Shown here one piece after another: positions 1 to 64,000 of a stretch of 64,000 nucleotides of DNA. Source of the DNA: Terripilifer ovatus. GTDB lineage: Bacteria; Pseudomonadota; Alphaproteobacteria; Rhizobiales; Beijerinckiaceae. Position 1 is the first letter of the stretch. Every line of letters starts with the position of its first letter. The notes under the pieces are model-generated. The model was given only the letters and a program-made list of their open reading frames with translations. It searched no databases and was not told the origin of the DNA. Both the position numbers and the translations under genes were made by a program. Location: positions 174,801-238,800 of the forward strand of contig JARHVB010000083.1 of NCBI GenBank assembly GCA_029222685.1. Direction: 5' to 3'.

Positions 1-1497
1 TTGCTCGAGCAGGGCCTGGCCGCCGAGGAGCGCGAAGACCGCCGAGAACAGCGCCGAGCCGACGAAGAGCCAGCACACCATGGAGGTGGTCTTGGCGGTG
101 AGGAACACCGCCTCCTTGGTGCGCTTCCAGTCGAGCGTGCGCGCCTGGAAGGCGAGCAGGAAGGCGCCGGCGGCGCCGACCGCCGCTGATTCCGTGGCGG
201 TTGTTATGCCGAGCAGGATGACGGCCAGGACGACGACCGTCAGGATGCCGAGCGGCATGACGGAAGAGACCAGCAGGCGCAGCACTTCGAACTGCTCCGC
301 CTCCATCCGCCAGTAGTAATAGAGCAGCAGCAGCGCGAAGCCGGCACAGGCGATCCAGAACCAAGTGTAGAACTGCGGCGGCGGGCCGAGTTCCGCCTGC
401 GAGGGGCCGCTTTTCTGCAATTCGGGATCGCCCATCTGCTGCAGCACTTCGGGCTCGTTGTCGTTCGTCGGCCGTTCCGTCTGGTCGGCGGCGCCAAGCT
501 CCTGCGGCATCTCCTCTTCGCTCGCCGCACGTACTTCGGGGGTTGGCGCGGCCTGCTGGCGCTGCGAGGCGGAGATTTCCACTTGCGAGAGAACCTCGGG
601 CTGCTGGTGGATGACCACGTACCACCAGGTCGCCCACATCGTGCCTCCCGCAAGGACCAGCGGCACAAGGGCGAGGCTCAGGCTGGTCAGCACGTTGGCA
701 TAGCGCACGCGCGTGCCGTCCGCCTCGATCGCCAGCGCCCTGCCGGGGCTGACGCTGGCTGTGAGCAGGGTGGGGAGCATTCTGCGTCCATAGGCCTGCT
801 GCAATCGCGCGATCCACGGGCGTACCGGCACCTGCGTCTCGCTCTCGGGCAGTTTCGGCGCGATCTTCGGATTCACGAGCGCCCAGCCCATGATGTAGAC
901 GAGATAGAGGAAGGCCAGGAAGAAGCCGGGAAACATCGCCGCCGCATAGAGCTTGACGACCGATTGTCCGGCGACCGCCGCATAGACGATGATCATCACC
1001 GAGGGCGGAATGAGGATGCCGAGCGTGCCGCCGGCAGTGATGACGCCCGAGGCGAGCCGCACGTCGTAGCCGGCTTTCAGCATCGGCTTGAAGGCGATGA
1101 CGCCCATCAGCACGACGACGGCGCCGACGAGACCGCTGGCGATGCCCCAAAAGGTACAGACGATGAGAGTGGCGACGGCGAGCGAGGCCGGCATGCGGCG
1201 GAAGGCGAGCTGGATGCTGTAGAACATCTTGTCGACGAGCGCGCCGCGCTCCATCACATAGCCCATCAGCACGAACAGCGGGATAGAGATCAGCACGTCA
1301 TTGGTCATCGCGCCATAGGTGCGCTGGACCATGAGATCGAAGATGCGGTTGTCGGCCCACGACTGCGCCGGATCGTAGAAGGCGAAATAGCCGAAGAACA
1401 TGCCCAGACCCATGAGGGTGAAGGCAGTCGGGAAGCCCATCAGGATGACGATGACGATGAGGCCGAGCATCAGAAGTCCAAGTGCCGGGTCGCTCAT
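1..1497 (-). CDS. dctM: TRAP transporter large permease DctM (3' part outside window)
   Basis: Large membrane subunit of a tripartite ATP-independent periplasmic transporter; it forms the sodium-driven channel for an organic acid delivered by the DctP receptor. Translating the reverse strand from the ATG at 1497 gives an uninterrupted frame of 499 codons to the window edge. The N-terminus is a run of hydrophobic helices with the family pattern (GILIPPSV near residue 165). A long polar Gln/Glu-rich insert around residues 270-375 precedes the second block of helices; such an insert is usual in the mannitol/chloroaromatic TRAP subgroup. Its ATG overlaps the stop of dctQ (ATGA), so the two are translationally coupled. 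The C-terminus is missing only because the window ends. Confidence 0.93.
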   Translation of the reverse strand, partial: MSDPALGLLMLGLIVIVILMGFPTAFTLMGLGMFFGYFAFYDPAQSWADNRIFDLMVQRTYGAMTNDVLISIPLFVLMGYVMERGALVDKMFYSIQLAFRRMPASLAVATLIVCTFWGIASGLVGAVVVLMGVIAFKPMLKAGYDVRLASGVITAGGTLGILIPPSVMIIVYAAVAGQSVVKLYAAAMFPGFFLAFLYLVYIMGWALVNPKIAPKLPESETQVPVRPWIARLQQAYGRRMLPTLLTASVSPGRALAIEADGTRVRYANVLTSLSLALVPLVLAGGTMWATWWYVVIHQQPEVLSQVEISASQRQQAAPTPEVRAASEEEMPQELGAADQTERPTNDNEPEVLQQMGDPELQKSGPSQAELGPPPQFYTWFWIACAGFALLLLYYYWRMEAEQFEVLRLLVSSVMPLGILTVVVLAVILLGITTATESAAVGAAGAFLLAFQARTLDWKRTKEAVFLTAKTTSMVCWLFVGSALFSAVFALLGGQALLEQ

Positions 1498-2189
1498 CGC
1501 CTGTCGTCTCCGCCCGGAATGCCGTCACTGTTGCCGCCCATGCCGCGTTGCCGCGCGACCTCGTCGATCGACTGCGCCTGTTCGATGGCCTGGCGTCGGC
1601 TGTCTTCGTCGACGTACGTGCTGCCGGCGAGCTGCTCCTCGATGACGTCGATCTCGGCGACGTCCTTCAGCCGGTCCGGCCAGACGCCGGTCCGGAGGCA
1701 GATAATGCTGCGAATGATCTCGGCAAAGCCCTGCAGGAGAATCAGCGCGCCGGCGATGGGGATGACGGTCTTGAAGTGGTACACCGGCGGACCGTTGGCG
1801 GTGATGTTGGAATGTTCGCGGATGCGCCAGGAGTCGCCCGCATAATCCCAGCCGGCATAGAGCAGGGCGGCGATGCCGGGCAGGAAGAACAGGATGTAGA
1901 GCGCCAGGTCGAGCGTCGCCTGGGTGCGTGGGCGCATGGAGCTGTAAAGAAAATCACCGCGCACGTGGCCGTTCTGCGCCAGAGTGTAAGCGCCGCACAT
2001 CATGAACAGCGTGCCGTAGAGCATGTTGCTGGCGTCGAAGATCCAGGCCGTCGGCATGTTCAGGATGTAGCGCTTGAAGACTTCGGCGCAGACCAGCAGC
2101 ATCAGCGCGATGATGAGCCAGGCCATGGCCTTGCCGGCCCAGGTGCTGATGCCGTCGATCCGGTAGAGCAGGCGTTGTGTGGTGGTCAT
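1494..2189 (-). CDS. dctQ: TRAP transporter small permease DctQ
   Basis: Small four-helix membrane subunit that pairs with DctM. The protein (231 aa from the chosen start, MTTTQRLLYRID) has helices around residues 17-40, 50-70, 95-115 and 145-165 in the DctQ arrangement, then an unusually long acidic, Gln-rich cytoplasmic tail of about 65 residues. An in-frame ATG four codons upstream (2201) is possible. It lies 73 bp downstream of dctP and overlaps dctM by 4 bp, giving the operon order P-Q-M. Family assignment is firm; the substrate is not visible. Confidence 0.92.
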   Translation of the reverse strand: MTTTQRLLYRIDGISTWAGKAMAWLIIALMLLVCAEVFKRYILNMPTAWIFDASNMLYGTLFMMCGAYTLAQNGHVRGDFLYSSMRPRTQATLDLALYILFFLPGIAALLYAGWDYAGDSWRIREHSNITANGPPVYHFKTVIPIAGALILLQGFAEIIRSIICLRTGVWPDRLKDVAEIDVIEEQLAGSTYVDEDSRRQAIEQAQSIDEVARQRGMGGNSDGIPGGDDRR

Positions 2190-2261
2190 AAGAGCAGCCA
2201 ATCAAAGATAGAAGAACCATCCGCAGCAGGCCGCGGATGGCGTGTCGCTCTCAGCGCAGGA

Positions 2262-3413
2262 TCAGAACTTGCGCGCCGGAGCGTTGGGGCCGAAGTAGTG
2301 GTTGTAGGCCATGCGGCGGTTGACCACCGTGTCCTGCTCCCAGCGCGTGACGCGGCGCGCGAAGGCGAGCTGGGAGTCGAGGATTTCCTTGAACAGCGGG
2401 TCCGCGGCGGCCTTCTGGGCGATGACCTGATCGTAGATTTCGAGCTGCTTCTGCAGGACCGAATCCGGGGTCTTGAAGAAGCGCACCTTGTCCTTGGTCT
2501 GCATTTCCACATAGTCCTGCGAATAGCGGTCGATCGCCTTCCACGCCATGTCCTGTCCCGCCGCATCGGTGGCATAGGCGATGATCGCCTTTATCTTCTC
2601 CGGCAGCGCATCGTATTTCGTCTTGTTGAACATGATCTCGAACTGCTCGGCGTTCTGGTGATAGCTCTGCAGCATGCAGACCTTCGACACATCGGGGAAG
2701 CCGAGCACGCGGTCGGACGAGGCGTTGTTGAACTCCGCCGCATCGAGCAGGCCGCGATCCATGGCGGACACGATTTCGCCGCCGGGCAGCGCATTTACCG
2801 CCGCGCCCATGCCGGTGAACACGTCGATGGAAATGCCGACGGTGCGGTATTTGACGCCCTTGAAATCGTCAGCCTTGGTGATCGGCTTCTTGAACCAGCC
2901 GAGCGGCTGCGTCGGCATCGGCCCATAGGGGAACGAGACGACATTGGCGCCGACCGAATTATAGAGCTTGGCGAGCAGTTCCTTGCCGCCGCCGTATTTG
3001 TGCCAGGCGAGCAGCATGTTGGCGTCCATGCCGAACGCAGGCCCCGAGCCCCAGAGCGCCAGCGCGGTGCTCTTGCCGTAGTGATAGACGAGCACGCCGT
3101 GGCCGCCGTCGAGCGTGCCCTTCGAGACGGCGTCGAGCAGGCCGAAGGCCGGCACGACGGCGCCTGCCGGCAGAACCTCGATCTTCAGGTCGCCGCCGGT
3201 CATGTCGTTGACCTTCTTGGCGTAGTCGAGGGCGAATTCATGGAAGATGTCTTTCGCCGGCCAGGTGCTCTGCCAGCGCATGGTGGTGACGCCCTGTGCC
3301 TTGACGATGTTCGGCATGGCGATGGGTGCTGCCGCACCGGCAAAGGCGGCGCCTTTCAGGAATTTGCGGCGTGTGCTCTCGGATGTGGTGGATGCGATGC
3401 CCTTGGAAACCAT
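2262..3413 (-). CDS. dctP: TRAP transporter periplasmic substrate-binding protein DctP, Tat-exported
   Basis: Periplasmic solute receptor of the TRAP system (383 aa). The N-terminus has a twin-arginine signal (TRRKFLKGAAFAGAAAPIA, residues 14-32), so it should be exported folded by Tat. The mature part has DctP features, including the segment MRWQSTWPAKDIFHEFA and the PGGEIVSAMDRGLLDAAE region that positions the substrate carboxylate. It resembles the subgroup annotated for mannitol, chloroaromatic or 2-oxo acids; the real ligand cannot be read from sequence. It is first in the dctPQM operon. An inverted repeat lies about 120-145 bp upstream. Confidence 0.92.
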   Translation of the reverse strand: MVSKGIASTTSESTRRKFLKGAAFAGAAAPIAMPNIVKAQGVTTMRWQSTWPAKDIFHEFALDYAKKVNDMTGGDLKIEVLPAGAVVPAFGLLDAVSKGTLDGGHGVLVYHYGKSTALALWGSGPAFGMDANMLLAWHKYGGGKELLAKLYNSVGANVVSFPYGPMPTQPLGWFKKPITKADDFKGVKYRTVGISIDVFTGMGAAVNALPGGEIVSAMDRGLLDAAEFNNASSDRVLGFPDVSKVCMLQSYHQNAEQFEIMFNKTKYDALPEKIKAIIAYATDAAGQDMAWKAIDRYSQDYVEMQTKDKVRFFKTPDSVLQKQLEIYDQVIAQKAAADPLFKEILDSQLAFARRVTRWEQDTVVNRRMAYNHYFGPNAPARKF

Positions 3414-3533
3414 CTTGCTCTCTCCAGAGTGCGCACCGGTCTTGCCGCCGGTTGCGGGGATGCGGTCTGCGCCGCTGGAGAGAAGGCTAGGCGATAAGCG
3501 CGCCCGGCGTAAGCGTGTGTCGGCGTACGAACA

Positions 3534-3556
3534 GTCTAAAAGTGAACTGTTTAGAC
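3534..3556. promoter_or_regulatory. Inverted repeat upstream of dctP, possible operator
   Basis: GTCTAAA, nine spacer bases, then TTTAGAC: perfect 7-bp arms in the 257-bp gap before dctP. It is the only strong symmetry in this gap, so it is a candidate binding site for a regulator of the transporter operon. The regulator is not visible in the window. Confidence 0.45.
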
Positions 3557-3670
3557 CAAAGTATGAAAGTTGTTGTGCGCAGTGCGGTATTGTTTTGAGG
3601 CTGACATGAACCGCAATTGAGGTTGCGGCACAGGTACTTTCCTTACGTCACAGCGCATCTCGCTCAAGCT

Positions 3671-4018
3671 TCAGATTGCTTGCGCGTTCCGCATCGCACA
3701 CCAGTAGGCAAGACGCTCCTTCAGCACGCGGTCGCGCACATAAGCCAAAGTCTTGTCATCGATACGTTCGATCTCTTCCAGCACGAAGGCGTCCGCACCG
3801 TGCTCGTTCCAGGCCGCCTGCAAATTTGCAAGATTACCTGCATGGCGGCTGTTGTTCTGACGCAGCATGAACCAGATACGGTTTCGGATGGCGCCAAGAT
3901 CGAGCGCGCGGCCACACCACGTCTGGCCCGTGGGAAGGCAACGCACCGCGAAAATGCCGATCGCAACCTTGCGCTCCTTGTAGGCGGCGACAGCCGCCTT
4001 TCTTTCGATGGTGTTCAT
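3671..4018 (-). CDS. Small GIY-YIG nuclease-family protein
   Basis: A 115-aa protein beginning MNTIERKAAVAAYKERK. It resembles a family of short GIY-YIG proteins common in Hyphomicrobiales: the segment VAIGIFAVRCLPTGQTW matches the first strands, and GRALDLGAIRNRIWFML the helix with the conserved arginine. I chose the ATG at 4018 over 4060 because it gives the family N-terminus and leaves the operator region free. It is divergent from the DUF2239 gene, with two palindromes between them. Catalytic competence is uncertain because the classical GIY and YIG strands are degenerate. Confidence 0.7.
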   Translation of the reverse strand: MNTIERKAAVAAYKERKVAIGIFAVRCLPTGQTWCGRALDLGAIRNRIWFMLRQNNSRHAGNLANLQAAWNEHGADAFVLEEIERIDDKTLAYVRDRVLKERLAYWCAMRNAQAI

Positions 4019-4053
4019 GTCCGGTCTCGTTGTTCTCTGCCTGTCGGACGCAA

Positions 4054-4097
4054 ATATCATCCGGGTGATATTGACGCAAGAATTTTATCCGGGTAAA
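4054..4097. promoter_or_regulatory. Tandem palindromic operators between divergent genes
   Basis: Two related palindromes share the core TCCGGG: ATATCATCCGGGTGATAT (4054-4071) and TTTATCCGGGTAAA (4084-4097). Their centres are 28 bp apart. They fill the 88-bp gap between the divergent GIY-YIG and DUF2239 genes, the second ending 10 bp before the DUF2239 ATG. The arrangement suggests one dimeric regulator controls both genes. Confidence 0.6.
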
Positions 4098-4106
4098 TAT
4101 TTCCGT

Positions 4107-4706
4107 ATGACAGGAACGATCGTGACCGAAACCTCTTCCAGACCCAGCACCGCCTTCGACGGCCTCCGGCTCGTCGCCAGCGGCCCATTGCTGCACGTCG
4201 CGCTGGCGGTAAAGGCAGTTCTGAAGAAGGACCCGGCCGCCTCGGTCCTCACTTTCGACGACGCCACCGGGAGCGTGATCGATCTCGATTTGCGTGGCAG
4301 CAAGGCGGATATCGCGGCCCGTCTCGCTGTAACAGAGCGTGCGAGCGAGGAGGGGCCGCGCGGGCGCGGCCGCCCGAAGCTTGGTGTCGTCGCCCGTGAA
4401 GTCACGCTGCTGCCGCGGCACTGGGAGTGGCTGTCGCTGCAGCGTGGCGGTGCCTCCCACGCATTGCGTCGGCTGGTCGACGAGGCGCGCCGCAACGACG
4501 GCGGTGGAAGCGCGGCCCGCGCGGCGCAGGAACGGGCGTACCGCTTTCTATCGGGCCTCGCCGGCAATCTTCCGGGTTTCGAGGAAGCCTCGCGCGCGCT
4601 CTTCGCCGGCGACAAGGCGCGCTTCGCGCAGCACATGGCGGAGTGGCCGGCCGATGTGCGGGCTTATGCGCTCAGGCTAGGATGGGGTGAGACTGGGGGA
4701 GGGTGA
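4107..4706 (+). CDS. DUF2239 family protein
   Basis: A 199-aa protein starting MTGTIVTETSSRPSTAFDG. It matches the DUF2239 pattern as I recall it: an N-terminal segment ending in a conserved acidic stretch (LTFDDATGSVIDLDLRGS), the basic GRGRPKLGVVAREVTLLPRHWEWL motif near residues 88-112, and an alanine-rich helical C-terminus ending in WPADVRAYAL. The central motif looks like a DNA-binding region similar to short transcription factors, but the molecular function is not established. The ATG at 4107 is preferred; upstream in-frame starts would run across the palindromic operators. Confidence 0.75.
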   Translation: MTGTIVTETSSRPSTAFDGLRLVASGPLLHVALAVKAVLKKDPAASVLTFDDATGSVIDLDLRGSKADIAARLAVTERASEEGPRGRGRPKLGVVAREVTLLPRHWEWLSLQRGGASHALRRLVDEARRNDGGGSAARAAQERAYRFLSGLAGNLPGFEEASRALFAGDKARFAQHMAEWPADVRAYALRLGWGETGGG

Positions 4707-4821
4707 GGCATCAAACGGAAACCTGCACGCGCGGTTTGAGCAGGATCTCAAAGACCGAGGCTTAATCCACAGGGCTTTGGCGCCGGCCGAGGAACAATGC
4801 GCTATATATCGCTCTCTTTAC

Positions 4822-5574
4822 TTAGGTCCCGGGTCCTTGGGTAACTTCGATTTCATGAAGTTCGCCACCGACGATTAGACCAATTTTATACAGCTTTACT
4901 TGGCCGGATTCATTTGTTGGCGGCGAAAAATGGAGTTGTCCACCATACCATTCGCCAGGCAATAAGGTGTTGTCCTTAATAACGGTCTTTTCCAGCGAGG
5001 ACATGTTGCGTCGGCCATTCTCGATTGTATTGGCAATCATCGCTTCGTTTTGCGCGGACGCATTCGCGCCTGCAATGGCGGCAGCAGTCGGGCTGTAGTA
5101 ATTTGCCGTTACGGTTCCGCTGGGAGTATAAATAGTAGCATTGCCGTAGCCGGCCCGACTGGCTGCATAAGAATTTGCGCCAGCCGCAACACCGACCAAG
5201 ATCGCACCGACGATCTGCCGGGTTCGTTCTTCGGAGACCAATTGATCATAGTTGATCACCTGCAGAGGCTGCATCTTCCCGTTTACGATTTGCGTGACGG
5301 TGACATCGTTCACGCTGAAATCTAAAGGCAGCTTGGAGATGTTGGTCATGCCGATGATATAGACTGGACGCGCGCCTGACTGGATTCCGCGGCTTGCCGG
5401 GCTAACCAAAACGATTGACTTGGATTTTTTCGATACAATGGCCGGTTGACCGTCGCGTACCATCGTTTGTTGTGATGCATTCAATGCCTGAAAGCGCACA
5501 CTTTCGGTTGTGTTGCAGCCAGCAATCATCATCGTCAGCGCAATGGCGCTGATTAATTCTACTTGGATTTTCAT
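4822..5574 (-). CDS. Putative lipoprotein of unknown function
   Basis: A 250-aa protein with a lipoprotein signal peptide: hydrophobic residues 8-18 followed by the lipobox IAGC with Cys20. The mature part has a beta-rich N-terminal half (SKSIVLVSPASRG and an Ig-like stretch with DFSVNDVTVTQI), a short hydrophobic Ala/Gly segment around 120-140, and a C-terminal beta domain with LLPGEWYGGQLHFSPP. I do not recognise a named family. Its codons look less GC-biased than most neighbours. A perfect 17-bp palindrome sits just upstream, so it is probably regulated on its own. Confidence 0.75.
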   Translation of the reverse strand: MKIQVELISAIALTMMIAGCNTTESVRFQALNASQQTMVRDGQPAIVSKKSKSIVLVSPASRGIQSGARPVYIIGMTNISKLPLDFSVNDVTVTQIVNGKMQPLQVINYDQLVSEERTRQIVGAILVGVAAGANSYAASRAGYGNATIYTPSGTVTANYYSPTAAAIAGANASAQNEAMIANTIENGRRNMSSLEKTVIKDNTLLPGEWYGGQLHFSPPTNESGQVKLYKIGLIVGGELHEIEVTQGPGT

Positions 5575-5595
5575 GACCGCCCCCCGGCGTTTTTC

Positions 5596-5612
5596 TTAAC
5601 TTGTCAAGTTAA
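5596..5612. promoter_or_regulatory. Perfect 17-bp palindrome upstream of the lipoprotein gene
   Basis: TTAACTTG-T-CAAGTTAA is symmetrical about one central base and lies 22-38 bp upstream of the lipoprotein ATG. It overlaps a TTGACA-like sequence on the reverse strand, a position suited to a repressor site. Confidence 0.5.
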
Positions 5613-5733
5613 TATTCTTTAAACAAGTATTGCAAGAAGTTAATAGCGTGGAGGGGCCGGAAGAAGAAATGAGAGTGAGGCTTAAAAGCAAATCGCTTTA
5701 ACGCACGCCGCAATGCAGCCTGCGCGGCAGCGA

Positions 5734-5952
5734 TCACCTGAATCCACTCGCCTTCGGCTCCCGCCAGCCGAGCACGGCGGCTTCCATCCGCTCGCCGGTA
5801 TCGCAATTGAACCAGCCGTCATTCCTGAACTCGCACAGGAAGCCCGGTTCATAGGTGCCGACATGGTCCTCGCACAGCACCTTGCAGCGCAGGCCCGCAG
5901 GAGGCTCGCGGTCGGTGACGAATTGCGCCAGGCGGTGCAGGCGGGTGGCCAT
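5734..5952 (-). CDS. Small hypothetical protein, 72 aa
   Basis: A 72-aa frame starting MATRLHRLAQFVTDRE. It contains three cysteines (CKVLCEDH and FNCDTGE) and a plausible compact fold (YEPGFLCEFRNDGWFNCDTGERMEAAVLGW). It looks like a real short cytoplasmic protein rather than a shadow, because no competing long gene covers the interval and residue composition is balanced. The family is unknown to me. Confidence 0.5.
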   Translation of the reverse strand: MATRLHRLAQFVTDREPPAGLRCKVLCEDHVGTYEPGFLCEFRNDGWFNCDTGERMEAAVLGWREPKASGFR

Positions 5953-6014
5953 TAAGGCTTTCTCGGTATCGAGGAATGAGCGTGCGCTTTTAATCTAGCA
6001 CGCCGCATGTTGAA

Positions 6015-6044
6015 GCAGAAAAACCGCAGCCGAAGCTGCGGTTT
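6015..6044 (-). terminator. Rho-independent terminator of the 7.0-6.07 kb operon
   Basis: Perfect 10-bp stem AAACCGCAGC / GCTGCGGTTT (6021-6044). Read on the reverse strand it has a TTCG tetraloop and runs into TTTTTCTG. It lies 24 bp after the stop of the glycine-zipper protein. Confidence 0.8.
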
Positions 6045-6067
6045 CTCGTGCGGGTAGTGGCTTTCGG

Positions 6068-6673
6068 CTATTGCCCGATATAGCGGCTGCGTTCGGCACG
6101 GACCTGATCGCTTGTATAAGGCGATGCGGCCGGATCGTACCGGTTCCAGCCTTCCTTGCGCCAACTGTCGGAACGGGTGCGCCAGTTCACCGCCGAACTG
6201 TCGAGCAGGCTTTCAACCCTGGCCGTCGAACTGTCATTGGTGCGCACCGTCACGATCGAGCCGCCGCGACGCAGGCCTTCCGCATAGACATTGGCTTCGT
6301 CCTCGGAGACGCCGGCCTGGGTCAGCGCACCGATAATGCCGCCGGTTGCGCCGCCGGCGACCGCGCCCGCTGCCAGCGAGGCAAGCCAGCCCGCCGCAAC
6401 GATGGGACCCACCCCAGGAATGGCCATCAGGCCGAGACCTGTGAGCACGCCCGCGGCGCCGCCGACGGTCGCGCCGATGCCGGCGCCCGTCGCTGCGCCT
6501 TCGGCGCGATCGTCGGTGCCGTCGCGGTCGCGATCAATCGTCTTGTCGTACCAGCCGTCCGAATTACTGGCGGCGATGGAGATATCGGAAGAGGGAATGC
6601 CCGCCGCTTCGAGCGAACGAACAGCCTGTTGGGCTTTTGCATAATCGTCGTAGAGACGTGTGACGGTAGCCAT
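6068..6673 (-). CDS. General stress protein with glycine-zipper region
   Basis: A 201-aa protein. Residues 1-45 form a GspM/17M-like stress domain (VTRLYDDYAKAQQAVRSLEAAGI then DISIAASNSD). An acidic linker (DRDRDGTDDRAEG) is followed by a long Gly/Ala-rich hydrophobic segment with GxxxG repeats (about 63-115), which probably inserts in or packs on the membrane. The C-terminal part continues the stress domain (GVSEDEANVYAEGLRRGGSIVTVR). It is the second gene of a two-gene operon (14-bp gap), so it should be driven by the EcfG promoter at 7059-7083 and stopped by the terminator at 6015-6044. Exact function is unknown. Confidence 0.82.
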   Translation of the reverse strand: MATVTRLYDDYAKAQQAVRSLEAAGIPSSDISIAASNSDGWYDKTIDRDRDGTDDRAEGAATGAGIGATVGGAAGVLTGLGLMAIPGVGPIVAAGWLASLAAGAVAGGATGGIIGALTQAGVSEDEANVYAEGLRRGGSIVTVRTNDSSTARVESLLDSSAVNWRTRSDSWRKEGWNRYDPAASPYTSDQVRAERSRYIGQ

Positions 6674-6687
6674 GAGGTGCGCTCCTG

Positions 6688-6999
6688 TTAGCGTGCGTTG
6701 ATGTTGCCTTGGAAATCGACGGTGACGTCGACAGACTTACCGTCCTTCGAGGCCTTCCCGCGCCAGATGCCCTTGTCGTCCTTCATCAGGTTCGAGACGG
6801 TCGAATAACCGTTCGCTTCAAGGCGCGACTTGGCCTGCGCCTCGGTGAAGCTGTTGGCGCCGGCGACAGGCGTGCTCGAATTGTTAACGCCGGACGAATT
6901 GACGGCGTTGTTGCCCGGGGCGTTGGTGGCGGGCGGCGATTGCGCGAAAGCCGCTGTCGCGCTGCCTGCAATGATGATCGAGTAGATTATGCTTCGCAT
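6688..6999 (-). CDS. Secreted PepSY-like small protein
   Basis: A 103-aa protein with a Sec signal peptide (MRSIIYSIIIAGSATAAFAQ, cleavage after AFA). An Asn/Ser-rich spacer is followed by a PepSY/YpeB-like half-domain: FTEAQAKSRLEANGYSTVSNL, then GIWRGKASKDGKSVDVTVDFQGNI. Start 6999 is preferred over 7005 because the AGGAGGG ribosome site abuts 7005 but is 7 bases from 6999. First gene of an operon under an EcfG promoter, consistent with a periplasmic stress role. Confidence 0.8.
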   Translation of the reverse strand: MRSIIYSIIIAGSATAAFAQSPPATNAPGNNAVNSSGVNNSSTPVAGANSFTEAQAKSRLEANGYSTVSNLMKDDKGIWRGKASKDGKSVDVTVDFQGNINAR

Positions 7000-7058
7000 T
7001 GACATCCCTCCTGAAGGCGAATCCCTTTTGGAATCATTTCGCCATTGAGACGGCTGCT

Positions 7059-7083
7059 AACGTCAACGTTACGCAATCGTTCC
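7059..7083 (-). promoter_or_regulatory. EcfG (general stress response) promoter
   Basis: On the reverse strand GGAAC (-35), 16 bases, CGTT (-10): a perfect match to the alphaproteobacterial EcfG consensus. The -10 ends 60 bp upstream of the PepSY-like gene start. It is back to back with a second EcfG promoter facing right. Confidence 0.8.
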
Positions 7084-7151
7084 TTGCGGCGGCGGCTGTT
7101 TCGCGGCGGCAATGCTTTGCAAACCGCCAGCACCATTATTTTAACAGCAAT

Positions 7152-7176
7152 GGAACGGCTTGGGGGACTTGACGTT
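7152..7176 (+). promoter_or_regulatory. EcfG (general stress response) promoter
   Basis: GGAAC at 7152-7156, 16 bases, CGTT at 7173-7176. It lies 30 bp upstream of the ferritin-like gene, whose homologues are typical general stress response members. Confidence 0.8.
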
Positions 7177-7205
7177 GTGCGGATCTCAACCGTCGGAGAA
7201 TGCAT

Positions 7206-7754
7206 ATGCCCCAGGTTATGGAAAAGAACGCCTCTACCAGCGATAGCGGCAAAGACAGCGATCTGCAGGCGCTGTTCTACGACACGCTGAAAGACATCTA
7301 CTTCGCCGAGAAGCACATTCTGAAAGCCCTGCCGAAGATGGCCAAGGCCGCCCAGGCTGAAGAGCTGACCGAGGCCTTTCAGACCCATATGGAACAGACC
7401 GAAGGCCAGATTGCCCGTCTCGAAGAGGTCTTCGACATCATCGGCAAGGCGGCCCGCGGCAAGACCTGCGACGCCATCATGGGCATTCTCGAAGAGGGCA
7501 AGAGCGTCATGGACGAATACAAGGGCAGCGACGCCCTCGACGCCGGCCTTCTCGCGGCAGCGCAGGCCGTCGAGCACTACGAGATCTCGCGCTACGGAAC
7601 ACTCAAGGCCTGGGCGCTGAAGCTTGGTTACAAGGACGCGGCGGAACTGCTCGACGAGACCCTGACCGAGGAGAAGGAGACCGACGAACTGCTGACGACG
7701 ATCGCCGAAAGCAGCGTCAATGATGAAGGCACTGCCAAGACCAAGAAGAGATAA
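7206..7754 (+). CDS. Ferritin-like stress protein, YciE/YciF family (DUF892)
   Basis: A 182-aa four-helix-bundle protein of the YciE/YciF family. Iron-ligand-type residues are visible in DTLKDIYFAEKHI (Glu/His), EAFQTHMEQTEGQ and AVEHYEISRYGTL, the signature helices of this family. A Lys-rich C-terminal tail (GTAKTKKR) follows. The start at 7206 is chosen because GGAG at 7195-7198 is seven bases away, while the ATG at 7200 is too close. The gene is preceded by a perfect EcfG promoter. Homologues are induced by osmotic, oxidative and starvation stress; the biochemical role remains unclear. Confidence 0.9.
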   Translation: MPQVMEKNASTSDSGKDSDLQALFYDTLKDIYFAEKHILKALPKMAKAAQAEELTEAFQTHMEQTEGQIARLEEVFDIIGKAARGKTCDAIMGILEEGKSVMDEYKGSDALDAGLLAAAQAVEHYEISRYGTLKAWALKLGYKDAAELLDETLTEEKETDELLTTIAESSVNDEGTAKTKKR

Positions 7755-7787
7755 TCCGCTTTATTGAATCGTCACGTGTTGCATGGC

Positions 7788-7815
7788 GGCTCTTGTCTGA
7801 AAGCAGACAGGAGCC
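7788..7815. other. Strong hairpin after the ferritin-like gene
   Basis: A 12-bp stem (GGCTCTTGTCTG / CAGACAGGAGCC, one G-T pair) with an AAAG loop, 34 bp after the ferritin-like stop. There is no T-run on either strand, so it is not a classical terminator, although it could still end transcription or stabilise the 3' end. Confidence 0.45.
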
Positions 7816-7841
7816 GAAATGCGCGTTCAGATGTCAGTTGC

Positions 7842-8081
7842 TCATCCTAATCTCTCGTCCCGATCAAAACGTCCCAACCAGGATCTGACTCGGATGTGTT
7901 GCAGCTTCGAGAGCAGAAGATTCACTGGTTGCTCGGCTTTATGAATTGAGCCGATACGAACTCTGCCGTCGATCCAGCCTGACGAAGCTACGAGCTTTTC
8001 GGCTAATATCGCATCGATCATTGCCATAGGGTCCGGAGCCGCCGCCAATCCGGATGACGGTTGAGCAATTCGGTTAGACAT
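7842..8081 (-). CDS. Doubtful small hypothetical protein, 79 aa
   Basis: A 79-aa frame starting MSNRIAQPSSGLAAAPDP, the only plausible frame in the otherwise gene-free stretch 7755-8139. It has a short alpha-helical segment (MIDAILAEKLVASSG) but no recognisable motif and no clear ribosome site. It may not be expressed. Confidence 0.28.
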   Translation of the reverse strand: MSNRIAQPSSGLAAAPDPMAMIDAILAEKLVASSGWIDGRVRIGSIHKAEQPVNLLLSKLQHIRVRSWLGRFDRDERLG

Positions 8082-8139
8082 GGCCGAGCGCTTCGGGCAA
8101 AATATGCTCCGTCGGAACGGTTGGCGCCGGAACGCGCGC

Positions 8140-8433
8140 CTATTCGTCGTTGCTGGCGTTCAGTTTATCGACTGGAATTGATCCTCCTGGCGGAGCTGCC
8201 GGCGCTTCCTGCAATTGGCATGTGCCGCGCGTGTGGGTTTCGATTTCACGCAAGGCGTCGTCGAGGGTTGCGAACGGACCGTGCTTCATCGACTGCATGG
8301 TTTCTATCGCATGGCCGGCGGGCTCGATCGACAAGGTGCTGCCGGCCTGGACGATGCGTCCCATCGAGCGTCCGAGCAGATCGACCATCGCCCATGAGGC
8401 GCCGTCCGCTGCCGGCTTTACCGTAATGTCCAT
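8140..8433 (-). CDS. Small conserved protein downstream of feoB
   Basis: A 97-aa protein starting MDITVKPAADGASWAMVDLLGR. It has a beta-strand/turn pattern (GRSMGRIVQAGSTLSIEP) and a helix (FATLDDALREIETH), and no cysteine cluster of the FeoC kind (only one Cys). It begins 16 bp after feoB on the same strand, so it is probably the third gene of the feo operon. A longer start at 8469 would overlap feoB and is less likely. Function unknown; a small cytoplasmic accessory is an inference from position only. Confidence 0.6.
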   Translation of the reverse strand: MDITVKPAADGASWAMVDLLGRSMGRIVQAGSTLSIEPAGHAIETMQSMKHGPFATLDDALREIETHTRGTCQLQEAPAAPPGGSIPVDKLNASNDE

Positions 8434-8449
8434 GATGCTGCTCCGTGGC

Positions 8450-10312
8450 CTAGAACATACGCGCGACATTATAGGTCAGCAGGCTGGCCAGATAGGCAAG
8501 TGCGAACATGTAGACGAACGTCACCACCATCCATTTCGTGCTGCCGGTCTCGCGGCGGATGACGGCAAGCGTGGAGGCGCATTGCGGCGCGAAGATGTAC
8601 CAGGCAAGCAGGGACAGCGCCGTGGGCAGGCTCCATTGCGTCGCCAGCACCTGGCCGATCTGGTCGGCCGCTTCCTTGCCGCCCTCGATGGCGTAGACGG
8701 TGCCGAGGGCGGCGACGGCGACTTCGCGCGCCGCCATGCCGGGGATCAGCGCCACGGCGATCTGCCAGTTGAAGCCGAGCGGCGCCAGCAGCGGCTCGAG
8801 CGCGTGGCCGATCATGGCGGCGAGGCTGTAGTTGATCGCCGGGCCCTCGGCGCCGGCGGGCGGCTGCGGGAACGAGGCCAGGAACCAGATCAGCACCATC
8901 ATCGACAGGATGGTGGTGCCGGCGCGGTAGAGAAACATCTTGGCGCGGGTGTAGACGCCGAGCGCAATGCTCTTCAGCCGCGGCAGTTTGTAGTCGGGCA
9001 GCTCCAGCATGAAGGGGGCCGGCGCATAATCGCGCCACATGAAGAACTTGATGAGGAAGGAGACGCCGAGCGCGCTGGCGATGCCGACGGCATAGAGGCC
9101 GAACATCACCAGCCCCTGCAGGTTGACCCAGCCCCAGATCTGCGTGGCGGGGATGAAGGCCGAGATGATCAGCGTGTAGACGGGAATGCGGGCCGAGCAG
9201 GTCATCAGCGGCGCCACCAGGATGGTGGTCAGCCGGTCGCGCCGGTTGTCGATGACGCGCGTCGCCATGATGCCGGGGATGGCGCAGGCGAAACTCGACA
9301 GCAGCGGAATGAAGGCGCGGCCGTGCAGGCCGGCGCCGCCCATGATGCGGTCCATCAGGAAGGCGGCGCGCGCCATATAGCCGAAATCTTCCAAGAGCAG
9401 GATGAACAGGAAGATGATGATGATCTGCGGCAGGAAGACGAGCACGCTGCCGACGCCGGAGATGACGCCGTTCTGCAGGAAACTCTGCAGCAGGCCAGGG
9501 GGTAGAACATCGTTCACCAACTGGCCCAGCGCGGCGAAGGCGTCCGACAGCAGTTGCATCAACGGCTGCGCCCAGGAGAATACCGCCTGGAACATGACGA
9601 ACAGAATGAGCGCCAGGATCAGCAGGCCGGCGACCGGATGCAGCACCACGGCATCGACCCGCGTCGTCAGACTATCGGGCTTTTCCGGCAGTCTGATCGT
9701 GGCGGCGATGATGCGGTCGGCTTCGCGCTGCAGGCCTTTCAGCTCGGCGATGCTGAGCGTCTTCCAGGTGTTGTCTTGTGCCGGCTGCGGCGTGCGTGCG
9801 GCGAATTCATCGGTGCGGCGCAACAGTTCCTCGGTGCCGGCCTTGCGCACGGCGACCGAGGTAACGACAGGCACGCCGAGCTCGGCCGACAGCTTGTCGA
9901 TGTCGACGCTGACGCCGCGGCGCTGCGCGATGTCGAACATGTTGAGCACCACCATCATCGGCCGGCCGGTGCGCTTCAATTCGAGCACGAGGCGGAAGGC
10001 GAGGCGCAGATTGGTGGCATCGACGACGCAGAGCATGAGGTCGGGCAGGGCTTCGCCGGGAAACCTGCCGAGCACGACGTCGCGGGTGATTTCCTCGTCG
10101 GGGCTGCGGCCGCGCAGCGAATAGGTGCCGGGCAGGTCGACGAGCGAGACGTTGCGGCCGGCTGGCGTGACGAAGACGCCGGCCTTGCGCTCGACCGTGA
10201 CGCCCGGATAGTTGGCGACCTTCTGGCGACTGCCGGTGAGAGCATTGAACAGCGAGGTCTTGCCGCTGTTTGGCGCGCCGACGAGGGCGAGGTGAAACGA
10301 TCCGGTGCTCAT
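8450..10312 (-). CDS. feoB: Ferrous iron transporter FeoB
   Basis: Inner-membrane Fe(II) importer of 620 aa. The N-terminal GTPase has G1 GAPNSGKTSLFN (12-23), G2/G3 with VDLPGTYSL around 58-66 and the G4-like NMFD near 124. A spacer domain follows, then a membrane domain with the two Gate motifs; the conserved cysteine is in LMTCSARIPVY. It is about 150 residues shorter than E. coli FeoB, as is usual in rhizobial relatives, with little C-terminal extension. It lies 10 bp after feoA. A possible Irr box is 260 bp upstream of the operon. Confidence 0.95.
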   Translation of the reverse strand: MSTGSFHLALVGAPNSGKTSLFNALTGSRQKVANYPGVTVERKAGVFVTPAGRNVSLVDLPGTYSLRGRSPDEEITRDVVLGRFPGEALPDLMLCVVDATNLRLAFRLVLELKRTGRPMMVVLNMFDIAQRRGVSVDIDKLSAELGVPVVTSVAVRKAGTEELLRRTDEFAARTPQPAQDNTWKTLSIAELKGLQREADRIIAATIRLPEKPDSLTTRVDAVVLHPVAGLLILALILFVMFQAVFSWAQPLMQLLSDAFAALGQLVNDVLPPGLLQSFLQNGVISGVGSVLVFLPQIIIIFLFILLLEDFGYMARAAFLMDRIMGGAGLHGRAFIPLLSSFACAIPGIMATRVIDNRRDRLTTILVAPLMTCSARIPVYTLIISAFIPATQIWGWVNLQGLVMFGLYAVGIASALGVSFLIKFFMWRDYAPAPFMLELPDYKLPRLKSIALGVYTRAKMFLYRAGTTILSMMVLIWFLASFPQPPAGAEGPAINYSLAAMIGHALEPLLAPLGFNWQIAVALIPGMAAREVAVAALGTVYAIEGGKEAADQIGQVLATQWSLPTALSLLAWYIFAPQCASTLAVIRRETGSTKWMVVTFVYMFALAYLASLLTYNVARMF

Positions 10313-10322
10313 GCTGGGTCAA

Positions 10323-10637
10323 TCATATGACGGCGACGGCCTCCGCCGTGACGGGCACTACGACGACCGCCTGGGCCTCCCGCCGGCGCAGCGCGATGGT
10401 GATGCCGCTCACGCGCACGGCAATGGGATCACGGCCGATGGCGCCTTCGTGCAGGATCTCGACCCGCGCGCCTTCGACGAAACCCATTTCGATCAACTGG
10501 CTTTCGAGCTCGCTCGACGAGAGCGACGAACGGCCTTCGACAACATCGATGCCCCTAATGATGCCGACGAACCCGCGCCGGGCATTTCCGAGCAGGAGCC
10601 TGGAGCGATTGGACGAAGGATCGGAAACGTCGGTCAT
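10323..10637 (-). CDS. feoA: Ferrous iron transport accessory protein FeoA
   Basis: A 104-aa SH3-like protein that works with FeoB. The FeoA core is visible: GFVGIIRGIDV, ESQLIEMGFVEGARVEILHEGAIGRDPIAVRV and the terminal ALRRREAQAVVV. I use the ATG at 10637 because the upstream ATG at 10691 adds a low-complexity leader (GESREIGESRK) absent from the family. It is first in the feoA-feoB operon. Confidence 0.9.
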   Translation of the reverse strand: MTDVSDPSSNRSRLLLGNARRGFVGIIRGIDVVEGRSSLSSSELESQLIEMGFVEGARVEILHEGAIGRDPIAVRVSGITIALRRREAQAVVVVPVTAEAVAVI

Positions 10638-10899
10638 GGTCTTTCGGCTTTCGCCAATCTCGCGGCTTTCGCCAACTGCAGCCTGCGCCAACTTGCAGGC
10701 GGCGCATGCGTATCAGGCGTCTCAGGCTGTTGGGAAGTATTTGTTTCGCCAATTTGCATCAATTTACTGCCGAGCCTGCAGGCCCGTTCTCGTACATCTT
10801 CCCCGCAAGCCTTTAGCCGGGCCGGCGGGCATGCACGTATCTATCTCAAACCAAAGCCGGATTGGCTGGCAAAAAGCGGATTCCGGGCCAGCGAAGTAG

Positions 10900-10916
10900 T
10901 TTGGAACTATTCTATT
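10900..10916. promoter_or_regulatory. Irr-type iron control element (ICE box)
   Basis: TTTGGAACTATTCTATT matches 15 of 17 positions of the rhizobial Irr consensus TTTRGAAYNRTTCYAAA. It sits in the 431-bp non-coding gap between feoA and the rightward gene at 11069, 263 bp from feoA and 153 bp from the other gene. Iron control of feoAB is the natural reading, but distance leaves the target open. The rest of the gap shows nothing I can name. Confidence 0.5.
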
Positions 10917-11068
10917 TATAGGCTCACGTTGTCGTCATTCGCAGAACGACGCAGGGCGATCGTGGAAACAACAGTCCTTGGCAAACCGGAAGCGAGACCT
11001 GTAGGTTCGGCAGGCTTTCCAAGCTGATTCCTTAAGCCGTTTTCTACGTTTATTGTTTGGAGCCCGAT

Positions 11069-11524
11069 ATGACATTGCCAGCCTCGTTCCGCACAGGTCT
11101 CATCGTTATGATGACCATGGCCGGCATTGGCCTCGCCTCCGCGGTACTTCCTTCGGCCGCGCTCGCCGACAGCGGCACGATCCGCATCTCGGTGTTGAAG
11201 GCCGGCTGGTTTGTCGGCGCATCGGGCGGCAGCGGCACGCTCACCTTCAAGGGGCGGCGCTATCCGCTGTCGGTCGGCGGCTTGAGCGCCGGTCTCGTGT
11301 TCGGCGCGTCGCAGACCTCGCTGGTCGGACGTGTCAGCAACATCCGCCGGCCTTCGGATGTCCAGGGCGTCTACGGCGCGGCGGGTGCTGGCGCGGCCGT
11401 GGGTGTCGGCGCGGGCGTCATCGTGCTGCAAAACAACAAGGGTGCGGTCCTGCAGCTACAGGGCCGACAGGTCGGGCTGATCGCCAATCTCGATCTCAGC
11501 GGGCTGCAGATCTCGCTCCAGTAA
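11069..11524 (+). CDS. Secreted envelope protein, DUF1134/EipA-like in outline
   Basis: A 151-aa exported protein with a Sec signal (about residues 1-34, ending SAALADS). The mature domain is a glycine-rich beta structure: ISVLKAGWFVGASGGSGTL, YPLSVGGLSAGLVFGAS, a YGAAGAGAAVGVGAGVIVLQN segment and QVGLIANLDLSGLQISL. The layout recalls EipA/DUF1134 envelope proteins, but I see this only as a pattern and cannot confirm it. ATG 11069 is supported by GGAG at 11059-11062; an in-frame TTG at 11057 lies inside that site. Confidence 0.7.
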   Translation: MTLPASFRTGLIVMMTMAGIGLASAVLPSAALADSGTIRISVLKAGWFVGASGGSGTLTFKGRRYPLSVGGLSAGLVFGASQTSLVGRVSNIRRPSDVQGVYGAAGAGAAVGVGAGVIVLQNNKGAVLQLQGRQVGLIANLDLSGLQISLQ

Positions 11525-11700
11525 CGGCGGGACAACGCCGCCTGGAACCGGGCAGAAGATATCCAAACTCCACGAGGACGTGATGACGTACCGGTCGTGG
11601 CACGACGATGCGTAAAAATAGCGTCTCGACTCAGATGGTTAATCATGCAAGCCTTCGGGCGAGCCGAAGCTATTTTGCTCGGCGGGCCAGGGGGTTAACA

Positions 11701-12108
11701 ATGAAAATGTCCGTCGCGATCGCGACTTTTTGTGCAGCGGCAATTGCAGGCCCTGCGCTCACGACCGGTGCTTCGGCTCTGCCGCTTTCACGCGGCATGC
11801 AACAGATCACGATCGATCCCATGATCGATCAGGTCCAGTTCAAAGGTAAAGGCGGCGGCTTCAAGGGCGGCGGTGGTGGCTTCAAGGGCGGCGGCTTCGG
11901 TGGCGGCGGACGCCGTTATTACGGCGGCGGTGGTGGGTTCAACCGTGGCGCCGGTGTTGCCGTGGGCCTGGGCGTTCTCGGCCTGGCTGCTGCGGCAGCC
12001 GCCGCCAACAGCGCGCCGGTTTATCGCGATTGCTGGGTCGAGCGCCGGCCGATCACCGATCGCTGGGGCAATTACATCGGCACCCGTCCGATCCGCGTTT
12101 GCAACTGA
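11701..12108 (+). CDS. Secreted glycine-rich protein
   Basis: A 135-aa protein with a signal peptide (MKMSVAIATFCAAAIAGPAL, then TTGASA). A Gly-rich block with GGGFKGGG repeats spans about 48-80, a hydrophobic Ala-rich segment ([17 protein letters not shown]) about 85-103, and a C-terminal cysteine pair in RDCWVERRPITDRWGNYIG and IRVCN. This C-terminal motif is common in small secreted Hyphomicrobiales proteins of unknown function. The start at 11701 gives the signal peptide; upstream in-frame starts do not. A strong terminator follows. Confidence 0.75.
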   Translation: MKMSVAIATFCAAAIAGPALTTGASALPLSRGMQQITIDPMIDQVQFKGKGGGFKGGGGGFKGGGFGGGGRRYYGGGGGFNRGAGVAVGLGVLGLAAAAAAANSAPVYRDCWVERRPITDRWGNYIGTRPIRVCN

Positions 12109-12134
12109 TTGCATCTATCCATTGCAGACCAGAG

Positions 12135-12160
12135 CGGACCGCCAATGGTGGTCCGTTTTT
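12135..12160 (+). terminator. Rho-independent terminator after the glycine-rich protein
   Basis: Nine-base-pair stem CGGACCGCC / GGTGGTCCG (one G-T pair) with an AAT loop, followed by TTTTT. It lies 27 bp after the stop of the upstream gene and reaches the end of the convergent rsuA gene. Confidence 0.8.
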
Positions 12161-12920
12161 ATTGTCCGCTGCCCGCCATCACAACGCTCCGCTGCTTTTC
12201 ATCGAGGATGACGAAGGCGCCCGGTTCCAGATCGTCTGGCAGCGTCAGCCCGCCGACAGACACCCGATGCAGCGCCGTGACATGGTTGCCGACGGCGGCG
12301 AACATGCGTCTAACTTGATGGTAGCGGCCTTCCGTGATGGTGACGGCCGCCTCACGCGGCGACATCACTTCGAGCGTCGCCGGCAGCAGCGGCCTGGTTT
12401 CGCTCTCGAGCATCAGGGTGCCGGACCTGAAAATGTCTGCCTCGTGGCCCGCGAGCGGTCGGTCGAGCGTCGCCAGATAGCGTTTGGGAATGTGCCGGCG
12501 CGGCGAGATGACCTGATGCAGAAACGTGCCGTCGTCCGTCAGCAGAAGCAGGCCGGACGTGTCCTTGTCGAGACGGCCGACGGCGGAGATCGCCGGGTCG
12601 CGGCGCTGCCAGCGCTCGGGCAGAAGGCGATAGACCAACGGCCCGGCATCCTTGTGCGAACAGGTGACGCCGACCGGCTTGTTGAGCATCACGACCATGC
12701 CGGGCAGGGGATCGACAGGTTCATCGTCGATCGTCAGGCGCTTAGCCAATTCCGGCGTCACCGGCACGCGCTGCTCGGCGTCGCGCAAGGCTTCGCCATC
12801 GAGCTTGATGCGGCCCTGACGCGCCAGGATATGCACGCTGCGGCGTACGCCATAACCGAGATTGGCCAGCAGACGGTCGAGACGTACAGAAACAGATTTG
12901 CCGGCTGCGGGTTTGCTCAT
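12159..12920 (-). CDS. rsuA: 16S rRNA pseudouridine synthase, RsuA family
   Basis: A 253-aa enzyme that isomerises a uridine in 16S rRNA (U516 in E. coli). An N-terminal S4 RNA-binding domain (SVRLDRLLANLGYGVRRSV, GRIKLDGEA) precedes the catalytic domain. The catalytic aspartate is in AVGRLDKDTSGLLLLTDDG and the C-terminal signature in EGRYHQVRRMFAAVGNHV. Its start overlaps the stop of the rsmC-like gene by 4 bp, pairing two rRNA-modifying enzymes in one transcript. RluB/RluE-type specificity cannot be excluded from sequence alone. Confidence 0.9.
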   Translation of the reverse strand: MSKPAAGKSVSVRLDRLLANLGYGVRRSVHILARQGRIKLDGEALRDAEQRVPVTPELAKRLTIDDEPVDPLPGMVVMLNKPVGVTCSHKDAGPLVYRLLPERWQRRDPAISAVGRLDKDTSGLLLLTDDGTFLHQVISPRRHIPKRYLATLDRPLAGHEADIFRSGTLMLESETRPLLPATLEVMSPREAAVTITEGRYHQVRRMFAAVGNHVTALHRVSVGGLTLPDDLEPGAFVILDEKQRSVVMAGSGQ

Positions 12921-13831
12921 TTCTGCGCCTGGTAGATTTTATAGCCGTCGGCTTCGGCGATCATGCTGCCATGCTTGAACAGCGGTTTCAGGATCACCTC
13001 ATAGGGCAGGTGGCGGTTGGCGGTGAGCCAGCATATGCCGCCCTTGCGCAGGATCGCCGCCGCGCGCTGAACGAAGGTCTGGCCCAGCGCCTGGTTTTCC
13101 AAGCCACCCTCGTGGAACGGCGGGTTCATGACGACGAAATCGAGGTTCGATACATCCTTCACCGTGCGCGCGTCGGCCCATAAAAACAGGGCGCGATCGT
13201 CTTCGATATTGCGTTTCGCCATGTCGATGGCGCGGCGGTCGATGTCGATCATGGTGAGATGGGTTACCTTCGGAAACGCGAGAACTTGTCTCGCGAGCAC
13301 ACCGATACCGCAGCCGAGATCGGCGCCCCTGCCGCTCAGTTCCGGCAGATGGTCCAGCAAAAGCGCGCTGCCGGGATCGATCCTGTTCCAACTGAAGACA
13401 CCCGGCTGCGACCACAGGCCGAGGTCGTCCAGCCATTGCGGCTTGCCATCTTCGATCGCCGCGGCGATGGCCTTTTCGTCACCGGGGCCGGAGGTGATGC
13501 AGATGCGATGATGCCGCTTGGCCGTCTCGACCGCCTCGCAGCCGAGCTTTTCCAGATCGCCAATGATGCGCGCGCCGCCCTTGTCCCTGGGTGCCAGCGC
13601 GATGAGCCTGGCGCCGGGCCGCAAGGCGCGCAAGGCCAGGGCCAGCGTATAGCGCCGTTCCACGGTGCCGGGCGGCGCCAGGATGGCGAGCCCGTTCAAC
13701 GAGCCCGCCGCGGCCTCCTCCAGGCTCCGAGCGCCGGGAAACAGGGGCGAGAACTGCACGACCGCGCCATAGGCTCCCACGATCTCCTGCGCAGGCGCGC
13801 CATAAACGTTCTCGAATTCGACCTCGGCCAT
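12917..13831 (-). CDS. 16S rRNA guanine-N2 methyltransferase, RsmC-like
   Basis: A 304-aa class I SAM methyltransferase with the two-domain RsmC/RlmG layout. The N-terminal half is a degenerate Rossmann domain (LAILAPPGTVERRYTLALALRAL). The C-terminal half is catalytic, with GADLGCGIGVLARQ (motif I) and the amino-methylation motif NPPFHEGG (IV). RsmC methylates G1207 of 16S rRNA. The ATG at 13831 is preferred because GGAG sits five bases upstream of the downstream AGGA/ATG context. It is coupled to rsuA. Confidence 0.85.
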   Translation of the reverse strand: MAEVEFENVYGAPAQEIVGAYGAVVQFSPLFPGARSLEEAAAGSLNGLAILAPPGTVERRYTLALALRALRPGARLIALAPRDKGGARIIGDLEKLGCEAVETAKRHHRICITSGPGDEKAIAAAIEDGKPQWLDDLGLWSQPGVFSWNRIDPGSALLLDHLPELSGRGADLGCGIGVLARQVLAFPKVTHLTMIDIDRRAIDMAKRNIEDDRALFLWADARTVKDVSNLDFVVMNPPFHEGGLENQALGQTFVQRAAAILRKGGICWLTANRHLPYEVILKPLFKHGSMIAEADGYKIYQAQK

Positions 13832-13908
13832 TCCTGCTCCGTTGACTCGCGCCATGCGATTCCGGCCCTGATATCGCCTGCGCGAGCCGTCGAAGCAAAT
13901 GCCGGAGG

Positions 13909-15237
13909 CTATTTGCCCACCGGCAGGAGCGTCTGTTCGGGCTTCAGGAACGGCTTCAGCGAAGCATAGGGGAGGACCACGGGATTGATCGGATCGGAGA
14001 CCTCGCAGACCTCCGCGTAATGCGGAAAATCGGCGACGCGGACGGCAAGGCCCCTGGCGGTCGGATAGGCGTGGATGGTGATCGGCTTTTCCTTGAGCTG
14101 GGATTCGAGCAACTTGCTGCAGTCGCCATCGTCGTCTTCTTTCTTGGCCTCCGCCTTCTTTGGATCAGCCTTTTCCTGCGCCTTGGCGGCTTTGCGGTCA
14201 GCGGCAATCCCCGCGCGCATGGCGGCCTTCCAGAAGGCATCGAATTTGGCCCGCTTGCTGGCGGTGCCAAGATCGAGCGCGCGGCCGAGGCCTTTTGGGC
14301 CAAGGTCGTCGAACTCACCAGCACCGCCAGCGCCGCCGGTGACGAGCGCGCCGTCGCTGAGGTCGAACGTGTAATTGCCGAGGCTGATGTTGGGGTGAGC
14401 GCCGCCGCAGAAGGTCATATGGGATTCCTCCAGCGTCAGCAGCCTGTCGGTGGCGTAGGTCGCCTTCAGGACCGCCGCGTTGTCCTCGTCGTCGCCCTTC
14501 TTGTCGATCGCGCTGACCGGCTCGTCTGAAGTCCGGGCGCGGAAGCCGCGCAGGCCTTGCGCGCAATCGCGGTCCTGGATGCGCAGATAGCGCTGCAGGC
14601 GTTCAAGGCCGGCGTTGACCGCGGCGATGCGGACGCCTTCCGGTGCTTTCACCAGACGCGGGACTTCGCCACCGAACGAGGGATCGCGCATGGTCTTGAG
14701 CGTCAACGGGCCGATCGTCATTTCCTTGCCGCCAGAGACGAGAGCCGGCGCTGCGCTCAGCCAGTGAGCGGCGTAGACACCGGGGTTATCCAGTGTCATC
14801 GTGACGCTGTTGGCGCCTTCGTCGCCTTTCGACAAGCGCTTCAGCGCGATGGGCTGGTCCGTCTTGCCGCTGGGATCCTTCCAGGTGCCGTTCAGGGTGT
14901 CCTTGTCGAAGGAGAGCGACCACGTGCCGGTGGCAAGCTTCGGCTTCGTCTTGAGGTCGTCCTCACTGATGTCCGGCGTCAGCGTCTCCTGAAGTTTGGA
15001 CAGATCGCCGTTCTCCGGGATGATCAGGCCGAGGTCGTTCGCCTTGCCGGCATAGAAATAGCGCGCGCTGAGCGGCGTCAACGCCACGACGACACGCGCC
15101 TTGCCAATGGTGCCCCCGTAGACGCCCTGCCACGCCGGCGGCGCGGGCTGAGCAAAAACGGGCGATGCTGCGAGGCAGCCGGCGAGCAGCGCGAGAGGAA
15201 AGGTGTGGCGGCTTTTGATTGGAGATGTCTTGATCAT
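13909..15237 (-). CDS. Secreted protein with DUF3298-like C-terminal domain
   Basis: A 442-aa exported protein with a Sec signal (hydrophobic LALLAGCLAAS, cleavage after VFA). A lipocalin-like N-terminal region (WQGVYGGTIGKARVVVAL) leads to a central domain. The segment FCGGAHPNISLGNYTFDLSDG strongly recalls the HPN...FDL core of DUF3298/RsiV-type periplasmic domains. A Lys/Ala/Glu-rich charged linker (about 355-380) precedes the C-terminal PTARGLAVRVADFPHYAEVC. Likely periplasmic and possibly carbohydrate-binding; function unknown. Confidence 0.75.
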   Translation of the reverse strand: MIKTSPIKSRHTFPLALLAGCLAASPVFAQPAPPAWQGVYGGTIGKARVVVALTPLSARYFYAGKANDLGLIIPENGDLSKLQETLTPDISEDDLKTKPKLATGTWSLSFDKDTLNGTWKDPSGKTDQPIALKRLSKGDEGANSVTMTLDNPGVYAAHWLSAAPALVSGGKEMTIGPLTLKTMRDPSFGGEVPRLVKAPEGVRIAAVNAGLERLQRYLRIQDRDCAQGLRGFRARTSDEPVSAIDKKGDDEDNAAVLKATYATDRLLTLEESHMTFCGGAHPNISLGNYTFDLSDGALVTGGAGGAGEFDDLGPKGLGRALDLGTASKRAKFDAFWKAAMRAGIAADRKAAKAQEKADPKKAEAKKEDDDGDCSKLLESQLKEKPITIHAYPTARGLAVRVADFPHYAEVCEVSDPINPVVLPYASLKPFLKPEQTLLPVGK

Positions 15238-15415
15238 GGACGATTTCCCGAGGCATTCGAAAACAAGCTGCCTGCATCCACATTAGCGCGGGTGCTGATT
15301 TCATCCTAGACGCGGTAAAGCTCCCACGCTGTGCGCGAGGACACGTCCGCCCTCATCCGGCCCCTGCTGCGCAAGGGCCGCGCCGCATCCATCTCCCGTT
15401 TCCCTGGAGTTTTAC

Positions 15416-16612
15416 GTGACTGCACTCACGACTGCCGACGCTGTTGCCGACGAGCGAAGCGTGTCGCCCTGGCTGACTTTCCTGCTCGCGACGGCCTGCG
15501 GGCTGATCGTCGCCAACATCTATTATGCGCAGCCGCTGGCGGGGCCAATCAGCGCCTCGCTCGGCCTGTCGCCCAAGGCGACCGGGCTCATCGTCACCCT
15601 GACGCAGATCGGCTTCACGGCCGGGCTGCTGCTGATCGTGCCGCTCGGCGATTTGGTCGAGAACCGCCGCCTTGTGCTGGTGGCGATCGGGGTCGCGGCC
15701 CTCGGGCTGCTCGGTGCGGCATTGTCGTCGCAGGCCCTGCCGTTCCTGGCCGCGGCGCTCTTCATCGGTCTCGGCTCCGTCGCCGTGCAGGTTCTGGTTC
15801 CCTATGCGGCGCATATGGCGCCCGTGGCCGTGCGGGGCAGGGTCGTCGGCAATGTCATGAGCGGGGTGATGCTCGGCATCATGCTGGCGCGGCCGGCAGC
15901 CAGTTTCATCACCCAGGTTTCGTCCTGGCACACGGTGTTCTTTTTGTCCGCCGGCGCCATGATCGTCGTCGGGCTGGTGCTCAGCCGGGCCCTGCCGCAA
16001 CGCGTCCCGAAATCGACGATCAGCTACGGCGCCCTGCTTGTCTCCATGGCCCGGCTCGCCGCGACCACGCCGATCCTGCAGCGCCGCGCGCTTTATCATG
16101 CGTGCCTGTTCGCCGCCTTCAGCCTGTTCTGGACGACCACGCCCTTGCTGCTCGCGGGACCTGCCTTCCATCTGAGCCAGGGCGGCATCGCCCTGTTCGC
16201 CCTGGCGGGCGTCGCCGGCGCCATTGCCACGCCGATTGCCGGCCGTGCGGCCGACCGCGGCTGGAGCCGCCCGGCGACCGTCTTCGCCATGGTCTGCGTC
16301 GCCGTTTCCTTCCTGATCACGCACATCGCGCCGGAAGGTTCGCCGCTGGCGCTTGCCCTTCTGGTGGCGGCGGCCGTCCTGCTCGATTTCGGCATGTCGG
16401 CGAATATGGCCGTGGGGCAGCGCGCCATTTTCACGCTCAGCGCCGACCTCCGCGGCAGGCTCAACGGGCTTTATATGGCGACATTCTTTGTCGGTGGCGC
16501 CGTAGGTTCAGCCGCTGGCGGCTGGGCCTATGCCAACGGCGGCTGGTCGCTGACCTCATGGATCGGCATAGCATTTCCGGCTGCCGCGCTGGTCTATTTC
16601 CTCACGGAATAG
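15416..16612 (+). CDS. MFS efflux transporter, YnfM/arabinose-efflux type
   Basis: A 398-aa major facilitator with twelve predicted helices. The N-terminal ANIYYAQPLAGPI motif is typical of this bacterial subgroup, and the loop 2-3 signature appears as GDLVENRRLVLV. It most resembles proton-driven exporters of small molecules; the substrate is not visible. The GTG at 15416 is supported by GGAG at about 15406-15409. It converges on the Tlde1-like gene with a 14-bp gap, where a GC-rich hairpin (16618-16640) may serve both. Confidence 0.88.
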   Translation: MTALTTADAVADERSVSPWLTFLLATACGLIVANIYYAQPLAGPISASLGLSPKATGLIVTLTQIGFTAGLLLIVPLGDLVENRRLVLVAIGVAALGLLGAALSSQALPFLAAALFIGLGSVAVQVLVPYAAHMAPVAVRGRVVGNVMSGVMLGIMLARPAASFITQVSSWHTVFFLSAGAMIVVGLVLSRALPQRVPKSTISYGALLVSMARLAATTPILQRRALYHACLFAAFSLFWTTTPLLLAGPAFHLSQGGIALFALAGVAGAIATPIAGRAADRGWSRPATVFAMVCVAVSFLITHIAPEGSPLALALLVAAAVLLDFGMSANMAVGQRAIFTLSADLRGRLNGLYMATFFVGGAVGSAAGGWAYANGGWSLTSWIGIAFPAAALVYFLTE

Positions 16613-16626
16613 CTGCCGCAGCGGCT

Positions 16627-17808
16627 TTAAGCGCCGCTGCCGTTGCGGGCGCTGCGGCCCATGGTGGCGACGCTCGGCACGGGATCACCACGGCGGGCGA
16701 CGACGACCAGGCGTTTGACCTCGCCGCGCAGGTAGGCCTGCAGGAAGCGGTCGTAATTCTTGAAGGAGACGCAGCCGTTGGAATCGCCGCGCGGCCCGAG
16801 CATGTAGGTGTGGGCGAGAATGCCGGAGCGGCCATAGATCGTGCCGCTGCCGCCGATCGGGTTCATCCGCAGCGCACGCACGCCATGGAACAGCGCTTCG
16901 CGTTCCTTGAGTTCATAAGTGCCCGGCGGCGTCGGGCCGCGCATGCGGATGTGCACGGCGCTAGTGTCGTCGAACTTGTCGCCGAGACCGGAATGCGCCT
17001 CGAGCTTTTCGCCGTTGGGCATATGAACCACGCCGGCGCTGATGTCGTAAATAGCGGTCAGCGCGGCGACATTCTGATCGGGGGCGGGCGCAAGACGCCG
17101 GCTCGGCGCCAGATCCATGCCGTCATTCGGCGACGCATAGGCAAGGGCGGCCGCCGGCGTCTGCTGCACGTTGAAGAATTTCTCGAAGAAGGAACGATTG
17201 TCCGCCGTTGCCGCCGGAGCGGGCACCGCTGTGGATCTGGCGACGCGGGTGACCGGCGACGGCACCGGTTGCAGCGGCACCTGCTTGTTCGCCGTGCGGG
17301 CCGGATCGGAAAATTTCAGGTCGGACGGGCGGGGCGCCGGGAGCGGTGCATCCGGCAGGATTTGGGCCATCTGGACGGGCGGAAGCGGCACCGCGCGAGC
17401 GGCTTGTGGCTGCACCGGCTCGGATGGCACGGCAGCGGCGAGTTCCAGGTTCGCCACCCGGAACCCCGCCTCCATCGCCACGTTCTGGGCAACGTCCTGA
17501 GTGATGTCCTGCCGGAGTTTCAGCTCTTCGGGACGGGAGGAGAGCGAGGGCGCCAGCATCCGCTTGAGATCGGCAACCGCGACAACGGTGGCTTTGGTCG
17601 AGGTTTTCCCGGCGGCTGTCTGCATCGAAGCCGACGCGTTGAGGCTGCCGCGGGCGGTTTCCGGTGGCCTGTCGCCGTTATCCCAGAATCCGCTGATATG
17701 GGCGACGCCGAGGATCGCGGCGCATGTCGCGATGGCCGGCACATAGCCGTGGCGGCGGCGGCGGAACTGCGGAGCCAGGCCGCCTGAAGGAAGAGACTTG
17801 TCTTTCAT
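16627..17808 (-). CDS. Membrane-anchored Tlde1-like (DUF2778) protein
   Basis: A 393-aa protein with one N-terminal membrane helix (YVPAIATCAAILGVAHISG) and a long Pro/Ala-rich periplasmic linker. The C-terminal domain (about 255-375) matches DUF2778/Tlde1: GPTPPGTYEL, GRSGILAHTYMLGPRGDSNGCVSF with the His...Cys pair of L,D-transpeptidase-like folds. Tlde1 proteins exchange or cut peptidoglycan stem peptides, and some are interbacterial toxins; the anchor here argues for a housekeeping cell-wall role. ATG 17808 is chosen over a GTG seven codons upstream. No type VI secretion or immunity gene is nearby. Confidence 0.82.
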   Translation of the reverse strand: MKDKSLPSGGLAPQFRRRRHGYVPAIATCAAILGVAHISGFWDNGDRPPETARGSLNASASMQTAAGKTSTKATVVAVADLKRMLAPSLSSRPEELKLRQDITQDVAQNVAMEAGFRVANLELAAAVPSEPVQPQAARAVPLPPVQMAQILPDAPLPAPRPSDLKFSDPARTANKQVPLQPVPSPVTRVARSTAVPAPAATADNRSFFEKFFNVQQTPAAALAYASPNDGMDLAPSRRLAPAPDQNVAALTAIYDISAGVVHMPNGEKLEAHSGLGDKFDDTSAVHIRMRGPTPPGTYELKEREALFHGVRALRMNPIGGSGTIYGRSGILAHTYMLGPRGDSNGCVSFKNYDRFLQAYLRGEVKRLVVVARRGDPVPSVATMGRSARNGSGA

Positions 17809-17829
17809 CCAAACTCTACTTGGTGACAC

Positions 17830-18323
17830 AACTGTGGCGCCGGCACACGCTTGCCGTCATGCGCGGCGCCAAAAGGCACCGGGGGCAGGGCAAACCGCCG
17901 TTTCGAACAGATCCGGAGGGAAATACGCAACTAAACCTGACGTCATTCAGCGGCAGTTTAGTTAATCCTTCGATAAACCGGAGCAATTTTATTAGAATCG
18001 AGCGAAAATTGGCGAGTGTCAGACTCACTGACGCTTGATGTGTCTGGCTTTCGTGTCCGCAATAAGGCCACCTGCATCGGCTCCGGATCGAATCTGCCCG
18101 GCCGGATGTGTCGGGTCAAGCCTCTCTGGTCGCTCAGGTTACGTCAACTGACCGGCTATGGCCGACAAGCGCGCCACGGAGGCGATACTTTAACCCGTGC
18201 CCCGGGTAGCGATGGCTTCCGACACGACGGGCCCCGCAAGCTGGATTTCGGCGTGCGAATTGCCAGAAAAGATTAGTAATATGAATTGAATACGGCTTCA
18301 TATTCACCTGGGACATCAGCCGT
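17830..18323. other. Gene-free stretch with one inverted repeat
   Basis: No convincing gene on either strand. The only structure I see is a perfect 8-bp inverted repeat, AATATGAA / TTCATATT (18278-18304, 11-bp spacer), just upstream of the EcfG promoter at 18324. Confidence 0.5.
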
Positions 18324-18348
18324 GGAACAAAAATCCCGTTGTATCGTT
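18324..18348 (+). promoter_or_regulatory. EcfG (general stress response) promoter
   Basis: GGAAC (18324-18328), 16 bases, CGTT (18345-18348). It is 34 bp upstream of the small basic protein at 18383. Confidence 0.75.
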
Positions 18349-18382
18349 GCCGGTGCCTAGGCATTGGATTGGAGAGACCGTC

Positions 18383-18532
18383 GTGATCCGCAAGCTCAAA
18401 TCCGGGAAATACCGTCTCTATTCCCGCAAGAAGGACGAGACCACAGGCAAGCGCCGCAATCTCGGCACCTTCGACAGCCGGCAGGCGGCCGAGAAACACG
18501 AGCGCGACGTCCAGTATTTCAAGCGCCACTGA
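18383..18532 (+). CDS. Small basic protein, 49 aa
   Basis: A 49-aa, Lys/Arg-rich protein. It starts at GTG 18383, with GGAGAG at 18371-18376 as ribosome site. The sequence KLKSGKYRLYSRKKDETTGK then LGTFDSRQAAEKHERDVQYF resembles a small conserved Hyphomicrobiales protein; the first part is like the beta-hairpin of Arm-type DNA-binding domains and the second an amphipathic helix. It is preceded by an EcfG promoter, so stress induction is likely. Function unknown. Confidence 0.7.
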   Translation: MIRKLKSGKYRLYSRKKDETTGKRRNLGTFDSRQAAEKHERDVQYFKRH

Positions 18533-18629
18533 AGCTGGCGGATAACTGGACATACACACAGGACCGCCGATGTGATCCATCGGCGATCCTCAGAATTCCC
18601 ATGCTGTTTATGAAGTCGGGCTCGCCGAG

Positions 18630-18824
18630 CTAACGCTTGTTCTGCTCGATTTCGCGTTTACCCTTGGCCTCGTCGGAATGATGCTTGTCGGCCGGGGCGC
18701 GCGTAACCGTCAGCGGATCGCTCGCGGGGAACGTCTGCTTGAGCTCTTCATTCAGCTCGCGATCCGCTTTGGCTTTCACCTGCTTGTCTTTGTCCGCGTC
18801 GGTTTTGCCGTGTTCACCAGCCAT
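18630..18824 (-). CDS. Small hydrophilic stress-associated protein, 64 aa
   Basis: A 64-aa, highly charged protein (Lys/Glu/Asp-rich) with the recognisable core LNEELKQTFPASDPLTVTRA, seen in many small Hyphomicrobiales proteins of unknown function. The composition suggests an intrinsically disordered, hydrophilin-like protein. A perfect EcfG promoter lies 33 bp upstream. Confidence 0.75.
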   Translation of the reverse strand: MAGEHGKTDADKDKQVKAKADRELNEELKQTFPASDPLTVTRAPADKHHSDEAKGKREIEQNKR

Positions 18825-18856
18825 CGGGCGCTCCTTTTCATGATTTCACAAGGGCA

Positions 18857-18881
18857 AACGCCTGGTGGTCGCAGAGGTTCC
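18857..18881 (-). promoter_or_regulatory. EcfG (general stress response) promoter
   Basis: Reverse strand GGAAC (18881-18877), 16 bases, CGTT (18860-18857): the fourth perfect match in the window, facing the small hydrophilic gene at 18824. Confidence 0.78.
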
Positions 18882-18955
18882 GACGCCGGGGTTGCCTGAG
18901 CCGGTGATCCGTGAAAGGGGTTGCGTCGCCCACCGATGGTTCAAACTGCCTAGAA

Positions 18956-20122
18956 ATGAAACAGACATCCGGCGTTGTTCAGGCTGTTCCGCTTCTCGCG
19001 CTGATTTTGCTGACGATCAACCTGCGGCCGGCGCTGACGAGCGTGGGACCGCTGCTCGAAGACATCCGTGGAAGCACGGGCATATCGGTGACGGCAGCCG
19101 GCGTCCTCAACAGCCTGCCGCTGCTGGCCTTCGCCCTGTTCTCGCCGCTGGCGCAGTTCGCACGGCGGTTCGGCATGGAGCGCACACTCGCCGCCATCAT
19201 GGCATTGCTCGCCCTTGGCATCATCCTGCGTTCACAAGGCTCGGTCGCCGCCCTGTTCGCCGGTTCGGTCATGCTGGCGGCGGGCATTGCCGTGGGCAAT
19301 GTGCTGATGCCTGGTCTCATCAAGCGCGATTATCCCGAGCGCCTGCAAGGCGTGACCACGATCTATGTGATGGCCATGGGCCTTGCCTCCGCCGTGGCGG
19401 CCGGGCTTGCGGTGCCGTTTTCGCGCTGGCTGCCGGGCGGCTGGAATATGGCGCTGGCGGTGTGGGCGATCCCGGCCGTGGCCGCGGCTCTCTTCTGGCT
19501 GCCGCTGGCGATCCGCAGCAGCGGGCAGGGCGGTCGCGCACGCGTCGCCGCGCCGGCGGCGGTGTGGCGTTCGGCCCTAGCCTGGCAGGTCACCTTCTTC
19601 ATGGGCCTGCAATCGCTGGTGTTCTATGTGGCAATCGGCTGGTTCCCGGCGATCCTGCAGGAGGCCGGCTATTCGGCCGATGCCGCCGGCTTCATGATGA
19701 CGTTCTTCCAGATCCTGTCGCTATTCGTCGGCCTGTCCTTGTCGCTGCTTTTGAAGCGGACGCGGGACCAGCGGCTTGTCGTCGTCGTGGCCTCGCTGAT
19801 GGCCACGTTTCCCGTGATCGGACTGCTGCAGTTTCCGGGACTGGCCTATCTTTGGATCGGTATGCTCGGCCTTGGCAGCGGCGCCTGCTTCGTCCTGGCG
19901 ATGTCGTTCATCGGCCTGCGCAGCGCCAATGCCTACGATGCGGCTTCGCTGTCGATGATGTCGCAATCGGTCGGCTATCTGCTAGCTTCGACCGGGCCGT
20001 TCATCTTCGGGTTCCTGCATGACGCCACGAACGGCTGGCAGGTTCCCCTGGCCATGCTGCCGGTCATCGGCATTGTCCAGGCGGCGTTCGGCATCGGCGC
20101 GGGTCGCAACTGTACGGTTTGA
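18956..20122 (+). CDS. MFS transporter, CynX/NimT family
   Basis: A 388-aa, twelve-helix major facilitator. The N-terminal LLTINLRPALTSVGPLL and LNSLPLLAFALFSPLAQ are hallmarks of the CynX/NimT subfamily (cyanate or nitroimidazole-type exporters), as is the C-terminal SQSVGYLLASTGP. I use the ATG at 18956, which gives the family start; an in-frame GTG at 18911 would add 15 polar residues. It lies 72 bp upstream of the TetR gene on the same strand but across that gene's operator, so it is probably a separate unit. Confidence 0.86.
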   Translation: MKQTSGVVQAVPLLALILLTINLRPALTSVGPLLEDIRGSTGISVTAAGVLNSLPLLAFALFSPLAQFARRFGMERTLAAIMALLALGIILRSQGSVAALFAGSVMLAAGIAVGNVLMPGLIKRDYPERLQGVTTIYVMAMGLASAVAAGLAVPFSRWLPGGWNMALAVWAIPAVAAALFWLPLAIRSSGQGGRARVAAPAAVWRSALAWQVTFFMGLQSLVFYVAIGWFPAILQEAGYSADAAGFMMTFFQILSLFVGLSLSLLLKRTRDQRLVVVVASLMATFPVIGLLQFPGLAYLWIGMLGLGSGACFVLAMSFIGLRSANAYDAASLSMMSQSVGYLLASTGPFIFGFLHDATNGWQVPLAMLPVIGIVQAAFGIGAGRNCTV

Positions 20123-20172
20123 CGGCCTGTGCTCCACGCTCGAGACGCCTTCATGAGGGTTTGACAATCAAC

Positions 20173-20186
20173 CTACTAGAAGGTAG
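20173..20186. promoter_or_regulatory. Likely TetR operator upstream of its own gene
   Basis: CTAC-TAGAAG-GTAG is an inverted repeat ending 8 bp before the TetR ATG. The half-site CCTACTAG recurs upstream of the next gene (20834-20844). Confidence 0.5.
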
Positions 20187-20194
20187 AGAAAGGT

Positions 20195-20782
20195 ATGAGC
20201 AATTTATCGACCACCTCTGACGACATCCTGGCTTGCGCGCGGTCCCTGATCGTCGCCGGCGGCTACAACGGTTTCAGTTATGCTGACATCGCCGATGTGG
20301 TCGGGATCCGCAAGGCGAGCATCCATCATCATTTCCCCAGCAAGGTCGACCTGGTCCGCACGCTGGTCGCGCGCTATCGCGAAGAAGCTGAAGCGGGGAT
20401 AGCCAGTCTCGAACTTCAGGTCTCCGATCCGCTCGAACAGCTTCGGTTCTATACGGGGTATTGGGAAGCCTGCATCGCGGACGCCAGCGCACCGTTTTGT
20501 GTCTGCGCGCTGCTGGCAAGCCAACTTCCCGTTCTGCCCGATGAGATAGGCCTCGAAGTCCGGGCGCATTTCCGCTCCCTGTCGGCGTGGCTGGCATCCG
20601 TGCTGGAGCGGGGGGCGCGGCTCGGCCAGCTGCAACTGACGAGTACGCCGCGCGCCGAGGCCGAAGCGTTCATGGCGACTGTTCACGGGGCGATGCTTTC
20701 GGCACGGGCCTATGGCGATCCGAAAATGTTCGGCGTCGTGACCGGCCCGCTTTTGGAACGGCTCGCCTCGCACTCCCTGTAG
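20195..20782 (+). CDS. TetR family transcriptional regulator
   Basis: A 195-aa repressor. The N-terminal helix-turn-helix is clear: ILACARSLIVAGGYNGFSYADIADVVGIRKASIHHHF (split here, residues 11-47). The C-terminal ligand domain has CACLL-like cysteines in APFCVCALLASQLPVLPDEI, typical of the YxaF/LmrA-type subgroup (TetR_C_6-like). It precedes a small membrane protein gene. Remnants of an oleate hydratase gene 3 kb downstream suggest that the original locus concerned fatty-acid hydration. Confidence 0.88.
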   Translation: MSNLSTTSDDILACARSLIVAGGYNGFSYADIADVVGIRKASIHHHFPSKVDLVRTLVARYREEAEAGIASLELQVSDPLEQLRFYTGYWEACIADASAPFCVCALLASQLPVLPDEIGLEVRAHFRSLSAWLASVLERGARLGQLQLTSTPRAEAEAFMATVHGAMLSARAYGDPKMFGVVTGPLLERLASHSL

Positions 20783-20833
20783 TCTTAGCCAACAGTCGCG
20801 GAGCAGCCGCGAGGCCATGTTTGCGGAAAAGAC

Positions 20834-20847
20834 CTACCTACTAGTCG
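20834..20847. promoter_or_regulatory. Second TetR half-site cluster
   Basis: CTACCTACTAGTCG repeats the CCTACTAG motif of the TetR operator and lies 14-27 bp upstream of the membrane protein gene, so the regulator probably controls both genes. Confidence 0.42.
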
Positions 20848-20860
20848 AAAGGATACTGCA

Positions 20861-21442
20861 ATGACAATCCATAATGGTGATGCTTCTCGGGCCGGGCAGG
20901 ACCAATGGCTCCGGCTTTATTACTTCGCCCGCACAGCGTTCTCTGCTGTCTGGGTGGCGGCTGCCTTTACAGTGGGACAGCAGTCATGGACGATCGCGGC
21001 GGCTCTGCTCGCGGCTTATCCGGCGTGGGATGCCCTTGCCAATCTTGTCGACGCGTCGCGCAGCGGAGGGCTGGGGCGGAATCGCACGCAGGCCATCAAC
21101 GTCGCCGTCAGCGTGGCGACGACGCTCGCAGTGGTTCTCGCGCTGGCGATGAGCATGAATTGGGTGCTCGGGGTGTTCGGCGTATGGGCGATCCTGTCCG
21201 GCCTGCTTCAACTCGGCACCGCGGTCCGCCGCTGGAAGAGTTCCGGCGCGCAATGGGCGATGATCCTGAGCGGCGGGCAGTCGGCGCTGGCAGGCGCATT
21301 CTTCATCGTGCAGGCGCGGATGCCGATGCCGCCCTCCATCACCAACGTCGCCGGTTATGCCGCGGTCGGCGCCTTCTACTTCCTGGTTTCGGCGCTGTGG
21401 CTGAGCGTAAGCGAATGGCGACGGAATAGGGCCGCCATCTGA
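20861..21442 (+). CDS. DUF308-like integral membrane protein
   Basis: A 193-aa protein with five or six hydrophobic helices: FARTAFSAVWVAAAFTVG, WTIAAALLAAYPAWDALANL, VAVSVATTLAVVLALAM, VLGVFGVWAILSGLLQLGTAV, ILSGGQSALAGAFFIV and VGAFYFLVSALWLSV. The pattern, including the conserved WAILSG...QL segment, resembles the HdeD/DUF308 family of unknown function. It is under the TetR-type motif. A degraded partial copy of its 3' end lies at 23738-23825. Confidence 0.78.
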   Translation: MTIHNGDASRAGQDQWLRLYYFARTAFSAVWVAAAFTVGQQSWTIAAALLAAYPAWDALANLVDASRSGGLGRNRTQAINVAVSVATTLAVVLALAMSMNWVLGVFGVWAILSGLLQLGTAVRRWKSSGAQWAMILSGGQSALAGAFFIVQARMPMPPSITNVAGYAAVGAFYFLVSALWLSVSEWRRNRAAI

Positions 21443-21487
21443 AGGCATATGTTCGGCCGATATCCTTGTTCTTTGTGAAAAAGACCC

Positions 21488-21505
21488 GCCGGCTTGTGAG
21501 CCGGC
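21488..21505 (-). terminator. Terminator for the leftward gene pair (22.5-21.5 kb)
   Basis: GCCGGCT / AGCCGGC with a four-base loop; on the reverse strand it is followed by GGGTCTTTTTCAC. It lies 24 bp beyond the stop at 21529. Confidence 0.6.
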
Positions 21506-21528
21506 GACAAGTTTCAAACCAGCAGATG

Positions 21529-22503
21529 TCAGGTATTCCAGGTGGACTCGTGGAACAGGGCTTCAGGCCGTAACAGACTTGAGGTCAAGCCCTGGTCATA
21601 GGAGTCCTCGAGAAACTCGACCAAATTCTGATAGTTTGCCTTGAGGCCATTGACCCAGGGGTCTTCGCCGAGATCCTTGCGCTGGTCCTCATAGAAATTC
21701 CGTGACCAGACTATGAGAGAATAATCCGAGTCATCATAGTATCGGTAGGCCTCCCTCTTGGCCTCCTCAAAGAGCTCCAGCAGTTCGAGACAAAGATCTG
21801 GCCGCTCCTTAACCAGCTCGCGCTTGACGGCGATAATATGCATCACCGGAAAGAAGCCTCGCTTCTTGAAGAAGCGGAGTTCTTCGCCTCGGCTATCCGG
21901 GAAAAGGCGCCGATACCTGTGGGTTTGTCGCAACATCGACTCTCTGGGCTCTGGCGACATGAAGGCGGCTATTTCGCCGCTCATCATCATTTCCCCGATT
22001 TCCTTCTCAGGCGGCAGCCATTCGATTTTTACATCAGGTCCAAGATCGACGTTTATGATTTCGGGCCTGAAGCAGACCCAATGTATTTTACGCCAGTCGA
22101 TTCCATATTCTCTCTTGAGATCACCCTTGGCGAGGACCGACAATGTCGTCTGAAACGAGTGCAGGCCCACCTTGCGCCCGATAAGGTCCTCGGGCTTCGT
22201 CGCGGTGGAGCCAGCCCCCACGTAGATCTGGCCCTGGCTGAAAAATCGCCGCGGGAAAGTTGGAATGCCGACGAGAGGCAGGTCGGGATTTTGCGCTACG
22301 GCCGCAACCCATGACGCGAGCGATACTTCCGAGATATCGAATTCCAGGTCTTTCAATGTCCTGGCATGCCGGCTGCCACCGTGTTTGAGCTTATGGCTTT
22401 CGCCGACAAGAAGGGGTTTAAGAGTGATTCCCGGAAGGCTTACGGAGCCCTCGAAGATCGGGATATGCCGGTCGTATCGGTTGAGTGCGATGGTGAGTTC
22501 CAA
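21529..22503 (-). CDS. 4,5-dihydroxyphthalate decarboxylase-like / solute-binding-fold protein
   Basis: A 324-aa cytoplasmic protein without a signal peptide. It has the type-2 periplasmic-binding fold used by Pht5-like 4,5-dihydroxyphthalate decarboxylases: the opening LTIALNRYDRHIPIFEGSV and the segments LEFDISEVSLASWV and RKVGLHSFQTTLSVLAKG are typical. The usual Pht5 reaction decarboxylates 4,5-dihydroxyphthalate to protocatechuate; many homologues are uncharacterised. It starts at TTG (22503) with AGGA upstream. It is 68 bp downstream of a Bug receptor gene, with which it probably forms an operon inserted within the TetR locus. Confidence 0.75.
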   Translation of the reverse strand: MELTIALNRYDRHIPIFEGSVSLPGITLKPLLVGESHKLKHGGSRHARTLKDLEFDISEVSLASWVAAVAQNPDLPLVGIPTFPRRFFSQGQIYVGAGSTATKPEDLIGRKVGLHSFQTTLSVLAKGDLKREYGIDWRKIHWVCFRPEIINVDLGPDVKIEWLPPEKEIGEMMMSGEIAAFMSPEPRESMLRQTHRYRRLFPDSRGEELRFFKKRGFFPVMHIIAVKRELVKERPDLCLELLELFEEAKREAYRYYDDSDYSLIVWSRNFYEDQRKDLGEDPWVNGLKANYQNLVEFLEDSYDQGLTSSLLRPEALFHESTWNT

Positions 22504-22571
22504 TTTCGCGCATCCTATCTGGAAACAAAACGGGGCTAGAAAGTCTGCTTTCCACTTCTTGCTGGTGGCGC

Positions 22572-23606
22572 CTAATTCTTGTCCGCAGCAATAGCGTTCT
22601 TTGCACGGGCGATCGTGTCTGGATCTGCGCTGAAGATGTTTGTCAGAAGGGCCTGAAGGTCGTCTCCAGACATCGCTTCACCTGAACTCAGTTTTGCGGT
22701 TTGAACGTCCTGCTCATACGCGGGGTCCGACATAGCAGCCATAAACGATGTACGCAGTTCATTCACACGTTCCGAAGGAACGCCAGGCGGCGTATATATG
22801 ACGCGTCCCACCGTATAATATGCGCTGATCAGCTCGGCGGCGGCTTTGTCTTTCTTGTCGCTGACGAGATCGCCCAGCAGCGGCACGTCTGCCAAAGCCG
22901 GCAATTTATCGATGCCTATCTGGGCGAGGACTTTCAGCTTCTTGTCATTCAACCATCCGGATTTGGTGGCGACCAACCCGTCCCAAGGACCAGCGCGTCC
23001 TTCCAGCTCGCCACGCTCGATCGCCAGGTCAATCTCGGCAGTGCCCTGATATCCGAGCACAGGCTTGAATTGTGTCCCGAGAAATCGGTTCGCCATCATG
23101 ATGTCGAAAAACAGATTCGAAGCCGTTCCGGACACTCCCATGTTGATTGAACGTTTTTTCGCTTCGTCGAGTGAGGCTACGTTCGCACCATGCCAAACAA
23201 AAATGACGTCCTGCGTCTTGGCAAAGCGCCCGATCCATTGAAAATCACGCGGCTTGGCGGCGACCGTGGCCGGGTCGAGCTGCGCGAAAAGTAACGAGGT
23301 TGGCAGCGGAGTCGCGATGTAGGTGCCATCTTTCGGCGCCACCTGGTAGCTGTAGTTGAGCGCCCGAGCTCCCCCCGCGCCGGGCATGTACTGAAGCACG
23401 ATGGAGGGGTTGCCTGGAATATGTCTGGTCAAATGTTTTATGACGATCCTGAGATACACATCCCATGATCCACCCGTCGCGGTGGCGATGTTGTAGGTGA
23501 TCGTCTTGCCCTTGTAGAAATCCTGCGCATCAGCAGTCGTATGAGCCCCGATCGTCAGCGTTCCAACAGCTAGCAGGCTAAAGATAGGCCGACGCCATAT
23601 GTCCAT
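22572..23606 (-). CDS. Tripartite tricarboxylate transporter (Bug) receptor
   Basis: A 344-aa periplasmic receptor of the Bug/TctC type with a Sec signal (cleavage near TTADA). Family markers are FYKGKTITYNIATATGGSWDVY, the PGNPSIVLQYMPGAGGARALNY segment and the C-terminal PPGVPSERVNELR. No TctA/TctB membrane genes are nearby. It is the first gene of a two-gene unit with the Pht5-like protein, so the ligand may be an aromatic acid; that is inference. Confidence 0.88.
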   Translation of the reverse strand: MDIWRRPIFSLLAVGTLTIGAHTTADAQDFYKGKTITYNIATATGGSWDVYLRIVIKHLTRHIPGNPSIVLQYMPGAGGARALNYSYQVAPKDGTYIATPLPTSLLFAQLDPATVAAKPRDFQWIGRFAKTQDVIFVWHGANVASLDEAKKRSINMGVSGTASNLFFDIMMANRFLGTQFKPVLGYQGTAEIDLAIERGELEGRAGPWDGLVATKSGWLNDKKLKVLAQIGIDKLPALADVPLLGDLVSDKKDKAAAELISAYYTVGRVIYTPPGVPSERVNELRTSFMAAMSDPAYEQDVQTAKLSSGEAMSGDDLQALLTNIFSADPDTIARAKNAIAADKN

Positions 23607-23737
23607 CGCTAATTCCTTTCAGCTTGCCGGCTGGACAATCGAGGCCACCTATCGGTTTCCCCTCCTTTGCATTTTAAGCATAAGAGTTTCATCTGGATTC
23701 ATACGAATATTTATTGAGGTGATGCGCCCATGGCATG

Positions 23738-23825
23738 GATGTACTCCCGGTGGTTCGTCGCATTGGCGATGAAGCGATCGGCGCCTTCTACTTCTGGTTT
23801 CGGCGGTGTGGCTGAGCGTCGGCCC
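23738..23825 (+). pseudogene. Remnant of a DUF308-like gene 3' end
   Basis: Bases 23778-23819 match 21366-21408, the end of the intact membrane-protein gene, with one base missing and one substitution. Weaker similarity extends about 40 bp to the left and a few bases to the right. No start or frame survives, so this is a fossil of a second copy or of a rearrangement endpoint. Confidence 0.6.
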
Positions 23826-23880
23826 GGCCATCGCACGTGATATGCAAGGCGCTTAGGGAACAAACCGGAAGGAGTCCGCC

Positions 23881-24102
23881 ATGCACTATAGCAGCGGAAA
23901 CTATGAAGCGTTCGTCCGTCCCCGCAAACCCGAGGGCGCCGACAGGAAATCGGCCTGGTTTGTCGGCTCGGGTCTGGCCGGGCTCGCTGCTGCGGGGATC
24001 GAAATTCCCGGGCCCGCCTTCGTGCGCAAATTGCTGATGAAGAAGCTCGAAAGCACAGAGATCGCGGAATTACTCGAGGAATTTCATCTGATCTCGGAAT
24101 AG
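23881..24102 (+). pseudogene. Oleate hydratase remnant with large internal deletion
   Basis: A 73-aa frame with a good ribosome site (AAGGAG). Residues 1-39 ([19 protein letters not shown] then [15 protein letters not shown]) are the conserved N-terminus and FAD Rossmann start of oleate hydratase. The remaining 34 residues ([19 protein letters not shown] then EEFHLI) look like the enzyme's C-terminal helices. The normal length is 550 residues or more, so about 500 residues have been lost while the two ends stay in frame. Activity is impossible; it could still be translated. It sits beside the DUF308 remnant, marking a decayed locus. Confidence 0.72.
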
Positions 24103-24149
24103 CGCTGCATGAATAGCGCAATATGGCGGGCCGACGGTGATAGCAGGCA

Positions 24150-25073
<924 letters not shown>

Positions 25074-25333
25074 GCCAACCCCATGCACACGCGGCGAGCT
25101 GCCAATCCCGCGAACCGCGGAGCGGGACGGCACGCACTATACCTCTGCCAACGATCCTTGAAACCGGTCGTTAAGCCGCACTGTCACCTCGGGATTTGAC
25201 GAAGCGCTTCAGTTTGCCCAGCGTCACCCTTCGTCGCTCCGCCCTGATCCTCGAACGAGGCCAGGTGAGGAAAGCTGCCCCGTCACGACCAACCGACCGC
25301 GCTCGCATCTTGCCGATTCATTGCCGGTGCTCT

Positions 25334-26698
25334 TCATCGCATGGCGAACAGTTCTTGATGAAATCGTTCGTCCACAGGCAAGCCATGGCCGGCAAAATCC
25401 TTGCGCAGTGCGGCGCCGAAACCCGAAGGGCCGCAGAACCAGATGCTGGCATTGCGCCATTCCGGCACCGTGGTGCGGATGCGCTCGCCGGTCAGCAGGC
25501 CGTCACGGGTGTCGACCAGGACATGGAGACGGATATTCGCCGCTTTTGCATCGTCTGTCAGTCTGTCGATAGCGGTCTGGTCATATTCGGCCGTGGTGTG
25601 GAAGAGATCGATCTCCGGCGGGCGCATCGCACCCGGGTTTGCGCTCCGTTGCCGCGCGATGTGCTTCATGCCGGCGATGAAAGGCGTGATGCCGATGCCG
25701 CCGCCCACCCAGATCTGCCGGGGCTGCCCGTTGTCGAAGTCGAAACAGCCGTATGGTCCTTCGATCGTCACATCCTGCCCGACATGCAGCTTCTCGCGCA
25801 GGCGGCTGGTGTGATCCCCCAGTTCCTTCGTGACGAAAGTGATGCGCCGGTCGTTGTCGTTCCAACTGGAGGCGATGGTGTATGGGTGCGCCCCTTCTGA
25901 CGTGTCGGACATGGCGAAGGCGAACTGGCCCGGTTTATGGCCGGGCCATCCATGCGGGACATCGATTTCCGTTTCGAGCGCCCGGACACCGGGATAATAG
26001 CGAAGCGAGACGATCTTGCCCTGAACCTTTCGCGCCGCGCCGACGCGGCCCAATAGCCCGATCACCGCAGCATAAGTGCCCGCCGCCAGAAGCGCCGCCA
26101 GGGCCACGCCGATGGGCGATGTCCAGTAGCTGAACTTGGTCAGCACGATCGTATGAAACACCAGAACCAGATAGACGATTCCCAGCAGGCGGTGCGTCTT
26201 GTAGAACCACCGGTAGGGAATTTGTTTCATAAGTGCCAGCGCGATCAGGAGCACGGCGGCATAGAAGGCCCACTCGCCAACTCCTTCCGCCGAACCGCGC
26301 AGCGTCATGAAGAATTGCTCGACGGGATTTTCCAGAACAGGCCTTGTCCCACGAGCGGGCCGCGCCAGCCAGCCCAAGCCGACCGCCCATTTGGGCACCT
26401 GGCTCCATACCCAATGAAGCACGGAAAAGACCAGGGCCGCGATGCCCAGCCATTTGTGCAAGCGGTACATTTTGTCGAGCCCGCCGAACCATGGCTCCGG
26501 CCAGCGCGGCCGCAGGGCAAGAATCATTGCCACGCTCATACAGCCCATCGCGATGACGCCGCTGTATTGCACCATCGCCGCCCGAAGGGCGAGAAAGTCC
26601 GCGGACCGGAAGACCGAAGGTTCCGCGATGAACCACAGAGCGCTCAACAGGACCAATTGAACCCAGAAAGCCAGTTTGATATTCCGCACGACCGTCAA
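25334..26698 (-). CDS. Ferric-reductase-like flavocytochrome oxidoreductase
   Basis: A 454-aa membrane enzyme. The N-terminal half has six helices with paired histidines for heme b (RLHKWLGIAALVFSVLHWV and THRLLGIVYLVLVFHTI). The C-terminal half is a ferredoxin-reductase module: FAD site PGQFAFAMSD then HPYTIAS, and NAD(P) site WVGGGIGITPFIAGM, ending FCGPSGFGAALRKDF. It should move electrons from cytosolic NAD(P)H through heme to a periplasmic acceptor such as Fe(III); the acceptor is inferred from the family. It is monocistronic, with a Fur-like palindrome about 260 bp upstream. Confidence 0.87.
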   Translation of the reverse strand: MTVVRNIKLAFWVQLVLLSALWFIAEPSVFRSADFLALRAAMVQYSGVIAMGCMSVAMILALRPRWPEPWFGGLDKMYRLHKWLGIAALVFSVLHWVWSQVPKWAVGLGWLARPARGTRPVLENPVEQFFMTLRGSAEGVGEWAFYAAVLLIALALMKQIPYRWFYKTHRLLGIVYLVLVFHTIVLTKFSYWTSPIGVALAALLAAGTYAAVIGLLGRVGAARKVQGKIVSLRYYPGVRALETEIDVPHGWPGHKPGQFAFAMSDTSEGAHPYTIASSWNDNDRRITFVTKELGDHTSRLREKLHVGQDVTIEGPYGCFDFDNGQPRQIWVGGGIGITPFIAGMKHIARQRSANPGAMRPPEIDLFHTTAEYDQTAIDRLTDDAKAANIRLHVLVDTRDGLLTGERIRTTVPEWRNASIWFCGPSGFGAALRKDFAGHGLPVDERFHQELFAMR

Positions 26699-27159
26699 TT
26701 TCCCTCGCTGCCGACGTTTGCGTATGGCGCAACAGCGAGTGTGTCATTGATAAGCGTCAAGCATCGGCCGCATGCGTTCCAATCCGGCCGGTCCATCGCC
26801 TGCCACCGCGGGCGCGCATGATTTCGATCTGGCACAGGCATCCTGCTTTGCCATAGAATCGGGTGAATCCAGGGAAGCATGCAGGCTGCAACCTCCCTGC
26901 GCCCGTCCCAGTTGGCCGCTGGCCACCCCGAAGCTCGAAAGGTGGCGGGCCGCGACCGATAGTGATGATCACTACGTTTACGCTATAGCCCTATGATTTC
27001 CGCTCAACTCTAACGCACTTTCGGCGTTCCGGTCGATCCTGCATCACTAGATCGCGTTTCGTCACCGTGGATCATCGCAGCAACCGGCATGAATCAGGTT
27101 GTCGAGTGTCGATTATCACTATAGCGTTCCCCACGAAGGCTTGGTGAGAATCACTGACG
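26699..27159. other. Intergenic region holding the probable left end of the mobile element
   Basis: No convincing gene. It contains the palindrome at 26960-26974, a GTGGCGG heptamer (26942-26948) identical to the one at the right-hand tRNA junction (42289-42295), and ATCACT-type half-sites upstream of the HigA-like gene. The heptamer is the only candidate left att core I found, and it is short enough to be chance. Confidence 0.4.
26960..26974. promoter_or_regulatory. Perfect 15-bp palindrome, Fur-box-like
   Basis: TAGTGAT-G-ATCACTA. With flanks it matches 14 of 19 positions of the classical Fur box. It is 262 bp upstream of the ferric-reductase gene and 186 bp upstream of the HigA-like gene, whose promoter holds further ATCACT half-sites (27115, 27150). 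Either could be the target. Confidence 0.4.
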
Positions 27160-27468
27160 ATGCACCCAGGAACGACAGTCCGGCAGGATTGCCTTGAAAA
27201 GAACGGATTGAGCGTCACCGACGCTGCTCGGGTTCTTGGGGTGGACAGGCAGACCCTCAGCAACTTGCTGAACGCTAGGTCGGGCATCTCCCCAGAGATG
27301 GCCGTCCGGCTGGAAAAGGCGTTCGGCACACCTGCCCGTGAGTGGCTGATGCGGCAACTCGATTACGAGTTGGCCGAGGTCATGCGTCGGGCCAAGAAAA
27401 TCAAGGTCGAGCCTTTCCGTGCATCGACCACGGAAAGCGGGGGAATGCATGAACGCCGTCGAGATTGA
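27160..27468 (+). CDS. HigA-family HTH regulator / antitoxin-like protein
   Basis: A 102-aa protein of the HigA/XRE group: HPGTTVRQDCLEKNGLSV, the helix-turn-helix DAARVLGVDRQTLSNLLNAR and AVRLEKAFGTPAREWL. No HigB toxin frame lies upstream, where HigB normally is, or downstream. Instead the gene overlaps the methyltransferase start by 20 bp and opens a five-gene operon. It is best read as the operon's autoregulator, comparable to controller proteins of restriction systems, or as an antitoxin-like safety valve. DNA binding is predicted, not shown. Confidence 0.82.
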   Translation: MHPGTTVRQDCLEKNGLSVTDAARVLGVDRQTLSNLLNARSGISPEMAVRLEKAFGTPAREWLMRQLDYELAEVMRRAKKIKVEPFRASTTESGGMHERRRD

Positions 27469-30250
27469 AGAGGCCTTATCCGTACTCGCCGAGCAGCCGT
27501 TCGACGCGCAAGAGTTTCCCTTCTCCTTCCTTGAAGCCTTCGGCAACAAGATCACGACCATTAAGCGGTTGCGCTCTGGCACGTCGAACAAGTCAGATGT
27601 GGGCGGCGTTCTCCAGACCAACAACATCCATATCGCCACTGCCGATCCCGGCGGCGTGACAGAAAAACTCGCCACGCTACGGGCTAGCCCCGCTACTGCG
27701 AGGGGGAAGGTCAGGTTCATTCTGGCCACTGATGGCGACATGTTCGAGGCGGAGGATTTGCAAACCGGCGAAACCGTCGCCTGCGCCTATGCCGACTTTT
27801 CAGCTCATTTTGGTTTCTTCCTGCCGCTTGCTGGTATCTCTTATACCAAGGAAATCAAAGAAATAGAGATGGATATGAGGGCGGCTCGCCGCCTCAACCA
27901 ACTCTATGTGACATTGTTAAGTGATAATCCTGATTGGGGAACCGCTGATCGTCGCCCTGATATGAATCATTTCATGGCTCGGTTGATCTTCTGCTTCTTC
28001 GCGGAAGATACAGGCATCTTCGCCAAAGGGTTGTTCACGACAACTTTGCAACAGATGAGCGCGTCGGACTGGTCCATCACGCATGAAATCATCGGCGAGA
28101 TATTTCGGGCCATGAACATTCCGACCACCCATGAAGGTCAGGTCGATGATCGTTATCGACGAGCGGCGAGCATTAGGAGCTGGGCCAATGCCTTTCCTTA
28201 CGTGAACGGCGGATTATTTTCGGGTAACCTCGATGTGCCGCGTTTCAGCCGGATCGCGCGGACCTATCTGCTCCATATCGGCGGCCTTGATTGGCGGAAA
28301 ATCAACCCGGATATTTTCGGGTCGATGATTCAGGCCGTTGCCGACGATGAAGAGCGCGGTGCAGTGGGGATGCACTACACAAGCGTTCCCAATATTCTGA
28401 AAGTGCTCAACCCGCTGTTTTTGGACGACCTGCGCGAAAAGTTGGAAGAAGCTGGTGGCAACCTCCGAAAGCTCCTTAACCTGCGCAACCGAATGGCGAA
28501 AATTCGGGTATTCGATCCAGCCTGCGGTAGCGGCAATTTCCTTGTCATCGCATACAAAGAAATACGAGCCGTCGAAGCTGAGGTTAACCGGCGGCGTGAT
28601 GAGAAAGACCGAAAGTCGGATATTCCGCTTACTAACTTTCGGGGTATCGAACTACACGACTTCCCTGCCGAGATCGCCCGCTTAGCCCTTATCATTGCCG
28701 AGTTCCAGTGCGATGTTCTATATCGCGGACAACAACTCGCGCTCAACGAGTTCCTTCCACTCAGTGCTGAGAATTGGATTACTCGTGGGAACGCGCTCCA
28801 GCTCGATTGGCTGAGTATCTGTCCGCCGGGAGGGACCGGCGTGAAGCTGGTAGGCAATAACCTCTTTAGCACTCCGCTGGATCAGGCGCAGATCGACTTC
28901 GAAAATGAAGGTGGGGAAACGTATATTTGTGGAAACCCTCCATATAGCGGTCAGTCCGAGATGAGCGCGCGGGAGAAGGACGACTTAGCAGCCGTTTTCG
29001 CGAGAACAACGGTTGCGTGGAAATCTTTGGACTATGTGTTTGGCTGGTTTCAAAAGGCCGTGGAGTTTTGTTCAGAAGGTGCAGCTTGCGCCGCCTTCGT
29101 TGCGACTAACTCAATATGCCAAGGACAACAGGTCCCTGCATTTTGGCAGCCATGTCTCAATAGTGGGGCAAAGATTCACTTCGCCAGAACATCATTTAAG
29201 TGGAAAAATCTCGCACAGAACAATGCGGGCGTCACTGTTGTAGTAGTAGGGCTGACCTATCAGCCGCTGCCTGCAAAGCTGTTTGTCGAAGATGGTGGGG
29301 ATTTTCCCACAGAGCGAAAAGTTGACCTGATTGGACCTTATCTAATTCCAGACAGAGACACTATAATTCATAAGGTTAGTGCCCCGATTAACGGACTCCA
29401 TCCTATGGATTATGGCAGCAAACCTGCTGACGGCGGCGGATTGATTATAAGGTCGAACGAATATCTTGAAATTGAAAATGAAATAGTAAGGAGATTCATC
29501 AAGAAATATCTTGGTAGTGACGAATACATTGATGGAAGACTTAGATATTGCTTATGGATTGCATCTGATGAAGTGGAAGAGGCTCTAACATATCCTTTCA
29601 TCCGCGATAGGGTCGAGCTTGTGCGTGGCTTCCGCGCGAAAAGCACGAAGGCCAAAACTCGCGAACAAGCCGCCACCGCATATGCGTTTGCAGAGATACG
29701 TCATGGGCAGTCATCCGGGGACGACATCCCATTGATAATTCCAATACATACAAGTGAAAACCGCTCAGTCTTACCAGTTGGAGCATTGGAGCGCGGTGCC
29801 GTTGTATCGAACGCTGCCTTTGCTCTTTATAATGCACCACTTTGGAATCTATCTCTCATTGCTTCCCGCTTGCACCTTATCTGGATCGCTACGGTCTGCG
29901 GCAAACTGGAAACCCGGTATCGCTATTCTAATACGCTTGGTTGGAACACCTTTCCCGTTCCGCCACTGACCGAGAAGAACAAAGCTGATCTGACTCGCTG
30001 CGCCGAGGACATCCTTTTAGCGCGTGAGGCGCATTTCCCTGCGACCATCGGTGACCTCTACGATCCAGAGAAGATGCCGGCCGATTTGCGCGAGGCGCAC
30101 GAGCGCAACGACGAGGTGCTCGAGCGCATCTATATCGGGCGGCGGTTTCGCAACGACACCGAGCGGCTGGAAAAGCTGTTCGACCTCTATACCAAAATGA
30201 CCGCATCGGCGGGCGCAGCGAAAAAACGGAAGGCGGGGGCAACAGCGTGA
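27449..30250 (+). CDS. MmeI-like N6-adenine DNA methyltransferase
   Basis: A 933-aa class I DNA methyltransferase with MmeI-type organisation. The N-terminal domain contains FLEAFGNKITTIKRLRSGTS; a helical spacer spans about 150-340. The SAM motif FDPACGSGNFL starts near residue 355 and the catalytic motif is NPPY at 496-499, the order of gamma-class amino-methyltransferases. A long C-terminal target-recognition part and a terminal helical domain (PEKMPADLREAHERNDEVLERIY) follow. I see no D...ExK nuclease in the N-terminus, unlike MmeI, so cutting would depend on partner proteins. The recognition part (about 29.3-29.6 kb) is visibly AT-richer. It starts at 27449 after GGGGGA and overlaps the helicase gene by 4 bp. 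Confidence 0.88.
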   Translation: MNAVEIEEALSVLAEQPFDAQEFPFSFLEAFGNKITTIKRLRSGTSNKSDVGGVLQTNNIHIATADPGGVTEKLATLRASPATARGKVRFILATDGDMFEAEDLQTGETVACAYADFSAHFGFFLPLAGISYTKEIKEIEMDMRAARRLNQLYVTLLSDNPDWGTADRRPDMNHFMARLIFCFFAEDTGIFAKGLFTTTLQQMSASDWSITHEIIGEIFRAMNIPTTHEGQVDDRYRRAASIRSWANAFPYVNGGLFSGNLDVPRFSRIARTYLLHIGGLDWRKINPDIFGSMIQAVADDEERGAVGMHYTSVPNILKVLNPLFLDDLREKLEEAGGNLRKLLNLRNRMAKIRVFDPACGSGNFLVIAYKEIRAVEAEVNRRRDEKDRKSDIPLTNFRGIELHDFPAEIARLALIIAEFQCDVLYRGQQLALNEFLPLSAENWITRGNALQLDWLSICPPGGTGVKLVGNNLFSTPLDQAQIDFENEGGETYICGNPPYSGQSEMSAREKDDLAAVFARTTVAWKSLDYVFGWFQKAVEFCSEGAACAAFVATNSICQGQQVPAFWQPCLNSGAKIHFARTSFKWKNLAQNNAGVTVVVVGLTYQPLPAKLFVEDGGDFPTERKVDLIGPYLIPDRDTIIHKVSAPINGLHPMDYGSKPADGGGLIIRSNEYLEIENEIVRRFIKKYLGSDEYIDGRLRYCLWIASDEVEEALTYPFIRDRVELVRGFRAKSTKAKTREQAATAYAFAEIRHGQSSGDDIPLIIPIHTSENRSVLPVGALERGAVVSNAAFALYNAPLWNLSLIASRLHLIWIATVCGKLETRYRYSNTLGWNTFPVPPLTEKNKADLTRCAEDILLAREAHFPATIGDLYDPEKMPADLREAHERNDEVLERIYIGRRFRNDTERLEKLFDLYTKMTASAGAAKKRKAGATA

Positions 30251-32304
30251 CCATCAAAAAGAAATCAGTTCCTTCAGTTTCGGTTTCCTATGCCCGCAAC
30301 GGCAGCACCACTAAGTCCAACGCTTTTGGCATGAGGCCAATGCAGGAACGCGCTTTTGAGAAGCGCGGTGAGCAATATCTTCTCATCAAGTCGCCCCCGG
30401 CTTCGGGCAAGAGCCGCGCCCTCATGTTCATCGCGCTCGACAAACTGGCGAACCAAGGGCTGACACAGGCGATCATTGTCGTGCCGGAGAAAAGCATCGG
30501 CTCCAGCTTCGCCGACGAGCCGCTGGCCAAGTTCGGCTTTTGGGCTGACTGGTCCGTGACGCCTAAATGGAACCTGTGCAACGCCCCCGGCGAGGACGGT
30601 GGAAAGGTCAATTCGGTCGGCGCTTTCCTTGAGAGCGATGACAGGGTTCTGGTCTGCACCCACGCTACCTTCCGCTTCGCGGTGGACAGGTTCGGTGTGG
30701 AGGCGTTCGACAATCGGCTGATCGCGGTGGACGAATTCCACCATGTTTCCGCCAACCCGGACAACAAGCTGGGCCTGCGCCTAGGCCAGTTCATTGCCCG
30801 GAACAAGGTGCATATCGTCGCCATGACCGGCAGCTATTTCCGGGGCGATGCCGAAGCCGTCCTTGCTCCGCAGGACGAGGCCAATTTCGATACCGTCACC
30901 TACACCTATTACGAGCAGCTAAACGGCTACGAGTATCTGAAATCGCTCGACATCGGCTATTTCTTCTACTCTGGCGCTTACTCCGACGACATCCTTGCCG
31001 TGCTGGACCCAGCCGAGAAAACCATTATCCACATCCCCAACGTCAATTCGCGGGAAAGCACCGGGCAGAAGATCAAGGAAGTCGAACACATCATCGAGGA
31101 GCTTGGCGAATGGCAGGGCATCGACCCAGCCACCGGCTTCCAGTTGGTGAAGACGCCGGAAGGCCGCATCCTTCGCATTGCCGACCTTGTGGACGACGAC
31201 GCGGCCAAGCGGGATCGCGTTTCCGCCGCGCTCAAAGATCCCGCGCAGAAGAACAACCGCGATCATGTGGACATCATTATTGCGCTCGGTATGGCGAAGG
31301 AAGGCTTCGACTGGATTTGGTGCGAACACGCGCTGACCGTCGGCTATCGTTCCAGCCTGACCGAGATCGTGCAGATCATCGGTCGGGCCACCCGCGACGC
31401 GCCGGGCAAAACCCGCGCCCGCTTCACTAACCTGATCGCCGAACCGGATGCATCCGAGGAAGCTGTCACCGAGGCCATCAACGATACCCTAAAAGCTATT
31501 GCTGCCAGTTTGCTGATGGAGCAGGTGCTTGCGCCCCGTTTCGAGTTCAAGCCGAAGAACCCACAAAGCGGGCCGGTCGAGGGCTTCGACTATGGTGAAG
31601 GCGGCTATGACCCCAACAAGACCAATGTCGGCTTCAACGAGGAAAGCGGCCAGTTCCAGATCGAGATCAAGGGCCTTGTCGAGCCAAAGAGCGAGGAAGC
31701 GCAGCGCATCTGCCAGCAGGATTTGAACGAGGTCATCGCTGCCTTCGTGCAGGACAAGCCTGCCATCGAGCGCGGCCTGTTCGATGAAGAGCTTGTTCCC
31801 GAGGAACTGACGCAACTTCGCCTAGGCAAGATTATCAAGGATAAATATCCCGAGCTTGACGAGGAAGATCAGGAAGCCGTGCGTCAGCACGCCATCGCCG
31901 CCCTCAACCTTACTCAGCAGGCGAAAAAAATAGCGCTTGGCGGCGATAGCGCGGAACCGAATGCCAACACGGCGCTGATCGACGGCGTGCGCAAATTCGC
32001 GCTGAGCGTCACGGAGTTGGACATCGACCTGATCGACCGGATCAATCCGTTTCAGGAAGCCTATGCCATCCTGGCCAAGACCATGAGCGAGGAAAGCCTG
32101 AAACAGGTCGCAGCCGCTATTGCTGCCCGCCGCACCAACCTGTCGCCAGAGGACGCTCTGCAGCTCGCTGTGAGAGCTAGGACATTCTTGAAAGAGCGCG
32201 GGCGGGCACCTTCAATTACGTCGGCGGACGCATGGGAAAAGCGGATGGCCGAAGGCGCTGTTGCCTTCCTCCGGTTCAAGAAAGAGGGCCGTTATGGCGA
32301 ATGA
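30247..32304 (+). CDS. SF2 DEAD/DEAH-type helicase
   Basis: A 685-aa superfamily 2 ATPase. Visible motifs: PMQERAF (31-37, Q-motif-like), Walker A PPASGKSR (50-57), II DEFHH (162-166), III TGSYF (194-198) and VI QIIGRATR (376-383). The C-terminal 250 residues are helical and charged with no known domain, and may contact the partner proteins. It starts with GTG inside the methyltransferase stop and is followed by an 11-bp overlap with the GIY-YIG gene. A translocase for a restriction or defence complex is the likely role. Confidence 0.86.
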   Translation: MTIKKKSVPSVSVSYARNGSTTKSNAFGMRPMQERAFEKRGEQYLLIKSPPASGKSRALMFIALDKLANQGLTQAIIVVPEKSIGSSFADEPLAKFGFWADWSVTPKWNLCNAPGEDGGKVNSVGAFLESDDRVLVCTHATFRFAVDRFGVEAFDNRLIAVDEFHHVSANPDNKLGLRLGQFIARNKVHIVAMTGSYFRGDAEAVLAPQDEANFDTVTYTYYEQLNGYEYLKSLDIGYFFYSGAYSDDILAVLDPAEKTIIHIPNVNSRESTGQKIKEVEHIIEELGEWQGIDPATGFQLVKTPEGRILRIADLVDDDAAKRDRVSAALKDPAQKNNRDHVDIIIALGMAKEGFDWIWCEHALTVGYRSSLTEIVQIIGRATRDAPGKTRARFTNLIAEPDASEEAVTEAINDTLKAIAASLLMEQVLAPRFEFKPKNPQSGPVEGFDYGEGGYDPNKTNVGFNEESGQFQIEIKGLVEPKSEEAQRICQQDLNEVIAAFVQDKPAIERGLFDEELVPEELTQLRLGKIIKDKYPELDEEDQEAVRQHAIAALNLTQQAKKIALGGDSAEPNANTALIDGVRKFALSVTELDIDLIDRINPFQEAYAILAKTMSEESLKQVAAAIAARRTNLSPEDALQLAVRARTFLKERGRAPSITSADAWEKRMAEGAVAFLRFKKEGRYGE

Positions 32305-33514
32305 CCTCGATCTTGACGAACTCGCCAATGACCTTGCCGACTTCGCCCAGCCAGAAAAGAAGGGCGGGCGCACCCCGCGCGAAGAACGCATCATCGCCGG
32401 GTTCGAGGAAATCCAGCGTTTCGCCGATGAACATGGCCGCGCCCCACAGCATGGAGAAGAGCGCGATATATTTGAGCGGCTGTATGCCGTGCGTCTCGAC
32501 CGCCTTCGCTCGTTGGAGGAGTGCCACTCATTTCTCATGCCGTTCGACCGTCAGGGCTTGCTGAGCGGCGCAGAAATCACCGCGTCTGCATCCACCGACG
32601 AAATCGACATCGGCGCGTTGATGGCCGATCTTGAGGATGCAATTGGCGATCCTGAAATCACCGAGCTACGCCATGTCCGCTCTGCCGAAGAGAAACGCGC
32701 CGCCGAAGAGATCGCTAACCGTGAACCTTGTCCCGACTTCGACAGGTTCAAGCCCCTATTCGAGCAAGTGCGGATCGACCTTGATTCAGACGTTCGCACC
32801 ACACGACAGTTTGTGAAGGACGCCGGTTTCCTGAAAGCGGACATCATCGAAGGGCAGTTTTTCATCCTTGGCGGTCAGGTCGCCTATGTCGCCGAAGTCG
32901 GCGAAACCTTCCGCGCGCCGAACGGGGAAACTGACGCCCGCTTGCGCGTGGTCTATTCCAACGGGACGGAAAGCAACCTCCTACGCCGCTCGCTACAACG
33001 GGCGCTCTACAAGGACGAGGCCGGACGGCGCATCACCGAGCCGAGCGCCGGCCCGCTGTTCGCCGGCGAAAGCGACGACGAGGATATTGCGAGCGGGACC
33101 ATCTACGTCCTTCGCAGCAAGTCCGATCATCCGCTTGTCTCGGCCAACCGCGACGTGCTGCACAAGATCGGTGTGACCGGCGGCGACATTACCCGCCGTC
33201 TTGCCAATGCTAGGCTCGATCCAACCTTCCTCATGGCCGAGGTCGAGGTGGTCGCCACCTACACGCTCTACAACATCAACCGCGTGAAGCTCGAAAACCT
33301 GATCCACCGCGTCTTTGCTCCTGCCCAACTGGACATCGAGATCAAGGATCGTTTCGGCAATCCGATTGTGCCGCGCGAATGGTTCCTTGTGCCGCGCTTC
33401 GTCGTGGACGATGCCGTGGAGCGGATCAAGGACGGCACGATCACGGATTATATCTACGACCCGGCAGCGGCGCGGCTGGTGCAGCAAAAAGAAAAATCAG
33501 GGAAACATCCATGA
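32294..33514 (+). CDS. GIY-YIG nuclease-family protein (MUG113/T5orf172-like)
   Basis: A 406-aa protein. The N-terminal 250 residues are acidic and helical (LDLDELANDLADFAQPEKK), with a small middle domain (FILGGQVAYVAEVGETF). The C-terminal domain (about 265-380) carries the MUG113-type GIY-YIG signature: GTIYVLRSKSDHP, HKIGVTGGDITRRLANA, LENLIHRVFAPAQLDIEI and GNPIVPREWFLVP. The conserved Arg and Glu expected for catalysis are present. The ATG at 32294 overlaps the helicase end by 11 bp, and the stop overlaps the next start (ATGA). It is a probable DNA-cleaving subunit of the cassette. Confidence 0.85.
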   Translation: MANDLDLDELANDLADFAQPEKKGGRTPREERIIAGFEEIQRFADEHGRAPQHGEERDIFERLYAVRLDRLRSLEECHSFLMPFDRQGLLSGAEITASASTDEIDIGALMADLEDAIGDPEITELRHVRSAEEKRAAEEIANREPCPDFDRFKPLFEQVRIDLDSDVRTTRQFVKDAGFLKADIIEGQFFILGGQVAYVAEVGETFRAPNGETDARLRVVYSNGTESNLLRRSLQRALYKDEAGRRITEPSAGPLFAGESDDEDIASGTIYVLRSKSDHPLVSANRDVLHKIGVTGGDITRRLANARLDPTFLMAEVEVVATYTLYNINRVKLENLIHRVFAPAQLDIEIKDRFGNPIVPREWFLVPRFVVDDAVERIKDGTITDYIYDPAAARLVQQKEKSGKHP

Positions 33515-35520
33515 CTTCGATGCGGGGGGATATTGTCAATCGTGTGAAGCGGCTACCGAAACCGTCTATGGCGGCGGAGGCACTTCAACCCGTGTTCGAG
33601 GCGGTCAGCAATTCCCTTCATGCCGTCGAGGATGCTTTTGGCGACCAGTATCAGCAACAGGGAAAAATTACCGTCACCATCGTCAACCCCCGGTCGCCGG
33701 ATGATATTGAAATCACGGTTGATGATAATGGCGTTGGGCTAGAACCGGCCCGATTTGAAGCATTTTGCACCACCGATACGGACTATAAAATCTCTCGCGG
33801 CGGCAAGGGAGTCGGGCGTCTTCTTTGGCTGGACGCTTTCGACAGTATCAAGGTAGCGAGCATTTACCGTGACCAAGGAACGCTGTTCCGCCGGTCCTTC
33901 ACCTTCCGTTTGGAAGCGCAGGATCAGATTACGGAGGAGCAAACCGAACCCGTAATTGGCGCGGCCAGCACCGGCACGGCGATCACCTTCAAGCGGCTTC
34001 GCGGAACAGCCTACCGCGACAAATTTCCGAGCCAGACCGCTACCATCGTCAAGCATTTCGGATCGCATTTTTTTGCGGACTTTATCATGGGACGGTCCCC
34101 GACCGTCATTGTCGATATAGACACTAACGCGACGACATTCCCTCAAGAAATCCAAAATCTCCGGGTCGAAGACCGAGGCGTTGCCGCCATAGAGAGCCAA
34201 GAGTTCGGCACCCTGTCTCTCGCAAGTTTCGTTTGTGACAAGGCAGCGAGTGCCAATTTCGATGGCCTGCATCAGATGCACCTAGTCGCAAACGGGCGCA
34301 CGGTTACAACCCGGAAGATCGACGGGTTGATCGGGATTGGCCGCTTTGGCTCCGATGGCACCAACGTATATCATGGCTGCGTTACCGGCGATTTTCTGGA
34401 TGAGCGTGTCAATCAGGAGCGGACGCAATTCAACTTCGATGAGAGCATCATCGAAGCGATCGTCCGTGAATGCTCCGACCATGTGCGGACGAACGCCATC
34501 CACGAGGAAATTACGCATTTCGACAATCAGCGCCTCGGAACGATGCAGGAGTTCATGCAGGAATATCCATCGTTCGCCTTCGAGGACGCGCCTGAGCTTC
34601 TGGCGAGAACGCCAAAGAACGCCGTGAAGCCAGAGCAATTTGCCCAAGCCCTGATCCCCATTCGGATTCGTCGCGATAAAGAACGGAATGACACGATCCA
34701 AAAGATCGTATCGCAGCTTGGAGGAAATGACGACGTTCCCGCGAATTTCGCCGAGGCGATCCGCAAGGCAGCAGATGACATTCGGGCTGAGGAGCAGCGG
34801 CAACTTACCGAATATGTGTTGCGGCGCAAAACTGTCCTTGACGTGATGGAGGTTCTGACCCGTCGTATCCGGGAACGTGCAGACGGCTCACAGGATTTTC
34901 ATCTCGAAGAAACGCTCCACCAATTCATTTGCCCCATGAAGCTACGAGGCGACGATCCATCGAAAGTGGAACGGTCAGATCACGATCTTTGGATCATCGA
35001 CGAACGCTTGACCTTCACCAAGTATTTCGCGTCGGATGTGCCGTTCACGCAGATTGTCGATGGCGAAACCAGCACAAAGCGACCTGACCTTCTCATATAT
35101 GATCGCCTCTACGGACTCGGGGCCGAGGGTGAAGACCCGCTGAAGCGCGTGATGCTTGTAGAGTTCAAGCATCCGGGCCGGAAGGATTACGACGAGCGAT
35201 ACTCTCCAATGAGCCAGATCAGCGAGTATATTACAAAGCTCAAGAACGGCGAGATCATTGATTTTCGGGGCGGTCGGGTCCGCGTCGCGGACGATTGCAT
35301 CTTCTACTGCTACGTCGTCGCCGACATCGTTGGGAAGCTCGAAATCCATACAAACGGCTGGCGCACGACATCGAATGGCCGGGGTCGCATTCAGGAGTTG
35401 AGCGGGAAATTCCGGGGCATCATCGAAATCATCGAATGGGTTGATCTGCTTGGCGACGCCCGCCTGCGGAACCATGCTTTCGTGTCCGCAGCGGGGCTTC
35501 GATACGAAAAGCATCCGTAA
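33511..35520 (+). CDS. GHKL ATPase with C-terminal PD-(D/E)XK-like nuclease motif
   Basis: A 669-aa protein. The N-terminal Bergerat-fold ATPase shows the N-box in QPVFEAVSNSLHAVED, G1 DDNGVG, G2 GGKGVGRL and a later GTAITF strand, as in MutL/MORC/Hsp90-type proteins. The C-terminal third has RPDLLIYDRLYG (Asp526), then LVEFKHPGRKD (Glu551, Lys553) and QISEYITKL: the spacing of a PD-(D/E)XK nuclease core. An ATP-gated clamp fused to a nuclease is unusual. The start at 33511 overlaps the preceding stop by 4 bp; longer upstream frames only shadow the GIY-YIG gene. Last gene of the operon. Confidence 0.84.
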   Translation: MTSMRGDIVNRVKRLPKPSMAAEALQPVFEAVSNSLHAVEDAFGDQYQQQGKITVTIVNPRSPDDIEITVDDNGVGLEPARFEAFCTTDTDYKISRGGKGVGRLLWLDAFDSIKVASIYRDQGTLFRRSFTFRLEAQDQITEEQTEPVIGAASTGTAITFKRLRGTAYRDKFPSQTATIVKHFGSHFFADFIMGRSPTVIVDIDTNATTFPQEIQNLRVEDRGVAAIESQEFGTLSLASFVCDKAASANFDGLHQMHLVANGRTVTTRKIDGLIGIGRFGSDGTNVYHGCVTGDFLDERVNQERTQFNFDESIIEAIVRECSDHVRTNAIHEEITHFDNQRLGTMQEFMQEYPSFAFEDAPELLARTPKNAVKPEQFAQALIPIRIRRDKERNDTIQKIVSQLGGNDDVPANFAEAIRKAADDIRAEEQRQLTEYVLRRKTVLDVMEVLTRRIRERADGSQDFHLEETLHQFICPMKLRGDDPSKVERSDHDLWIIDERLTFTKYFASDVPFTQIVDGETSTKRPDLLIYDRLYGLGAEGEDPLKRVMLVEFKHPGRKDYDERYSPMSQISEYITKLKNGEIIDFRGGRVRVADDCIFYCYVVADIVGKLEIHTNGWRTTSNGRGRIQELSGKFRGIIEIIEWVDLLGDARLRNHAFVSAAGLRYEKHP

Positions 35521-35613
35521 GTAGAGGCTATGGAATCGACGGACTGCGCGGCGTTGCCGCGCGCTGGCGGGCGGCGCTGCGATATGTGGGGTCTCCGCGC
35601 CGCCCGCCATCGG

Positions 35614-35880
35614 TCACGCCCGATCCGGCTGCGGCTGCACTCTGTCGTTCGTGTCTGCCGGACGCTCCATCTCGAACGCCATCTTTCCGAGTTTCGTCCA
35701 TGTATCGCGCGCATGTTCGCCACCCTCGCTCTTGAGCTTTTCGGCGATCCAGATCATCGCGCCGTAGATCATGGCGCGGTCGTCATTGGTCAGGTCCACG
35801 ATGCCCGCCTTGACGACGAGGCCGCCGAGTTCGATCAGATGCCGCGTTCGCTTGCGGCGCTCGATCTGCCATGTCCGCAT
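35614..35880 (-). CDS. traD: Conjugal transfer accessory protein TraD (Ti-type)
   Basis: An 88-aa protein starting MRTWQIERRKRTRHLIELGG. The segment RKRTRHLIELGGLVVKAGI is the TraD signature of agrobacterial and rhizobial mobilization regions, where it helps assemble the relaxosome at oriT. It begins two bases after the traC stop and is read leftward, away from oriT. The frame extends further upstream inside traC, but that part is a shadow. Confidence 0.78.
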   Translation of the reverse strand: MRTWQIERRKRTRHLIELGGLVVKAGIVDLTNDDRAMIYGAMIWIAEKLKSEGGEHARDTWTKLGKMAFEMERPADTNDRVQPQPDRA

Positions 35881-35881
35881 G

Positions 35882-36208
35882 TCATGCCGCGCCCGTTGTG
35901 CCTGATGCCGGTTGCGCGCTGCCCGGTTGCGTTGGAGCGCCGCCAGTGTCGCGGTCAGATGCCGGAGCAGATCGCCGCGACCGGCCTTGAAAGAACGCAG
36001 CGCCGCGCCTGGCCCATGCCTCCCTCTTTCCGGCATCCTTGGTTTCGGCCAGCGCGACGAGCGCACCGGCCAATTCGTCGGCGGTGAGGTCATCGGCCCC
36101 GGTGGCGATGACCAGTTCGCCAAGCTGCTGCACCTTCCGTATCTTGAGTTCCCGTGCCTTGTCCTCAAGCGCCTTGAGTTCCGCGTCATAGTCTCTCGGT
36201 TTCCGCAT
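35882..36208 (-). CDS. traC: Conjugal transfer accessory protein TraC (Ti-type)
   Basis: A 108-aa protein starting MRKPRDYDAELKALEDKARE. It has a basic coiled-coil start followed by LGELVIATGADDLTADELAGALV and ETKDAGKREAWARRGAAFFQ, typical of TraC-like relaxosome accessory proteins. It is divergent from traA across a 181-bp region containing oriT, as in Ti and Q-type plasmids. The Ala/Pro/Thr-rich tail is probably disordered. Confidence 0.75.
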   Translation of the reverse strand: MRKPRDYDAELKALEDKARELKIRKVQQLGELVIATGADDLTADELAGALVALAETKDAGKREAWARRGAAFFQGRSRRSAPASDRDTGGAPTQPGSAQPASGTTGAA

Positions 36209-36332
36209 CGTCGTGTCCTTTCCCGGTCGCAAGTCGTTGATGCAGTAAGGATAGTTGCGCAGACAGCGGAACGCAGTAATGTTGTCGGGACGGTGTGGCA
36301 CGGCCCGGTCCATCCCGAGATTTTTTCGAGGG

Positions 36333-36370
36333 AGGGCGCGCTTATACGTCGTTCCGACGTGCGCTTTACC
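36333..36370 (+). other. Probable origin of transfer (oriT/nic), Ti/Q type
   Basis: In the traC-traA gap, GGGCGCGCTTATACGTCG (36334-36351) closely resembles the nic core of Ti and RSF1010-family oriT sites as I remember it (GGCGC..TTATACGTC). It is followed by a perfect hairpin ACGTCG-TTC-CGACGT (36346-36360). Position and relaxase type agree. Confidence 0.68.
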
Positions 36371-36389
36371 GTGGCAATGCTTGATCGCG

Positions 36390-39380
36390 ATGGCGATCTA
36401 TCATCTTCACGTCAAGGTCATTGGCCGCAAGGCCGGAAGCAGCGCCGTGGCGTCTGCCGCCTACCGCTCGGCTTCGCGGATGCGCGACGAGCGCATCGAC
36501 CGCGTGCAGGACTTTTCCGCCAAGCGCGGCGTCGTCCATTCCGAGGTCATGCTGCCGGATGGCGCGCCCGAGCATTTTGGCGACCGCGAACGGCTCTGGA
36601 ACGATGTGGAGGCGTTCGAGGTCCGCAAGGACGCGCAGCTTGCCCGCGAGGTGGAGTTCGCCATTCCGCGTGAGATGACGCAGGCGCAGGGGATCGAACT
36701 GGCCCGCGACTTCGCGCGAGATCAGTTTGTCGATCAGGGCATGATTGCCGATCTGAATGTGCATTGGGATTTTGCCGAGGACGGCATGCCCAAACCCCAT
36801 GCCCATGTCATGCTGACCATGCGCAGCGTGGACGAGAACGGTTTCGGCCCGAAAGTGCGGGATTGGAACCGCACCGAGATGGTGGAGCGGTGGCGCGAGC
36901 GTTGGGCCGAGCATGTCAACGAGCGCCTTGCCGAACTCGACATAGACGCCCGCATCGACCATCGCAGTCTTGAGGCGCAGGGGATCGGGCTTGAGCCACA
37001 AAGCCAGATCGGCGCACCGGCGCAACGCATCGAAGGCGACGGCATCGAAGCCGCCGACCGCGCCGAGATGCACCGTGAGATCGCGCGGAACAATGGCGAC
37101 CGGATCATCGCCGATCCATCGGTTGCGCTGGACGCGATCACGCATCAGCAATCGACCTTTACGCGCAGGGACATGGCTATGTTCGCGCATCGGCACAGCG
37201 ACGGCATCGACCAGTTCAACGAGGTGATGGGCGCGATGCGCGGTTCACCCGGTCTGGTCGAGCTTGGGCAGGACGGGCGTGGCGAGGATCGGTTCACCAC
37301 CCGCGAGATGATCGAGACCGAACAGCGGCTCCATCGCGCCGCCGAGATGATGGCGGAGCGCGAACGCCATGACGTGAACGAGGCCGACAGACAGGCGGCG
37401 CTTGCGCGTGCAGAACAGCGCGGCCTTATCCTTTCCGGCGAGCAGGCCGAGGCGCTGGCGCATGTCACGGACGGTCGCGATCTGTCGCTTGTCGTCGGCT
37501 ATGCCGGGACGGGAAAGAGCGCCATGTTGGGCGTTGCCCGCGAGGCATGGGAGGCGGCAGGCTTCGAGGTGCGCGGCGTGGCCCTGTCCGGCATCGCGGC
37601 CGAGAATCTGGAAAGCGGATCGGGCATCGCATCCCGCACCATCGCCAGCATGGAACACGGCTGGCAGAACGGGAGGGACATGCTGACTTCCCGCGACGTG
37701 CTTGTCATCGACGAGGCGGGGATGGTTGGCACGCGGCAGATGGAGCGCGTGCTGTCCCATGCGGCGGAAGCTGGCGCAAAGATCGTGCTGGTCGGCGATC
37801 CGCAGCAATTGCAATCCATCGAAGCAGGTGCAGCGTTCCGCTCGATTCATGAGCGTCATGGCGGCGTCGAAATCCATGAAGTGCGCCGCCAGCGCGAGGA
37901 CTGGCAGCGGGACGCCACGCGCGATCTGGCGAGCGGCAGAACCGGCAATGCCATTGCCGCCTATGACGCGCACGACATGGTGCATTCCGCCGAAACACGT
38001 GAACAGGCGCGCGGCGATCTGATCGACAGATGGGACCGTCAGCGGCAGGCGTCACCGGACGCGAGCAGGATCATTCTCACCCATACCAATGCCGAGGTGC
38101 GGGAACTCAACGAGGCCGCCCGCGACCGGATGCGGGAGGCTGGCGATCTGGGCGAGGACGTGCGCGTAATGGTCGAGCGTGGCGAACGCAGCTTTGCCGT
38201 CGGTGATCGCGTCATGTTCCTGCAAAACGAGCGCGGGCTTAGCGTCAAGAACGGCACCCTCGGAACCATCGAACAGGTCAGCGCGCAGAGCATGACGGTG
38301 CAGACCGACGATGGCCGGTCCATTGCCTTCGACCTGAAGGATTACGACCGTATCGACCACGGCTATGCCGCGACCATCCACAAGGCGCAGGGCATGACGG
38401 TGGATCGGACGCATGTTCTGGCGACACCGGGCATGGACGCACATGGCAGCTATGTCGCCTTGTCGCGGCACCGCGACAGCATGGACTTTCATTATGGCCG
38501 CGACGACTTCGCCGGTCAGGACAGGCTGGTGAATACCCTGTCGCGGGATCGCGCCAAGGACATGGCGACAGATTATGAACAGCAGATCGACCCCGCACAG
38601 GATTATGCCGAGCGGCGCGGCATCACCTTCCGCGCCCGTGTCGCCCAGATCATGCGCAGACTGATGCCGGAGCGCATGCGCGATGCCGTCGATGACATGC
38701 TCGACAGATTGCGCGCGCCGGGCGACGGCGTGCCTGGCCCCGAAGCCGGAACTGGCCGGGAAAGGGAAAGGACCGGGAAGCCGGTGGTGGAGCAGCAGAT
38801 CGGGGACGACCCGGAGGCCGCGTTGCGCCGTGCCCGTGGCCGGGCCTTTGTCCGTCATGCCCGTGCTGTGGACGCGATCTTCAAGGCGCAGGGGCAGGAC
38901 TTGGCTGCTACACCTGGACAGGTGCAGGAACTCAATGAGGCCCGTGCGGCCTTCAATGATCTCCGGCCCCACGGTTCTCACGATGCCGAAGCGGTTTACA
39001 AGAAGAACCCCGGCTTTGCGGCTGATGTGGCTTCTGGTGATCGTGAGCGAGCCATGCCCGCAAGGCACGCCGTGCAGCGAGAAACCGAGATGCGCCAAAA
39101 TCCCGAACTGCGGGCCGACCGCTTCGTGGAGCGGTTCCGGGACCTCAAGCAGACCGGCGACCGCCAGTATGCGGCGGGCAATTATTCCGGCTACAAGGCC
39201 GCGCGAGCAGAGATGGGCAACATGGCAAAAAGCCTTGAGCGCGATGCGCAGATGGAATCCCTGCTCGAAGGTCGCAAGAAGCAACTCGGCATCGACATGG
39301 ATTTCGACTCAGGCATGAGGCTGGGGCGGCAACTTTCCCTCAGTCATGGCCTTGGCAGAGGCCGGGGCATCGGATTGTAG
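36390..39380 (+). CDS. traA: Ti-type conjugative relaxase TraA (MOBQ) with helicase domain
   Basis: A 996-aa relaxase-helicase. The N-terminal MobA/MobL domain has MAIYHLHVKVIGRKAG, the tyrosine-bearing SAVASAAYRSASRM (catalytic Tyr near 25) and the histidine cluster PHAHVMLTMR. A RecD/TraI-type helicase follows, with Walker A GYAGTGKSAML near 370 and Walker B LVIDEAGMVG. The C-terminal region (DLKQTGDRQYAAGNYSGYK) is the TraA accessory domain. It nicks oriT, stays bound to the DNA and unwinds it. ATG 36390 starts the family sequence; the upstream open frame crosses oriT. Confidence 0.93.
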   Translation: MAIYHLHVKVIGRKAGSSAVASAAYRSASRMRDERIDRVQDFSAKRGVVHSEVMLPDGAPEHFGDRERLWNDVEAFEVRKDAQLAREVEFAIPREMTQAQGIELARDFARDQFVDQGMIADLNVHWDFAEDGMPKPHAHVMLTMRSVDENGFGPKVRDWNRTEMVERWRERWAEHVNERLAELDIDARIDHRSLEAQGIGLEPQSQIGAPAQRIEGDGIEAADRAEMHREIARNNGDRIIADPSVALDAITHQQSTFTRRDMAMFAHRHSDGIDQFNEVMGAMRGSPGLVELGQDGRGEDRFTTREMIETEQRLHRAAEMMAERERHDVNEADRQAALARAEQRGLILSGEQAEALAHVTDGRDLSLVVGYAGTGKSAMLGVAREAWEAAGFEVRGVALSGIAAENLESGSGIASRTIASMEHGWQNGRDMLTSRDVLVIDEAGMVGTRQMERVLSHAAEAGAKIVLVGDPQQLQSIEAGAAFRSIHERHGGVEIHEVRRQREDWQRDATRDLASGRTGNAIAAYDAHDMVHSAETREQARGDLIDRWDRQRQASPDASRIILTHTNAEVRELNEAARDRMREAGDLGEDVRVMVERGERSFAVGDRVMFLQNERGLSVKNGTLGTIEQVSAQSMTVQTDDGRSIAFDLKDYDRIDHGYAATIHKAQGMTVDRTHVLATPGMDAHGSYVALSRHRDSMDFHYGRDDFAGQDRLVNTLSRDRAKDMATDYEQQIDPAQDYAERRGITFRARVAQIMRRLMPERMRDAVDDMLDRLRAPGDGVPGPEAGTGRERERTGKPVVEQQIGDDPEAALRRARGRAFVRHARAVDAIFKAQGQDLAATPGQVQELNEARAAFNDLRPHGSHDAEAVYKKNPGFAADVASGDRERAMPARHAVQRETEMRQNPELRADRFVERFRDLKQTGDRQYAAGNYSGYKAARAEMGNMAKSLERDAQMESLLEGRKKQLGIDMDFDSGMRLGRQLSLSHGLGRGRGIGL

Positions 39381-39517
39381 AGCGAAGAACTTTCCTATTT
39401 GCCGCCGTTTCTACGCCATAGCCCTACGCTGCCTAAATATCAGTTGCACAACGATAAATCACTGTTCTGTCTGGTCTCTGCAATAGCCAGAAACACCCAG
39501 CAGGAGGCAGCGCAGCC

Positions 39518-39745
39518 ATGCGTCAACCAGACCGTATCGTCCGTTTGAAGACCGTTCTCGCCCGCACCGGGCTGTCCCGATCCACCATCTATCGCAAGAT
39601 CGCCGAAGGCACCTTTCCAGCCCAGATCAAGATCAGCACCAATGGCGCGGGCTGGAAGGAATCCGACATCAATCGCTGGGTCGCCAACCCTGCCGGATGG
39701 CGGCAGCGCTCGTTCAACGAATTTGATTTCCTCGATGACTTCTGA
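39518..39745 (+). CDS. AlpA-family transcriptional regulator
   Basis: A 75-aa winged-helix/MerR-like DNA-binding protein of the AlpA family: VRLKTVLARTGLSRSTIYRK, then WKESDINRWVAN. AlpA proteins commonly activate excision or integrase genes of mobile elements, which fits its place between traA and the recombinase. It overlaps the next gene by 11 bp. Confidence 0.88.
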   Translation: MRQPDRIVRLKTVLARTGLSRSTIYRKIAEGTFPAQIKISTNGAGWKESDINRWVANPAGWRQRSFNEFDFLDDF

Positions 39746-40052
39746 CCGCAGCGGCGACCACAAGCCGGTGACGGCATCCCGTTCCCGGCGCACCGAACGA
39801 CCGCCTACGGCGTCGGAGCAGCTTGAGGAATTACTGGGCTATCCGTGGCCGTTCCCCGGCAGGCCGCCCAAACATGACCTCAGCACATGGACCGTAACCG
39901 ACGACTGGCCCGATCCCGTTCCGGTCACGGAAGCCGAAATCGAGGTGTTCGAACGATGGTTCAGCGATCTCTTCGATGAAATGTTCGGCCCCGACACCGG
40001 ATCGCCCGACACAGGGCCTGAGGTTGATCTTGAAAACGGTACTACAAAATGA
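39735..40052 (+). CDS. Hypothetical protein of the mobile element, 105 aa
   Basis: A 105-aa acidic, proline-rich protein starting MTSDRSGDHKPVTAS. The middle reads LEELLGYPWPFPGRPPKHD and the C-terminal helix EIEVFERWFSDLFDEMFG. I do not recognise it. Overlap with alpA suggests co-translation and a role in excision or maintenance, which is only inference. Confidence 0.65.
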   Translation: MTSDRSGDHKPVTASRSRRTERPPTASEQLEELLGYPWPFPGRPPKHDLSTWTVTDDWPDPVPVTEAEIEVFERWFSDLFDEMFGPDTGSPDTGPEVDLENGTTK

Positions 40053-40065
40053 TACTGGATACTCC

Positions 40066-40320
40066 ATGAAAAAGCGTCACAGAGCCACGCTGGAACTGAT
40101 CTTCGCCCGCCCGGTCAACGGCTCGATCCGCTGGGCCGATATAGAGGCGCTGTTTGTAGCCCTCGGGGCGGAGGTCAGCGAGCGGGAAGGTTCGCGCGTC
40201 GGCGTGTTCCTGTTCGGCGAAGTGCGCGTCTTTCATCGCCCGCATCCCTCACCGGATACGGACAAAGGTGCGGTTGCCAGCATCCGAAAATGGCTGGACG
40301 AACACGGAGTAAAGCCATGA
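40066..40320 (+). CDS. hicA: HicA-family mRNA interferase toxin
   Basis: An 84-aa HicA-like protein with a double-stranded-RNA-binding-type fold: KKRHRATLELIFARPVNGSI, WADIEALFVALGAEVSEREGSRVGVFL, and the His-containing VFHRPHPSPDTDKG where the catalytic histidine normally lies. HicA cleaves mRNA until bound by HicB. Its stop overlaps the HicB start (ATGA), the classical order and coupling. Confidence 0.85.
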   Translation: MKKRHRATLELIFARPVNGSIRWADIEALFVALGAEVSEREGSRVGVFLFGEVRVFHRPHPSPDTDKGAVASIRKWLDEHGVKP

Positions 40321-40649
40321 ACAATGTCGTCGAAATCAATGGCGAGAAGGCGGTTATCGCTTTCGATCCCGAGATTCAGATGCTGCGCGGCGAGTTTGTA
40401 GGCCTCAATGGCGGGGCCGACTTCTATGCCGAAAGCGTCCACGATCTGATCGAGGAAGGCCGCAAGTCGCTGGCCGTTTATCTCGAAATGTGCCGGGAAA
40501 AGGGGATTGAGCCGCGCCGGAAGTTCTCCGGCAAGTTCAATGTCCGCCTCACCCCTGACGACCATGCCGCCGCAGTCATTGCCGCAGCAGCGTCGGGCAA
40601 GAGCCTGAATGAATGGATCGTAGGGACGATCAGGGAGGCCGCTGAATAG
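40317..40649 (+). CDS. hicB: HicB-family antitoxin
   Basis: A 110-aa antitoxin with the HicB partial RNase-H-like domain (FDPEIQMLRGEFVGLNGGAD, then DLIEEGRKSLAVYLEMC). The C-terminal ribbon-helix-helix part has FSGKFNVRLTPDDHAAAVIA and GKSLNEWIVGTI. It neutralises HicA and probably represses the pair. The TA module sits beside the recombinase and would stabilise the element in the chromosome. Confidence 0.87.
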   Translation: MNNVVEINGEKAVIAFDPEIQMLRGEFVGLNGGADFYAESVHDLIEEGRKSLAVYLEMCREKGIEPRRKFSGKFNVRLTPDDHAAAVIAAAASGKSLNEWIVGTIREAAE

Positions 40650-40690
40650 CGGCCTCGTTCGTTCAACCGGGTTTAAAAGGAGACATCGTC

Positions 40691-42304
40691 ATGACCGCTT
40701 CCACCGTGCCGCTACGCGCCGCCCTTTATCTGCGCGTCTCGACGGCGCGGCAGGCCGAGCATGACGTATCCATTCCTGACCAGAAGCGGCAGGGCGAAGC
40801 CTATTGCGAGTCACGCGGGCTGCAACTGGTCGAAACCTTCATCGAACCGGGCGCATCGGCGACCAATGACCGTCGCCCCGAGTTCCAGCGCATGATCGAG
40901 GCGGGAACGTCCAAGCCTGCGCCATTCGATGTTGTGGTGGTCCATTCGTTCAGCCGGTTCTTCCGCGATCATTTCGAGCTTGAGTTCTATGTTCGCAAAC
41001 TGGCGAAGAACGGCGTGAAGCTGGTTTCGATCACACAGGAAATGGGGGATGACCCCATGCACGTCATGATGCGGCAGATCATGGCGCTGTTCGATGAATA
41101 CCAGTCCAAGGAAAACGCCAAGCACGTCATGCGGGCTTTGAAAGAGAACGCGCGGCAGGGCTTCTGGAATGGCTCACTTCCTCCTATCGGTTATCGCACT
41201 GTCGCTGCCGAGCAGCGCGGCGCGAAGGTCAAGAAGAAGCTGGAGATCGACCCGCTGCACGCCGACACGGTGCGGCTGATCTATCGTCTTGCGCTGGAAG
41301 GTGACGGCACCACCGGCCAGATGGGCGTCAAGAACATCGTCTCCTATCTTAACAGCCGCCGTATCTTCACCCGCGACGGCGGGCGTTGGGGCATCGGGCA
41401 GGTTCACCGTATTCTGACCCGTCGCACCTACATGGGCGAGCATGAGTTCAACAAGCGATCCAAGACCAAGGAATTGAAGCCGGTCAGTGAGATCGTGACG
41501 GTTCCGGTCCCGCCCATCATCGACAAAGATACGTTCGAGGCGGTTCAGAAGCTGCTCAAGGCTCGTAACCCCAAGGTCATGCCCGCCCGCGTCATCAGCG
41601 GCCCGACCATGCTGACCGGCCTGATCCATTGCGCCAAGTGCGGCGGGGCCATGACCATCCGTACCGGCAAGGGCGGGCGCTATCGTTATTATGCCTGTTC
41701 AATGAAGGCGCGGCAGGGGCCGACCGCCTGCGAGGGCATGGCCGTGCCGATGGAGAAGCTGGACGATCTGGTCGTCAATCACCTTGAGAAACAGCTACTC
41801 CAACCCGAGCGGTTGGAAACCGTTCTTGCCGCAGCACTCGACCGGAGGGAAGAACACGCCGAGCGCCGCCGCGAGCATATCGCCGAGTTAAACAAGCGCT
41901 CAGCCGAATCGGAACTACGCCTCAAGCGGCTCTATGACGCCATCGAGGCGGGCCTTGCCGATCTGAACGATCCGGCGCTGAAAGATCGTATCGACGGCCT
42001 CAAAGCCATCCGCGATCAGGCCAAGGCCGATGCCGACCGGGCGCAGGCCATGCTTCAGAACACCGGCCAGAAGGCGGTGACGCCACAGATGCTGCGAAAG
42101 TTCGCCGCAACCGCCCGCGACCGTATCCGGCTGGAAAGCGGCGGTTATCGCCGCGACCACCTGCGTGCGCTCGCGCAGCGCGTCGAGGTAGCTGAAGGCG
42201 AGGTTCGTATCATGGGATCGAAGTCCCGGCTGCTACAGACGCTTGTGGCGGGAAGTGGCGTAAACTCAGTGCCCACTCAGGGACTGAAGTGGCGGAAGAG
42301 GTGA
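40691..42304 (+). CDS. Large serine recombinase (integrase of the element)
   Basis: A 537-aa site-specific recombinase. The N-terminal resolvase domain has the nucleophile in ALYLRVSTARQAEHDVSIPD (Ser near 18) and the arginines in HSFSRFFRDHFE. The recombinase domain and a zinc-ribbon (CAKCGGAM, then YYACSMKARQGPTACEG) follow, then a coiled coil (about 385-460). The last codons, WRKR and stop, are read from the 3' end of the tRNA-Ser gene on the opposite strand, so integration itself supplies the protein's end. Recombinases with a WRTR-type tail adjoining tRNA genes are known from other genomes. Confidence 0.92.
   Translation: MTASTVPLRAALYLRVSTARQAEHDVSIPDQKRQGEAYCESRGLQLVETFIEPGASATNDRRPEFQRMIEAGTSKPAPFDVVVVHSFSRFFRDHFELEFYVRKLAKNGVKLVSITQEMGDDPMHVMMRQIMALFDEYQSKENAKHVMRALKENARQGFWNGSLPPIGYRTVAAEQRGAKVKKKLEIDPLHADTVRLIYRLALEGDGTTGQMGVKNIVSYLNSRRIFTRDGGRWGIGQVHRILTRRTYMGEHEFNKRSKTKELKPVSEIVTVPVPPIIDKDTFEAVQKLLKARNPKVMPARVISGPTMLTGLIHCAKCGGAMTIRTGKGGRYRYYACSMKARQGPTACEGMAVPMEKLDDLVVNHLEKQLLQPERLETVLAAALDRREEHAERRREHIAELNKRSAESELRLKRLYDAIEAGLADLNDPALKDRIDGLKAIRDQAKADADRAQAMLQNTGQKAVTPQMLRKFAATARDRIRLESGGYRRDHLRALAQRVEVAEGEVRIMGSKSRLLQTLVAGSGVNSVPTQGLKWRKR
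42289..42304. other. Right attachment site in the tRNA-Ser 3' end
   Basis: The overlap between the recombinase coding end and the tRNA 3' terminus. GTGGCGG here also occurs at 26942-26948, the candidate left site. The true crossover dinucleotide cannot be read from one sequence. Confidence 0.55.
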
Positions 42305-42379
42305 GATTCGAACTCACGGTAGGCTTGCACCTACGGCGGTTTTCAAGACCGCTGCCTTAAACCACTCGGCCACCCTTCC
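42290..42379 (-). tRNA. tRNA-Ser (anticodon TGA)
   Basis: Reverse strand: acceptor GGAAGGG pairs with CTCTTCC and the encoded CCA ends at 42290. The D arm has TGGCCGAGTGG, the anticodon loop reads CTTGAAA (anticodon TGA), a long variable arm typical of class II serine tRNAs follows, and the T arm is GTTCGAATC. All parts are intact, so the element has preserved the tRNA. Confidence 0.95.
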
Positions 42380-42516
42380 ATCTGCCTGATGGAACTGAGA
42401 TATTTCCGTCGGCATCGTCGAGGACGACCGGGCGTGAACGCTCAGGTCCCCTGACGCTTGGCGGATTGTCTATGGCCGAAGGGATTGCCGCGTCAACCCG
42501 GTTTCGGGCGCTTGCG

Positions 42517-43545
42517 TTATTCCAGCAGCTTGCGGGCGAGATCCACGGCGTCCGGCGGCGTTGCCGCGATATCGGCGATGATCCCGCCGGCGGCGTCGCC
42601 GCTCACCGGGTCGATATCCATCCTGGCCTTCTCTGCGAAGGCGCGGAATTCGGGGTCGTTCAGCGTGTCGAGGAAGGCCTTGCGCAAGGCGTCGCGGCGA
42701 TCGGCCGGGATGCCGGCGGGCGCGATGACCGGGCGGCCGATCGCCTCGGCCGCCGTCAGGAAGCCGATCACTTTCTTCTCGTTGTCGGACCTCGCGACCT
42801 CGTAAGCGGTCGCCACATCGGGCAGGTCGGGATGCCGTTTCTCCGAATATTGCACGACGATGTTGAGTTTCTTATCGCGCAGCATGTCGGGATACTGGCT
42901 GACCAGGCTGCTGTAGATCGTGCAGGTGCCGTCGACCTCGCCGCTCTCGGCGGCGACCAGCATGGGGCCGGTGGCGGTGTAGCCGAACACCTGTTTGATG
43001 TTGCGCGGCGACAGGCGCTGCAGGATCGCCGCGTAAACGTAGCCGCCGCCGTTCTTCGACGTGCCAGCGAGGATGACGTCGCCCTGATATTTCATGATGT
43101 CGGCGACGGATTTGAGGTTCTTGGTGTTCCACAGAACGCAGACACCGAGTTCGCTGTTCATACTGCCGATCCAGGTGAAATCACGGAAATCGACATTGAT
43201 GGTTTTCGGGTCGAGGACGGATTTGGCGATGAGGCCGCGGTCGAACATGCCGAACTGGGTGCCGTCCTTCGGCGCTATGTCGTGAATGTAGCGCACGTAA
43301 TTGAAGCTGGAGGCGCCGGGCATGTTGACGACGATGACGTTGGGATTGCCTGGGATATATTTGCCCATGTAGCGGGCCGCGGTGCGCGTATAGAGGTCGA
43401 AGCCGCCGCTCGGCGGATAGCCGACGCCGAACTGCACGGTCTTTCCCTTGTAAAAATCGGCAACCGATTGCTGCGCGGCGGCGGGCGCTCTTGCGAAGGC
43501 GCAGGTGAGCACCAAACAGACAGCACCGATGATACGAATTGGCAT
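42517..43545 (-). CDS. Tripartite tricarboxylate transporter (Bug) receptor
   Basis: A 342-aa periplasmic receptor with a Sec signal (MPIRIIGAVCLVLTCAFARA). Bug markers: FYKGKTVQFGVGYPPSGGFD, PGNPNVIVVNMPGASSFNY and GIPADRRDALRKAFLDTLNDPEF. The start at 43545 follows GGGAGGGAGGGA; the longer frame to 43773 is a shadow. It is divergent from the amidohydrolase gene, so both may share the 208-bp promoter region. No TctAB is present. Confidence 0.88.
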   Translation of the reverse strand: MPIRIIGAVCLVLTCAFARAPAAAQQSVADFYKGKTVQFGVGYPPSGGFDLYTRTAARYMGKYIPGNPNVIVVNMPGASSFNYVRYIHDIAPKDGTQFGMFDRGLIAKSVLDPKTINVDFRDFTWIGSMNSELGVCVLWNTKNLKSVADIMKYQGDVILAGTSKNGGGYVYAAILQRLSPRNIKQVFGYTATGPMLVAAESGEVDGTCTIYSSLVSQYPDMLRDKKLNIVVQYSEKRHPDLPDVATAYEVARSDNEKKVIGFLTAAEAIGRPVIAPAGIPADRRDALRKAFLDTLNDPEFRAFAEKARMDIDPVSGDAAGGIIADIAATPPDAVDLARKLLE

Positions 43546-43753
43546 TCCCTCCCTCCCCGAGATCACGCTTTGGAAGAGACTAGCGACAGGAAGGATTACG
43601 CGGAAATTACTTTTTGGCCACACGGCATAGTCAAACGTTATGTAAAGCCCATAAAGAGGCGTTATCATCGCGGGACAGGATAGTATTTGCAGCGCCGGAC
43701 GTCCTGCCGATAGAAGCGGGCCAAGCCATCTTTGCAGCGGGAGTGAGGGATAG

Positions 43754-44650
43754 ATGCCGGATCTGCAGAACACAGGCGAAGGCCAAAAAGCCGATATCGC
43801 GTCGCGTCTTCCCGCCGGCAGTTGCGATTGCCAGATCCATGTCTACGACGATCCGGCGCGCTATCCGATCCGCCATGCCAAGCCCTCGTACGAGGCGCCC
43901 GCCGCACCTCTGTCCGCCGCGCTCGCCATGCATCGGAGAGTCGGGCTTGAGCGTGTCGTAATCGTGCAGGCGACCGTCTACAGGACCGATCATTCGCTGT
44001 TGCTCGCCTCGCTGGCGAAATTACCGGCGCAACAGGCGCGCGGAATCGCCATCATCGACGATACCGTATCGGATGCCGACCTCGAGCGGCTGGACGCCGG
44101 CGGCGTCCGCGGCGCGCGGTTCAATTTCCAGCAGCGCCTGGGCGTCGTGCCCAGCATCGAAAGCTTTCGCCGGTCCGTGGCGCGTGTGAAAGAGCTCGGC
44201 TGGTTCATCAAGATCTTTGCCGGTCCGGGAGAACTCGTCGAGCTCGAGAGCGAGCTCGATCGCTGCGACCTGCCGGTCGTGCTCGACCATATGGGACAGC
44301 TGAACGGCGGCAGCGGCATCGATGCAGCGGGCCTGCGCAGGATCTGCGCCATGCTGCAGCGGGACGACCGCTGGATCATGCTGTCGAACGGCCATCGCAT
44401 ATCAGCCACCGGCTACCCCTGGGATGATGCCGTGCCGGTCGGCCAGGCCTATTACCGGACCGCGCCGGACCGGTGCATCTGGGGGAGCGACTGGCCACAT
44501 ATAGGCTCGCGCGGCGGGCCGATGCCCGACGATGCCGACCTGCTGAAGCTGCTGCTGAGATACCTTCCCGATGCGCACGCCGTGGAGAATGTGCTGGTCG
44601 GGAATCCACAGCGGCTGTTTGGATTTGAGCCCGCGCCCGCCCGCGCCTGA
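43754..44650 (+). CDS. Amidohydrolase-2 family protein (PDC lactonase-like)
   Basis: A 298-aa TIM-barrel hydrolase of the amidohydrolase-related group containing 2-pyrone-4,6-dicarboxylate lactonase. Visible features: the DCQIHVYDD start (CDxH in place of HxH), QATVYRTDHSLLLASLA, VVLDHMGQ and WGSDWPHIG, which carries the catalytic Asp. PDC lactonase opens a lactone in protocatechuate/gallate degradation; other members hydrolyse sugar lactones. It is divergent from a Bug receptor and 108 bp upstream of a LysR gene. Confidence 0.83.
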   Translation: MPDLQNTGEGQKADIASRLPAGSCDCQIHVYDDPARYPIRHAKPSYEAPAAPLSAALAMHRRVGLERVVIVQATVYRTDHSLLLASLAKLPAQQARGIAIIDDTVSDADLERLDAGGVRGARFNFQQRLGVVPSIESFRRSVARVKELGWFIKIFAGPGELVELESELDRCDLPVVLDHMGQLNGGSGIDAAGLRRICAMLQRDDRWIMLSNGHRISATGYPWDDAVPVGQAYYRTAPDRCIWGSDWPHIGSRGGPMPDDADLLKLLLRYLPDAHAVENVLVGNPQRLFGFEPAPARA

Positions 44651-44672
44651 ATCGCCTAAAATATCCAATAGG

Positions 44673-44689
44673 CATTTGTTTTCCACTTA
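44673..44689. promoter_or_regulatory. LysR-type operator, shared with the 59.2-kb locus
   Basis: CATTTGTTTTCCACTTA matches the reverse complement of the box at 59159-59175 at 14 of 17 positions, with a 12-base identical core. It lies 70 bp upstream of a LysR gene. The direct repeat TTATTCATA (44687 and 44704, 17-bp period) overlaps its right end. Confidence 0.45.
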
Positions 44690-44758
44690 TTCATAGCCTA
44701 AGGTTATTCATACCTTGCGAGACCCCTCTGGGCCTCGATCCGGCATGAGTATTTGGCC

Positions 44759-45670
44759 ATGGACCTTCGACACCTCAAAAGCATGCTCGCCGTGATCGAG
44801 GAGGGCAGCCTGGGAAAGGCGGCGCAACGGCTGAACGTTTCCCAGCCGGCGCTGACGAAGAGCATCCAACGGCTGGAGGAACATCTGGGCGTTCGCCTGT
44901 TCGATCGCCTGAGCCGGGGCATGAAGCCGACGTTCTATGCCGAAAGCCTGCAGGGCTATGCCAAGGCCGCCTGTATCGGCATGGCCGAGGCGGAAACCCG
45001 CATCGCGTCGCTGCGCAACGGCACCGAGGGCGTGCTCACCGTCGCGGCGCCGCCGCAGATCGCCACAGATCTGCTGCCGCACATTCTCGTGCGCCTGAGC
45101 GAGGAACGTCCGAAGCTTCAGGTCCGCATCGTCTCGCAGAACAAGAACCTTTTCACCGACCTTGTCGACGGGCATTTCGACCTTGTCGTCGGCATGCTCT
45201 ACGACGAATTGCCCGGCGAGGCGCTCGCCAAGCAATGGCTGTTCGATGACAAGCTGGTGCTGGTGATGAGCACCAAGCATCCGCTGGCCAAGCGCAAGAG
45301 CTTTGAGCCGAAGGAGCTGCTGGCGGAGAAATGGGTCTTCGCCGACGGCGACACCTGGAACCAGCGCCGGCTCAGGCTCTATTTCGAACAGTCCGGCCTG
45401 CCGCTGCCGTTCGGACGCATGGAATGCCGCAATCCGGCGGTGCTGAAGTCGGTGGTCGAAGTCAGCGATTTCGTCACCGTGATCGCCAGGCTCGGCGTCG
45501 AGAAAGAAGTGAAGGCCGGGCTGCTGAAGACGGTGGATCTGCCGTCGCCGCTGATGCAACGGCCGATCGGCGTGGTCCGGCGCGAAGGCGAGCCGCTGTC
45601 GCCTGCGGCGAAGTCCTTCGTCAAAATGGCGGAAGACATCTGCCGGGAGCGCTATCCCGCCGCAGGTTGA
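44759..45670 (+). CDS. LysR family transcriptional regulator
   Basis: A 303-aa regulator. The N-terminal winged helix reads MDLRHLKSMLAVIEEGSLGK, then RLNVSQPALTKSIQRLEEHL and VRLFDRLSRG. The C-terminal effector domain spans about 90-300 and starts LTVAAPPQIATDLLPHILV, as in aromatic-catabolism LysR proteins. It lies between an amidohydrolase and a TPP-enzyme pair, all on the same strand. The ATG at 44759 is chosen over a TTG two codons upstream. Confidence 0.9.
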   Translation: MDLRHLKSMLAVIEEGSLGKAAQRLNVSQPALTKSIQRLEEHLGVRLFDRLSRGMKPTFYAESLQGYAKAACIGMAEAETRIASLRNGTEGVLTVAAPPQIATDLLPHILVRLSEERPKLQVRIVSQNKNLFTDLVDGHFDLVVGMLYDELPGEALAKQWLFDDKLVLVMSTKHPLAKRKSFEPKELLAEKWVFADGDTWNQRRLRLYFEQSGLPLPFGRMECRNPAVLKSVVEVSDFVTVIARLGVEKEVKAGLLKTVDLPSPLMQRPIGVVRREGEPLSPAAKSFVKMAEDICRERYPAAG

Positions 45671-45735
45671 GCTTCATAACCTTTCCATATGGCTTGTCGA
45701 CAATTTGATAGTGGCTGGGCAGGAGCGGCGCGGGC

Positions 45736-46302
45736 ATGATCGGGCCTCCAAATAACCGGGAGGCATATGTGGAAGCCACGACATCAGGCACAACGCCGCG
45801 GCTGCGCGGGGCGCGGGTGATCGACGAGATCAAGGCGGCCGGCATTGAATACGTGCTGTCGGTCCCCGACCAGCACACATCGGCCGGGCTGCTGATGCCG
45901 ATCGCCAAGGATCCGGATTTCAAGCTCATTCGCGTCTGTAAGGAAGACGAGTGCCTGGGGATTGCAGCCGGGCTGACCTACCGCAATCGCCGCTCGCTGA
46001 TCCTCGTCCAATATACAGGCTTCCTCTATGCGGTGAACGCCATCCGCGGCGTCGCCTGCGAGCAGAAACTGCCGATCTGCATGATGATCGGCATGCTCGG
46101 CAAGGAGCCAGGCGTCGCGCCGGGCGAATCCAGGCGCTTCGGCCTTCGCATCATCGAGCCGATCCTCGATGTGCTGGGTATTTCCCACACCTGCATCGAA
46201 ACCGACGCCGATACGCCCGCCATTTCGGCGAAGATCGAAGAAGCATGGTCTGCGTCAAAACCCACAGCCATTCTCATCGGCGGACGTCCGGAGGCGAAAT
46301 GA
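45736..46302 (+). CDS. TPP-dependent decarboxylase, alpha subunit (sulfopyruvate/phosphonopyruvate type)
   Basis: A 188-aa protein equal to the N-terminal (PYR) domain of a split TPP decarboxylase: GIEYVLSVPDQHTSAGLLMP, VCKEDECLGIAAGLTYRNRR with the catalytic glutamate, and LPICMMIGMLGKEPGV. ComD-type subunits pair with a ComE-type beta subunit to decarboxylate sulfopyruvate or a related 2-oxo acid. Its stop overlaps the beta-subunit ATG (ATGA). The substrate is not known. Confidence 0.83.
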   Translation: MIGPPNNREAYVEATTSGTTPRLRGARVIDEIKAAGIEYVLSVPDQHTSAGLLMPIAKDPDFKLIRVCKEDECLGIAAGLTYRNRRSLILVQYTGFLYAVNAIRGVACEQKLPICMMIGMLGKEPGVAPGESRRFGLRIIEPILDVLGISHTCIETDADTPAISAKIEEAWSASKPTAILIGGRPEAK

Positions 46303-46859
46303 TCAACCGCAGACAGGCGCTCGAACTTCTCGCCACAAAAATCACCGACGAAATCGTCGTCGCAACCTACAGTTCGGCGACAGACTGGATCGGCATTCTC
46401 GACCGGCCGCTCAACTACTTCTCCTCCGGCGCCATGGGACTGGCCTCCTCGCACGGGCTGGGTCTTGCGCTTGCCTGTCCGGAACGCCGGGTGCTGGTGC
46501 TCGATGGCGATGGGTCGCTGCTGATGAATCTGGGAACGCTGGTGACGATCGGCCGGGTGGCTCCGCCCAATCTCACCCATCTGGTCTTCCGCAACGGCAC
46601 CTATGAGGCGAACGGCGGCCATCCGATCCCCAATCCCGACGTCGATTTCGAAATGCATGCGCAGGCGGCGAACATCCGCAGGCGCTTCACCGTGTCGGAT
46701 ATCGGTGCGTTTGCGGCAAAGATCGACGATATCCTGCACGCCGCAGGTCCGGTCTTCGGTTGCGTCATGGTCGAGCAGGGGCCGCTTGGGCCGCGCAGCT
46801 ACAAGGAAATGTATCGCGGCGAGCGGCGGGCGGCGCTGAAACAGGCGCTGGCGGAGTAG
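46299..46859 (+). CDS. TPP-dependent decarboxylase, beta subunit
   Basis: A 186-aa protein equal to the TPP-binding domain. It has LNYFSSGAMGLASSHGLGLALA and the diphosphate motif GDGSLLMNLGTL, with the following FRNGTYEANGGH segment closing the site. It forms a heteromeric enzyme with the preceding alpha subunit. Separate PYR and PP chains are typical of sulfopyruvate and phosphonopyruvate decarboxylases. Confidence 0.83.
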   Translation: MINRRQALELLATKITDEIVVATYSSATDWIGILDRPLNYFSSGAMGLASSHGLGLALACPERRVLVLDGDGSLLMNLGTLVTIGRVAPPNLTHLVFRNGTYEANGGHPIPNPDVDFEMHAQAANIRRRFTVSDIGAFAAKIDDILHAAGPVFGCVMVEQGPLGPRSYKEMYRGERRAALKQALAE

Positions 46860-46916
46860 CCTCCGTCGCTAAAGCTTTGGAGGGTATCCAAGCGCGTGGC
46901 GGAAAGCAGAAAAATA

Positions 46917-46942
46917 GTCCCGCCCGGCGAACCGGACGGGAC
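46917..46942 (+). terminator. Possible terminator after the TPP enzyme pair
   Basis: GTCCCGCCCGG / CCGGACGGGAC hairpin (one mismatch, CGAA loop) 58 bp after the stop. It has no T-run, so it may not be intrinsic. Confidence 0.35.
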
Positions 46943-47127
46943 GGGGCCAAATACGTATTTGGTGCTCGAAAATCCCAGCCAGCCCTGATGAGCTATACGT
47001 CGTACGAGGCGTTTGGTTCACCCGCCGACAAAATAATATTGACCTGCAGAAATAACTTCGATTTTTCGGGTGTCATATGAATCGCAGACGAATCCTGCGA
47101 TAAGTGTCCCGGAACGTGAGGGGTGTG

Positions 47128-48240
47128 ATGGCGCGGATACCGGCGCTGCTGGCACTTGCTTTGGCATTGCTGATCGGGGTGCCTGGCGGGGCGGGAGCGC
47201 AGCAGAGCGAGCTGCGGGTCGCCACGCGCATCCTGCCGCCGATGGTCATCCAGCAGAACGGCGTGCAGCAAAGCAACTCGCAACAAAACGACACGCTCAC
47301 CGGTTTCAGCATCGATCTGTGGAACGCCATCGGCGAAAAGCTGCAGGCGCGCACCACCTATCAAGTGGCGCCCGACGTCCGCGGGCTGCTTGATCTCGTA
47401 CGCACCGGCAAGGTCGATGTCGGCATCTCGGCGGTGTCGATCACGGCGGCGCGCGAGGCGGAGTTCGAATTCTCGCAGCCGATGCTCAATGCCGGCCTGC
47501 AGATCATGGTGCGCGGCAAGGCCAAGGACGGCGACGACAATCCGTTCTGGGATCTCATGGCGCTCCTGTTCTCGAAAGCCATCCTGGTCTGGCTCGGCAT
47601 CGCCGCCTTGCTCGTCCTCATCCCGGCCCATATCGTGTGGTTTCTCGAACGCCGCCATCCCTCCGGCATCGTCCAGTCGACGCGCTATTATCCCGGCATC
47701 TTTCACGCGCTGTTCTGGGCGGCGAGCACGCTCGCCACCCAGGGCGAGCAGATGCCGCGGCACTGGCTTGCCAGAGTCGTGGCGCTGCTGTGGATGTTCA
47801 CCGGCGTCGTCTTCGTCGCATTCTACACGGCGCAACTGTCGGCGACACTGACCGTTCAGCAGATCCAGGGCAGTATCAACGGCCCTGACGACCTGGTGGG
47901 CAAGAAGGTCGCGACCACGCGCGGCAGCACCGCGGCGACAGCGTTGCGCGGCCTGCGCGCCAATGTCGAGGAAGTCGCCGACATTTCCGAAGCCTACAAG
48001 GCGCTTGCCGACAAGGACGTCGACGCCGTCGTCTTCGATTCCCCCGTGCTGCTCTATTACGCCGCCAATGGCGGCAAGGGCAGCGTCCAGCTCGTCGGCA
48101 CGCCGTTCCGCAAGGAGGACTACGGCATCGTCTTCCAGCCGAACAATCCGCTCCGCCGCCGGGTCAACACCGCCTTGCTGCAGTTGCGCGAGGAGGGGGC
48201 CTACCAGCGCATCTATGACAAGTGGTTTGCGGTAAAGTGA
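47128..48240 (+). CDS. Ionotropic-glutamate-receptor-like channel (GluR0 type)
   Basis: A 370-aa membrane protein: signal peptide (to about 25); substrate-binding lobe 1 (ELRVATRILPPMVIQQNG and LDLVRTGKVDVGISAVSIT); then a channel block of helix (AILVWLGIAALLVLIPAHIV), pore loop (FHALFWAASTLATQGEQMP) and helix (VVALLWMFTGVVFVAFYTAQ); then binding lobe 2 (PDDLVGKKVATTRGSTAATA) to the end. This is the exact order of bacterial GluR0. The potassium filter TVGYG is replaced by LATQGEQ, so ion selectivity is unclear. The ATG at 47128 has AGGGG upstream and is preferred to a GTG at 47104. Confidence 0.85.
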   Translation: MARIPALLALALALLIGVPGGAGAQQSELRVATRILPPMVIQQNGVQQSNSQQNDTLTGFSIDLWNAIGEKLQARTTYQVAPDVRGLLDLVRTGKVDVGISAVSITAAREAEFEFSQPMLNAGLQIMVRGKAKDGDDNPFWDLMALLFSKAILVWLGIAALLVLIPAHIVWFLERRHPSGIVQSTRYYPGIFHALFWAASTLATQGEQMPRHWLARVVALLWMFTGVVFVAFYTAQLSATLTVQQIQGSINGPDDLVGKKVATTRGSTAATALRGLRANVEEVADISEAYKALADKDVDAVVFDSPVLLYYAANGGKGSVQLVGTPFRKEDYGIVFQPNNPLRRRVNTALLQLREEGAYQRIYDKWFAVK

Positions 48241-48461
48241 GGGGCCGGCGTCGTCGCCCTACGACAGATTCGTCGATCGGGACGCCTGTAAAGCGAGGAC
48301 AAATCCCACGATATTGTTTCGGGTTGGGCGGTTGCCGCCAAACTCTGAAGGGCGTTCTCGCCCAGCACACGGCAGCGATATCACACTAAAGGTTGTGTCT
48401 CCTGAAGAAAGGTGATCACAATCGACAATAAGACAAGAGAACAGACTCAAGGGAGGCTGGG

Positions 48462-48734
48462 ATGAGCCACGAATTCAATTCGTCAGGCGTTCGCTCGAAC
48501 AGAGCAGGCAATTCCCGCAGACGTTCCATCCTTTCGTTCCTGATCCTTCTCATGTTGATCGATGGGCTTTTCCTGGCGCTCATATCGACGGCGACCGGTC
48601 TCATGGCGGTTGAGATCGGCGACCATGTCACATTGGGACTGGTCTCAGGCGTAGCCGCAATCATTCTCGGCCTTTTGCTGTCCTGGATCTACGTCAGGGG
48701 CGCAGACAGCTCGACGCTTGCCGCTGGAGAATGA
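48462..48734 (+). CDS. Small two-helix membrane protein (DUF485-like partner)
   Basis: A 90-aa protein with two membrane helices (FLILLMLIDGLFLALISTAT and TLGLVSGVAAIILGLLLSWIYV) and a basic N-terminus. Size, topology and position match DUF485/YjcH proteins that accompany acetate-type sodium:solute symporters. Its stop overlaps the symporter ATG (ATGA). Confidence 0.78.
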   Translation: MSHEFNSSGVRSNRAGNSRRRSILSFLILLMLIDGLFLALISTATGLMAVEIGDHVTLGLVSGVAAIILGLLLSWIYVRGADSSTLAAGE

Positions 48735-50263
48735 GAATGGCCTCGACCGACCATAGCAGCGCCATCATCATCTTCGGCGCCTTCGTCATCCTGACGATCG
48801 TTCTCACCTGGACCGCCGCACGGCGAACGCGATCGACGGGGGAGTTCCTCGTTGCAGGCAATCGCATCACGGCGGGCCAGAACGGGTTGGCCCTGGCCGG
48901 CGATTTCATCGGCGCCAGCACTTTTCTGGGCGTCACCGGCATCGCAGCCTTGCGCGGGTTTGACGCGATGGTTTTCGCCGTCTCCCTGACTTTGGCGTGG
49001 CCGCTCATGCTGTTTCTGCTGGCCGAGCCTTTGCGGGTGCTTGGCAAATACACCTTTGCCGACGTGATCGAATACAGGCTCGGCAACAGCGCAATCAAGA
49101 AATGGACCGCGCTCGCCACCGTCGTTGCGATCTTTTCAATCCTGACGTTTCAACTGGCCGGCGCCGGCGCCATCATAAAATTGCTGTTCGGACTTTCGTA
49201 CTTCTGGTCGGTCATCCTGATCGGCGGTTTCATGCTCGTCTACGTCATGTTCGGCGGCATGGTCGCCACGACCTGGCTTCAGGTCATCAAGATCATCCTG
49301 CTCCTGCTCATCTGCCTTGCGCTGCTGATCTGCCTGCTCACGACGTTCGGCTTCAATCCAGGCGCCCTACTGGTTGCCGCCGCTCAAAAGGGCGGCCAGG
49401 GCGTTCTGGCGCCAAGCAGCAAGACGAACACCCTACAGCTCGTTTCGCTGGCCATCGCCAGCACGTTGGGCGTTGCCAGCCTTCCACAGGTATTGCTGCG
49501 TTTCTACACCGTTCCGGACGCCGGCGCCGCGCGCCGTTCGATGTTCTATGCCGCGGTCATCGTGGGGCTCACATCGATTGGGTTGGCCTTCATCGGCTAT
49601 GGCATCATGGCTGTGATCGGACCGGACGCGATCCGTGCCGCGGAGGCAGGCGGGAATATGGCGATCCCGCTGCTGGCCAACTATTACGGCGGGCCGATCT
49701 TTCTCGGTCTCGTCGCCGCTATCGCATTCGCGACCATTCTCGCGGCCGTGTGCGGCATCCTTCTGGCCGGCTCGGCGGCATTGGCCCATGATTTCTGGGG
49801 CGGCGTCATACGAGGCAATCGCGCGAGCGAACGCGAGCAGTTCTTCGCCGCGCGCCTGGCCGCCTTGCTGTTGTGCATCGGCGGGATCGCCCTGGCCGTT
49901 CTGGTTGAAGGTCAGAATATTTTCATCCTGTCGGCGCTCTCGGGCACGATCGCGGCAAGCACGATCTTTCCATCGCTGACATTGGCGATCTACTGGCGCG
50001 GTCTGTCCTATGCCGGCGCGGTCAGCGGATTGCTGACCGGTCTTGTCAGCTCGCTGGTCATGTTGTGGTTTTCACCGCTCGTGCAGTTGCAGATGCTGGC
50101 GAAGCCCATCGCGATCATCGATCTCGGTTCGCCTGTCATGGTGAGCGTGCCGCTCGCCTTCATCGTAACGATCGCCGTTTCGCTGATGACGAGTGACACG
50201 GCCAGCGCGGAACGTTTCCAGAACATGGAGCGAAAGCTGGATCTCGCCTGGCAGGAGCGTTAG
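48731..50263 (+). CDS. Sodium:solute symporter, ActP-like
   Basis: A 510-aa SSS-family transporter with about 13 helices. The family start STGEFLVAGNRITAGQNGLA, then LAGDFIGASTFLGVTGIAA, and the later LPQVLLRFYTVPDA are typical of ActP-like monocarboxylate permeases. It is coupled to the small partner gene. Substrates are probably short-chain monocarboxylates, by family analogy. Confidence 0.9.
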   Translation: MRMASTDHSSAIIIFGAFVILTIVLTWTAARRTRSTGEFLVAGNRITAGQNGLALAGDFIGASTFLGVTGIAALRGFDAMVFAVSLTLAWPLMLFLLAEPLRVLGKYTFADVIEYRLGNSAIKKWTALATVVAIFSILTFQLAGAGAIIKLLFGLSYFWSVILIGGFMLVYVMFGGMVATTWLQVIKIILLLLICLALLICLLTTFGFNPGALLVAAAQKGGQGVLAPSSKTNTLQLVSLAIASTLGVASLPQVLLRFYTVPDAGAARRSMFYAAVIVGLTSIGLAFIGYGIMAVIGPDAIRAAEAGGNMAIPLLANYYGGPIFLGLVAAIAFATILAAVCGILLAGSAALAHDFWGGVIRGNRASEREQFFAARLAALLLCIGGIALAVLVEGQNIFILSALSGTIAASTIFPSLTLAIYWRGLSYAGAVSGLLTGLVSSLVMLWFSPLVQLQMLAKPIAIIDLGSPVMVSVPLAFIVTIAVSLMTSDTASAERFQNMERKLDLAWQER

Positions 50264-50336
50264 AGATCGAGCTCTAGGTTTTTGTTTTGACGCATTTTCT
50301 TCACGCGAACCGGCATCCACTTCGCTCGAAAATGCT

Positions 50337-51212
50337 CTAGCGCAGGCCTAGCTGCTCCCGCGCTTCCTCTGCGGTCGCGAGTTCACCGCCCATGGCTTCA
50401 ATGATGAAGCGGGCCTTCTCGATCAGTTCGGCGTTGCCGGATGTCAGCCGGCCTTTGGCAATATGGACCGTGTCCTCCATGCCGATGCGGCAGTTGCCGC
50501 CAAGAATCCAGGATTGCGCGAGCAGGGGATAGGCGGCCCGGCCGATGCCGAAGCCAGTCCATTCGACCTGATCCGGCAAGGCGGACCTGGCATACATCAT
50601 CGCCTGGGGCGTCGCCGGGAAGCCGTATTTCACCCCGTGGACAAGGCATGCCATTGCCGGCTTCTTTAACACGCCGTTTTCGAACAGGTTCTGTGCGAGC
50701 TGGATGTCGCCGGAATCGAACAGCTCGATCTCCGGCTTGACGCCGGAATCATAGATCATCTGCGCCATCCTGGTGACGTTCGGCGGCGTATTGATCACCA
50801 CCTCCTGACCGAACGTCATCGTGTTCAGATCAAGCGTGCAGACGTCCGGCTTCAGCGCCACCACATGTTCGACACGGCGGGCCGGGGTCAGGAAATTCGT
50901 GCGCGGGCCGGCGACGGCGGGGTTTTCATCGCCCGGCTGAAAACGTCCGCCGGGGCCTGTCGTCAGGTTTATGATGAGAGCGTTATTCCTGTCGCGAATG
51001 CGCTGCACCGTCTCCCGATAGTGCTCGAGCTCCATCGACGGGCGGCCGTCCGGATAGCGCACGTGGACGTGCACCATGGCGGCTCCCGCGTCCGCCGCGG
51101 CGAGGCAGTCGTTGGCGATCTGCTCCGGCGTGCAGGGGAGCGCGGGGTTCATGTCGAGCCGCGTCAGGTTGCCCGTGACCGCGCATGTCAGGATCGTGCG
51201 TTTTTGTGCCAG
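50337..51212 (-). CDS. Beta-keto acid cleavage enzyme (BKACE), apparent CTG start
   Basis: A 291-aa zinc TIM-barrel enzyme that cleaves a beta-keto acid with acetyl-CoA to give acetoacetate and a new CoA ester. Family features: [35 protein letters not shown] (zinc histidines), [14 protein letters not shown] and [20 protein letters not shown]. The conserved TCAVTGN strand lies upstream of the first ATG (51152), and no ATG, GTG or TTG in frame precedes it after the previous gene. CTG at 51212, five bases after AGGAGG, gives the usual start AQKRT, so I propose it as the initiator. It is 35 bp after a Bug receptor gene. Confidence 0.85.
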
Positions 51213-51247
51213 GACAACCTCCTCCTCGGCGATGAGCTTGTTTTCGG

Positions 51248-52228
51248 TCAGAACTCGATTTTTGCCGCCTTTATAACCGGACCCCAGCTTTCCACTTCCT
51301 TGGCGATGAAACGTTTCAACTCCTCGGGCGAGCCGCCGGCGGGAATGACGCCGAGCTTCTCAAACAACTCCGCGGTGCCGTTGGCCTGCAGGAACTCGTT
51401 GGATACGCGGTTCAACTTGGTCACGATCTCCGCCGGCGTTCCAGTGGGCGCGAGCACGCAGTACCAGACGGACGCCTCGAAACCCGGCAGGCCTGCTTCC
51501 GCTACGGTGGGAACGTTCGGCAGCTCCTTGACCCGCTGCGCACTGGTCACGGCCAGCCCGATGAGGTTCTTATCCTGCACCTGGGGCACATAGGGCGTCA
51601 CGGCGTCCATGCCGATGTCGAGATGTTCGCTGACCAGATCGGTAATCAGCGGCCCGCCGCCGCGATACTGCACCTGTTTGAGATCGACGCCCGAGCGCTG
51701 GGCGAACAGCACGCCAGTGATGTGGCCGAGCGTACCGCTGCCGGGAAAGCCGGCCGCCAGTTCGCCCGGATTGGCCTTGGCGTAGCCGATCAGCTCTTTC
51801 AGGGTTTTGACCGGCGCGTTCGGCCGCGCGACGATGATGATCGGCGTTTTGCCGATCATGACGATCGGGGTGAAATCGTTGAGCGGGTTGAACGTCATGT
51901 TCTTGTACATCAGCGAGTTCAGGGCCGCAGGCCCGGTCGAACCGAAAAACAGCGTATAGCCGTCGGGGTCGGATCTGACGACGGCCGAGGCGGCGATATT
52001 GCCGCCGGCGCCGCCACGGTTCTCGATGATGACCGACTGACCGAGCGCCGCGCCGGTGCGGTCCGCAAACGCCCTGGCGATGAGATCGGCCGCGCCGCCG
52101 GCGACGAACGGGATCACCAGCTTGATCGGCCGCGTCGGCCACGACGACGGTTGCGCAATGCAAGCCGAACTGAGGAATGCGGATGCGGCGGCGGCAGCCG
52201 CCAGTCCCGAGCGCACGATCCTGTGCAT
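51248..52228 (-). CDS. Tripartite tricarboxylate transporter (Bug) receptor
   Basis: A 326-aa periplasmic receptor with a signal peptide ([20 protein letters not shown]). Bug signatures: [47 protein letters not shown] and [11 protein letters not shown]. The start at 52228 is supported by GGGAGGGG; the open frame continues far upstream by chance in GC-rich sequence. It is co-directional with the BKACE gene and carries an IclR-type palindrome in its promoter. Confidence 0.88.
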
Positions 52229-52333
52229 GTTTGTCCCCTCCCGATCACTTGAGCTTGCGACCTCTCGTTGCGCGCTCATGACGGCCGGCACTCTAGGCCG
52301 AAGTTCGCCTGCGGCAGGTGAAATTCGGGCTCG

Positions 52334-52348
52334 TTCCATCATACGGAA
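52334..52348. promoter_or_regulatory. IclR operator upstream of the Bug receptor gene
   Basis: TTCCATCATACGGAA; its reverse complement differs at one base from the palindrome at 53170-53184 in front of iclR. Located 106 bp upstream of the receptor ATG and just beyond the end of the IclR gene. Confidence 0.65.
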
Positions 52349-52371
52349 TGCACTATGCTGCGGCCGCAAAG

Positions 52372-53163
52372 CTACGGTTGAAGCGCGATCATGCTCGTTT
52401 CGATATTGCGCGCCAGTTCGTGCATGAGCGGCACATAGCTTCCGGCGATATCGTGGGCCGACACCGCCGACTTGAAATATGTCATGCCGACCGAGGCTAG
52501 GACACTGTCGCCCCGCCTGATCGGCACGGCGATCGTGGACGAGGAGCGGGGCTCCACGCCCGGCGCGCGCTGCGCATAGCCCAGCCGCTGCGTGGCTTCG
52601 AGAATCCTCAACGCCGAGGCGCGATTGCGCGCCCCCGCGTCCTCGGGATGCGATGACGATTTCAGAATGGCGAGCAGCATGTCGCGCTCCGTCGGCGGGC
52701 AGAACGCCAGATAGGCGCGGCCGAGCGCGCGTGTCAGCAGTCGCAGCCGCATGTTCACCGTGCCGTGGAAGGGCGAAATAGGACTGTCCGGGATGGTGCT
52801 GCAGCGCACCCGGACGGAGTCGTGATCGAGGACGGCGATGGCGATGGGCCAGCGGTGGCGGCGCGTGTATTCGACGGCCCACGGCCGTCCGGCCTCCACG
52901 ACCAGCGGATCGCCGTGATAGCCGCAGCTCAGCGACTGGACGTGTGACGTCACCTGATAGCCGCCCTGGCGCTTGTCGTTGGCGACATAACCGGCGGCCG
53001 CGAGCGTGCCCAGCAGCCGCACGATGGTCGACTTCGGCAGGCCGGTGGCGGCGTGGAGCTGGCGGATCGTCGTCACGCGCTGGCGGTTCATCTCCGCCAG
53101 AAGGCCCAGCGCGCGGGTGACGGACTGGACGTTGGGATCGGGGGCCGCGACTGCCTGCTGCAT
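52372..53163 (-). CDS. IclR family transcriptional regulator
   Basis: A 263-aa regulator. The N-terminal winged helix shows VQSVTRALGLLAEMNRQRVT and QLHAATGLPKSTIVRLLGTL. The C-terminal GAF-like effector domain includes RALGRAYLAFCPPTERDMLL and PIRRGDSVLASVGMTYF. It is divergent from the cupin-to-DUF6282 operon and upstream of the Bug-BKACE pair. A palindrome 7 bp from its start suggests autorepression plus control of the divergent operon. Confidence 0.9.
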   Translation of the reverse strand: MQQAVAAPDPNVQSVTRALGLLAEMNRQRVTTIRQLHAATGLPKSTIVRLLGTLAAAGYVANDKRQGGYQVTSHVQSLSCGYHGDPLVVEAGRPWAVEYTRRHRWPIAIAVLDHDSVRVRCSTIPDSPISPFHGTVNMRLRLLTRALGRAYLAFCPPTERDMLLAILKSSSHPEDAGARNRASALRILEATQRLGYAQRAPGVEPRSSSTIAVPIRRGDSVLASVGMTYFKSAVSAHDIAGSYVPLMHELARNIETSMIALQP

Positions 53164-53169
53164 GTTCTA

Positions 53170-53184
53170 TTCCGTATGGTGGAA
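53170..53184. promoter_or_regulatory. IclR operator at the divergent promoter
   Basis: TTCCGTATGGTGGAA, with TTCC/GGAA arms and seven central bases, 7 bp upstream of the iclR ATG and 86 bp upstream of the rightward operon. It matches the site at 52334-52348 in inverted orientation (14 of 15). Confidence 0.68.
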
Positions 53185-53269
53185 CGCTGGGGAAATACAG
53201 TGGCTGGGCCGGGCCCTGTTTGGCAAGAGGGGCAGCGGCCTGCGCGGCGGATCGAGGGAGGACAAGCAC

Positions 53270-54178
53270 ATGTACACGGCTCAGGACCCTCGTTCGTCGC
53301 TCGCTCCCGCGGCCAGGGCGACCAGCACGCCGACTGCGTTCTCGGCGGCGAGCTATTGCCGGTTTTACGAGACGCCGCCGCAGGACACGGACCAGAACGG
53401 CCGGGTCTGGTATGGACGCGGCGCCAATTTCCTGGTCGCTTACACGCTGGCTGAGCAGGGCGGCGCATTCTCGCGCAAAGGCCAGATCGACGAGTGGGCC
53501 ATCATCGTCCCCGACAGGGACGTGCGCGTCGAAATCGAAACGCCCGCGAGCACGACAGTCGTGGAACCCTATTCGATCGCATTCGTGCCGCCGGGCGACA
53601 GCACGGTGCGGGTGCCGACGGGCGGCCGCATCATCCGCATTTTCTCGACGCAATCGGCCGACATTGCCGCGAAGTGCGAGAATGCGGCGACCTATGCGAG
53701 CGCGCCGCCGAACATTCCGCCGTTCCAGCCATGGCCGGCGCCGAAGGACGGTTTCAGGGTGCGGGCCTACAGCCTCGATGTCGGCGGCGACAGCGGCCGC
53801 TTCGGCCGCATCTTCCGCTGCACGACCCTGATGATCAACTATCTCGATCCGCGCATGGGGCCGCGCGACACGGCCAAACTGTCGCCCCACCATCACGATG
53901 ATTTCGAGCAGGGCTCGCTGGTGCTCGATGGTGACTATATCCACGACATCCGCTGGCCGTGGACGCCCGACATGGCGATCTGGCGCGAGGACGAGCATGC
54001 GCAATGCGGCGCGCCGTCGCTGACGGTGATCCCGCCGCCGACCGTTCATACGTCGCGCTCGATCGCTCCCGGCCTCAACCAGATGGTGGACCTGTTCTCG
54101 CCGCCGCGGGTGGATTTCTCGATGAAGCCGGGGTGGGTGCTGAACGCCGACGACTACCCGATGCCTGAAAGTCGTTGA
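53270..54178 (+). CDS. Cupin-like protein of unknown function
   Basis: A 302-aa protein, probably a double cupin. The first barrel spans about 30-140 (GANFLVAYTLAEQGGAF, FVPPGDSTVRVPTGGRI). The second, about 160-285, has the metal-type motif LSPHHHDDFEQGSLVLDGDY and a later His in PPPTVHTSR. Such proteins are often isomerases or dioxygenase-like enzymes of catabolic operons; this one I cannot name. The ATG at 53270 follows GAGGGAGGA. First gene of a five-gene operon under the IclR palindrome. Confidence 0.78.
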   Translation: MYTAQDPRSSLAPAARATSTPTAFSAASYCRFYETPPQDTDQNGRVWYGRGANFLVAYTLAEQGGAFSRKGQIDEWAIIVPDRDVRVEIETPASTTVVEPYSIAFVPPGDSTVRVPTGGRIIRIFSTQSADIAAKCENAATYASAPPNIPPFQPWPAPKDGFRVRAYSLDVGGDSGRFGRIFRCTTLMINYLDPRMGPRDTAKLSPHHHDDFEQGSLVLDGDYIHDIRWPWTPDMAIWREDEHAQCGAPSLTVIPPPTVHTSRSIAPGLNQMVDLFSPPRVDFSMKPGWVLNADDYPMPESR

Positions 54179-54186
54179 AGACGCCG

Positions 54187-54948
54187 ATGACCAGTCTCGA
54201 TGTTCCAGCCCTGTCGTTTCCGAAGATCGCGCTCGTCACCGGCGGCGGCAGCGGCATCGGCAAAGCCACCGCGGCGCGTCTCGCCGCCCTCGGCTCGACC
54301 GTCATCGTCGGCTACAACAGCCGTCGCGAACAGGCGGAAGCGGTGGCTGCGGAACTGCCGGGCGATGGACATCTGTGTCTTCGCATCAGCGTCGAGGACA
54401 CGGCGTCCATTGCCGCCGCTGCTTCAGCCGTCGACGCGAAGTTCGGGCGTCTCGACGCCTTGATCAATTGCGGTGGCGCGACCGTGCCGGTGCCGGCCAA
54501 CGATCTCGACGGACTGACCGACGCCATCTTCGACCGGACGGTTGCCATCAACCTGCGCGGCCCGTTCGCCGTGGTGCGCGCTTTCCGCCCGCTGCTGGAG
54601 CGCGGCAGCGAGGCGGCGGTGGTGAACATTTCCTCCATCGCCGCGCGCACCGGCATCGGCAGCAGCCTGGCCTATCTGGCGGCCAAAGCGGGCGTCGACG
54701 CGCTGACGATCGCGCTGGCCAAGGTCCTCGCGCCGCATATCCGTGTGTTCTCGGTGTCGCCCGCCGGCGTCGATACGGACTTCGTGCCCGGCCGCACCCG
54801 TGAACAGTTGCAGAAGACGGCCGAGCGCCTGCCGCTCGCGCACATCACCACGCCCGACGATGTCGCCAGGGCGGTTGTCGCCTGCATCGTCAACCTCACC
54901 AGTTCGACGGGGATCGTGGTGCCGGTCGACGAGGGAAGGCACCTTTAG
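54187..54948 (+). CDS. Short-chain dehydrogenase/reductase
   Basis: A 253-aa NAD(P)-dependent oxidoreductase. The cofactor motif is TGGGSGIGKATAARLAALG, and the active site is present as Ser in NISSIAAR with YLAAKAGVD (Tyr-x3-Lys). The C-terminus has VVPVDEGRHL in place of the usual GG pair. Second gene of the operon, eight bases after the cupin gene and directly before the aldehyde dehydrogenase: an alcohol-to-aldehyde-to-acid sequence is plausible. Confidence 0.9.
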   Translation: MTSLDVPALSFPKIALVTGGGSGIGKATAARLAALGSTVIVGYNSRREQAEAVAAELPGDGHLCLRISVEDTASIAAAASAVDAKFGRLDALINCGGATVPVPANDLDGLTDAIFDRTVAINLRGPFAVVRAFRPLLERGSEAAVVNISSIAARTGIGSSLAYLAAKAGVDALTIALAKVLAPHIRVFSVSPAGVDTDFVPGRTREQLQKTAERLPLAHITTPDDVARAVVACIVNLTSSTGIVVPVDEGRHL

Positions 54949-56376
54949 ATGAACAGCCTGCAATTCTATATCGACGGCGCCTGGCGCGATCCGCATACGC
55001 CCTTGACGCTGCCGGTGATCAATCCCGCGACGGAGGAAGCCTTCGCGCAGGTGAGCCTCGGCTCGAAACAGGATGTCGACCGCGCCGTGACGGCGGCCCG
55101 CCGCGCCTTCGCCACCTATTCCGTCTCCAGCGTGGACGAGCGGCTTTCCCTGCTGCACCGGATCATTGCGGGCATGAAGGCGCGGCTTCCCGAGCTTGCC
55201 CGCGCGATGACCCTGGAAATGGGCGCACCCATCACCTTCGCGACCCAACGCCAGGCGACGATCGCGCTGTTCCATTTCGAGGAAGCCGCGCGTGTCCTCG
55301 CCACCTACCGGTTTGAGGAAAAACACGGTGCAGGAATCATCGTTCGCGAGCCGATCGGCGTCTGCGGGCTGATCACGCCCTGGAACTGGCCGCTGAACCA
55401 GGTCGCCTCCAAGGTGGCGCCGGCGCTCGCCACCGGATGCACGGTGGTCCTCAAGCCGAGCGAGATCGCGCCGCTGAGCACGCTGCTGGTCGCCGACATC
55501 ATGCACGAGGCCGGCGTGCCGGCCGGCGTCTTCAATCTGGTGAACGGTGACGGGCCCACGGTGGGCGAGGCGATCGCCAGCCATCCCGATATCGACATGG
55601 TTTCCTTCACCGGATCGACCGGCGCCGGCATCCGGGTGGCCAAGCTCGCAGCCGACACGGTGAAGCGCGTCGCGCAGGAACTCGGCGGCAAATCGGCCAA
55701 TATCATTCTCGCCGACGCGGACATCGGCAGGGCCGTCGGCGAAGGCGTACATGCCTGCTACACGAACGGCGGCCAGAACTGCCAGTCGCCGACGCGCATG
55801 CTGATCCCGCGCGCCGCCCGCGAGATCGCTTTCGAGGCGGCGCGCGCGGCTGTCGAAACCATCCGCCTCGGCGATCCGCTCGATCCGGCGACAACCATGG
55901 GTCCGCTGGTGAGCCAGCCGCAGTTCGACAAGGTGCAGGAGCTCATCCAATCGGGCATCGACGAGGGCGCGACCCTGGTCGCGGGCGGAACCGGCCGTCC
56001 GCCCGGCCTCAATCGCGGCTATTACGCCCGCCCGACCGTGTTCGGCGATGTGACGCCACGGATGCGCATCGCGCGTGAGGAAATCTTCGGGCCGGTGCTC
56101 TCGATCATGAGCTACGACAGCGAGGATGAAGCGGTCGAGGTCGCCAACGATACGCCCTTCGGCCTCGCGGGCTTCGTGCAGTCGGACGATGTCGAGCGCG
56201 CCCGCGCCATCGGCCGGCGCATCCGGGCAGGGCGCGTCTATCTGAACGGCGCTGGCTTCGACCGTAGTCTGCCGTTCGGCGGCTACAAGCAATCGGGCAA
56301 CGGGCGGGAGTTCGGCGTCTTCGGGTTCGAGGAATATCTCGAGGTGAAAGCCATGCTGGGAGTTGCACATGCCTGA
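54949..56376 (+). CDS. NAD(P)-dependent aldehyde dehydrogenase
   Basis: A 475-aa ALDH-superfamily enzyme oxidising an aldehyde to an acid. Key motifs: TPWNWPLNQV, KPSEIAPLS, FTGSTGAGIRVA (cofactor), the general-base glutamate in AQELGGKSANIIL, and the nucleophile in NGGQNCQSPTRM. It follows GAGGGAAGG at the end of the SDR gene and overlaps the next gene by 8 bp. The substrate is unknown. Confidence 0.93.
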   Translation: MNSLQFYIDGAWRDPHTPLTLPVINPATEEAFAQVSLGSKQDVDRAVTAARRAFATYSVSSVDERLSLLHRIIAGMKARLPELARAMTLEMGAPITFATQRQATIALFHFEEAARVLATYRFEEKHGAGIIVREPIGVCGLITPWNWPLNQVASKVAPALATGCTVVLKPSEIAPLSTLLVADIMHEAGVPAGVFNLVNGDGPTVGEAIASHPDIDMVSFTGSTGAGIRVAKLAADTVKRVAQELGGKSANIILADADIGRAVGEGVHACYTNGGQNCQSPTRMLIPRAAREIAFEAARAAVETIRLGDPLDPATTMGPLVSQPQFDKVQELIQSGIDEGATLVAGGTGRPPGLNRGYYARPTVFGDVTPRMRIAREEIFGPVLSIMSYDSEDEAVEVANDTPFGLAGFVQSDDVERARAIGRRIRAGRVYLNGAGFDRSLPFGGYKQSGNGREFGVFGFEEYLEVKAMLGVAHA

Positions 56377-57169
56377 CCGTCCGCACCCGTCCAGATTCCG
56401 CGCAAGGTTCCGCGCCGGAGAAACCCTGCTCGGCACCTTCATCAAGACGCCGACCAGCCATACCAGCGAGGTCATCGGCGGCCTCGGATTCGACTTCGTC
56501 GTCATCGACGAGGAACACAGCCCGTTCGACCGGGGCACCATCGACCAGGCGCTGCTCGGCGCCAGGGCGGCGGGAACGGCGGGCATCGTGCGCGTCTCGG
56601 AGCCCAGCGCCGCGAAGCTTCTCGCCGTGCTCGACGACGGAGCCACCGGCATTCTGGCGCCTCATGTCGACAGTGCGGAGAAGGCGAGGGAGATCGTCGC
56701 CTGCTGCCGCTATCGCGGCGGCAAGCGCGGGTATTCGAACACCAATCGCGGCGGCGGATTCGGCGCGACGGGCGTGTGGGAGCATGTCGACCGGCGCGAC
56801 GCAGAGACCGTGGTCATCGCCATGATCGAGGATGCCGACGCGCTGGATCGGCTCGACGGGATCATGGCGGTGGAAGGGCTCGACGGCGTCTTCATCGGCC
56901 GCGGCGACCTGACGGTGGCGCTGGGCGCCACCGGCTATGGCGATCCGCGCGTGCAGGGCGCGACGGAGAAGATCATCGCCGCCGCGCGCGCCGGCAGCAA
57001 GCGCATCTGCATCATGGTGGCCAATGCGGCGGAGGCGGCGCAATGGCAGGCCTTCGGCGTCAGCGCCTTCATCGTCTCCTCCGACCAGGGGTTCCTGCGC
57101 AGCGCCGCGTTGAAAACGCGCGGCGAGTTCGACGCCCTTGCCGCCAAAACCTCTGCCTCAGCCGCGTGA
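56369..57169 (+). CDS. HpcH/HpaI family aldolase
   Basis: A 266-aa class II pyruvate-type aldolase. Motifs: TLLGTFIKTPTSHTSEVIGG, FDFVVIDEEHSPFD with the family histidine, VRVSEPSAAKLLAVLDDGAT, GILAPHVDSAEKAREIV and VFIGRGDLTVALG. It would split a 4-hydroxy-2-oxo acid into pyruvate and an aldehyde, consistent with the upstream aldehyde dehydrogenase. It starts inside the ALDH end (8-bp overlap). Confidence 0.88.
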   Translation: MPDRPHPSRFRARFRAGETLLGTFIKTPTSHTSEVIGGLGFDFVVIDEEHSPFDRGTIDQALLGARAAGTAGIVRVSEPSAAKLLAVLDDGATGILAPHVDSAEKAREIVACCRYRGGKRGYSNTNRGGGFGATGVWEHVDRRDAETVVIAMIEDADALDRLDGIMAVEGLDGVFIGRGDLTVALGATGYGDPRVQGATEKIIAAARAGSKRICIMVANAAEAAQWQAFGVSAFIVSSDQGFLRSAALKTRGEFDALAAKTSASAA

Positions 57170-57180
57170 AAGGAAATATG

Positions 57181-58146
57181 ATGACCATGACGGCCCCCCT
57201 CTACGATCCCGCACGCGAAACATATGACGCGGACACCGAACGGCGCATTGACGCCTTGCTCGTCGGCGCCATCGATCCGCATGTCCACACCGGCCCCTCC
57301 ATCGCCAGCCGCTGCCTCGACCATCTCGAATATGCGCGCGACTGCTCGCAGGCGGGGCTTGCCGCCATCGTCACCAAGGATCACGACTATTCCGGCGTGA
57401 TGACGTCGTGGATGATCCGCAAGCATCATCCGGAGCTCAAAACCAAAGTTTATTCGTCGATCGTGCTGAACAATGTCGTCGGGCTGAACCCCTATGCCGT
57501 CGAGCATTCGGCGGCCATGGGCGGCAAGATCTGCTTCCTGCCGACGCTCGCCGCCGCCAATCACTTCCGCTGGGAGAAGGCCTCGGGCCGAACCCATCCG
57601 GCCTCGACCGACAAGATCCGCCCGGCGAAGATCATTCCGATCATGACCGAGGCCGGCGAGGTGCGCGACGACGTGAAGGAAATCCTCGACGTGGTGGCGC
57701 GCACCGACATCGTGCTGGCCGCCGGCCACCTGCACATCAGCGAGACGTGGAAAGTCTTCGAGGAAGCGCAGAAGCGTGGCGTCCAACGCATGATGCTGAC
57801 ACACCCGGAAGAGATCATCGACGCCTCGCTCAACGATGTCGCGGGCATCTCCGCGATGGGCGCCTATGTGGAACACTCGCTGTCGATGTTCCTCGAAGGC
57901 TCGAAGTTCCAGCACGCCACGGCGGACGATCTGAAGAAGCACATCGACGCGGCCGGCGTCGACAAGACGATCTTCTGCTCTGACCTCGGCCAGGTCGGCA
58001 AGGGCGCCTTCCATCCGCTCGAATCCTTCCGCCGCGCCATCAAGATCTGCTTCGATCACGGCTATACGGACGAGGACGTCCGCAAGATGGTGTCGCTGAA
58101 CGCGGCGAAGGTGATCAAGCTGGAGGATGATCTGCCGAAGGGATGA
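57181..58146 (+). CDS. DUF6282 amidohydrolase-like protein
   Basis: A 321-aa TIM-barrel metallohydrolase-like protein. The metal-type motif is AIDPHVHTGPSIASR; further family segments are IVTKDHDYSGVMTSWMI, VLAAGHLHISE and MLTHPEEIIDASLND, and the C-terminal CSDLGQVGKGAFHPL. The family is uncharacterised, but the histidines suggest a hydrolase or lactonase. It is last in the operon, 11 bases after the aldolase. ATG 57178 and 57181 are both possible; the latter has better spacing from AGGA. Confidence 0.84.
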   Translation: MTMTAPLYDPARETYDADTERRIDALLVGAIDPHVHTGPSIASRCLDHLEYARDCSQAGLAAIVTKDHDYSGVMTSWMIRKHHPELKTKVYSSIVLNNVVGLNPYAVEHSAAMGGKICFLPTLAAANHFRWEKASGRTHPASTDKIRPAKIIPIMTEAGEVRDDVKEILDVVARTDIVLAAGHLHISETWKVFEEAQKRGVQRMMLTHPEEIIDASLNDVAGISAMGAYVEHSLSMFLEGSKFQHATADDLKKHIDAAGVDKTIFCSDLGQVGKGAFHPLESFRRAIKICFDHGYTDEDVRKMVSLNAAKVIKLEDDLPKG

Positions 58147-58160
58147 GGGAGCGCGCAGCT

Positions 58161-59129
58161 TTAACCGAGACGGGGATGAACTCCGGCGCTCTCCAGCGCG
58201 CCATAAAGCATCCATCCCTGCTTCCCCTGCCCAATCTGCCGCGCGATCGCCGCCTTGATCAGGCCCAGCACCGCGCTCTGTACCACCGCCTCGAGCCGGT
58301 TGCTCACCACCAGCGCCAGCATCTGCTCCACCGGTGGGTCGAGCGCATGCTTCTCCAAGGTGCCGGCTTCGAGGTCCGCCAGGTAATGCCCCTGCGGCAC
58401 GAAAGAGTAGACGTCTTCCTTGAGCAGGATTTCGCGGTGGAGCGAGGTGGCCGGCACTTCGTAGCGGATATCGAGACGGAGGGCGTAGTCGGCGGCGAGG
58501 CGTTCCAGCACCATGCGGCTGGCGTTGGTGGTGCCGCCGATCAGGAGGGGAAAGCGGGGCAGGTCGGTGATGGCGATCGGCTTTGCGTTGCTGTCGCCCA
58601 GGCCCTTGCGGCAGACCAGCACCGGATATTCGCGCACGAGGGGATGCACCGTATAGCCGTCGCTCGGCTGGGGGTCGTAGCAGAAGGTGGCCTGCAGTTC
58701 GCCCTTGCGGACGATGTTCAAGAGTTCGTTGCCGAGGCCTTCGCGCAGGGCGAAGCGGATGCCGAGCTGGTCTGACTTGTCCAGCAGCTCATGGACGATG
58801 GCCCTGCCGATCGTCGGAATGAGACCGAGATTGATCGTCTGACTGCTCTTGTCGGTGCGGTACTTCTCGACACTCGCCTCGGCGCGCCGGATGGCCTCGA
58901 TCGCCGCCTCGGCATGGCGCAGGAAGTCCTCGCCGGCCGGTGTCAAGGTGATCCGCCGCGATTGCCGGCTGAGGAGTTCGACGCCCAATTCGTCTTCCAA
59001 CTGCTTGATCTGGAGGCTGAGGGCCGGCTGGGACATGTTGAGGGCGCGGGCAGCGGCGACGAAACTGCCGGATCTGGCGGTTTCGATGAAATAGCGGAGT
59101 TTTCTGGTGGATAGGCGGCCGCCGGCCAT
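58161..59129 (-). CDS. LysR family transcriptional regulator
   Basis: A 322-aa regulator: STRKLRYFIETARSGSFVAA, then NMSQPALSLQIKQLEDELG and LLSRQSRRITLTPAG. The effector domain contains INLGLIPTIGRAIVHELLD and the CysB-like TTSLHREILL. It is divergent from a Bug receptor gene across 146 bp that contains a TATTTG-N5-CAAATA box. It probably regulates the receptor-Rieske transcript. The start at 59129 (MAGGRLSTR) is chosen over a frame extending to 59183, which would overlap the operator. Confidence 0.9.
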   Translation of the reverse strand: MAGGRLSTRKLRYFIETARSGSFVAAARALNMSQPALSLQIKQLEDELGVELLSRQSRRITLTPAGEDFLRHAEAAIEAIRRAEASVEKYRTDKSSQTINLGLIPTIGRAIVHELLDKSDQLGIRFALREGLGNELLNIVRKGELQATFCYDPQPSDGYTVHPLVREYPVLVCRKGLGDSNAKPIAITDLPRFPLLIGGTTNASRMVLERLAADYALRLDIRYEVPATSLHREILLKEDVYSFVPQGHYLADLEAGTLEKHALDPPVEQMLALVVSNRLEAVVQSAVLGLIKAAIARQIGQGKQGWMLYGALESAGVHPRLG

Positions 59130-59158
59130 CGGATAGGTCCCCTGGATCGGCCTCAATC

Positions 59159-59175
59159 TATTTGGAAAACAAATA
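59159..59175. promoter_or_regulatory. LysR-type operator between divergent genes
   Basis: TATTTG-GAAAA-CAAATA, a symmetrical T-N11-A-containing box 30-46 bp upstream of the LysR gene and 101 bp upstream of the receptor. A close relative precedes the other LysR gene (44673-44689). Confidence 0.55.
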
Positions 59176-59275
59176 AGAAGCAATAAAATCGGTATTGGCT
59201 GAGAGCGGCCGGAAAGCGGTAAATGCGTGGAATCACAGCATTCGACCGCCGTTTGGCCGCTCTGGGAGGAGCCTC

Positions 59276-60247
59276 ATGAAATCACTCGTTACCGCTTCGC
59301 TCGTCGGCGGGCTGCTTGCCGGCAGCTTGTTCGTAGGCTTGGCGCTTGGAAGCCCGGCCCGTGCGCAGGACTATCCGAGCCGGGATATCACTGTCGTCGT
59401 CGGCTATGCGGCGGGCAGCGGCGCCGATCTCGTCGTGCGGCTGTTTGCCGAGGAGCTGCGCAAGCGGGCGGGGCGGACGGTGATCGTCGAGAACAAGCCG
59501 GGCGCGCTGACAAATATCGCGGCGCAGCGCGTGGCGACCGCCAAGCCGGACGGCTATACCATCCTGATCACGCCGGGCAGTTCGACCTTCGCGATCAACA
59601 GCGCCATCTTCAAGGAAATGCCGTTCGATCCGATCAATGATTTCACACCCGTCGCCTCGCTGGCGACGACGCCGTTCGCCTTCCTGGTGCCGGAAAATTC
59701 AAAGATCAATTCCATCGCCGACCTGACCAAGACGCTGAAGGACAAGCAGGGCAAGGGCAAGTACGGCTATCCCAACAGCATCTCGCTGGTGGCGGCCGAG
59801 CTCTACAAGAAGGTGGCCGGCGTCGATGCGATCGGCATTTCCTACAAGTCGATGCCCGATGCCCATGGCGCATTGCGCGGCGACGAGGTGGACTTCTTCG
59901 TCGGCGATGTGGTGATCCGCGGCGGCAAGCGCCTGGCGCTGACGACGCGCGAGCGCTCGGATGCCGCGCCTGGCGCGCCGTCCGCGAAAGAGCAGGGGCT
60001 GAACGATTACGACCTGTTCTCCTGGTTCGCCGCCTTCCTGCCCAAGGGCGCGCCGCCGGAGGTGACGCAGAAGCTCGCCGGCTGGTTCGCCGAAAGCGTC
60101 GCCGATCCGGAAGCGAAAAAGCGTATGCTGGAACTGGGCGTCGCGCCCTGGCCCGGCGTGAACGGCGAGGCGTTGCGGACATTCACGCAGGACGAGATGC
60201 GCAAGTGGAAGGTGCTTTGCGATCTTGCCCAGGTGCCGGCGCCCTGA
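59276..60247 (+). CDS. Tripartite tricarboxylate transporter (Bug) receptor
   Basis: A 323-aa receptor with a Sec signal (MKSLVTASLVGGLLAGSLFV, cleavage near ARAQD). Bug markers: YPSRDITVVVGYAAGSGADL, VIVENKPGALTNIAA, PDGYTILITPGSSTF and the VASLATTPFAFLVP strand. ATG 59276 follows GGGAGGAG. It is 42 bp upstream of the Rieske oxygenase, suggesting uptake of an aromatic acid for that enzyme. Confidence 0.9.
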   Translation: MKSLVTASLVGGLLAGSLFVGLALGSPARAQDYPSRDITVVVGYAAGSGADLVVRLFAEELRKRAGRTVIVENKPGALTNIAAQRVATAKPDGYTILITPGSSTFAINSAIFKEMPFDPINDFTPVASLATTPFAFLVPENSKINSIADLTKTLKDKQGKGKYGYPNSISLVAAELYKKVAGVDAIGISYKSMPDAHGALRGDEVDFFVGDVVIRGGKRLALTTRERSDAAPGAPSAKEQGLNDYDLFSWFAAFLPKGAPPEVTQKLAGWFAESVADPEAKKRMLELGVAPWPGVNGEALRTFTQDEMRKWKVLCDLAQVPAP

Positions 60248-60289
60248 TGACAGACTGCGGCATGCGATTGGTATTTGCAGGAGGCTTGG

Positions 60290-61558
60290 ATGTTGCGAGT
60301 TGAAGACAATGAACGGCTGGTGCGCGTCGGTCCGGGCACGCCGGGCGGCGAGATGATGCGCCGCTACTGGCAGCCTTTCCTGTTGTCGTCGGAACTTGCC
60401 GAGGCAGACGGCGCACCGATCCGCGTGCGGCTGCTCGGCGAAGACCTGATCGCCTATCGCGACACCAACAACGAGATCGGCCTGCTCGATGCGTTCTGCC
60501 CGCACCGGCGCGCGCCGCTGTTCTTCGGCCGCAACGAGGAATGCGGGTTGCGCTGCGTCTACCACGGCTGGAAGTTCGACCGGAACGGCGATTGCACCGA
60601 CATGCCGTCGGAGCCGGCGGGCACGCCGCTGCAAGCGCGGGTGAAGATCAAGGCCTATCCGACCTACGAGGCAGGCGGCGTCATCTTCGCCTATCTCGGG
60701 CCGAAAGAGCAGATGCCCCCGCCGCCGGCCTATGAGTGGATGCGCGCGCCAGCCACTCATCGCCATGTCTCGAAGACCCTGCAGCACAGCAATTACCTGC
60801 AGGGCCTCGAAGGCGGGCTTGATACCGCGCATGTCGGCTTCCTGCACAAGGACGATCGCAACGCCGTGACGCGCCTCTCGGCGCTCGATACGACGCCGCG
60901 GCTCGACGTCGAAGTTACCGACTATGGTTACTATTACGTTTCGCACCGGCGCATCGCCGAGGATGAGAAATACATCCGCATCTATCAATATGTGATGCCG
61001 GCGCAGCAGATGCGCCCGAGCGTGATCTCGTCCTACGGCAAGAAGCAGGACGTGCCGACCATCGACGGCCATATCTGGGTGCCGATCGACGACGAGCACA
61101 CGTTTGTCTACAACATCATCTATTCCTACGATGAGAATGTGCCTCTGACGGAAGAGTTTCTGACGGAAGAAGAGGCCTTCTTCGGCCGCGCGTCGACGGA
61201 TTACATCCCCGGCACCTTCAGGTTGAAGCAGAATGCCAGCAACGATTACCTCGTCGACCGGGCGCTGCAAAAGCAGGGCAACTTCAGCGGCATCGTCGGC
61301 GTGAACACGCAGGACATGGCCCTGCAGGAAGGCATGGGCGCGATCGTCGACCGCTCGAAGGAGTTTCTCGGCACCACCGATCGCGCCATCGTCACCATGC
61401 GCCGGCTGATGCTGGAAGCCGTGAAAACGGTCGAAGAGGGCGGGCAGCCGCGCGGCGTGCTGCCGGACCAGCATGCCGTGGCGCGCGCCTATGACGATAT
61501 CGTGCGGCCCGAGGTTCCCTTGGAGAAACTGCTCGAGGAAGCCGTCGCCAAATGGTGA
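60290..61558 (+). CDS. Rieske aromatic-ring-hydroxylating oxygenase, alpha subunit (phthalate 4,5-dioxygenase-like)
   Basis: A 422-aa oxygenase. The Rieske [2Fe-2S] ligands are Cys70-x-His72 (AFCPHRRAP) and Cys89-x2-His92 (RCVYHGWKF). The mononuclear iron site is GGLDTAHVGFLHK (Asp178, His181, His186). Length and the APATHRHVSKTLQHSNYLQG region fit the phthalate 4,5-dioxygenase/vanillate demethylase type of three-component system. No reductase gene is adjacent, so electrons come from elsewhere. The ATG at 60290 follows GGAGG. Confidence 0.9.
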   Translation: MLRVEDNERLVRVGPGTPGGEMMRRYWQPFLLSSELAEADGAPIRVRLLGEDLIAYRDTNNEIGLLDAFCPHRRAPLFFGRNEECGLRCVYHGWKFDRNGDCTDMPSEPAGTPLQARVKIKAYPTYEAGGVIFAYLGPKEQMPPPPAYEWMRAPATHRHVSKTLQHSNYLQGLEGGLDTAHVGFLHKDDRNAVTRLSALDTTPRLDVEVTDYGYYYVSHRRIAEDEKYIRIYQYVMPAQQMRPSVISSYGKKQDVPTIDGHIWVPIDDEHTFVYNIIYSYDENVPLTEEFLTEEEAFFGRASTDYIPGTFRLKQNASNDYLVDRALQKQGNFSGIVGVNTQDMALQEGMGAIVDRSKEFLGTTDRAIVTMRRLMLEAVKTVEEGGQPRGVLPDQHAVARAYDDIVRPEVPLEKLLEEAVAKW

Positions 61559-61649
61559 TTGCAGTGCCTGTCAATCCCGACGTGCCGCAGGTGCTGCCTG
61601 CGCGGAGCCGCTTCGGCGAAGGCAGGCGAGCGGGAAGCCGGGAGCCACA

Positions 61650-61725
61650 TGCCGCAACCTCGGGGCGCCACATTGCCTCTGGATTCCCGCTCTGCGCTTC
61701 GCTTGGCGGGCATGACACTCTGAGG
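61650..61725. repeat. Probable intergenic palindromic repeat
   Basis: The gap 61559-61754 has no gene. It holds a GGATTCCCGC...GCGGGCATGAC arrangement (61681-61716), which resembles a repeat family common in Bradyrhizobium-type genomes. I found no second copy in this window. Confidence 0.35.
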
Positions 61726-61754
61726 TAGACGCTAATCAGTTCTGGGGAGACATA

Positions 61755-62591
61755 ATGAGCGTTTCGGATATTTCTGCACTGGACCCGCTGGCGGCCGGCG
61801 GCAAGCGCCTGCAGGGCAAGGTCTGTATCGTCACCGGCGCGGGGCAGGGCATCGGCCGCGCCTCGGCGCGAAGGCTTGCGGCTGAAGGCGGCATCATCGT
61901 CGTCGCCGAACGCAACGAAAGCTCGGCGCAGGAGACGTTCGAGCAGTTGACCAACGCGGGCGTCAAGGCGCTGAAGGTCATCGTCGACCTGAGCAAATTT
62001 GAAGAGGCCGAACGACTGATGCAGGAAACCGTCGCCGCGTTCGGGCGGATCGACGTGATCGCCAACGTGGTCGGCGGCACGATCTGGTGGCAGCCGTTTC
62101 AGGAATACACCGTCGATCAGATATTCCTGGAGCTGGAGCGCTCGCTTTACACGACGCTATGGTGCTGCAAGGCGGTGCTGCCGTATATGATCGAACAGAA
62201 GTCCGGATCGATCATCAACTTCGGCTCGTCGGTCACCGCCGGCGGGCTTTACCGGGTGCCGTATGCCGTCAGCAAGGGCGGCATCGTCGCGCTCACCACC
62301 ACGCTCGCGGCTGAGAACGGACGCTACGGCATCCGCGTCAACGGCGTGACGCCGGGAACCACGATCATCACCGACCGCACAACCTCGCGCCTGACGCTAC
62401 GGCCAGGCGAGGTAGCGGACGCCATCGCCGGCACCGACAGCAGGGTGGAGGAGACCCGCGCCCTCCAGCAAGGCGCGCTCCGACGCACCGGGCGCGCCGA
62501 GGAACAGGCGGCGGCCGTGGCATTTCTCGCGAGCGAAGATGCCTCCTTCATCACCGGACACATGATCGACGTGTCAGGCGGCTCGCATTAG
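61755..62591 (+). CDS. Short-chain dehydrogenase, BenD-like cis-diol dehydrogenase
   Basis: A 278-aa SDR. Cofactor motif TGAGQGIGRASARRLAAEGG; catalytic Ser in NFGSSVTAGG with YAVSKGG (Tyr-x3-Lys). The segments IANVVGGTIWWQPFQEYT and LERSLYTTLWCCKAVLPYM closely parallel the benzoate-diol dehydrogenase BenD (VGGTIW, LWCC). BenD oxidises the cis-diol carboxylate made by a Rieske dioxygenase, and this gene follows such an oxygenase by about 200 bp. A matching role here is likely but unproven. Confidence 0.86.
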   Translation: MSVSDISALDPLAAGGKRLQGKVCIVTGAGQGIGRASARRLAAEGGIIVVAERNESSAQETFEQLTNAGVKALKVIVDLSKFEEAERLMQETVAAFGRIDVIANVVGGTIWWQPFQEYTVDQIFLELERSLYTTLWCCKAVLPYMIEQKSGSIINFGSSVTAGGLYRVPYAVSKGGIVALTTTLAAENGRYGIRVNGVTPGTTIITDRTTSRLTLRPGEVADAIAGTDSRVEETRALQQGALRRTGRAEEQAAAVAFLASEDASFITGHMIDVSGGSH

Positions 62592-62599
62592 CCGACACA

Positions 62600-62803
62600 C
62601 TATCGAGCCAGGCCGAGCTTTTCGCGAAGACGGTCAATCTCCTTGGAAGCCTCGGCTTTCGTCATACTGACGCGCTCATCGGACTCTTCGTGAGCCTGTT
62701 CCATGAGCGTCTTCAGGTACGACGCCTGAGCGCCCGTCATCGGCTCATCGCCGGACACCCAGTCATCGGGATCTTTTTCAGCGTTCGAAGGTGCGTTCGT
62801 CAT
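62600..62803 (-). CDS. DUF3072 small protein
   Basis: A 67-aa hydrophilic protein with the DUF3072 pattern: DWVSGDEPMTGAQASYLKTL followed by MEQAHEESD and the C-terminal helix KAEASKEIDRLREKLGL. Function unknown. It converges with the BenD-like gene (8-bp gap). Relatives are often stress-linked, but no EcfG promoter with correct spacing is present here. Confidence 0.8.
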   Translation of the reverse strand: MTNAPSNAEKDPDDWVSGDEPMTGAQASYLKTLMEQAHEESDERVSMTKAEASKEIDRLREKLGLAR

Positions 62804-63143
62804 GTAACGATAATGCTTTCGTTCTTCGAATGTTCCTGCCGGCGAGCGCTTTTCTTAACCCTTGCATTCGCGTGCCTTGAGACAAAGCGTCATACATGCT
62901 GCCGCAATTTGGTCTTATTTGGCAGGCCAAGAACAAGTATGGGAATATGACGGATTGGTCATTCAGAGTCGGGCAGGGGCATTGTCAGAGCTTAATCGTT
63001 CCGTAACCCCAACAGGTGATAAAAGATTTGCGGTGTATTTGAACCGTTGGGGTGTTGGCGTTACACTTCGTTCCGGATTCCTCCGGAGCTCCCGCCAATG
63101 GTTCGCCCCTTCCTTGTGGCTTTATAGTTTTGCGTACTGCCCA
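62804..63143. other. Intergenic region upstream of rlpA
   Basis: No gene supported. It contains a long-spaced inverted repeat, CCCCAAC (63007-63013) / GTTGGGG (63046-63052); otherwise I see nothing. Confidence 0.45.
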
Positions 63144-64000
63144 ATGATGAACGAGTTCCGCGCGTCCCGCGCGTTTGGCTTCGTACCAGCCCGACCGGTC
63201 GGTCTTGCTGCGCTTGTTGCCGCTCTGGCAGTGGCCGGATGCGCCCAGCAGCCAGCGGGGTCTCACGGTCTCCGGCGCAGCGCCACCGGCGAATATTTCC
63301 CCGAAGGCCGCTACGGCAGGGCCAGCCCGCGCGTTGTCGGTGATGGCGAGGTCGTTCCGCGCGGTGGCGGCCAGTATCTGGTCGGACGTGCCTATTCGAT
63401 CGCCGGCCGGCGCTATCTGCCCCGCGAGATGTCGCCCGGGCAGAGCCAGATCGGCATGGCGTCCTGGTATGGCGATGCCTTCCATGGCCGCAAGACCGCC
63501 AACGGTGAAGTCTATGACATGAGCTCGATTTCCGCGGCGCACCCGACCATGCCGCTGCCGAGCTATGCCCGTGTCACCAATATGCGCAACGGCCGCTCGA
63601 TCGTCGTGAGAGTCAACGATCGCGGCCCGTTCCACGCCAACCGCGTCATGGATGTTTCGAAACGCGTTGCCGATGCGCTGGATTTCCGCCGTGCCGGCAC
63701 CGGCCAGGTCAAGGTCGACTATCTCGGCCGGGCCGGGCTCGACGGCTCCGACGACAATCAGTTGATGGCGACCTTGACGCTCGACGGCCGCCCCGCCTCA
63801 CTGCCTGGCTACGACGTGCCGGGAATTACCACGATGATCGCCCAGGCCGACCCGCGGGATGTGGACGTGGCTCCGCGCGCGCCGCGGCCTGCGCCGGCTC
63901 CCGCGCCCATCGAGACGCCACGGGCGACGACGATCGTCAGCGCTTCGCCGCGCCAGCCTGAACCCTCACCGATGCGGACGGCCATGCTGCCGCCGACCAC
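63144..64000 (+). CDS. rlpA: Septal ring lytic transglycosylase RlpA-like lipoprotein (3' end outside window)
   Basis: At least 285 residues; the C-terminus is cut by the window edge. A lipoprotein signal is present (VAALAVAGC, lipobox near 28-31). The RlpA double-psi beta-barrel spans about 103-200: MASWYGDAFHGRKTANGEVYD, then HPTMPLPSYARVTN and VVRVNDRGPF, containing the catalytic-type His and Asp. A Pro/Ala-rich linker follows. RlpA proteins cleave denuded glycan strands at the septum; a SPOR domain may lie beyond the edge. ATG 63144 or 63147 is the start. Confidence 0.88.
   Translation, partial: MMNEFRASRAFGFVPARPVGLAALVAALAVAGCAQQPAGSHGLRRSATGEYFPEGRYGRASPRVVGDGEVVPRGGGQYLVGRAYSIAGRRYLPREMSPGQSQIGMASWYGDAFHGRKTANGEVYDMSSISAAHPTMPLPSYARVTNMRNGRSIVVRVNDRGPFHANRVMDVSKRVADALDFRRAGTGQVKVDYLGRAGLDGSDDNQLMATLTLDGRPASLPGYDVPGITTMIAQADPRDVDVAPRAPRPAPAPAPIETPRATTIVSASPRQPEPSPMRTAMLPPT

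What the first reader, a model, noticed from the sequence alone, without database searches (positions are those of the whole stretch)
27160..35520. Five-gene overlapping operon: candidate new methylation-linked defence system
Five genes on one strand overlap by 20, 4, 11 and 4 bp: HigA-like regulator, MmeI-like adenine methyltransferase, SF2 helicase, GIY-YIG (MUG113-like) nuclease, GHKL ATPase with PD-(D/E)XK motif. A methyltransferase, a translocase, two predicted nucleases and an ATP clamp in one coupled unit on a mobile element point to restriction or anti-phage defence. It lacks the marker genes of systems I know: no PglZ (BREX), no DrmB or PLD (DISARM), no HsdS (type I), no DndFGH/Ssp, no ZorAB. 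The sequence shows the operon and motifs; the defence role is inference.
Basis: partly seen in the sequence, partly recalled or inferred. Interest (0 to 1): 0.88.

Follow-up and report, generated by a model that had tools for sequence, protein, structure and literature searches.

The report
DnmA-YeeB-YeeC operon with an add-on nuclease
The five overlapping genes are real, but they are a known three-gene DNA-methylation and restriction-like cluster with a regulator in front and, behind it, a known kind of ATP-driven nuclease that usually lives alone; the pairing is rare and worth testing, not a fixed new system.

Summary
Observation confirmed: five plus-strand genes at 27160-35520 overlap by 20, 4, 11 and 4 bp. 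Interpretation partly supported. Genes 2-4 (MmeI-type adenine methyltransferase without the nuclease motif, SF2 helicase, T5orf172/MUG113 GIY-YIG protein) are the published dnmA-yeeB-yeeC cluster, which gave no phage defence in B. subtilis; relatives are reported protective in Vibrio crassostreae. Gene 1 is a HigA-type regulator, found before the cluster in several other loci too. Gene 5 has paraMORC3 architecture (GHKL+S5 ATPase, C-terminal E-D-ExK nuclease), described in 2008; VcSduA, of the same layout, is a tested phage-defence protein.

The five genes are not a fixed system. Of the 80 closest gene-5 relatives kept from named genomes, 3 lie beside genes 2-4; of 39 other gene-4 loci, 1 has gene 5; in viral contigs, 0 of 43 and 0 of 24. 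New here: gene 5 follows gene 4 by the same ATGA overlap in five loci, once as a 31%-identical relative, and in three other loci that position holds other ATPases. Best reading: a type I-like restriction operon with an exchangeable second effector at its 3' end. Defence by this operon is untested.

The parts
27160..27468 (+). HigA-type (XRE) regulator, 102 aa; no HigB partner found
   Evidence: TIGR02607 78.7 bits; one HigB query (from L069) has no significant match near it and the 74-aa ORF at 26772-26996 has no Pfam family; HigA directly before the MTase also in A. rubi and Paracoccus plasmids, G140, G095 and L069
27449..30250 (+). DnmA-type MmeI-like N6-adenine methyltransferase, 933 aa, nuclease motif missing
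   Evidence: five MmeI Pfam domains; MmeI 5hr4 E 2.7e-134; DPACGSG and NPPY present; no [DEQ]x[KR] starting in residues 1-134
30247..32304 (+). YeeB-type superfamily II helicase, 685 aa, GTG start
   Evidence: DEAD/ResIII; SPPASGKS, DEFH, QIIGRATR; same place and order in relatives
32294..33514 (+). YeeC-type GIY-YIG (MUG113/T5orf172) protein, 406 aa
   Evidence: Pfam MUG113 and T5orf172; IYVLRS, KIG, R302 and E334 identical in 3 of 3 aligned
33511..35520 (+). paraMORC3-type GHKL+S5 ATPase with C-terminal PD-(D/E)XK nuclease motif, 669 aa; add-on gene
   Evidence: HATPase_c; GHKL residues and E-D-ExK invariant in 33 of 33; model pLDDT 82.8 matching Hsp90/TRAP1 and MutL in its N-terminal part
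35614..36313 (-). TraD-type conjugal transfer gene(s) of the carrying element (two overlapping frames listed)
   Evidence: Pfam TraD 76.6 and 61 bits
36255..39380 (+). MobA/MobL relaxase with AAA_30 helicase; true start probably inside
   Evidence: Pfam MobA_MobL 241.9 bits, AAA_30 203.9
40691..42304 (+). large serine recombinase whose 3' end overlaps tRNA-Ser (42290-42379, minus strand)
   Evidence: Pfam Resolvase/Recombinase/Zn_ribbon_recom; ARAGORN

Best explanation
The unit is a DnmA-YeeB-YeeC restriction-modification operon of a type I-like (MTase-dependent) kind, preceded by a HigA-type regulator and extended by a paraMORC3 gene. DnmA methylates one adenine in an asymmetric site on the host DNA (inferred from B. 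subtilis DnmA and MmeI). At an unmethylated site the DnmA complex recruits YeeB, which translocates on DNA, and YeeC cuts with its GIY-YIG site (inferred). Gene 5 is a second, ATP-gated effector: its GHKL+S5 part closes as a dimeric clamp on DNA and fires the C-terminal nuclease (inferred from MutL/MORC and from VcSduA). Its relatives mostly occur without the trio, so here it most likely adds a second line of defence made together with the first. Shown here: operon, motifs, missing MmeI nuclease motif, recurrence of the trio, recurrence of gene 5 in the same slot. Not shown: any activity.
For: Trio kept in 34 of 39 other gene-4 loci; of the five misses, L155 and L156 stop at contig ends, L051 and L053 are fragmentary or broken, and L141 lacks the MTase in 16 kb. 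Published identity of the trio. Gene 5 follows gene 4 by an ATGA overlap in the window, L060, L066, L069 and G140, 5 of 5. G140 carries a 31%-identical gene 5 in that slot while its genes 3 and 4 are not much further from the window's (dS 1.10, 1.32) than those of L060 (0.95, 1.09) and L069 (0.86, 1.05). Excluding the window's own genome, genes 4 and 5 share 2 of 384 genomes against 0.28 expected, p 0.028; in one of the two they adjoin. Of the 80 kept gene-5 relatives, 12 have a same-strand upstream ORF of 300 aa or more within 120 nt by my crude gene caller, 13 with L069, which it missed. PMC12137116 section 12: VcSduA, same layout, needs both its GHKL and nuclease residues for phage defence.
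Against: B. subtilis dnmA-yeeB-yeeC gave no phage or plasmid restriction in the tests reported. The gene 4/5 association is statistically weak (2 genomes, one of them with the genes on different contigs). 38 of 39 other gene-4 loci have no gene 5, so the trio does not need it. On the gene-3 tree gene-5-bearing loci are as scattered as shuffled labels. No activity was measured.
Confidence: 0.68

Rival explanations
1. Two independent defence genes that merely share a promoter: a DnmA-YeeB-YeeC system and a stand-alone VcSduA-like nuclease parked behind it on a mobile element, with no contact between them. (This overlaps with the best explanation, which does not require contact; the odds are not exclusive.)
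For: Gene-5 relatives lie apart from genes 2-4 in 77 of 80 and 43 of 43 loci. VcSduA and GrwAB are described as independent systems.
Against: Same slot and ATGA overlap in five loci including a diverged gene 5; other gene-5 relatives also sit behind modification genes: HigA plus type III-like methylase and helicase (L064), type I HsdR (L093), MmeI-like IIG (L102, L103).
Confidence: 0.35
2. One five-component machine: gene 5 is the DNA-looping clamp and main nuclease of the restriction complex, as Iyer et al. 2008 proposed for paraMORCs in general.
For: Tight translational coupling; MTase lacks its own nuclease; paraMORCs recur with SF2 helicases and nucleases.
Against: 38 of 39 other gene-4 loci lack gene 5 and have YeeC as the predicted nuclease.
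Confidence: 0.15
3. Decayed restriction relic: only DnmA works, as an orphan methyltransferase that alters gene expression, as concluded for B. subtilis.
For: Authors' conclusion in PMC9973331.
Against: All five frames are open; motifs of genes 3-5 are kept; gene 5 is under strong purifying selection.
Confidence: 0.12

Closest known systems
DnmA-YeeB-YeeC (yeeA-yeeB-yeeC) of Bacillus subtilis and relatives
   Same: MmeI-like MTase without nuclease motif, then SF2 helicase, then T5orf172/GIY-YIG protein, same order and strand
   Different: Here a HigA-type gene precedes it and a paraMORC3 gene follows; B. subtilis lies by toxin-antitoxin and recombinase genes instead (passages of PMC9973331)
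paraMORC3 (Iyer, Abhiman and Aravind 2008; authors' names recalled)
   Same: N-terminal GHKL with S5, C-terminal nuclease with E-D-ExK; sometimes with R-M genes, sometimes alone
   Different: The main text names other helicase types and mostly cytosine methylases; GIY-YIG occurs 0 times in it; its supplementary neighbourhood list was not seen
VcSduA, GHKL Shedu (type I-D), Vibrio cholerae
   Same: GHKL N-terminus and PD-(D/E)XK C-terminus; catalytic positions E27 and K557 there, E30 and K553 here
   Different: Gene 5 and ten relatives give no DUF4263 (SduA_C) hit in Pfam; profile comparison with four Shedu proteins is weak though at the right place (P 0.0023, probability 12.5%). VcSduA itself was not fetched or aligned
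MmeI, type IIL
   Same: All five domains of gene 2
   Different: MmeI carries its own PD-ExK nuclease (PMC7261158 passage); gene 2 does not
PrrC/RloC anticodon nucleases
   Same: PrrC is a second ATPase-nuclease genetically linked to a type I R-M set; in G740 an AAA_13 protein (PADLOC PDC-S06 261 bits, PrrC 26 bits; 'RloC-like' is my recalled label) fills the gene-5 slot
   Different: PrrC and RloC cut tRNA; [quoted passage not shown] Gene 5 looks like a DNase; regulation by the R-M set is untested here

Membership tests
DnmA-YeeB-YeeC cluster | MmeI-like MTase with motifs I and IV | tested here: met
DnmA-YeeB-YeeC cluster | No PD-ExK nuclease in the MTase N-terminus | tested here: met
   No [DEQ]x[KR] starting in residues 1-134 of gene 2; MmeI-like IIG controls L102 and L103 show LEAK. 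The looser scan over 43 trio MTases was not diagnostic
DnmA-YeeB-YeeC cluster | SF2 helicase then T5orf172/GIY-YIG gene directly downstream | tested here: met
DnmA-YeeB-YeeC cluster | m6A at an asymmetric site | not testable with these tools
   Needs long-read methylation data
paraMORC3 | GHKL ATPase motifs joined to S5 | tested here: met
   E30, N34, D72, G74, G76, G97, G100, G102 invariant in 33 of 33; the model matches TRAP1/Hsp90, MutL, topoisomerase IV and GyrB chains, E 4e-12 to 4e-10, TM by query only 0.22-0.34 as just one part matches
paraMORC3 | C-terminal restriction-endonuclease fold with E-D-ExK | tested here: met
   E466, D526, E551, K553 invariant; strands 527-530, 544-552, 592-603 and helix 566-578. 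The fold of this domain was not matched separately
Shedu | DUF4263 (SduA_C) domain | tested here: not met
   No Pfam hit in gene 5 at E 0.1 nor in 10 relatives at E 1; the window's genome has no DUF4263 match; profile comparison weak. 'Works like' remains possible
Type IIG/IIL restriction enzyme | MTase and nuclease in one chain | tested here: not met
   Gene 2 lacks the nuclease motif although PADLOC labels it REase_MTase_IIG
HigBA toxin-antitoxin | HigB toxin beside HigA | tested here: not met
   One HigB query (L069, Pfam HigB-like 53.3 bits): best window match E 0.027 at 60.7 kb; the 74-aa ORF upstream has no Pfam family. A very different toxin could be missed
BREX / DISARM | PglZ; DrmB | tested here: not met
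   Within the five genes PADLOC gives gene 2 cross-hits to DrmMI (81 bits) and PglX (25 bits or less) and gene 3 one to PbeA (25 bits), nothing else of these systems; window genes outside the five were not scanned with PADLOC

The most novel reading that the evidence does not exclude
The 3' end of the dnmA-yeeB-yeeC operon is a dedicated exchange slot: ATP-driven effectors of unrelated kinds (paraMORC3, an AAA_13/RloC-like protein, a PHP-AAA protein, an Mrr_N-McrB-like protein) are inserted there, in most cases by the same ATGA coupling, so that the methylation complex licenses or restrains a swappable second nuclease. paraMORC3 is likewise a portable effector that docks behind type I, type III-like and IIG sets.
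Probability: 0.3. Interest if true: 0.65.

Novelty: new variant of a known kind. Interest (0 to 1): 0.4.

Why it matters
It could help explain why DnmA-YeeB-YeeC is reported protective in one host and not in another (a second effector may be missing), and it gives paraMORC3, a prokaryotic relative of eukaryotic MORC ATPases, a methylation-linked operon in which the DNA-looping idea of 2008 can be tested.

Tried and rejected
A fixed five-gene system: rejected, gene 5 and genes 2-4 mostly occur apart.

Recent swap of gene 5 between loci, suggested by 94% protein identity against 67-69% for genes 2 and 4: not supported for the window, L060 and L069, because dS of gene 5 (1.16, 0.76) is like that of gene 3 (0.95, 0.86) and gene 4 (1.09, 1.05). 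The high identity there reflects constraint.

One origin of the pairing: on the gene-3 tree (53 rows that gave a usable frame of 57 loci given; 11 of 24 viral loci were given) the gene-5 label needs five changes, forced by starred branches, but shuffled labels need 4.9 on average, so this shows scatter only. On the gene-5 tree (43 rows) the trio label needs three changes, counted only against four rows with other R-M sets; 34 rows were in no group, shuffles need 3.2, and G140 is a long branch. Gains and losses cannot be told apart. No gene-5 remnant was found in 38 of 39 gene-4 loci at E 1e-3.

Attachment site of the element: the tRNA-Ser 3' end has no second copy in the window (up to 3 mismatches) or genome (up to 2), and a repeat search gave no candidate that I could tie to it; left boundary unresolved.

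Nuclease-motif scan over 43 trio MTases used a loose pattern over a wider zone and hit in 25 of 43 rows, the window's gene 2 included (its TKEIK near residue 135); I did not use it, and rest on the tighter test of residues 1-134 of gene 2 only.

Solved-structure profile search for gene 5 gave only chance-level hits. The first viral scan with one sequence found none; the alignment scan found 43.

Papers: Morgan 2009 (MmeI family), Piel and co-workers (I tried a recalled DOI; the citing paper lists a 2021 preprint) and Makarova 2011 are not held; what I say of them comes from passages of PMC9973331 and PMC7261158.

Full report
WHAT IS THERE. Gene 1 is a 102-aa HigA-type regulator. Gene 2 (933 aa) carries all five MmeI domains and matches the MmeI structure 5hr4 at E 2.7e-134; its methyltransferase motifs are intact, but no [DEQ]x[KR] starts in residues 1-134, whereas MmeI-like type IIG enzymes in L102 and L103 show LEAK near their N-termini. 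Gene 3 (685 aa) is an SF2 helicase with SPPASGKS, DEFH and QIIGRATR. Gene 4 (406 aa) ends in a MUG113/T5orf172 GIY-YIG domain. Gene 5 (669 aa) is a GHKL ATPase; E30, N34, D72, G74, G76, G97, G100 and G102 are invariant, and so are E466, D526, E551 and K553, in 33 of 33 aligned relatives. Its AlphaFold model (mean pLDDT 82.8, pTM 0.63) matches Hsp90/TRAP1, MutL, GyrB and SMCHD1 in its N-terminal part.

GENES 2-4 ARE KNOWN. Passages of PMC9973331 and PMC7261158 describe B. subtilis dnmA (yeeA), yeeB and yeeC: an MmeI homologue without the nuclease motif, an SF2 helicase and a T5orf172 protein, in this order, conserved in other bacteria. The authors found no effect on transformation or on three phages in B. 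subtilis, and report from another study that deletion of the dnmA and yeeB homologues of Vibrio crassostreae raised sensitivity to some phages. In my draws gene 4 has a relative in 19 of 385 genomes of the class (E 1e-10) and 25 of 398 of the phylum (E 1e-20), the window's own genome counted in each and four other genomes shared. Of the 39 other gene-4 loci fetched, 34 carry relatives of all three genes (some MTase pieces are partial, in L147 a short one). The misses are L051 and L053 (fragmentary or broken), L155 and L156 (contig ends) and L141 (no MTase in 16 kb). A HigA gene directly before the MTase recurs in G140, G095 and L069 and on plasmids of Agrobacterium rubi and Paracoccus. L069 also has a HigB gene in front (Pfam HigB-like 53.3 bits); none was found in the window with that query. 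Many trio loci carry a further gene between MTase and helicase. Of nine scanned, two are RhuM (L044, L143), two PDDEXK_4 (L045, L142), one a DUF1016/YhcG nuclease (L047); L060, L041, L049 and L054 gave no Pfam family. A tenth, L066, gave only a holin hit under its cut-off.

GENE 5 IS OF A KNOWN KIND THAT MOSTLY STANDS APART. Iyer et al. 2008 (PMC2292703: abstract, passages and one of four parts of section 3 read) define paraMORC3 as GHKL plus S5 with a C-terminal E-D-ExK nuclease, found with R-M genes or alone. Gene 5 meets each of these. PMC12137116 (section 12 and passages read) shows that VcSduA, a GHKL protein with a C-terminal PD-(D/E)xK domain, protects against phages and needs both active sites. 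Gene 5 shares the layout but gives no DUF4263 hit, and a profile comparison with four Shedu proteins is weak, so I do not file it under Shedu. In named genomes the scan confirmed 443 relatives, of which the best 80 were kept; 3 of 80 (L060 Sphingopyxis, L066 Maricaulis, L069 Sphingomonas oleivorans) lie beside genes 2-4. The 363 others were not seen, and 22 of the 80 loci are shorter than 15 kb, so pairings can have been missed. In the class draw 7 of 385 genomes have gene 5, 19 have gene 4, 3 have both (own, G140, G262), and in 2 they adjoin (own, G140); G262 has them on different contigs. In viral contigs, 0 of 43 gene-5 loci have genes 2-4 and 0 of 24 gene-4 loci have gene 5 (many contigs are short). 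Plasmid relatives (57 of 72,556 records) include Agrobacterium plasmids; in the one Ti plasmid record that I read the gene has no such partners.

WHAT IS NEW. First, the joining. Gene 5 directly follows gene 4, sharing ATGA, in the window, L060, L069, L066 and G140 (5 of 5). In G140 genes 3 and 4 are not much further from the window's (dS 1.10 and 1.32) than those of L060 and L069, but gene 5 is a distant relative (31% identity over 597 aligned residues). So the same slot has been filled by two well separated branches of one family. Trees do not say whether by gains or by replacement and loss: on the gene-3 tree the five bearers lie apart (five changes, shuffles 4.9), and on the gene-5 tree trio-linked and other members mix.

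Second, the slot. In the 39 other gene-4 loci, 8 have a same-strand ORF starting within 25 nt of the gene-4 stop. All eight were scanned with Pfam and five with PADLOC. Four are ATPases: G140 paraMORC3; G740 an AAA_13 protein (PADLOC PDC-S06); G681 an AAA_21/SMC-type protein with a PHP hit below cut-off (PADLOC Ppl 119 bits); G267 an Mrr_N plus AAA_5 protein ('McrB-like' is my label), which overlaps by a longer stretch, not by ATGA. One is an ISL3 transposase (G669), and three have no family (G721, G701, G689). Nitrobacter hamburgensis plasmid 2 has an AAA gene and mcrC shortly after the trio. No background rate for ATPases at operon ends was measured.

Third, gene-5 relatives also follow other modification genes: HigA plus a type III-like methylase and helicase (L064), a type I HsdR (L093), MmeI-like IIG enzymes (L102, L103), and, as annotated, a type I set plus Shedu on a Vibrio plasmid. 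These are a minority: by a crude gene caller 12 of the 80 (13 with L069, which it missed) have any same-strand upstream ORF of 300 aa or more within 120 nt.

HOW IT PROBABLY WORKS. Inferred: DnmA marks one strand of an asymmetric site; unmarked sites recruit YeeB and YeeC for translocation-dependent cutting, a type I-like scheme that PMC7261158 attributes to earlier authors. The HigA-type protein regulates the operon. Gene 5 forms an ATP-closed dimer on DNA and cuts with its C-terminal domain. Because its relatives mostly occur without the trio, the simplest view is a second line of defence made together with the first. PrrC, an ATPase-anticodon nuclease held silent by a linked type I enzyme, is the known precedent for true coupling (PMC3874168, passages); whether DnmA-YeeB-YeeC restrains gene 5 is open. 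The general pattern, an effector recurrently taken up by unrelated defence systems, has a published example in another nuclease (PMC12799240, abstract and introduction text seen).

LIMITS. No activity data; association of genes 4 and 5 outside the window's genome rests on two genomes of 384 (p 0.028) and on position. Literature: searches in the held library for the MmeI/GIY-YIG set, yeeA/yeeB/yeeC, T5orf172 with GHKL, GHKL with anti-phage terms, paraMORC, Shedu with GHKL and RloC/PrrC listed no paper whose title or abstract start joins the two parts; I read into only seven papers, and most subscription papers are not held.

Noticed in passing
window 35614-42379: Mobile element body: TraD-type gene(s), MobA/MobL relaxase-helicase, serine recombinase whose end overlaps tRNA-Ser; no second copy of the tRNA end found, so the left border is unknown.
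   Followed up: partly
L064:4550-12016: The same HigA start and gene-5 end enclose a different core, a type III-like methylase and a ResIII helicase, as if the middle had been exchanged. L101 keeps only gene 5, with an upstream peptide that by eye resembles the end of that helicase.
   Followed up: partly
between genes 2 and 3, for example in L041, L044, L045, L047, L049, L054, L060, L066, L142, L143: A second variable slot between methyltransferase and helicase holds RhuM, DUF1016/YhcG nuclease, PDDEXK_4 or proteins without a Pfam family (these ten scanned; others not).
   Followed up: partly
Ti plasmid NC_002377 117136-119166 (L003): Gene-5 relatives occur in 17 Agrobacterium plasmid records of 57 hit; in the one record read it lies near PIN, TIR and three-component ABC genes, perhaps an unrecorded defence island.
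   Followed up: no
L061, L062, L063, L119 (Bartonella genomes): Gene 5 is kept at 82-83% identity without any relative of genes 1-4 in the held DNA.
   Followed up: no
window 51248-54049 minus strand: ORF of 933 aa has a TctC domain only at 657-929; the rest has no Pfam match, perhaps a wrong start.
   Followed up: no
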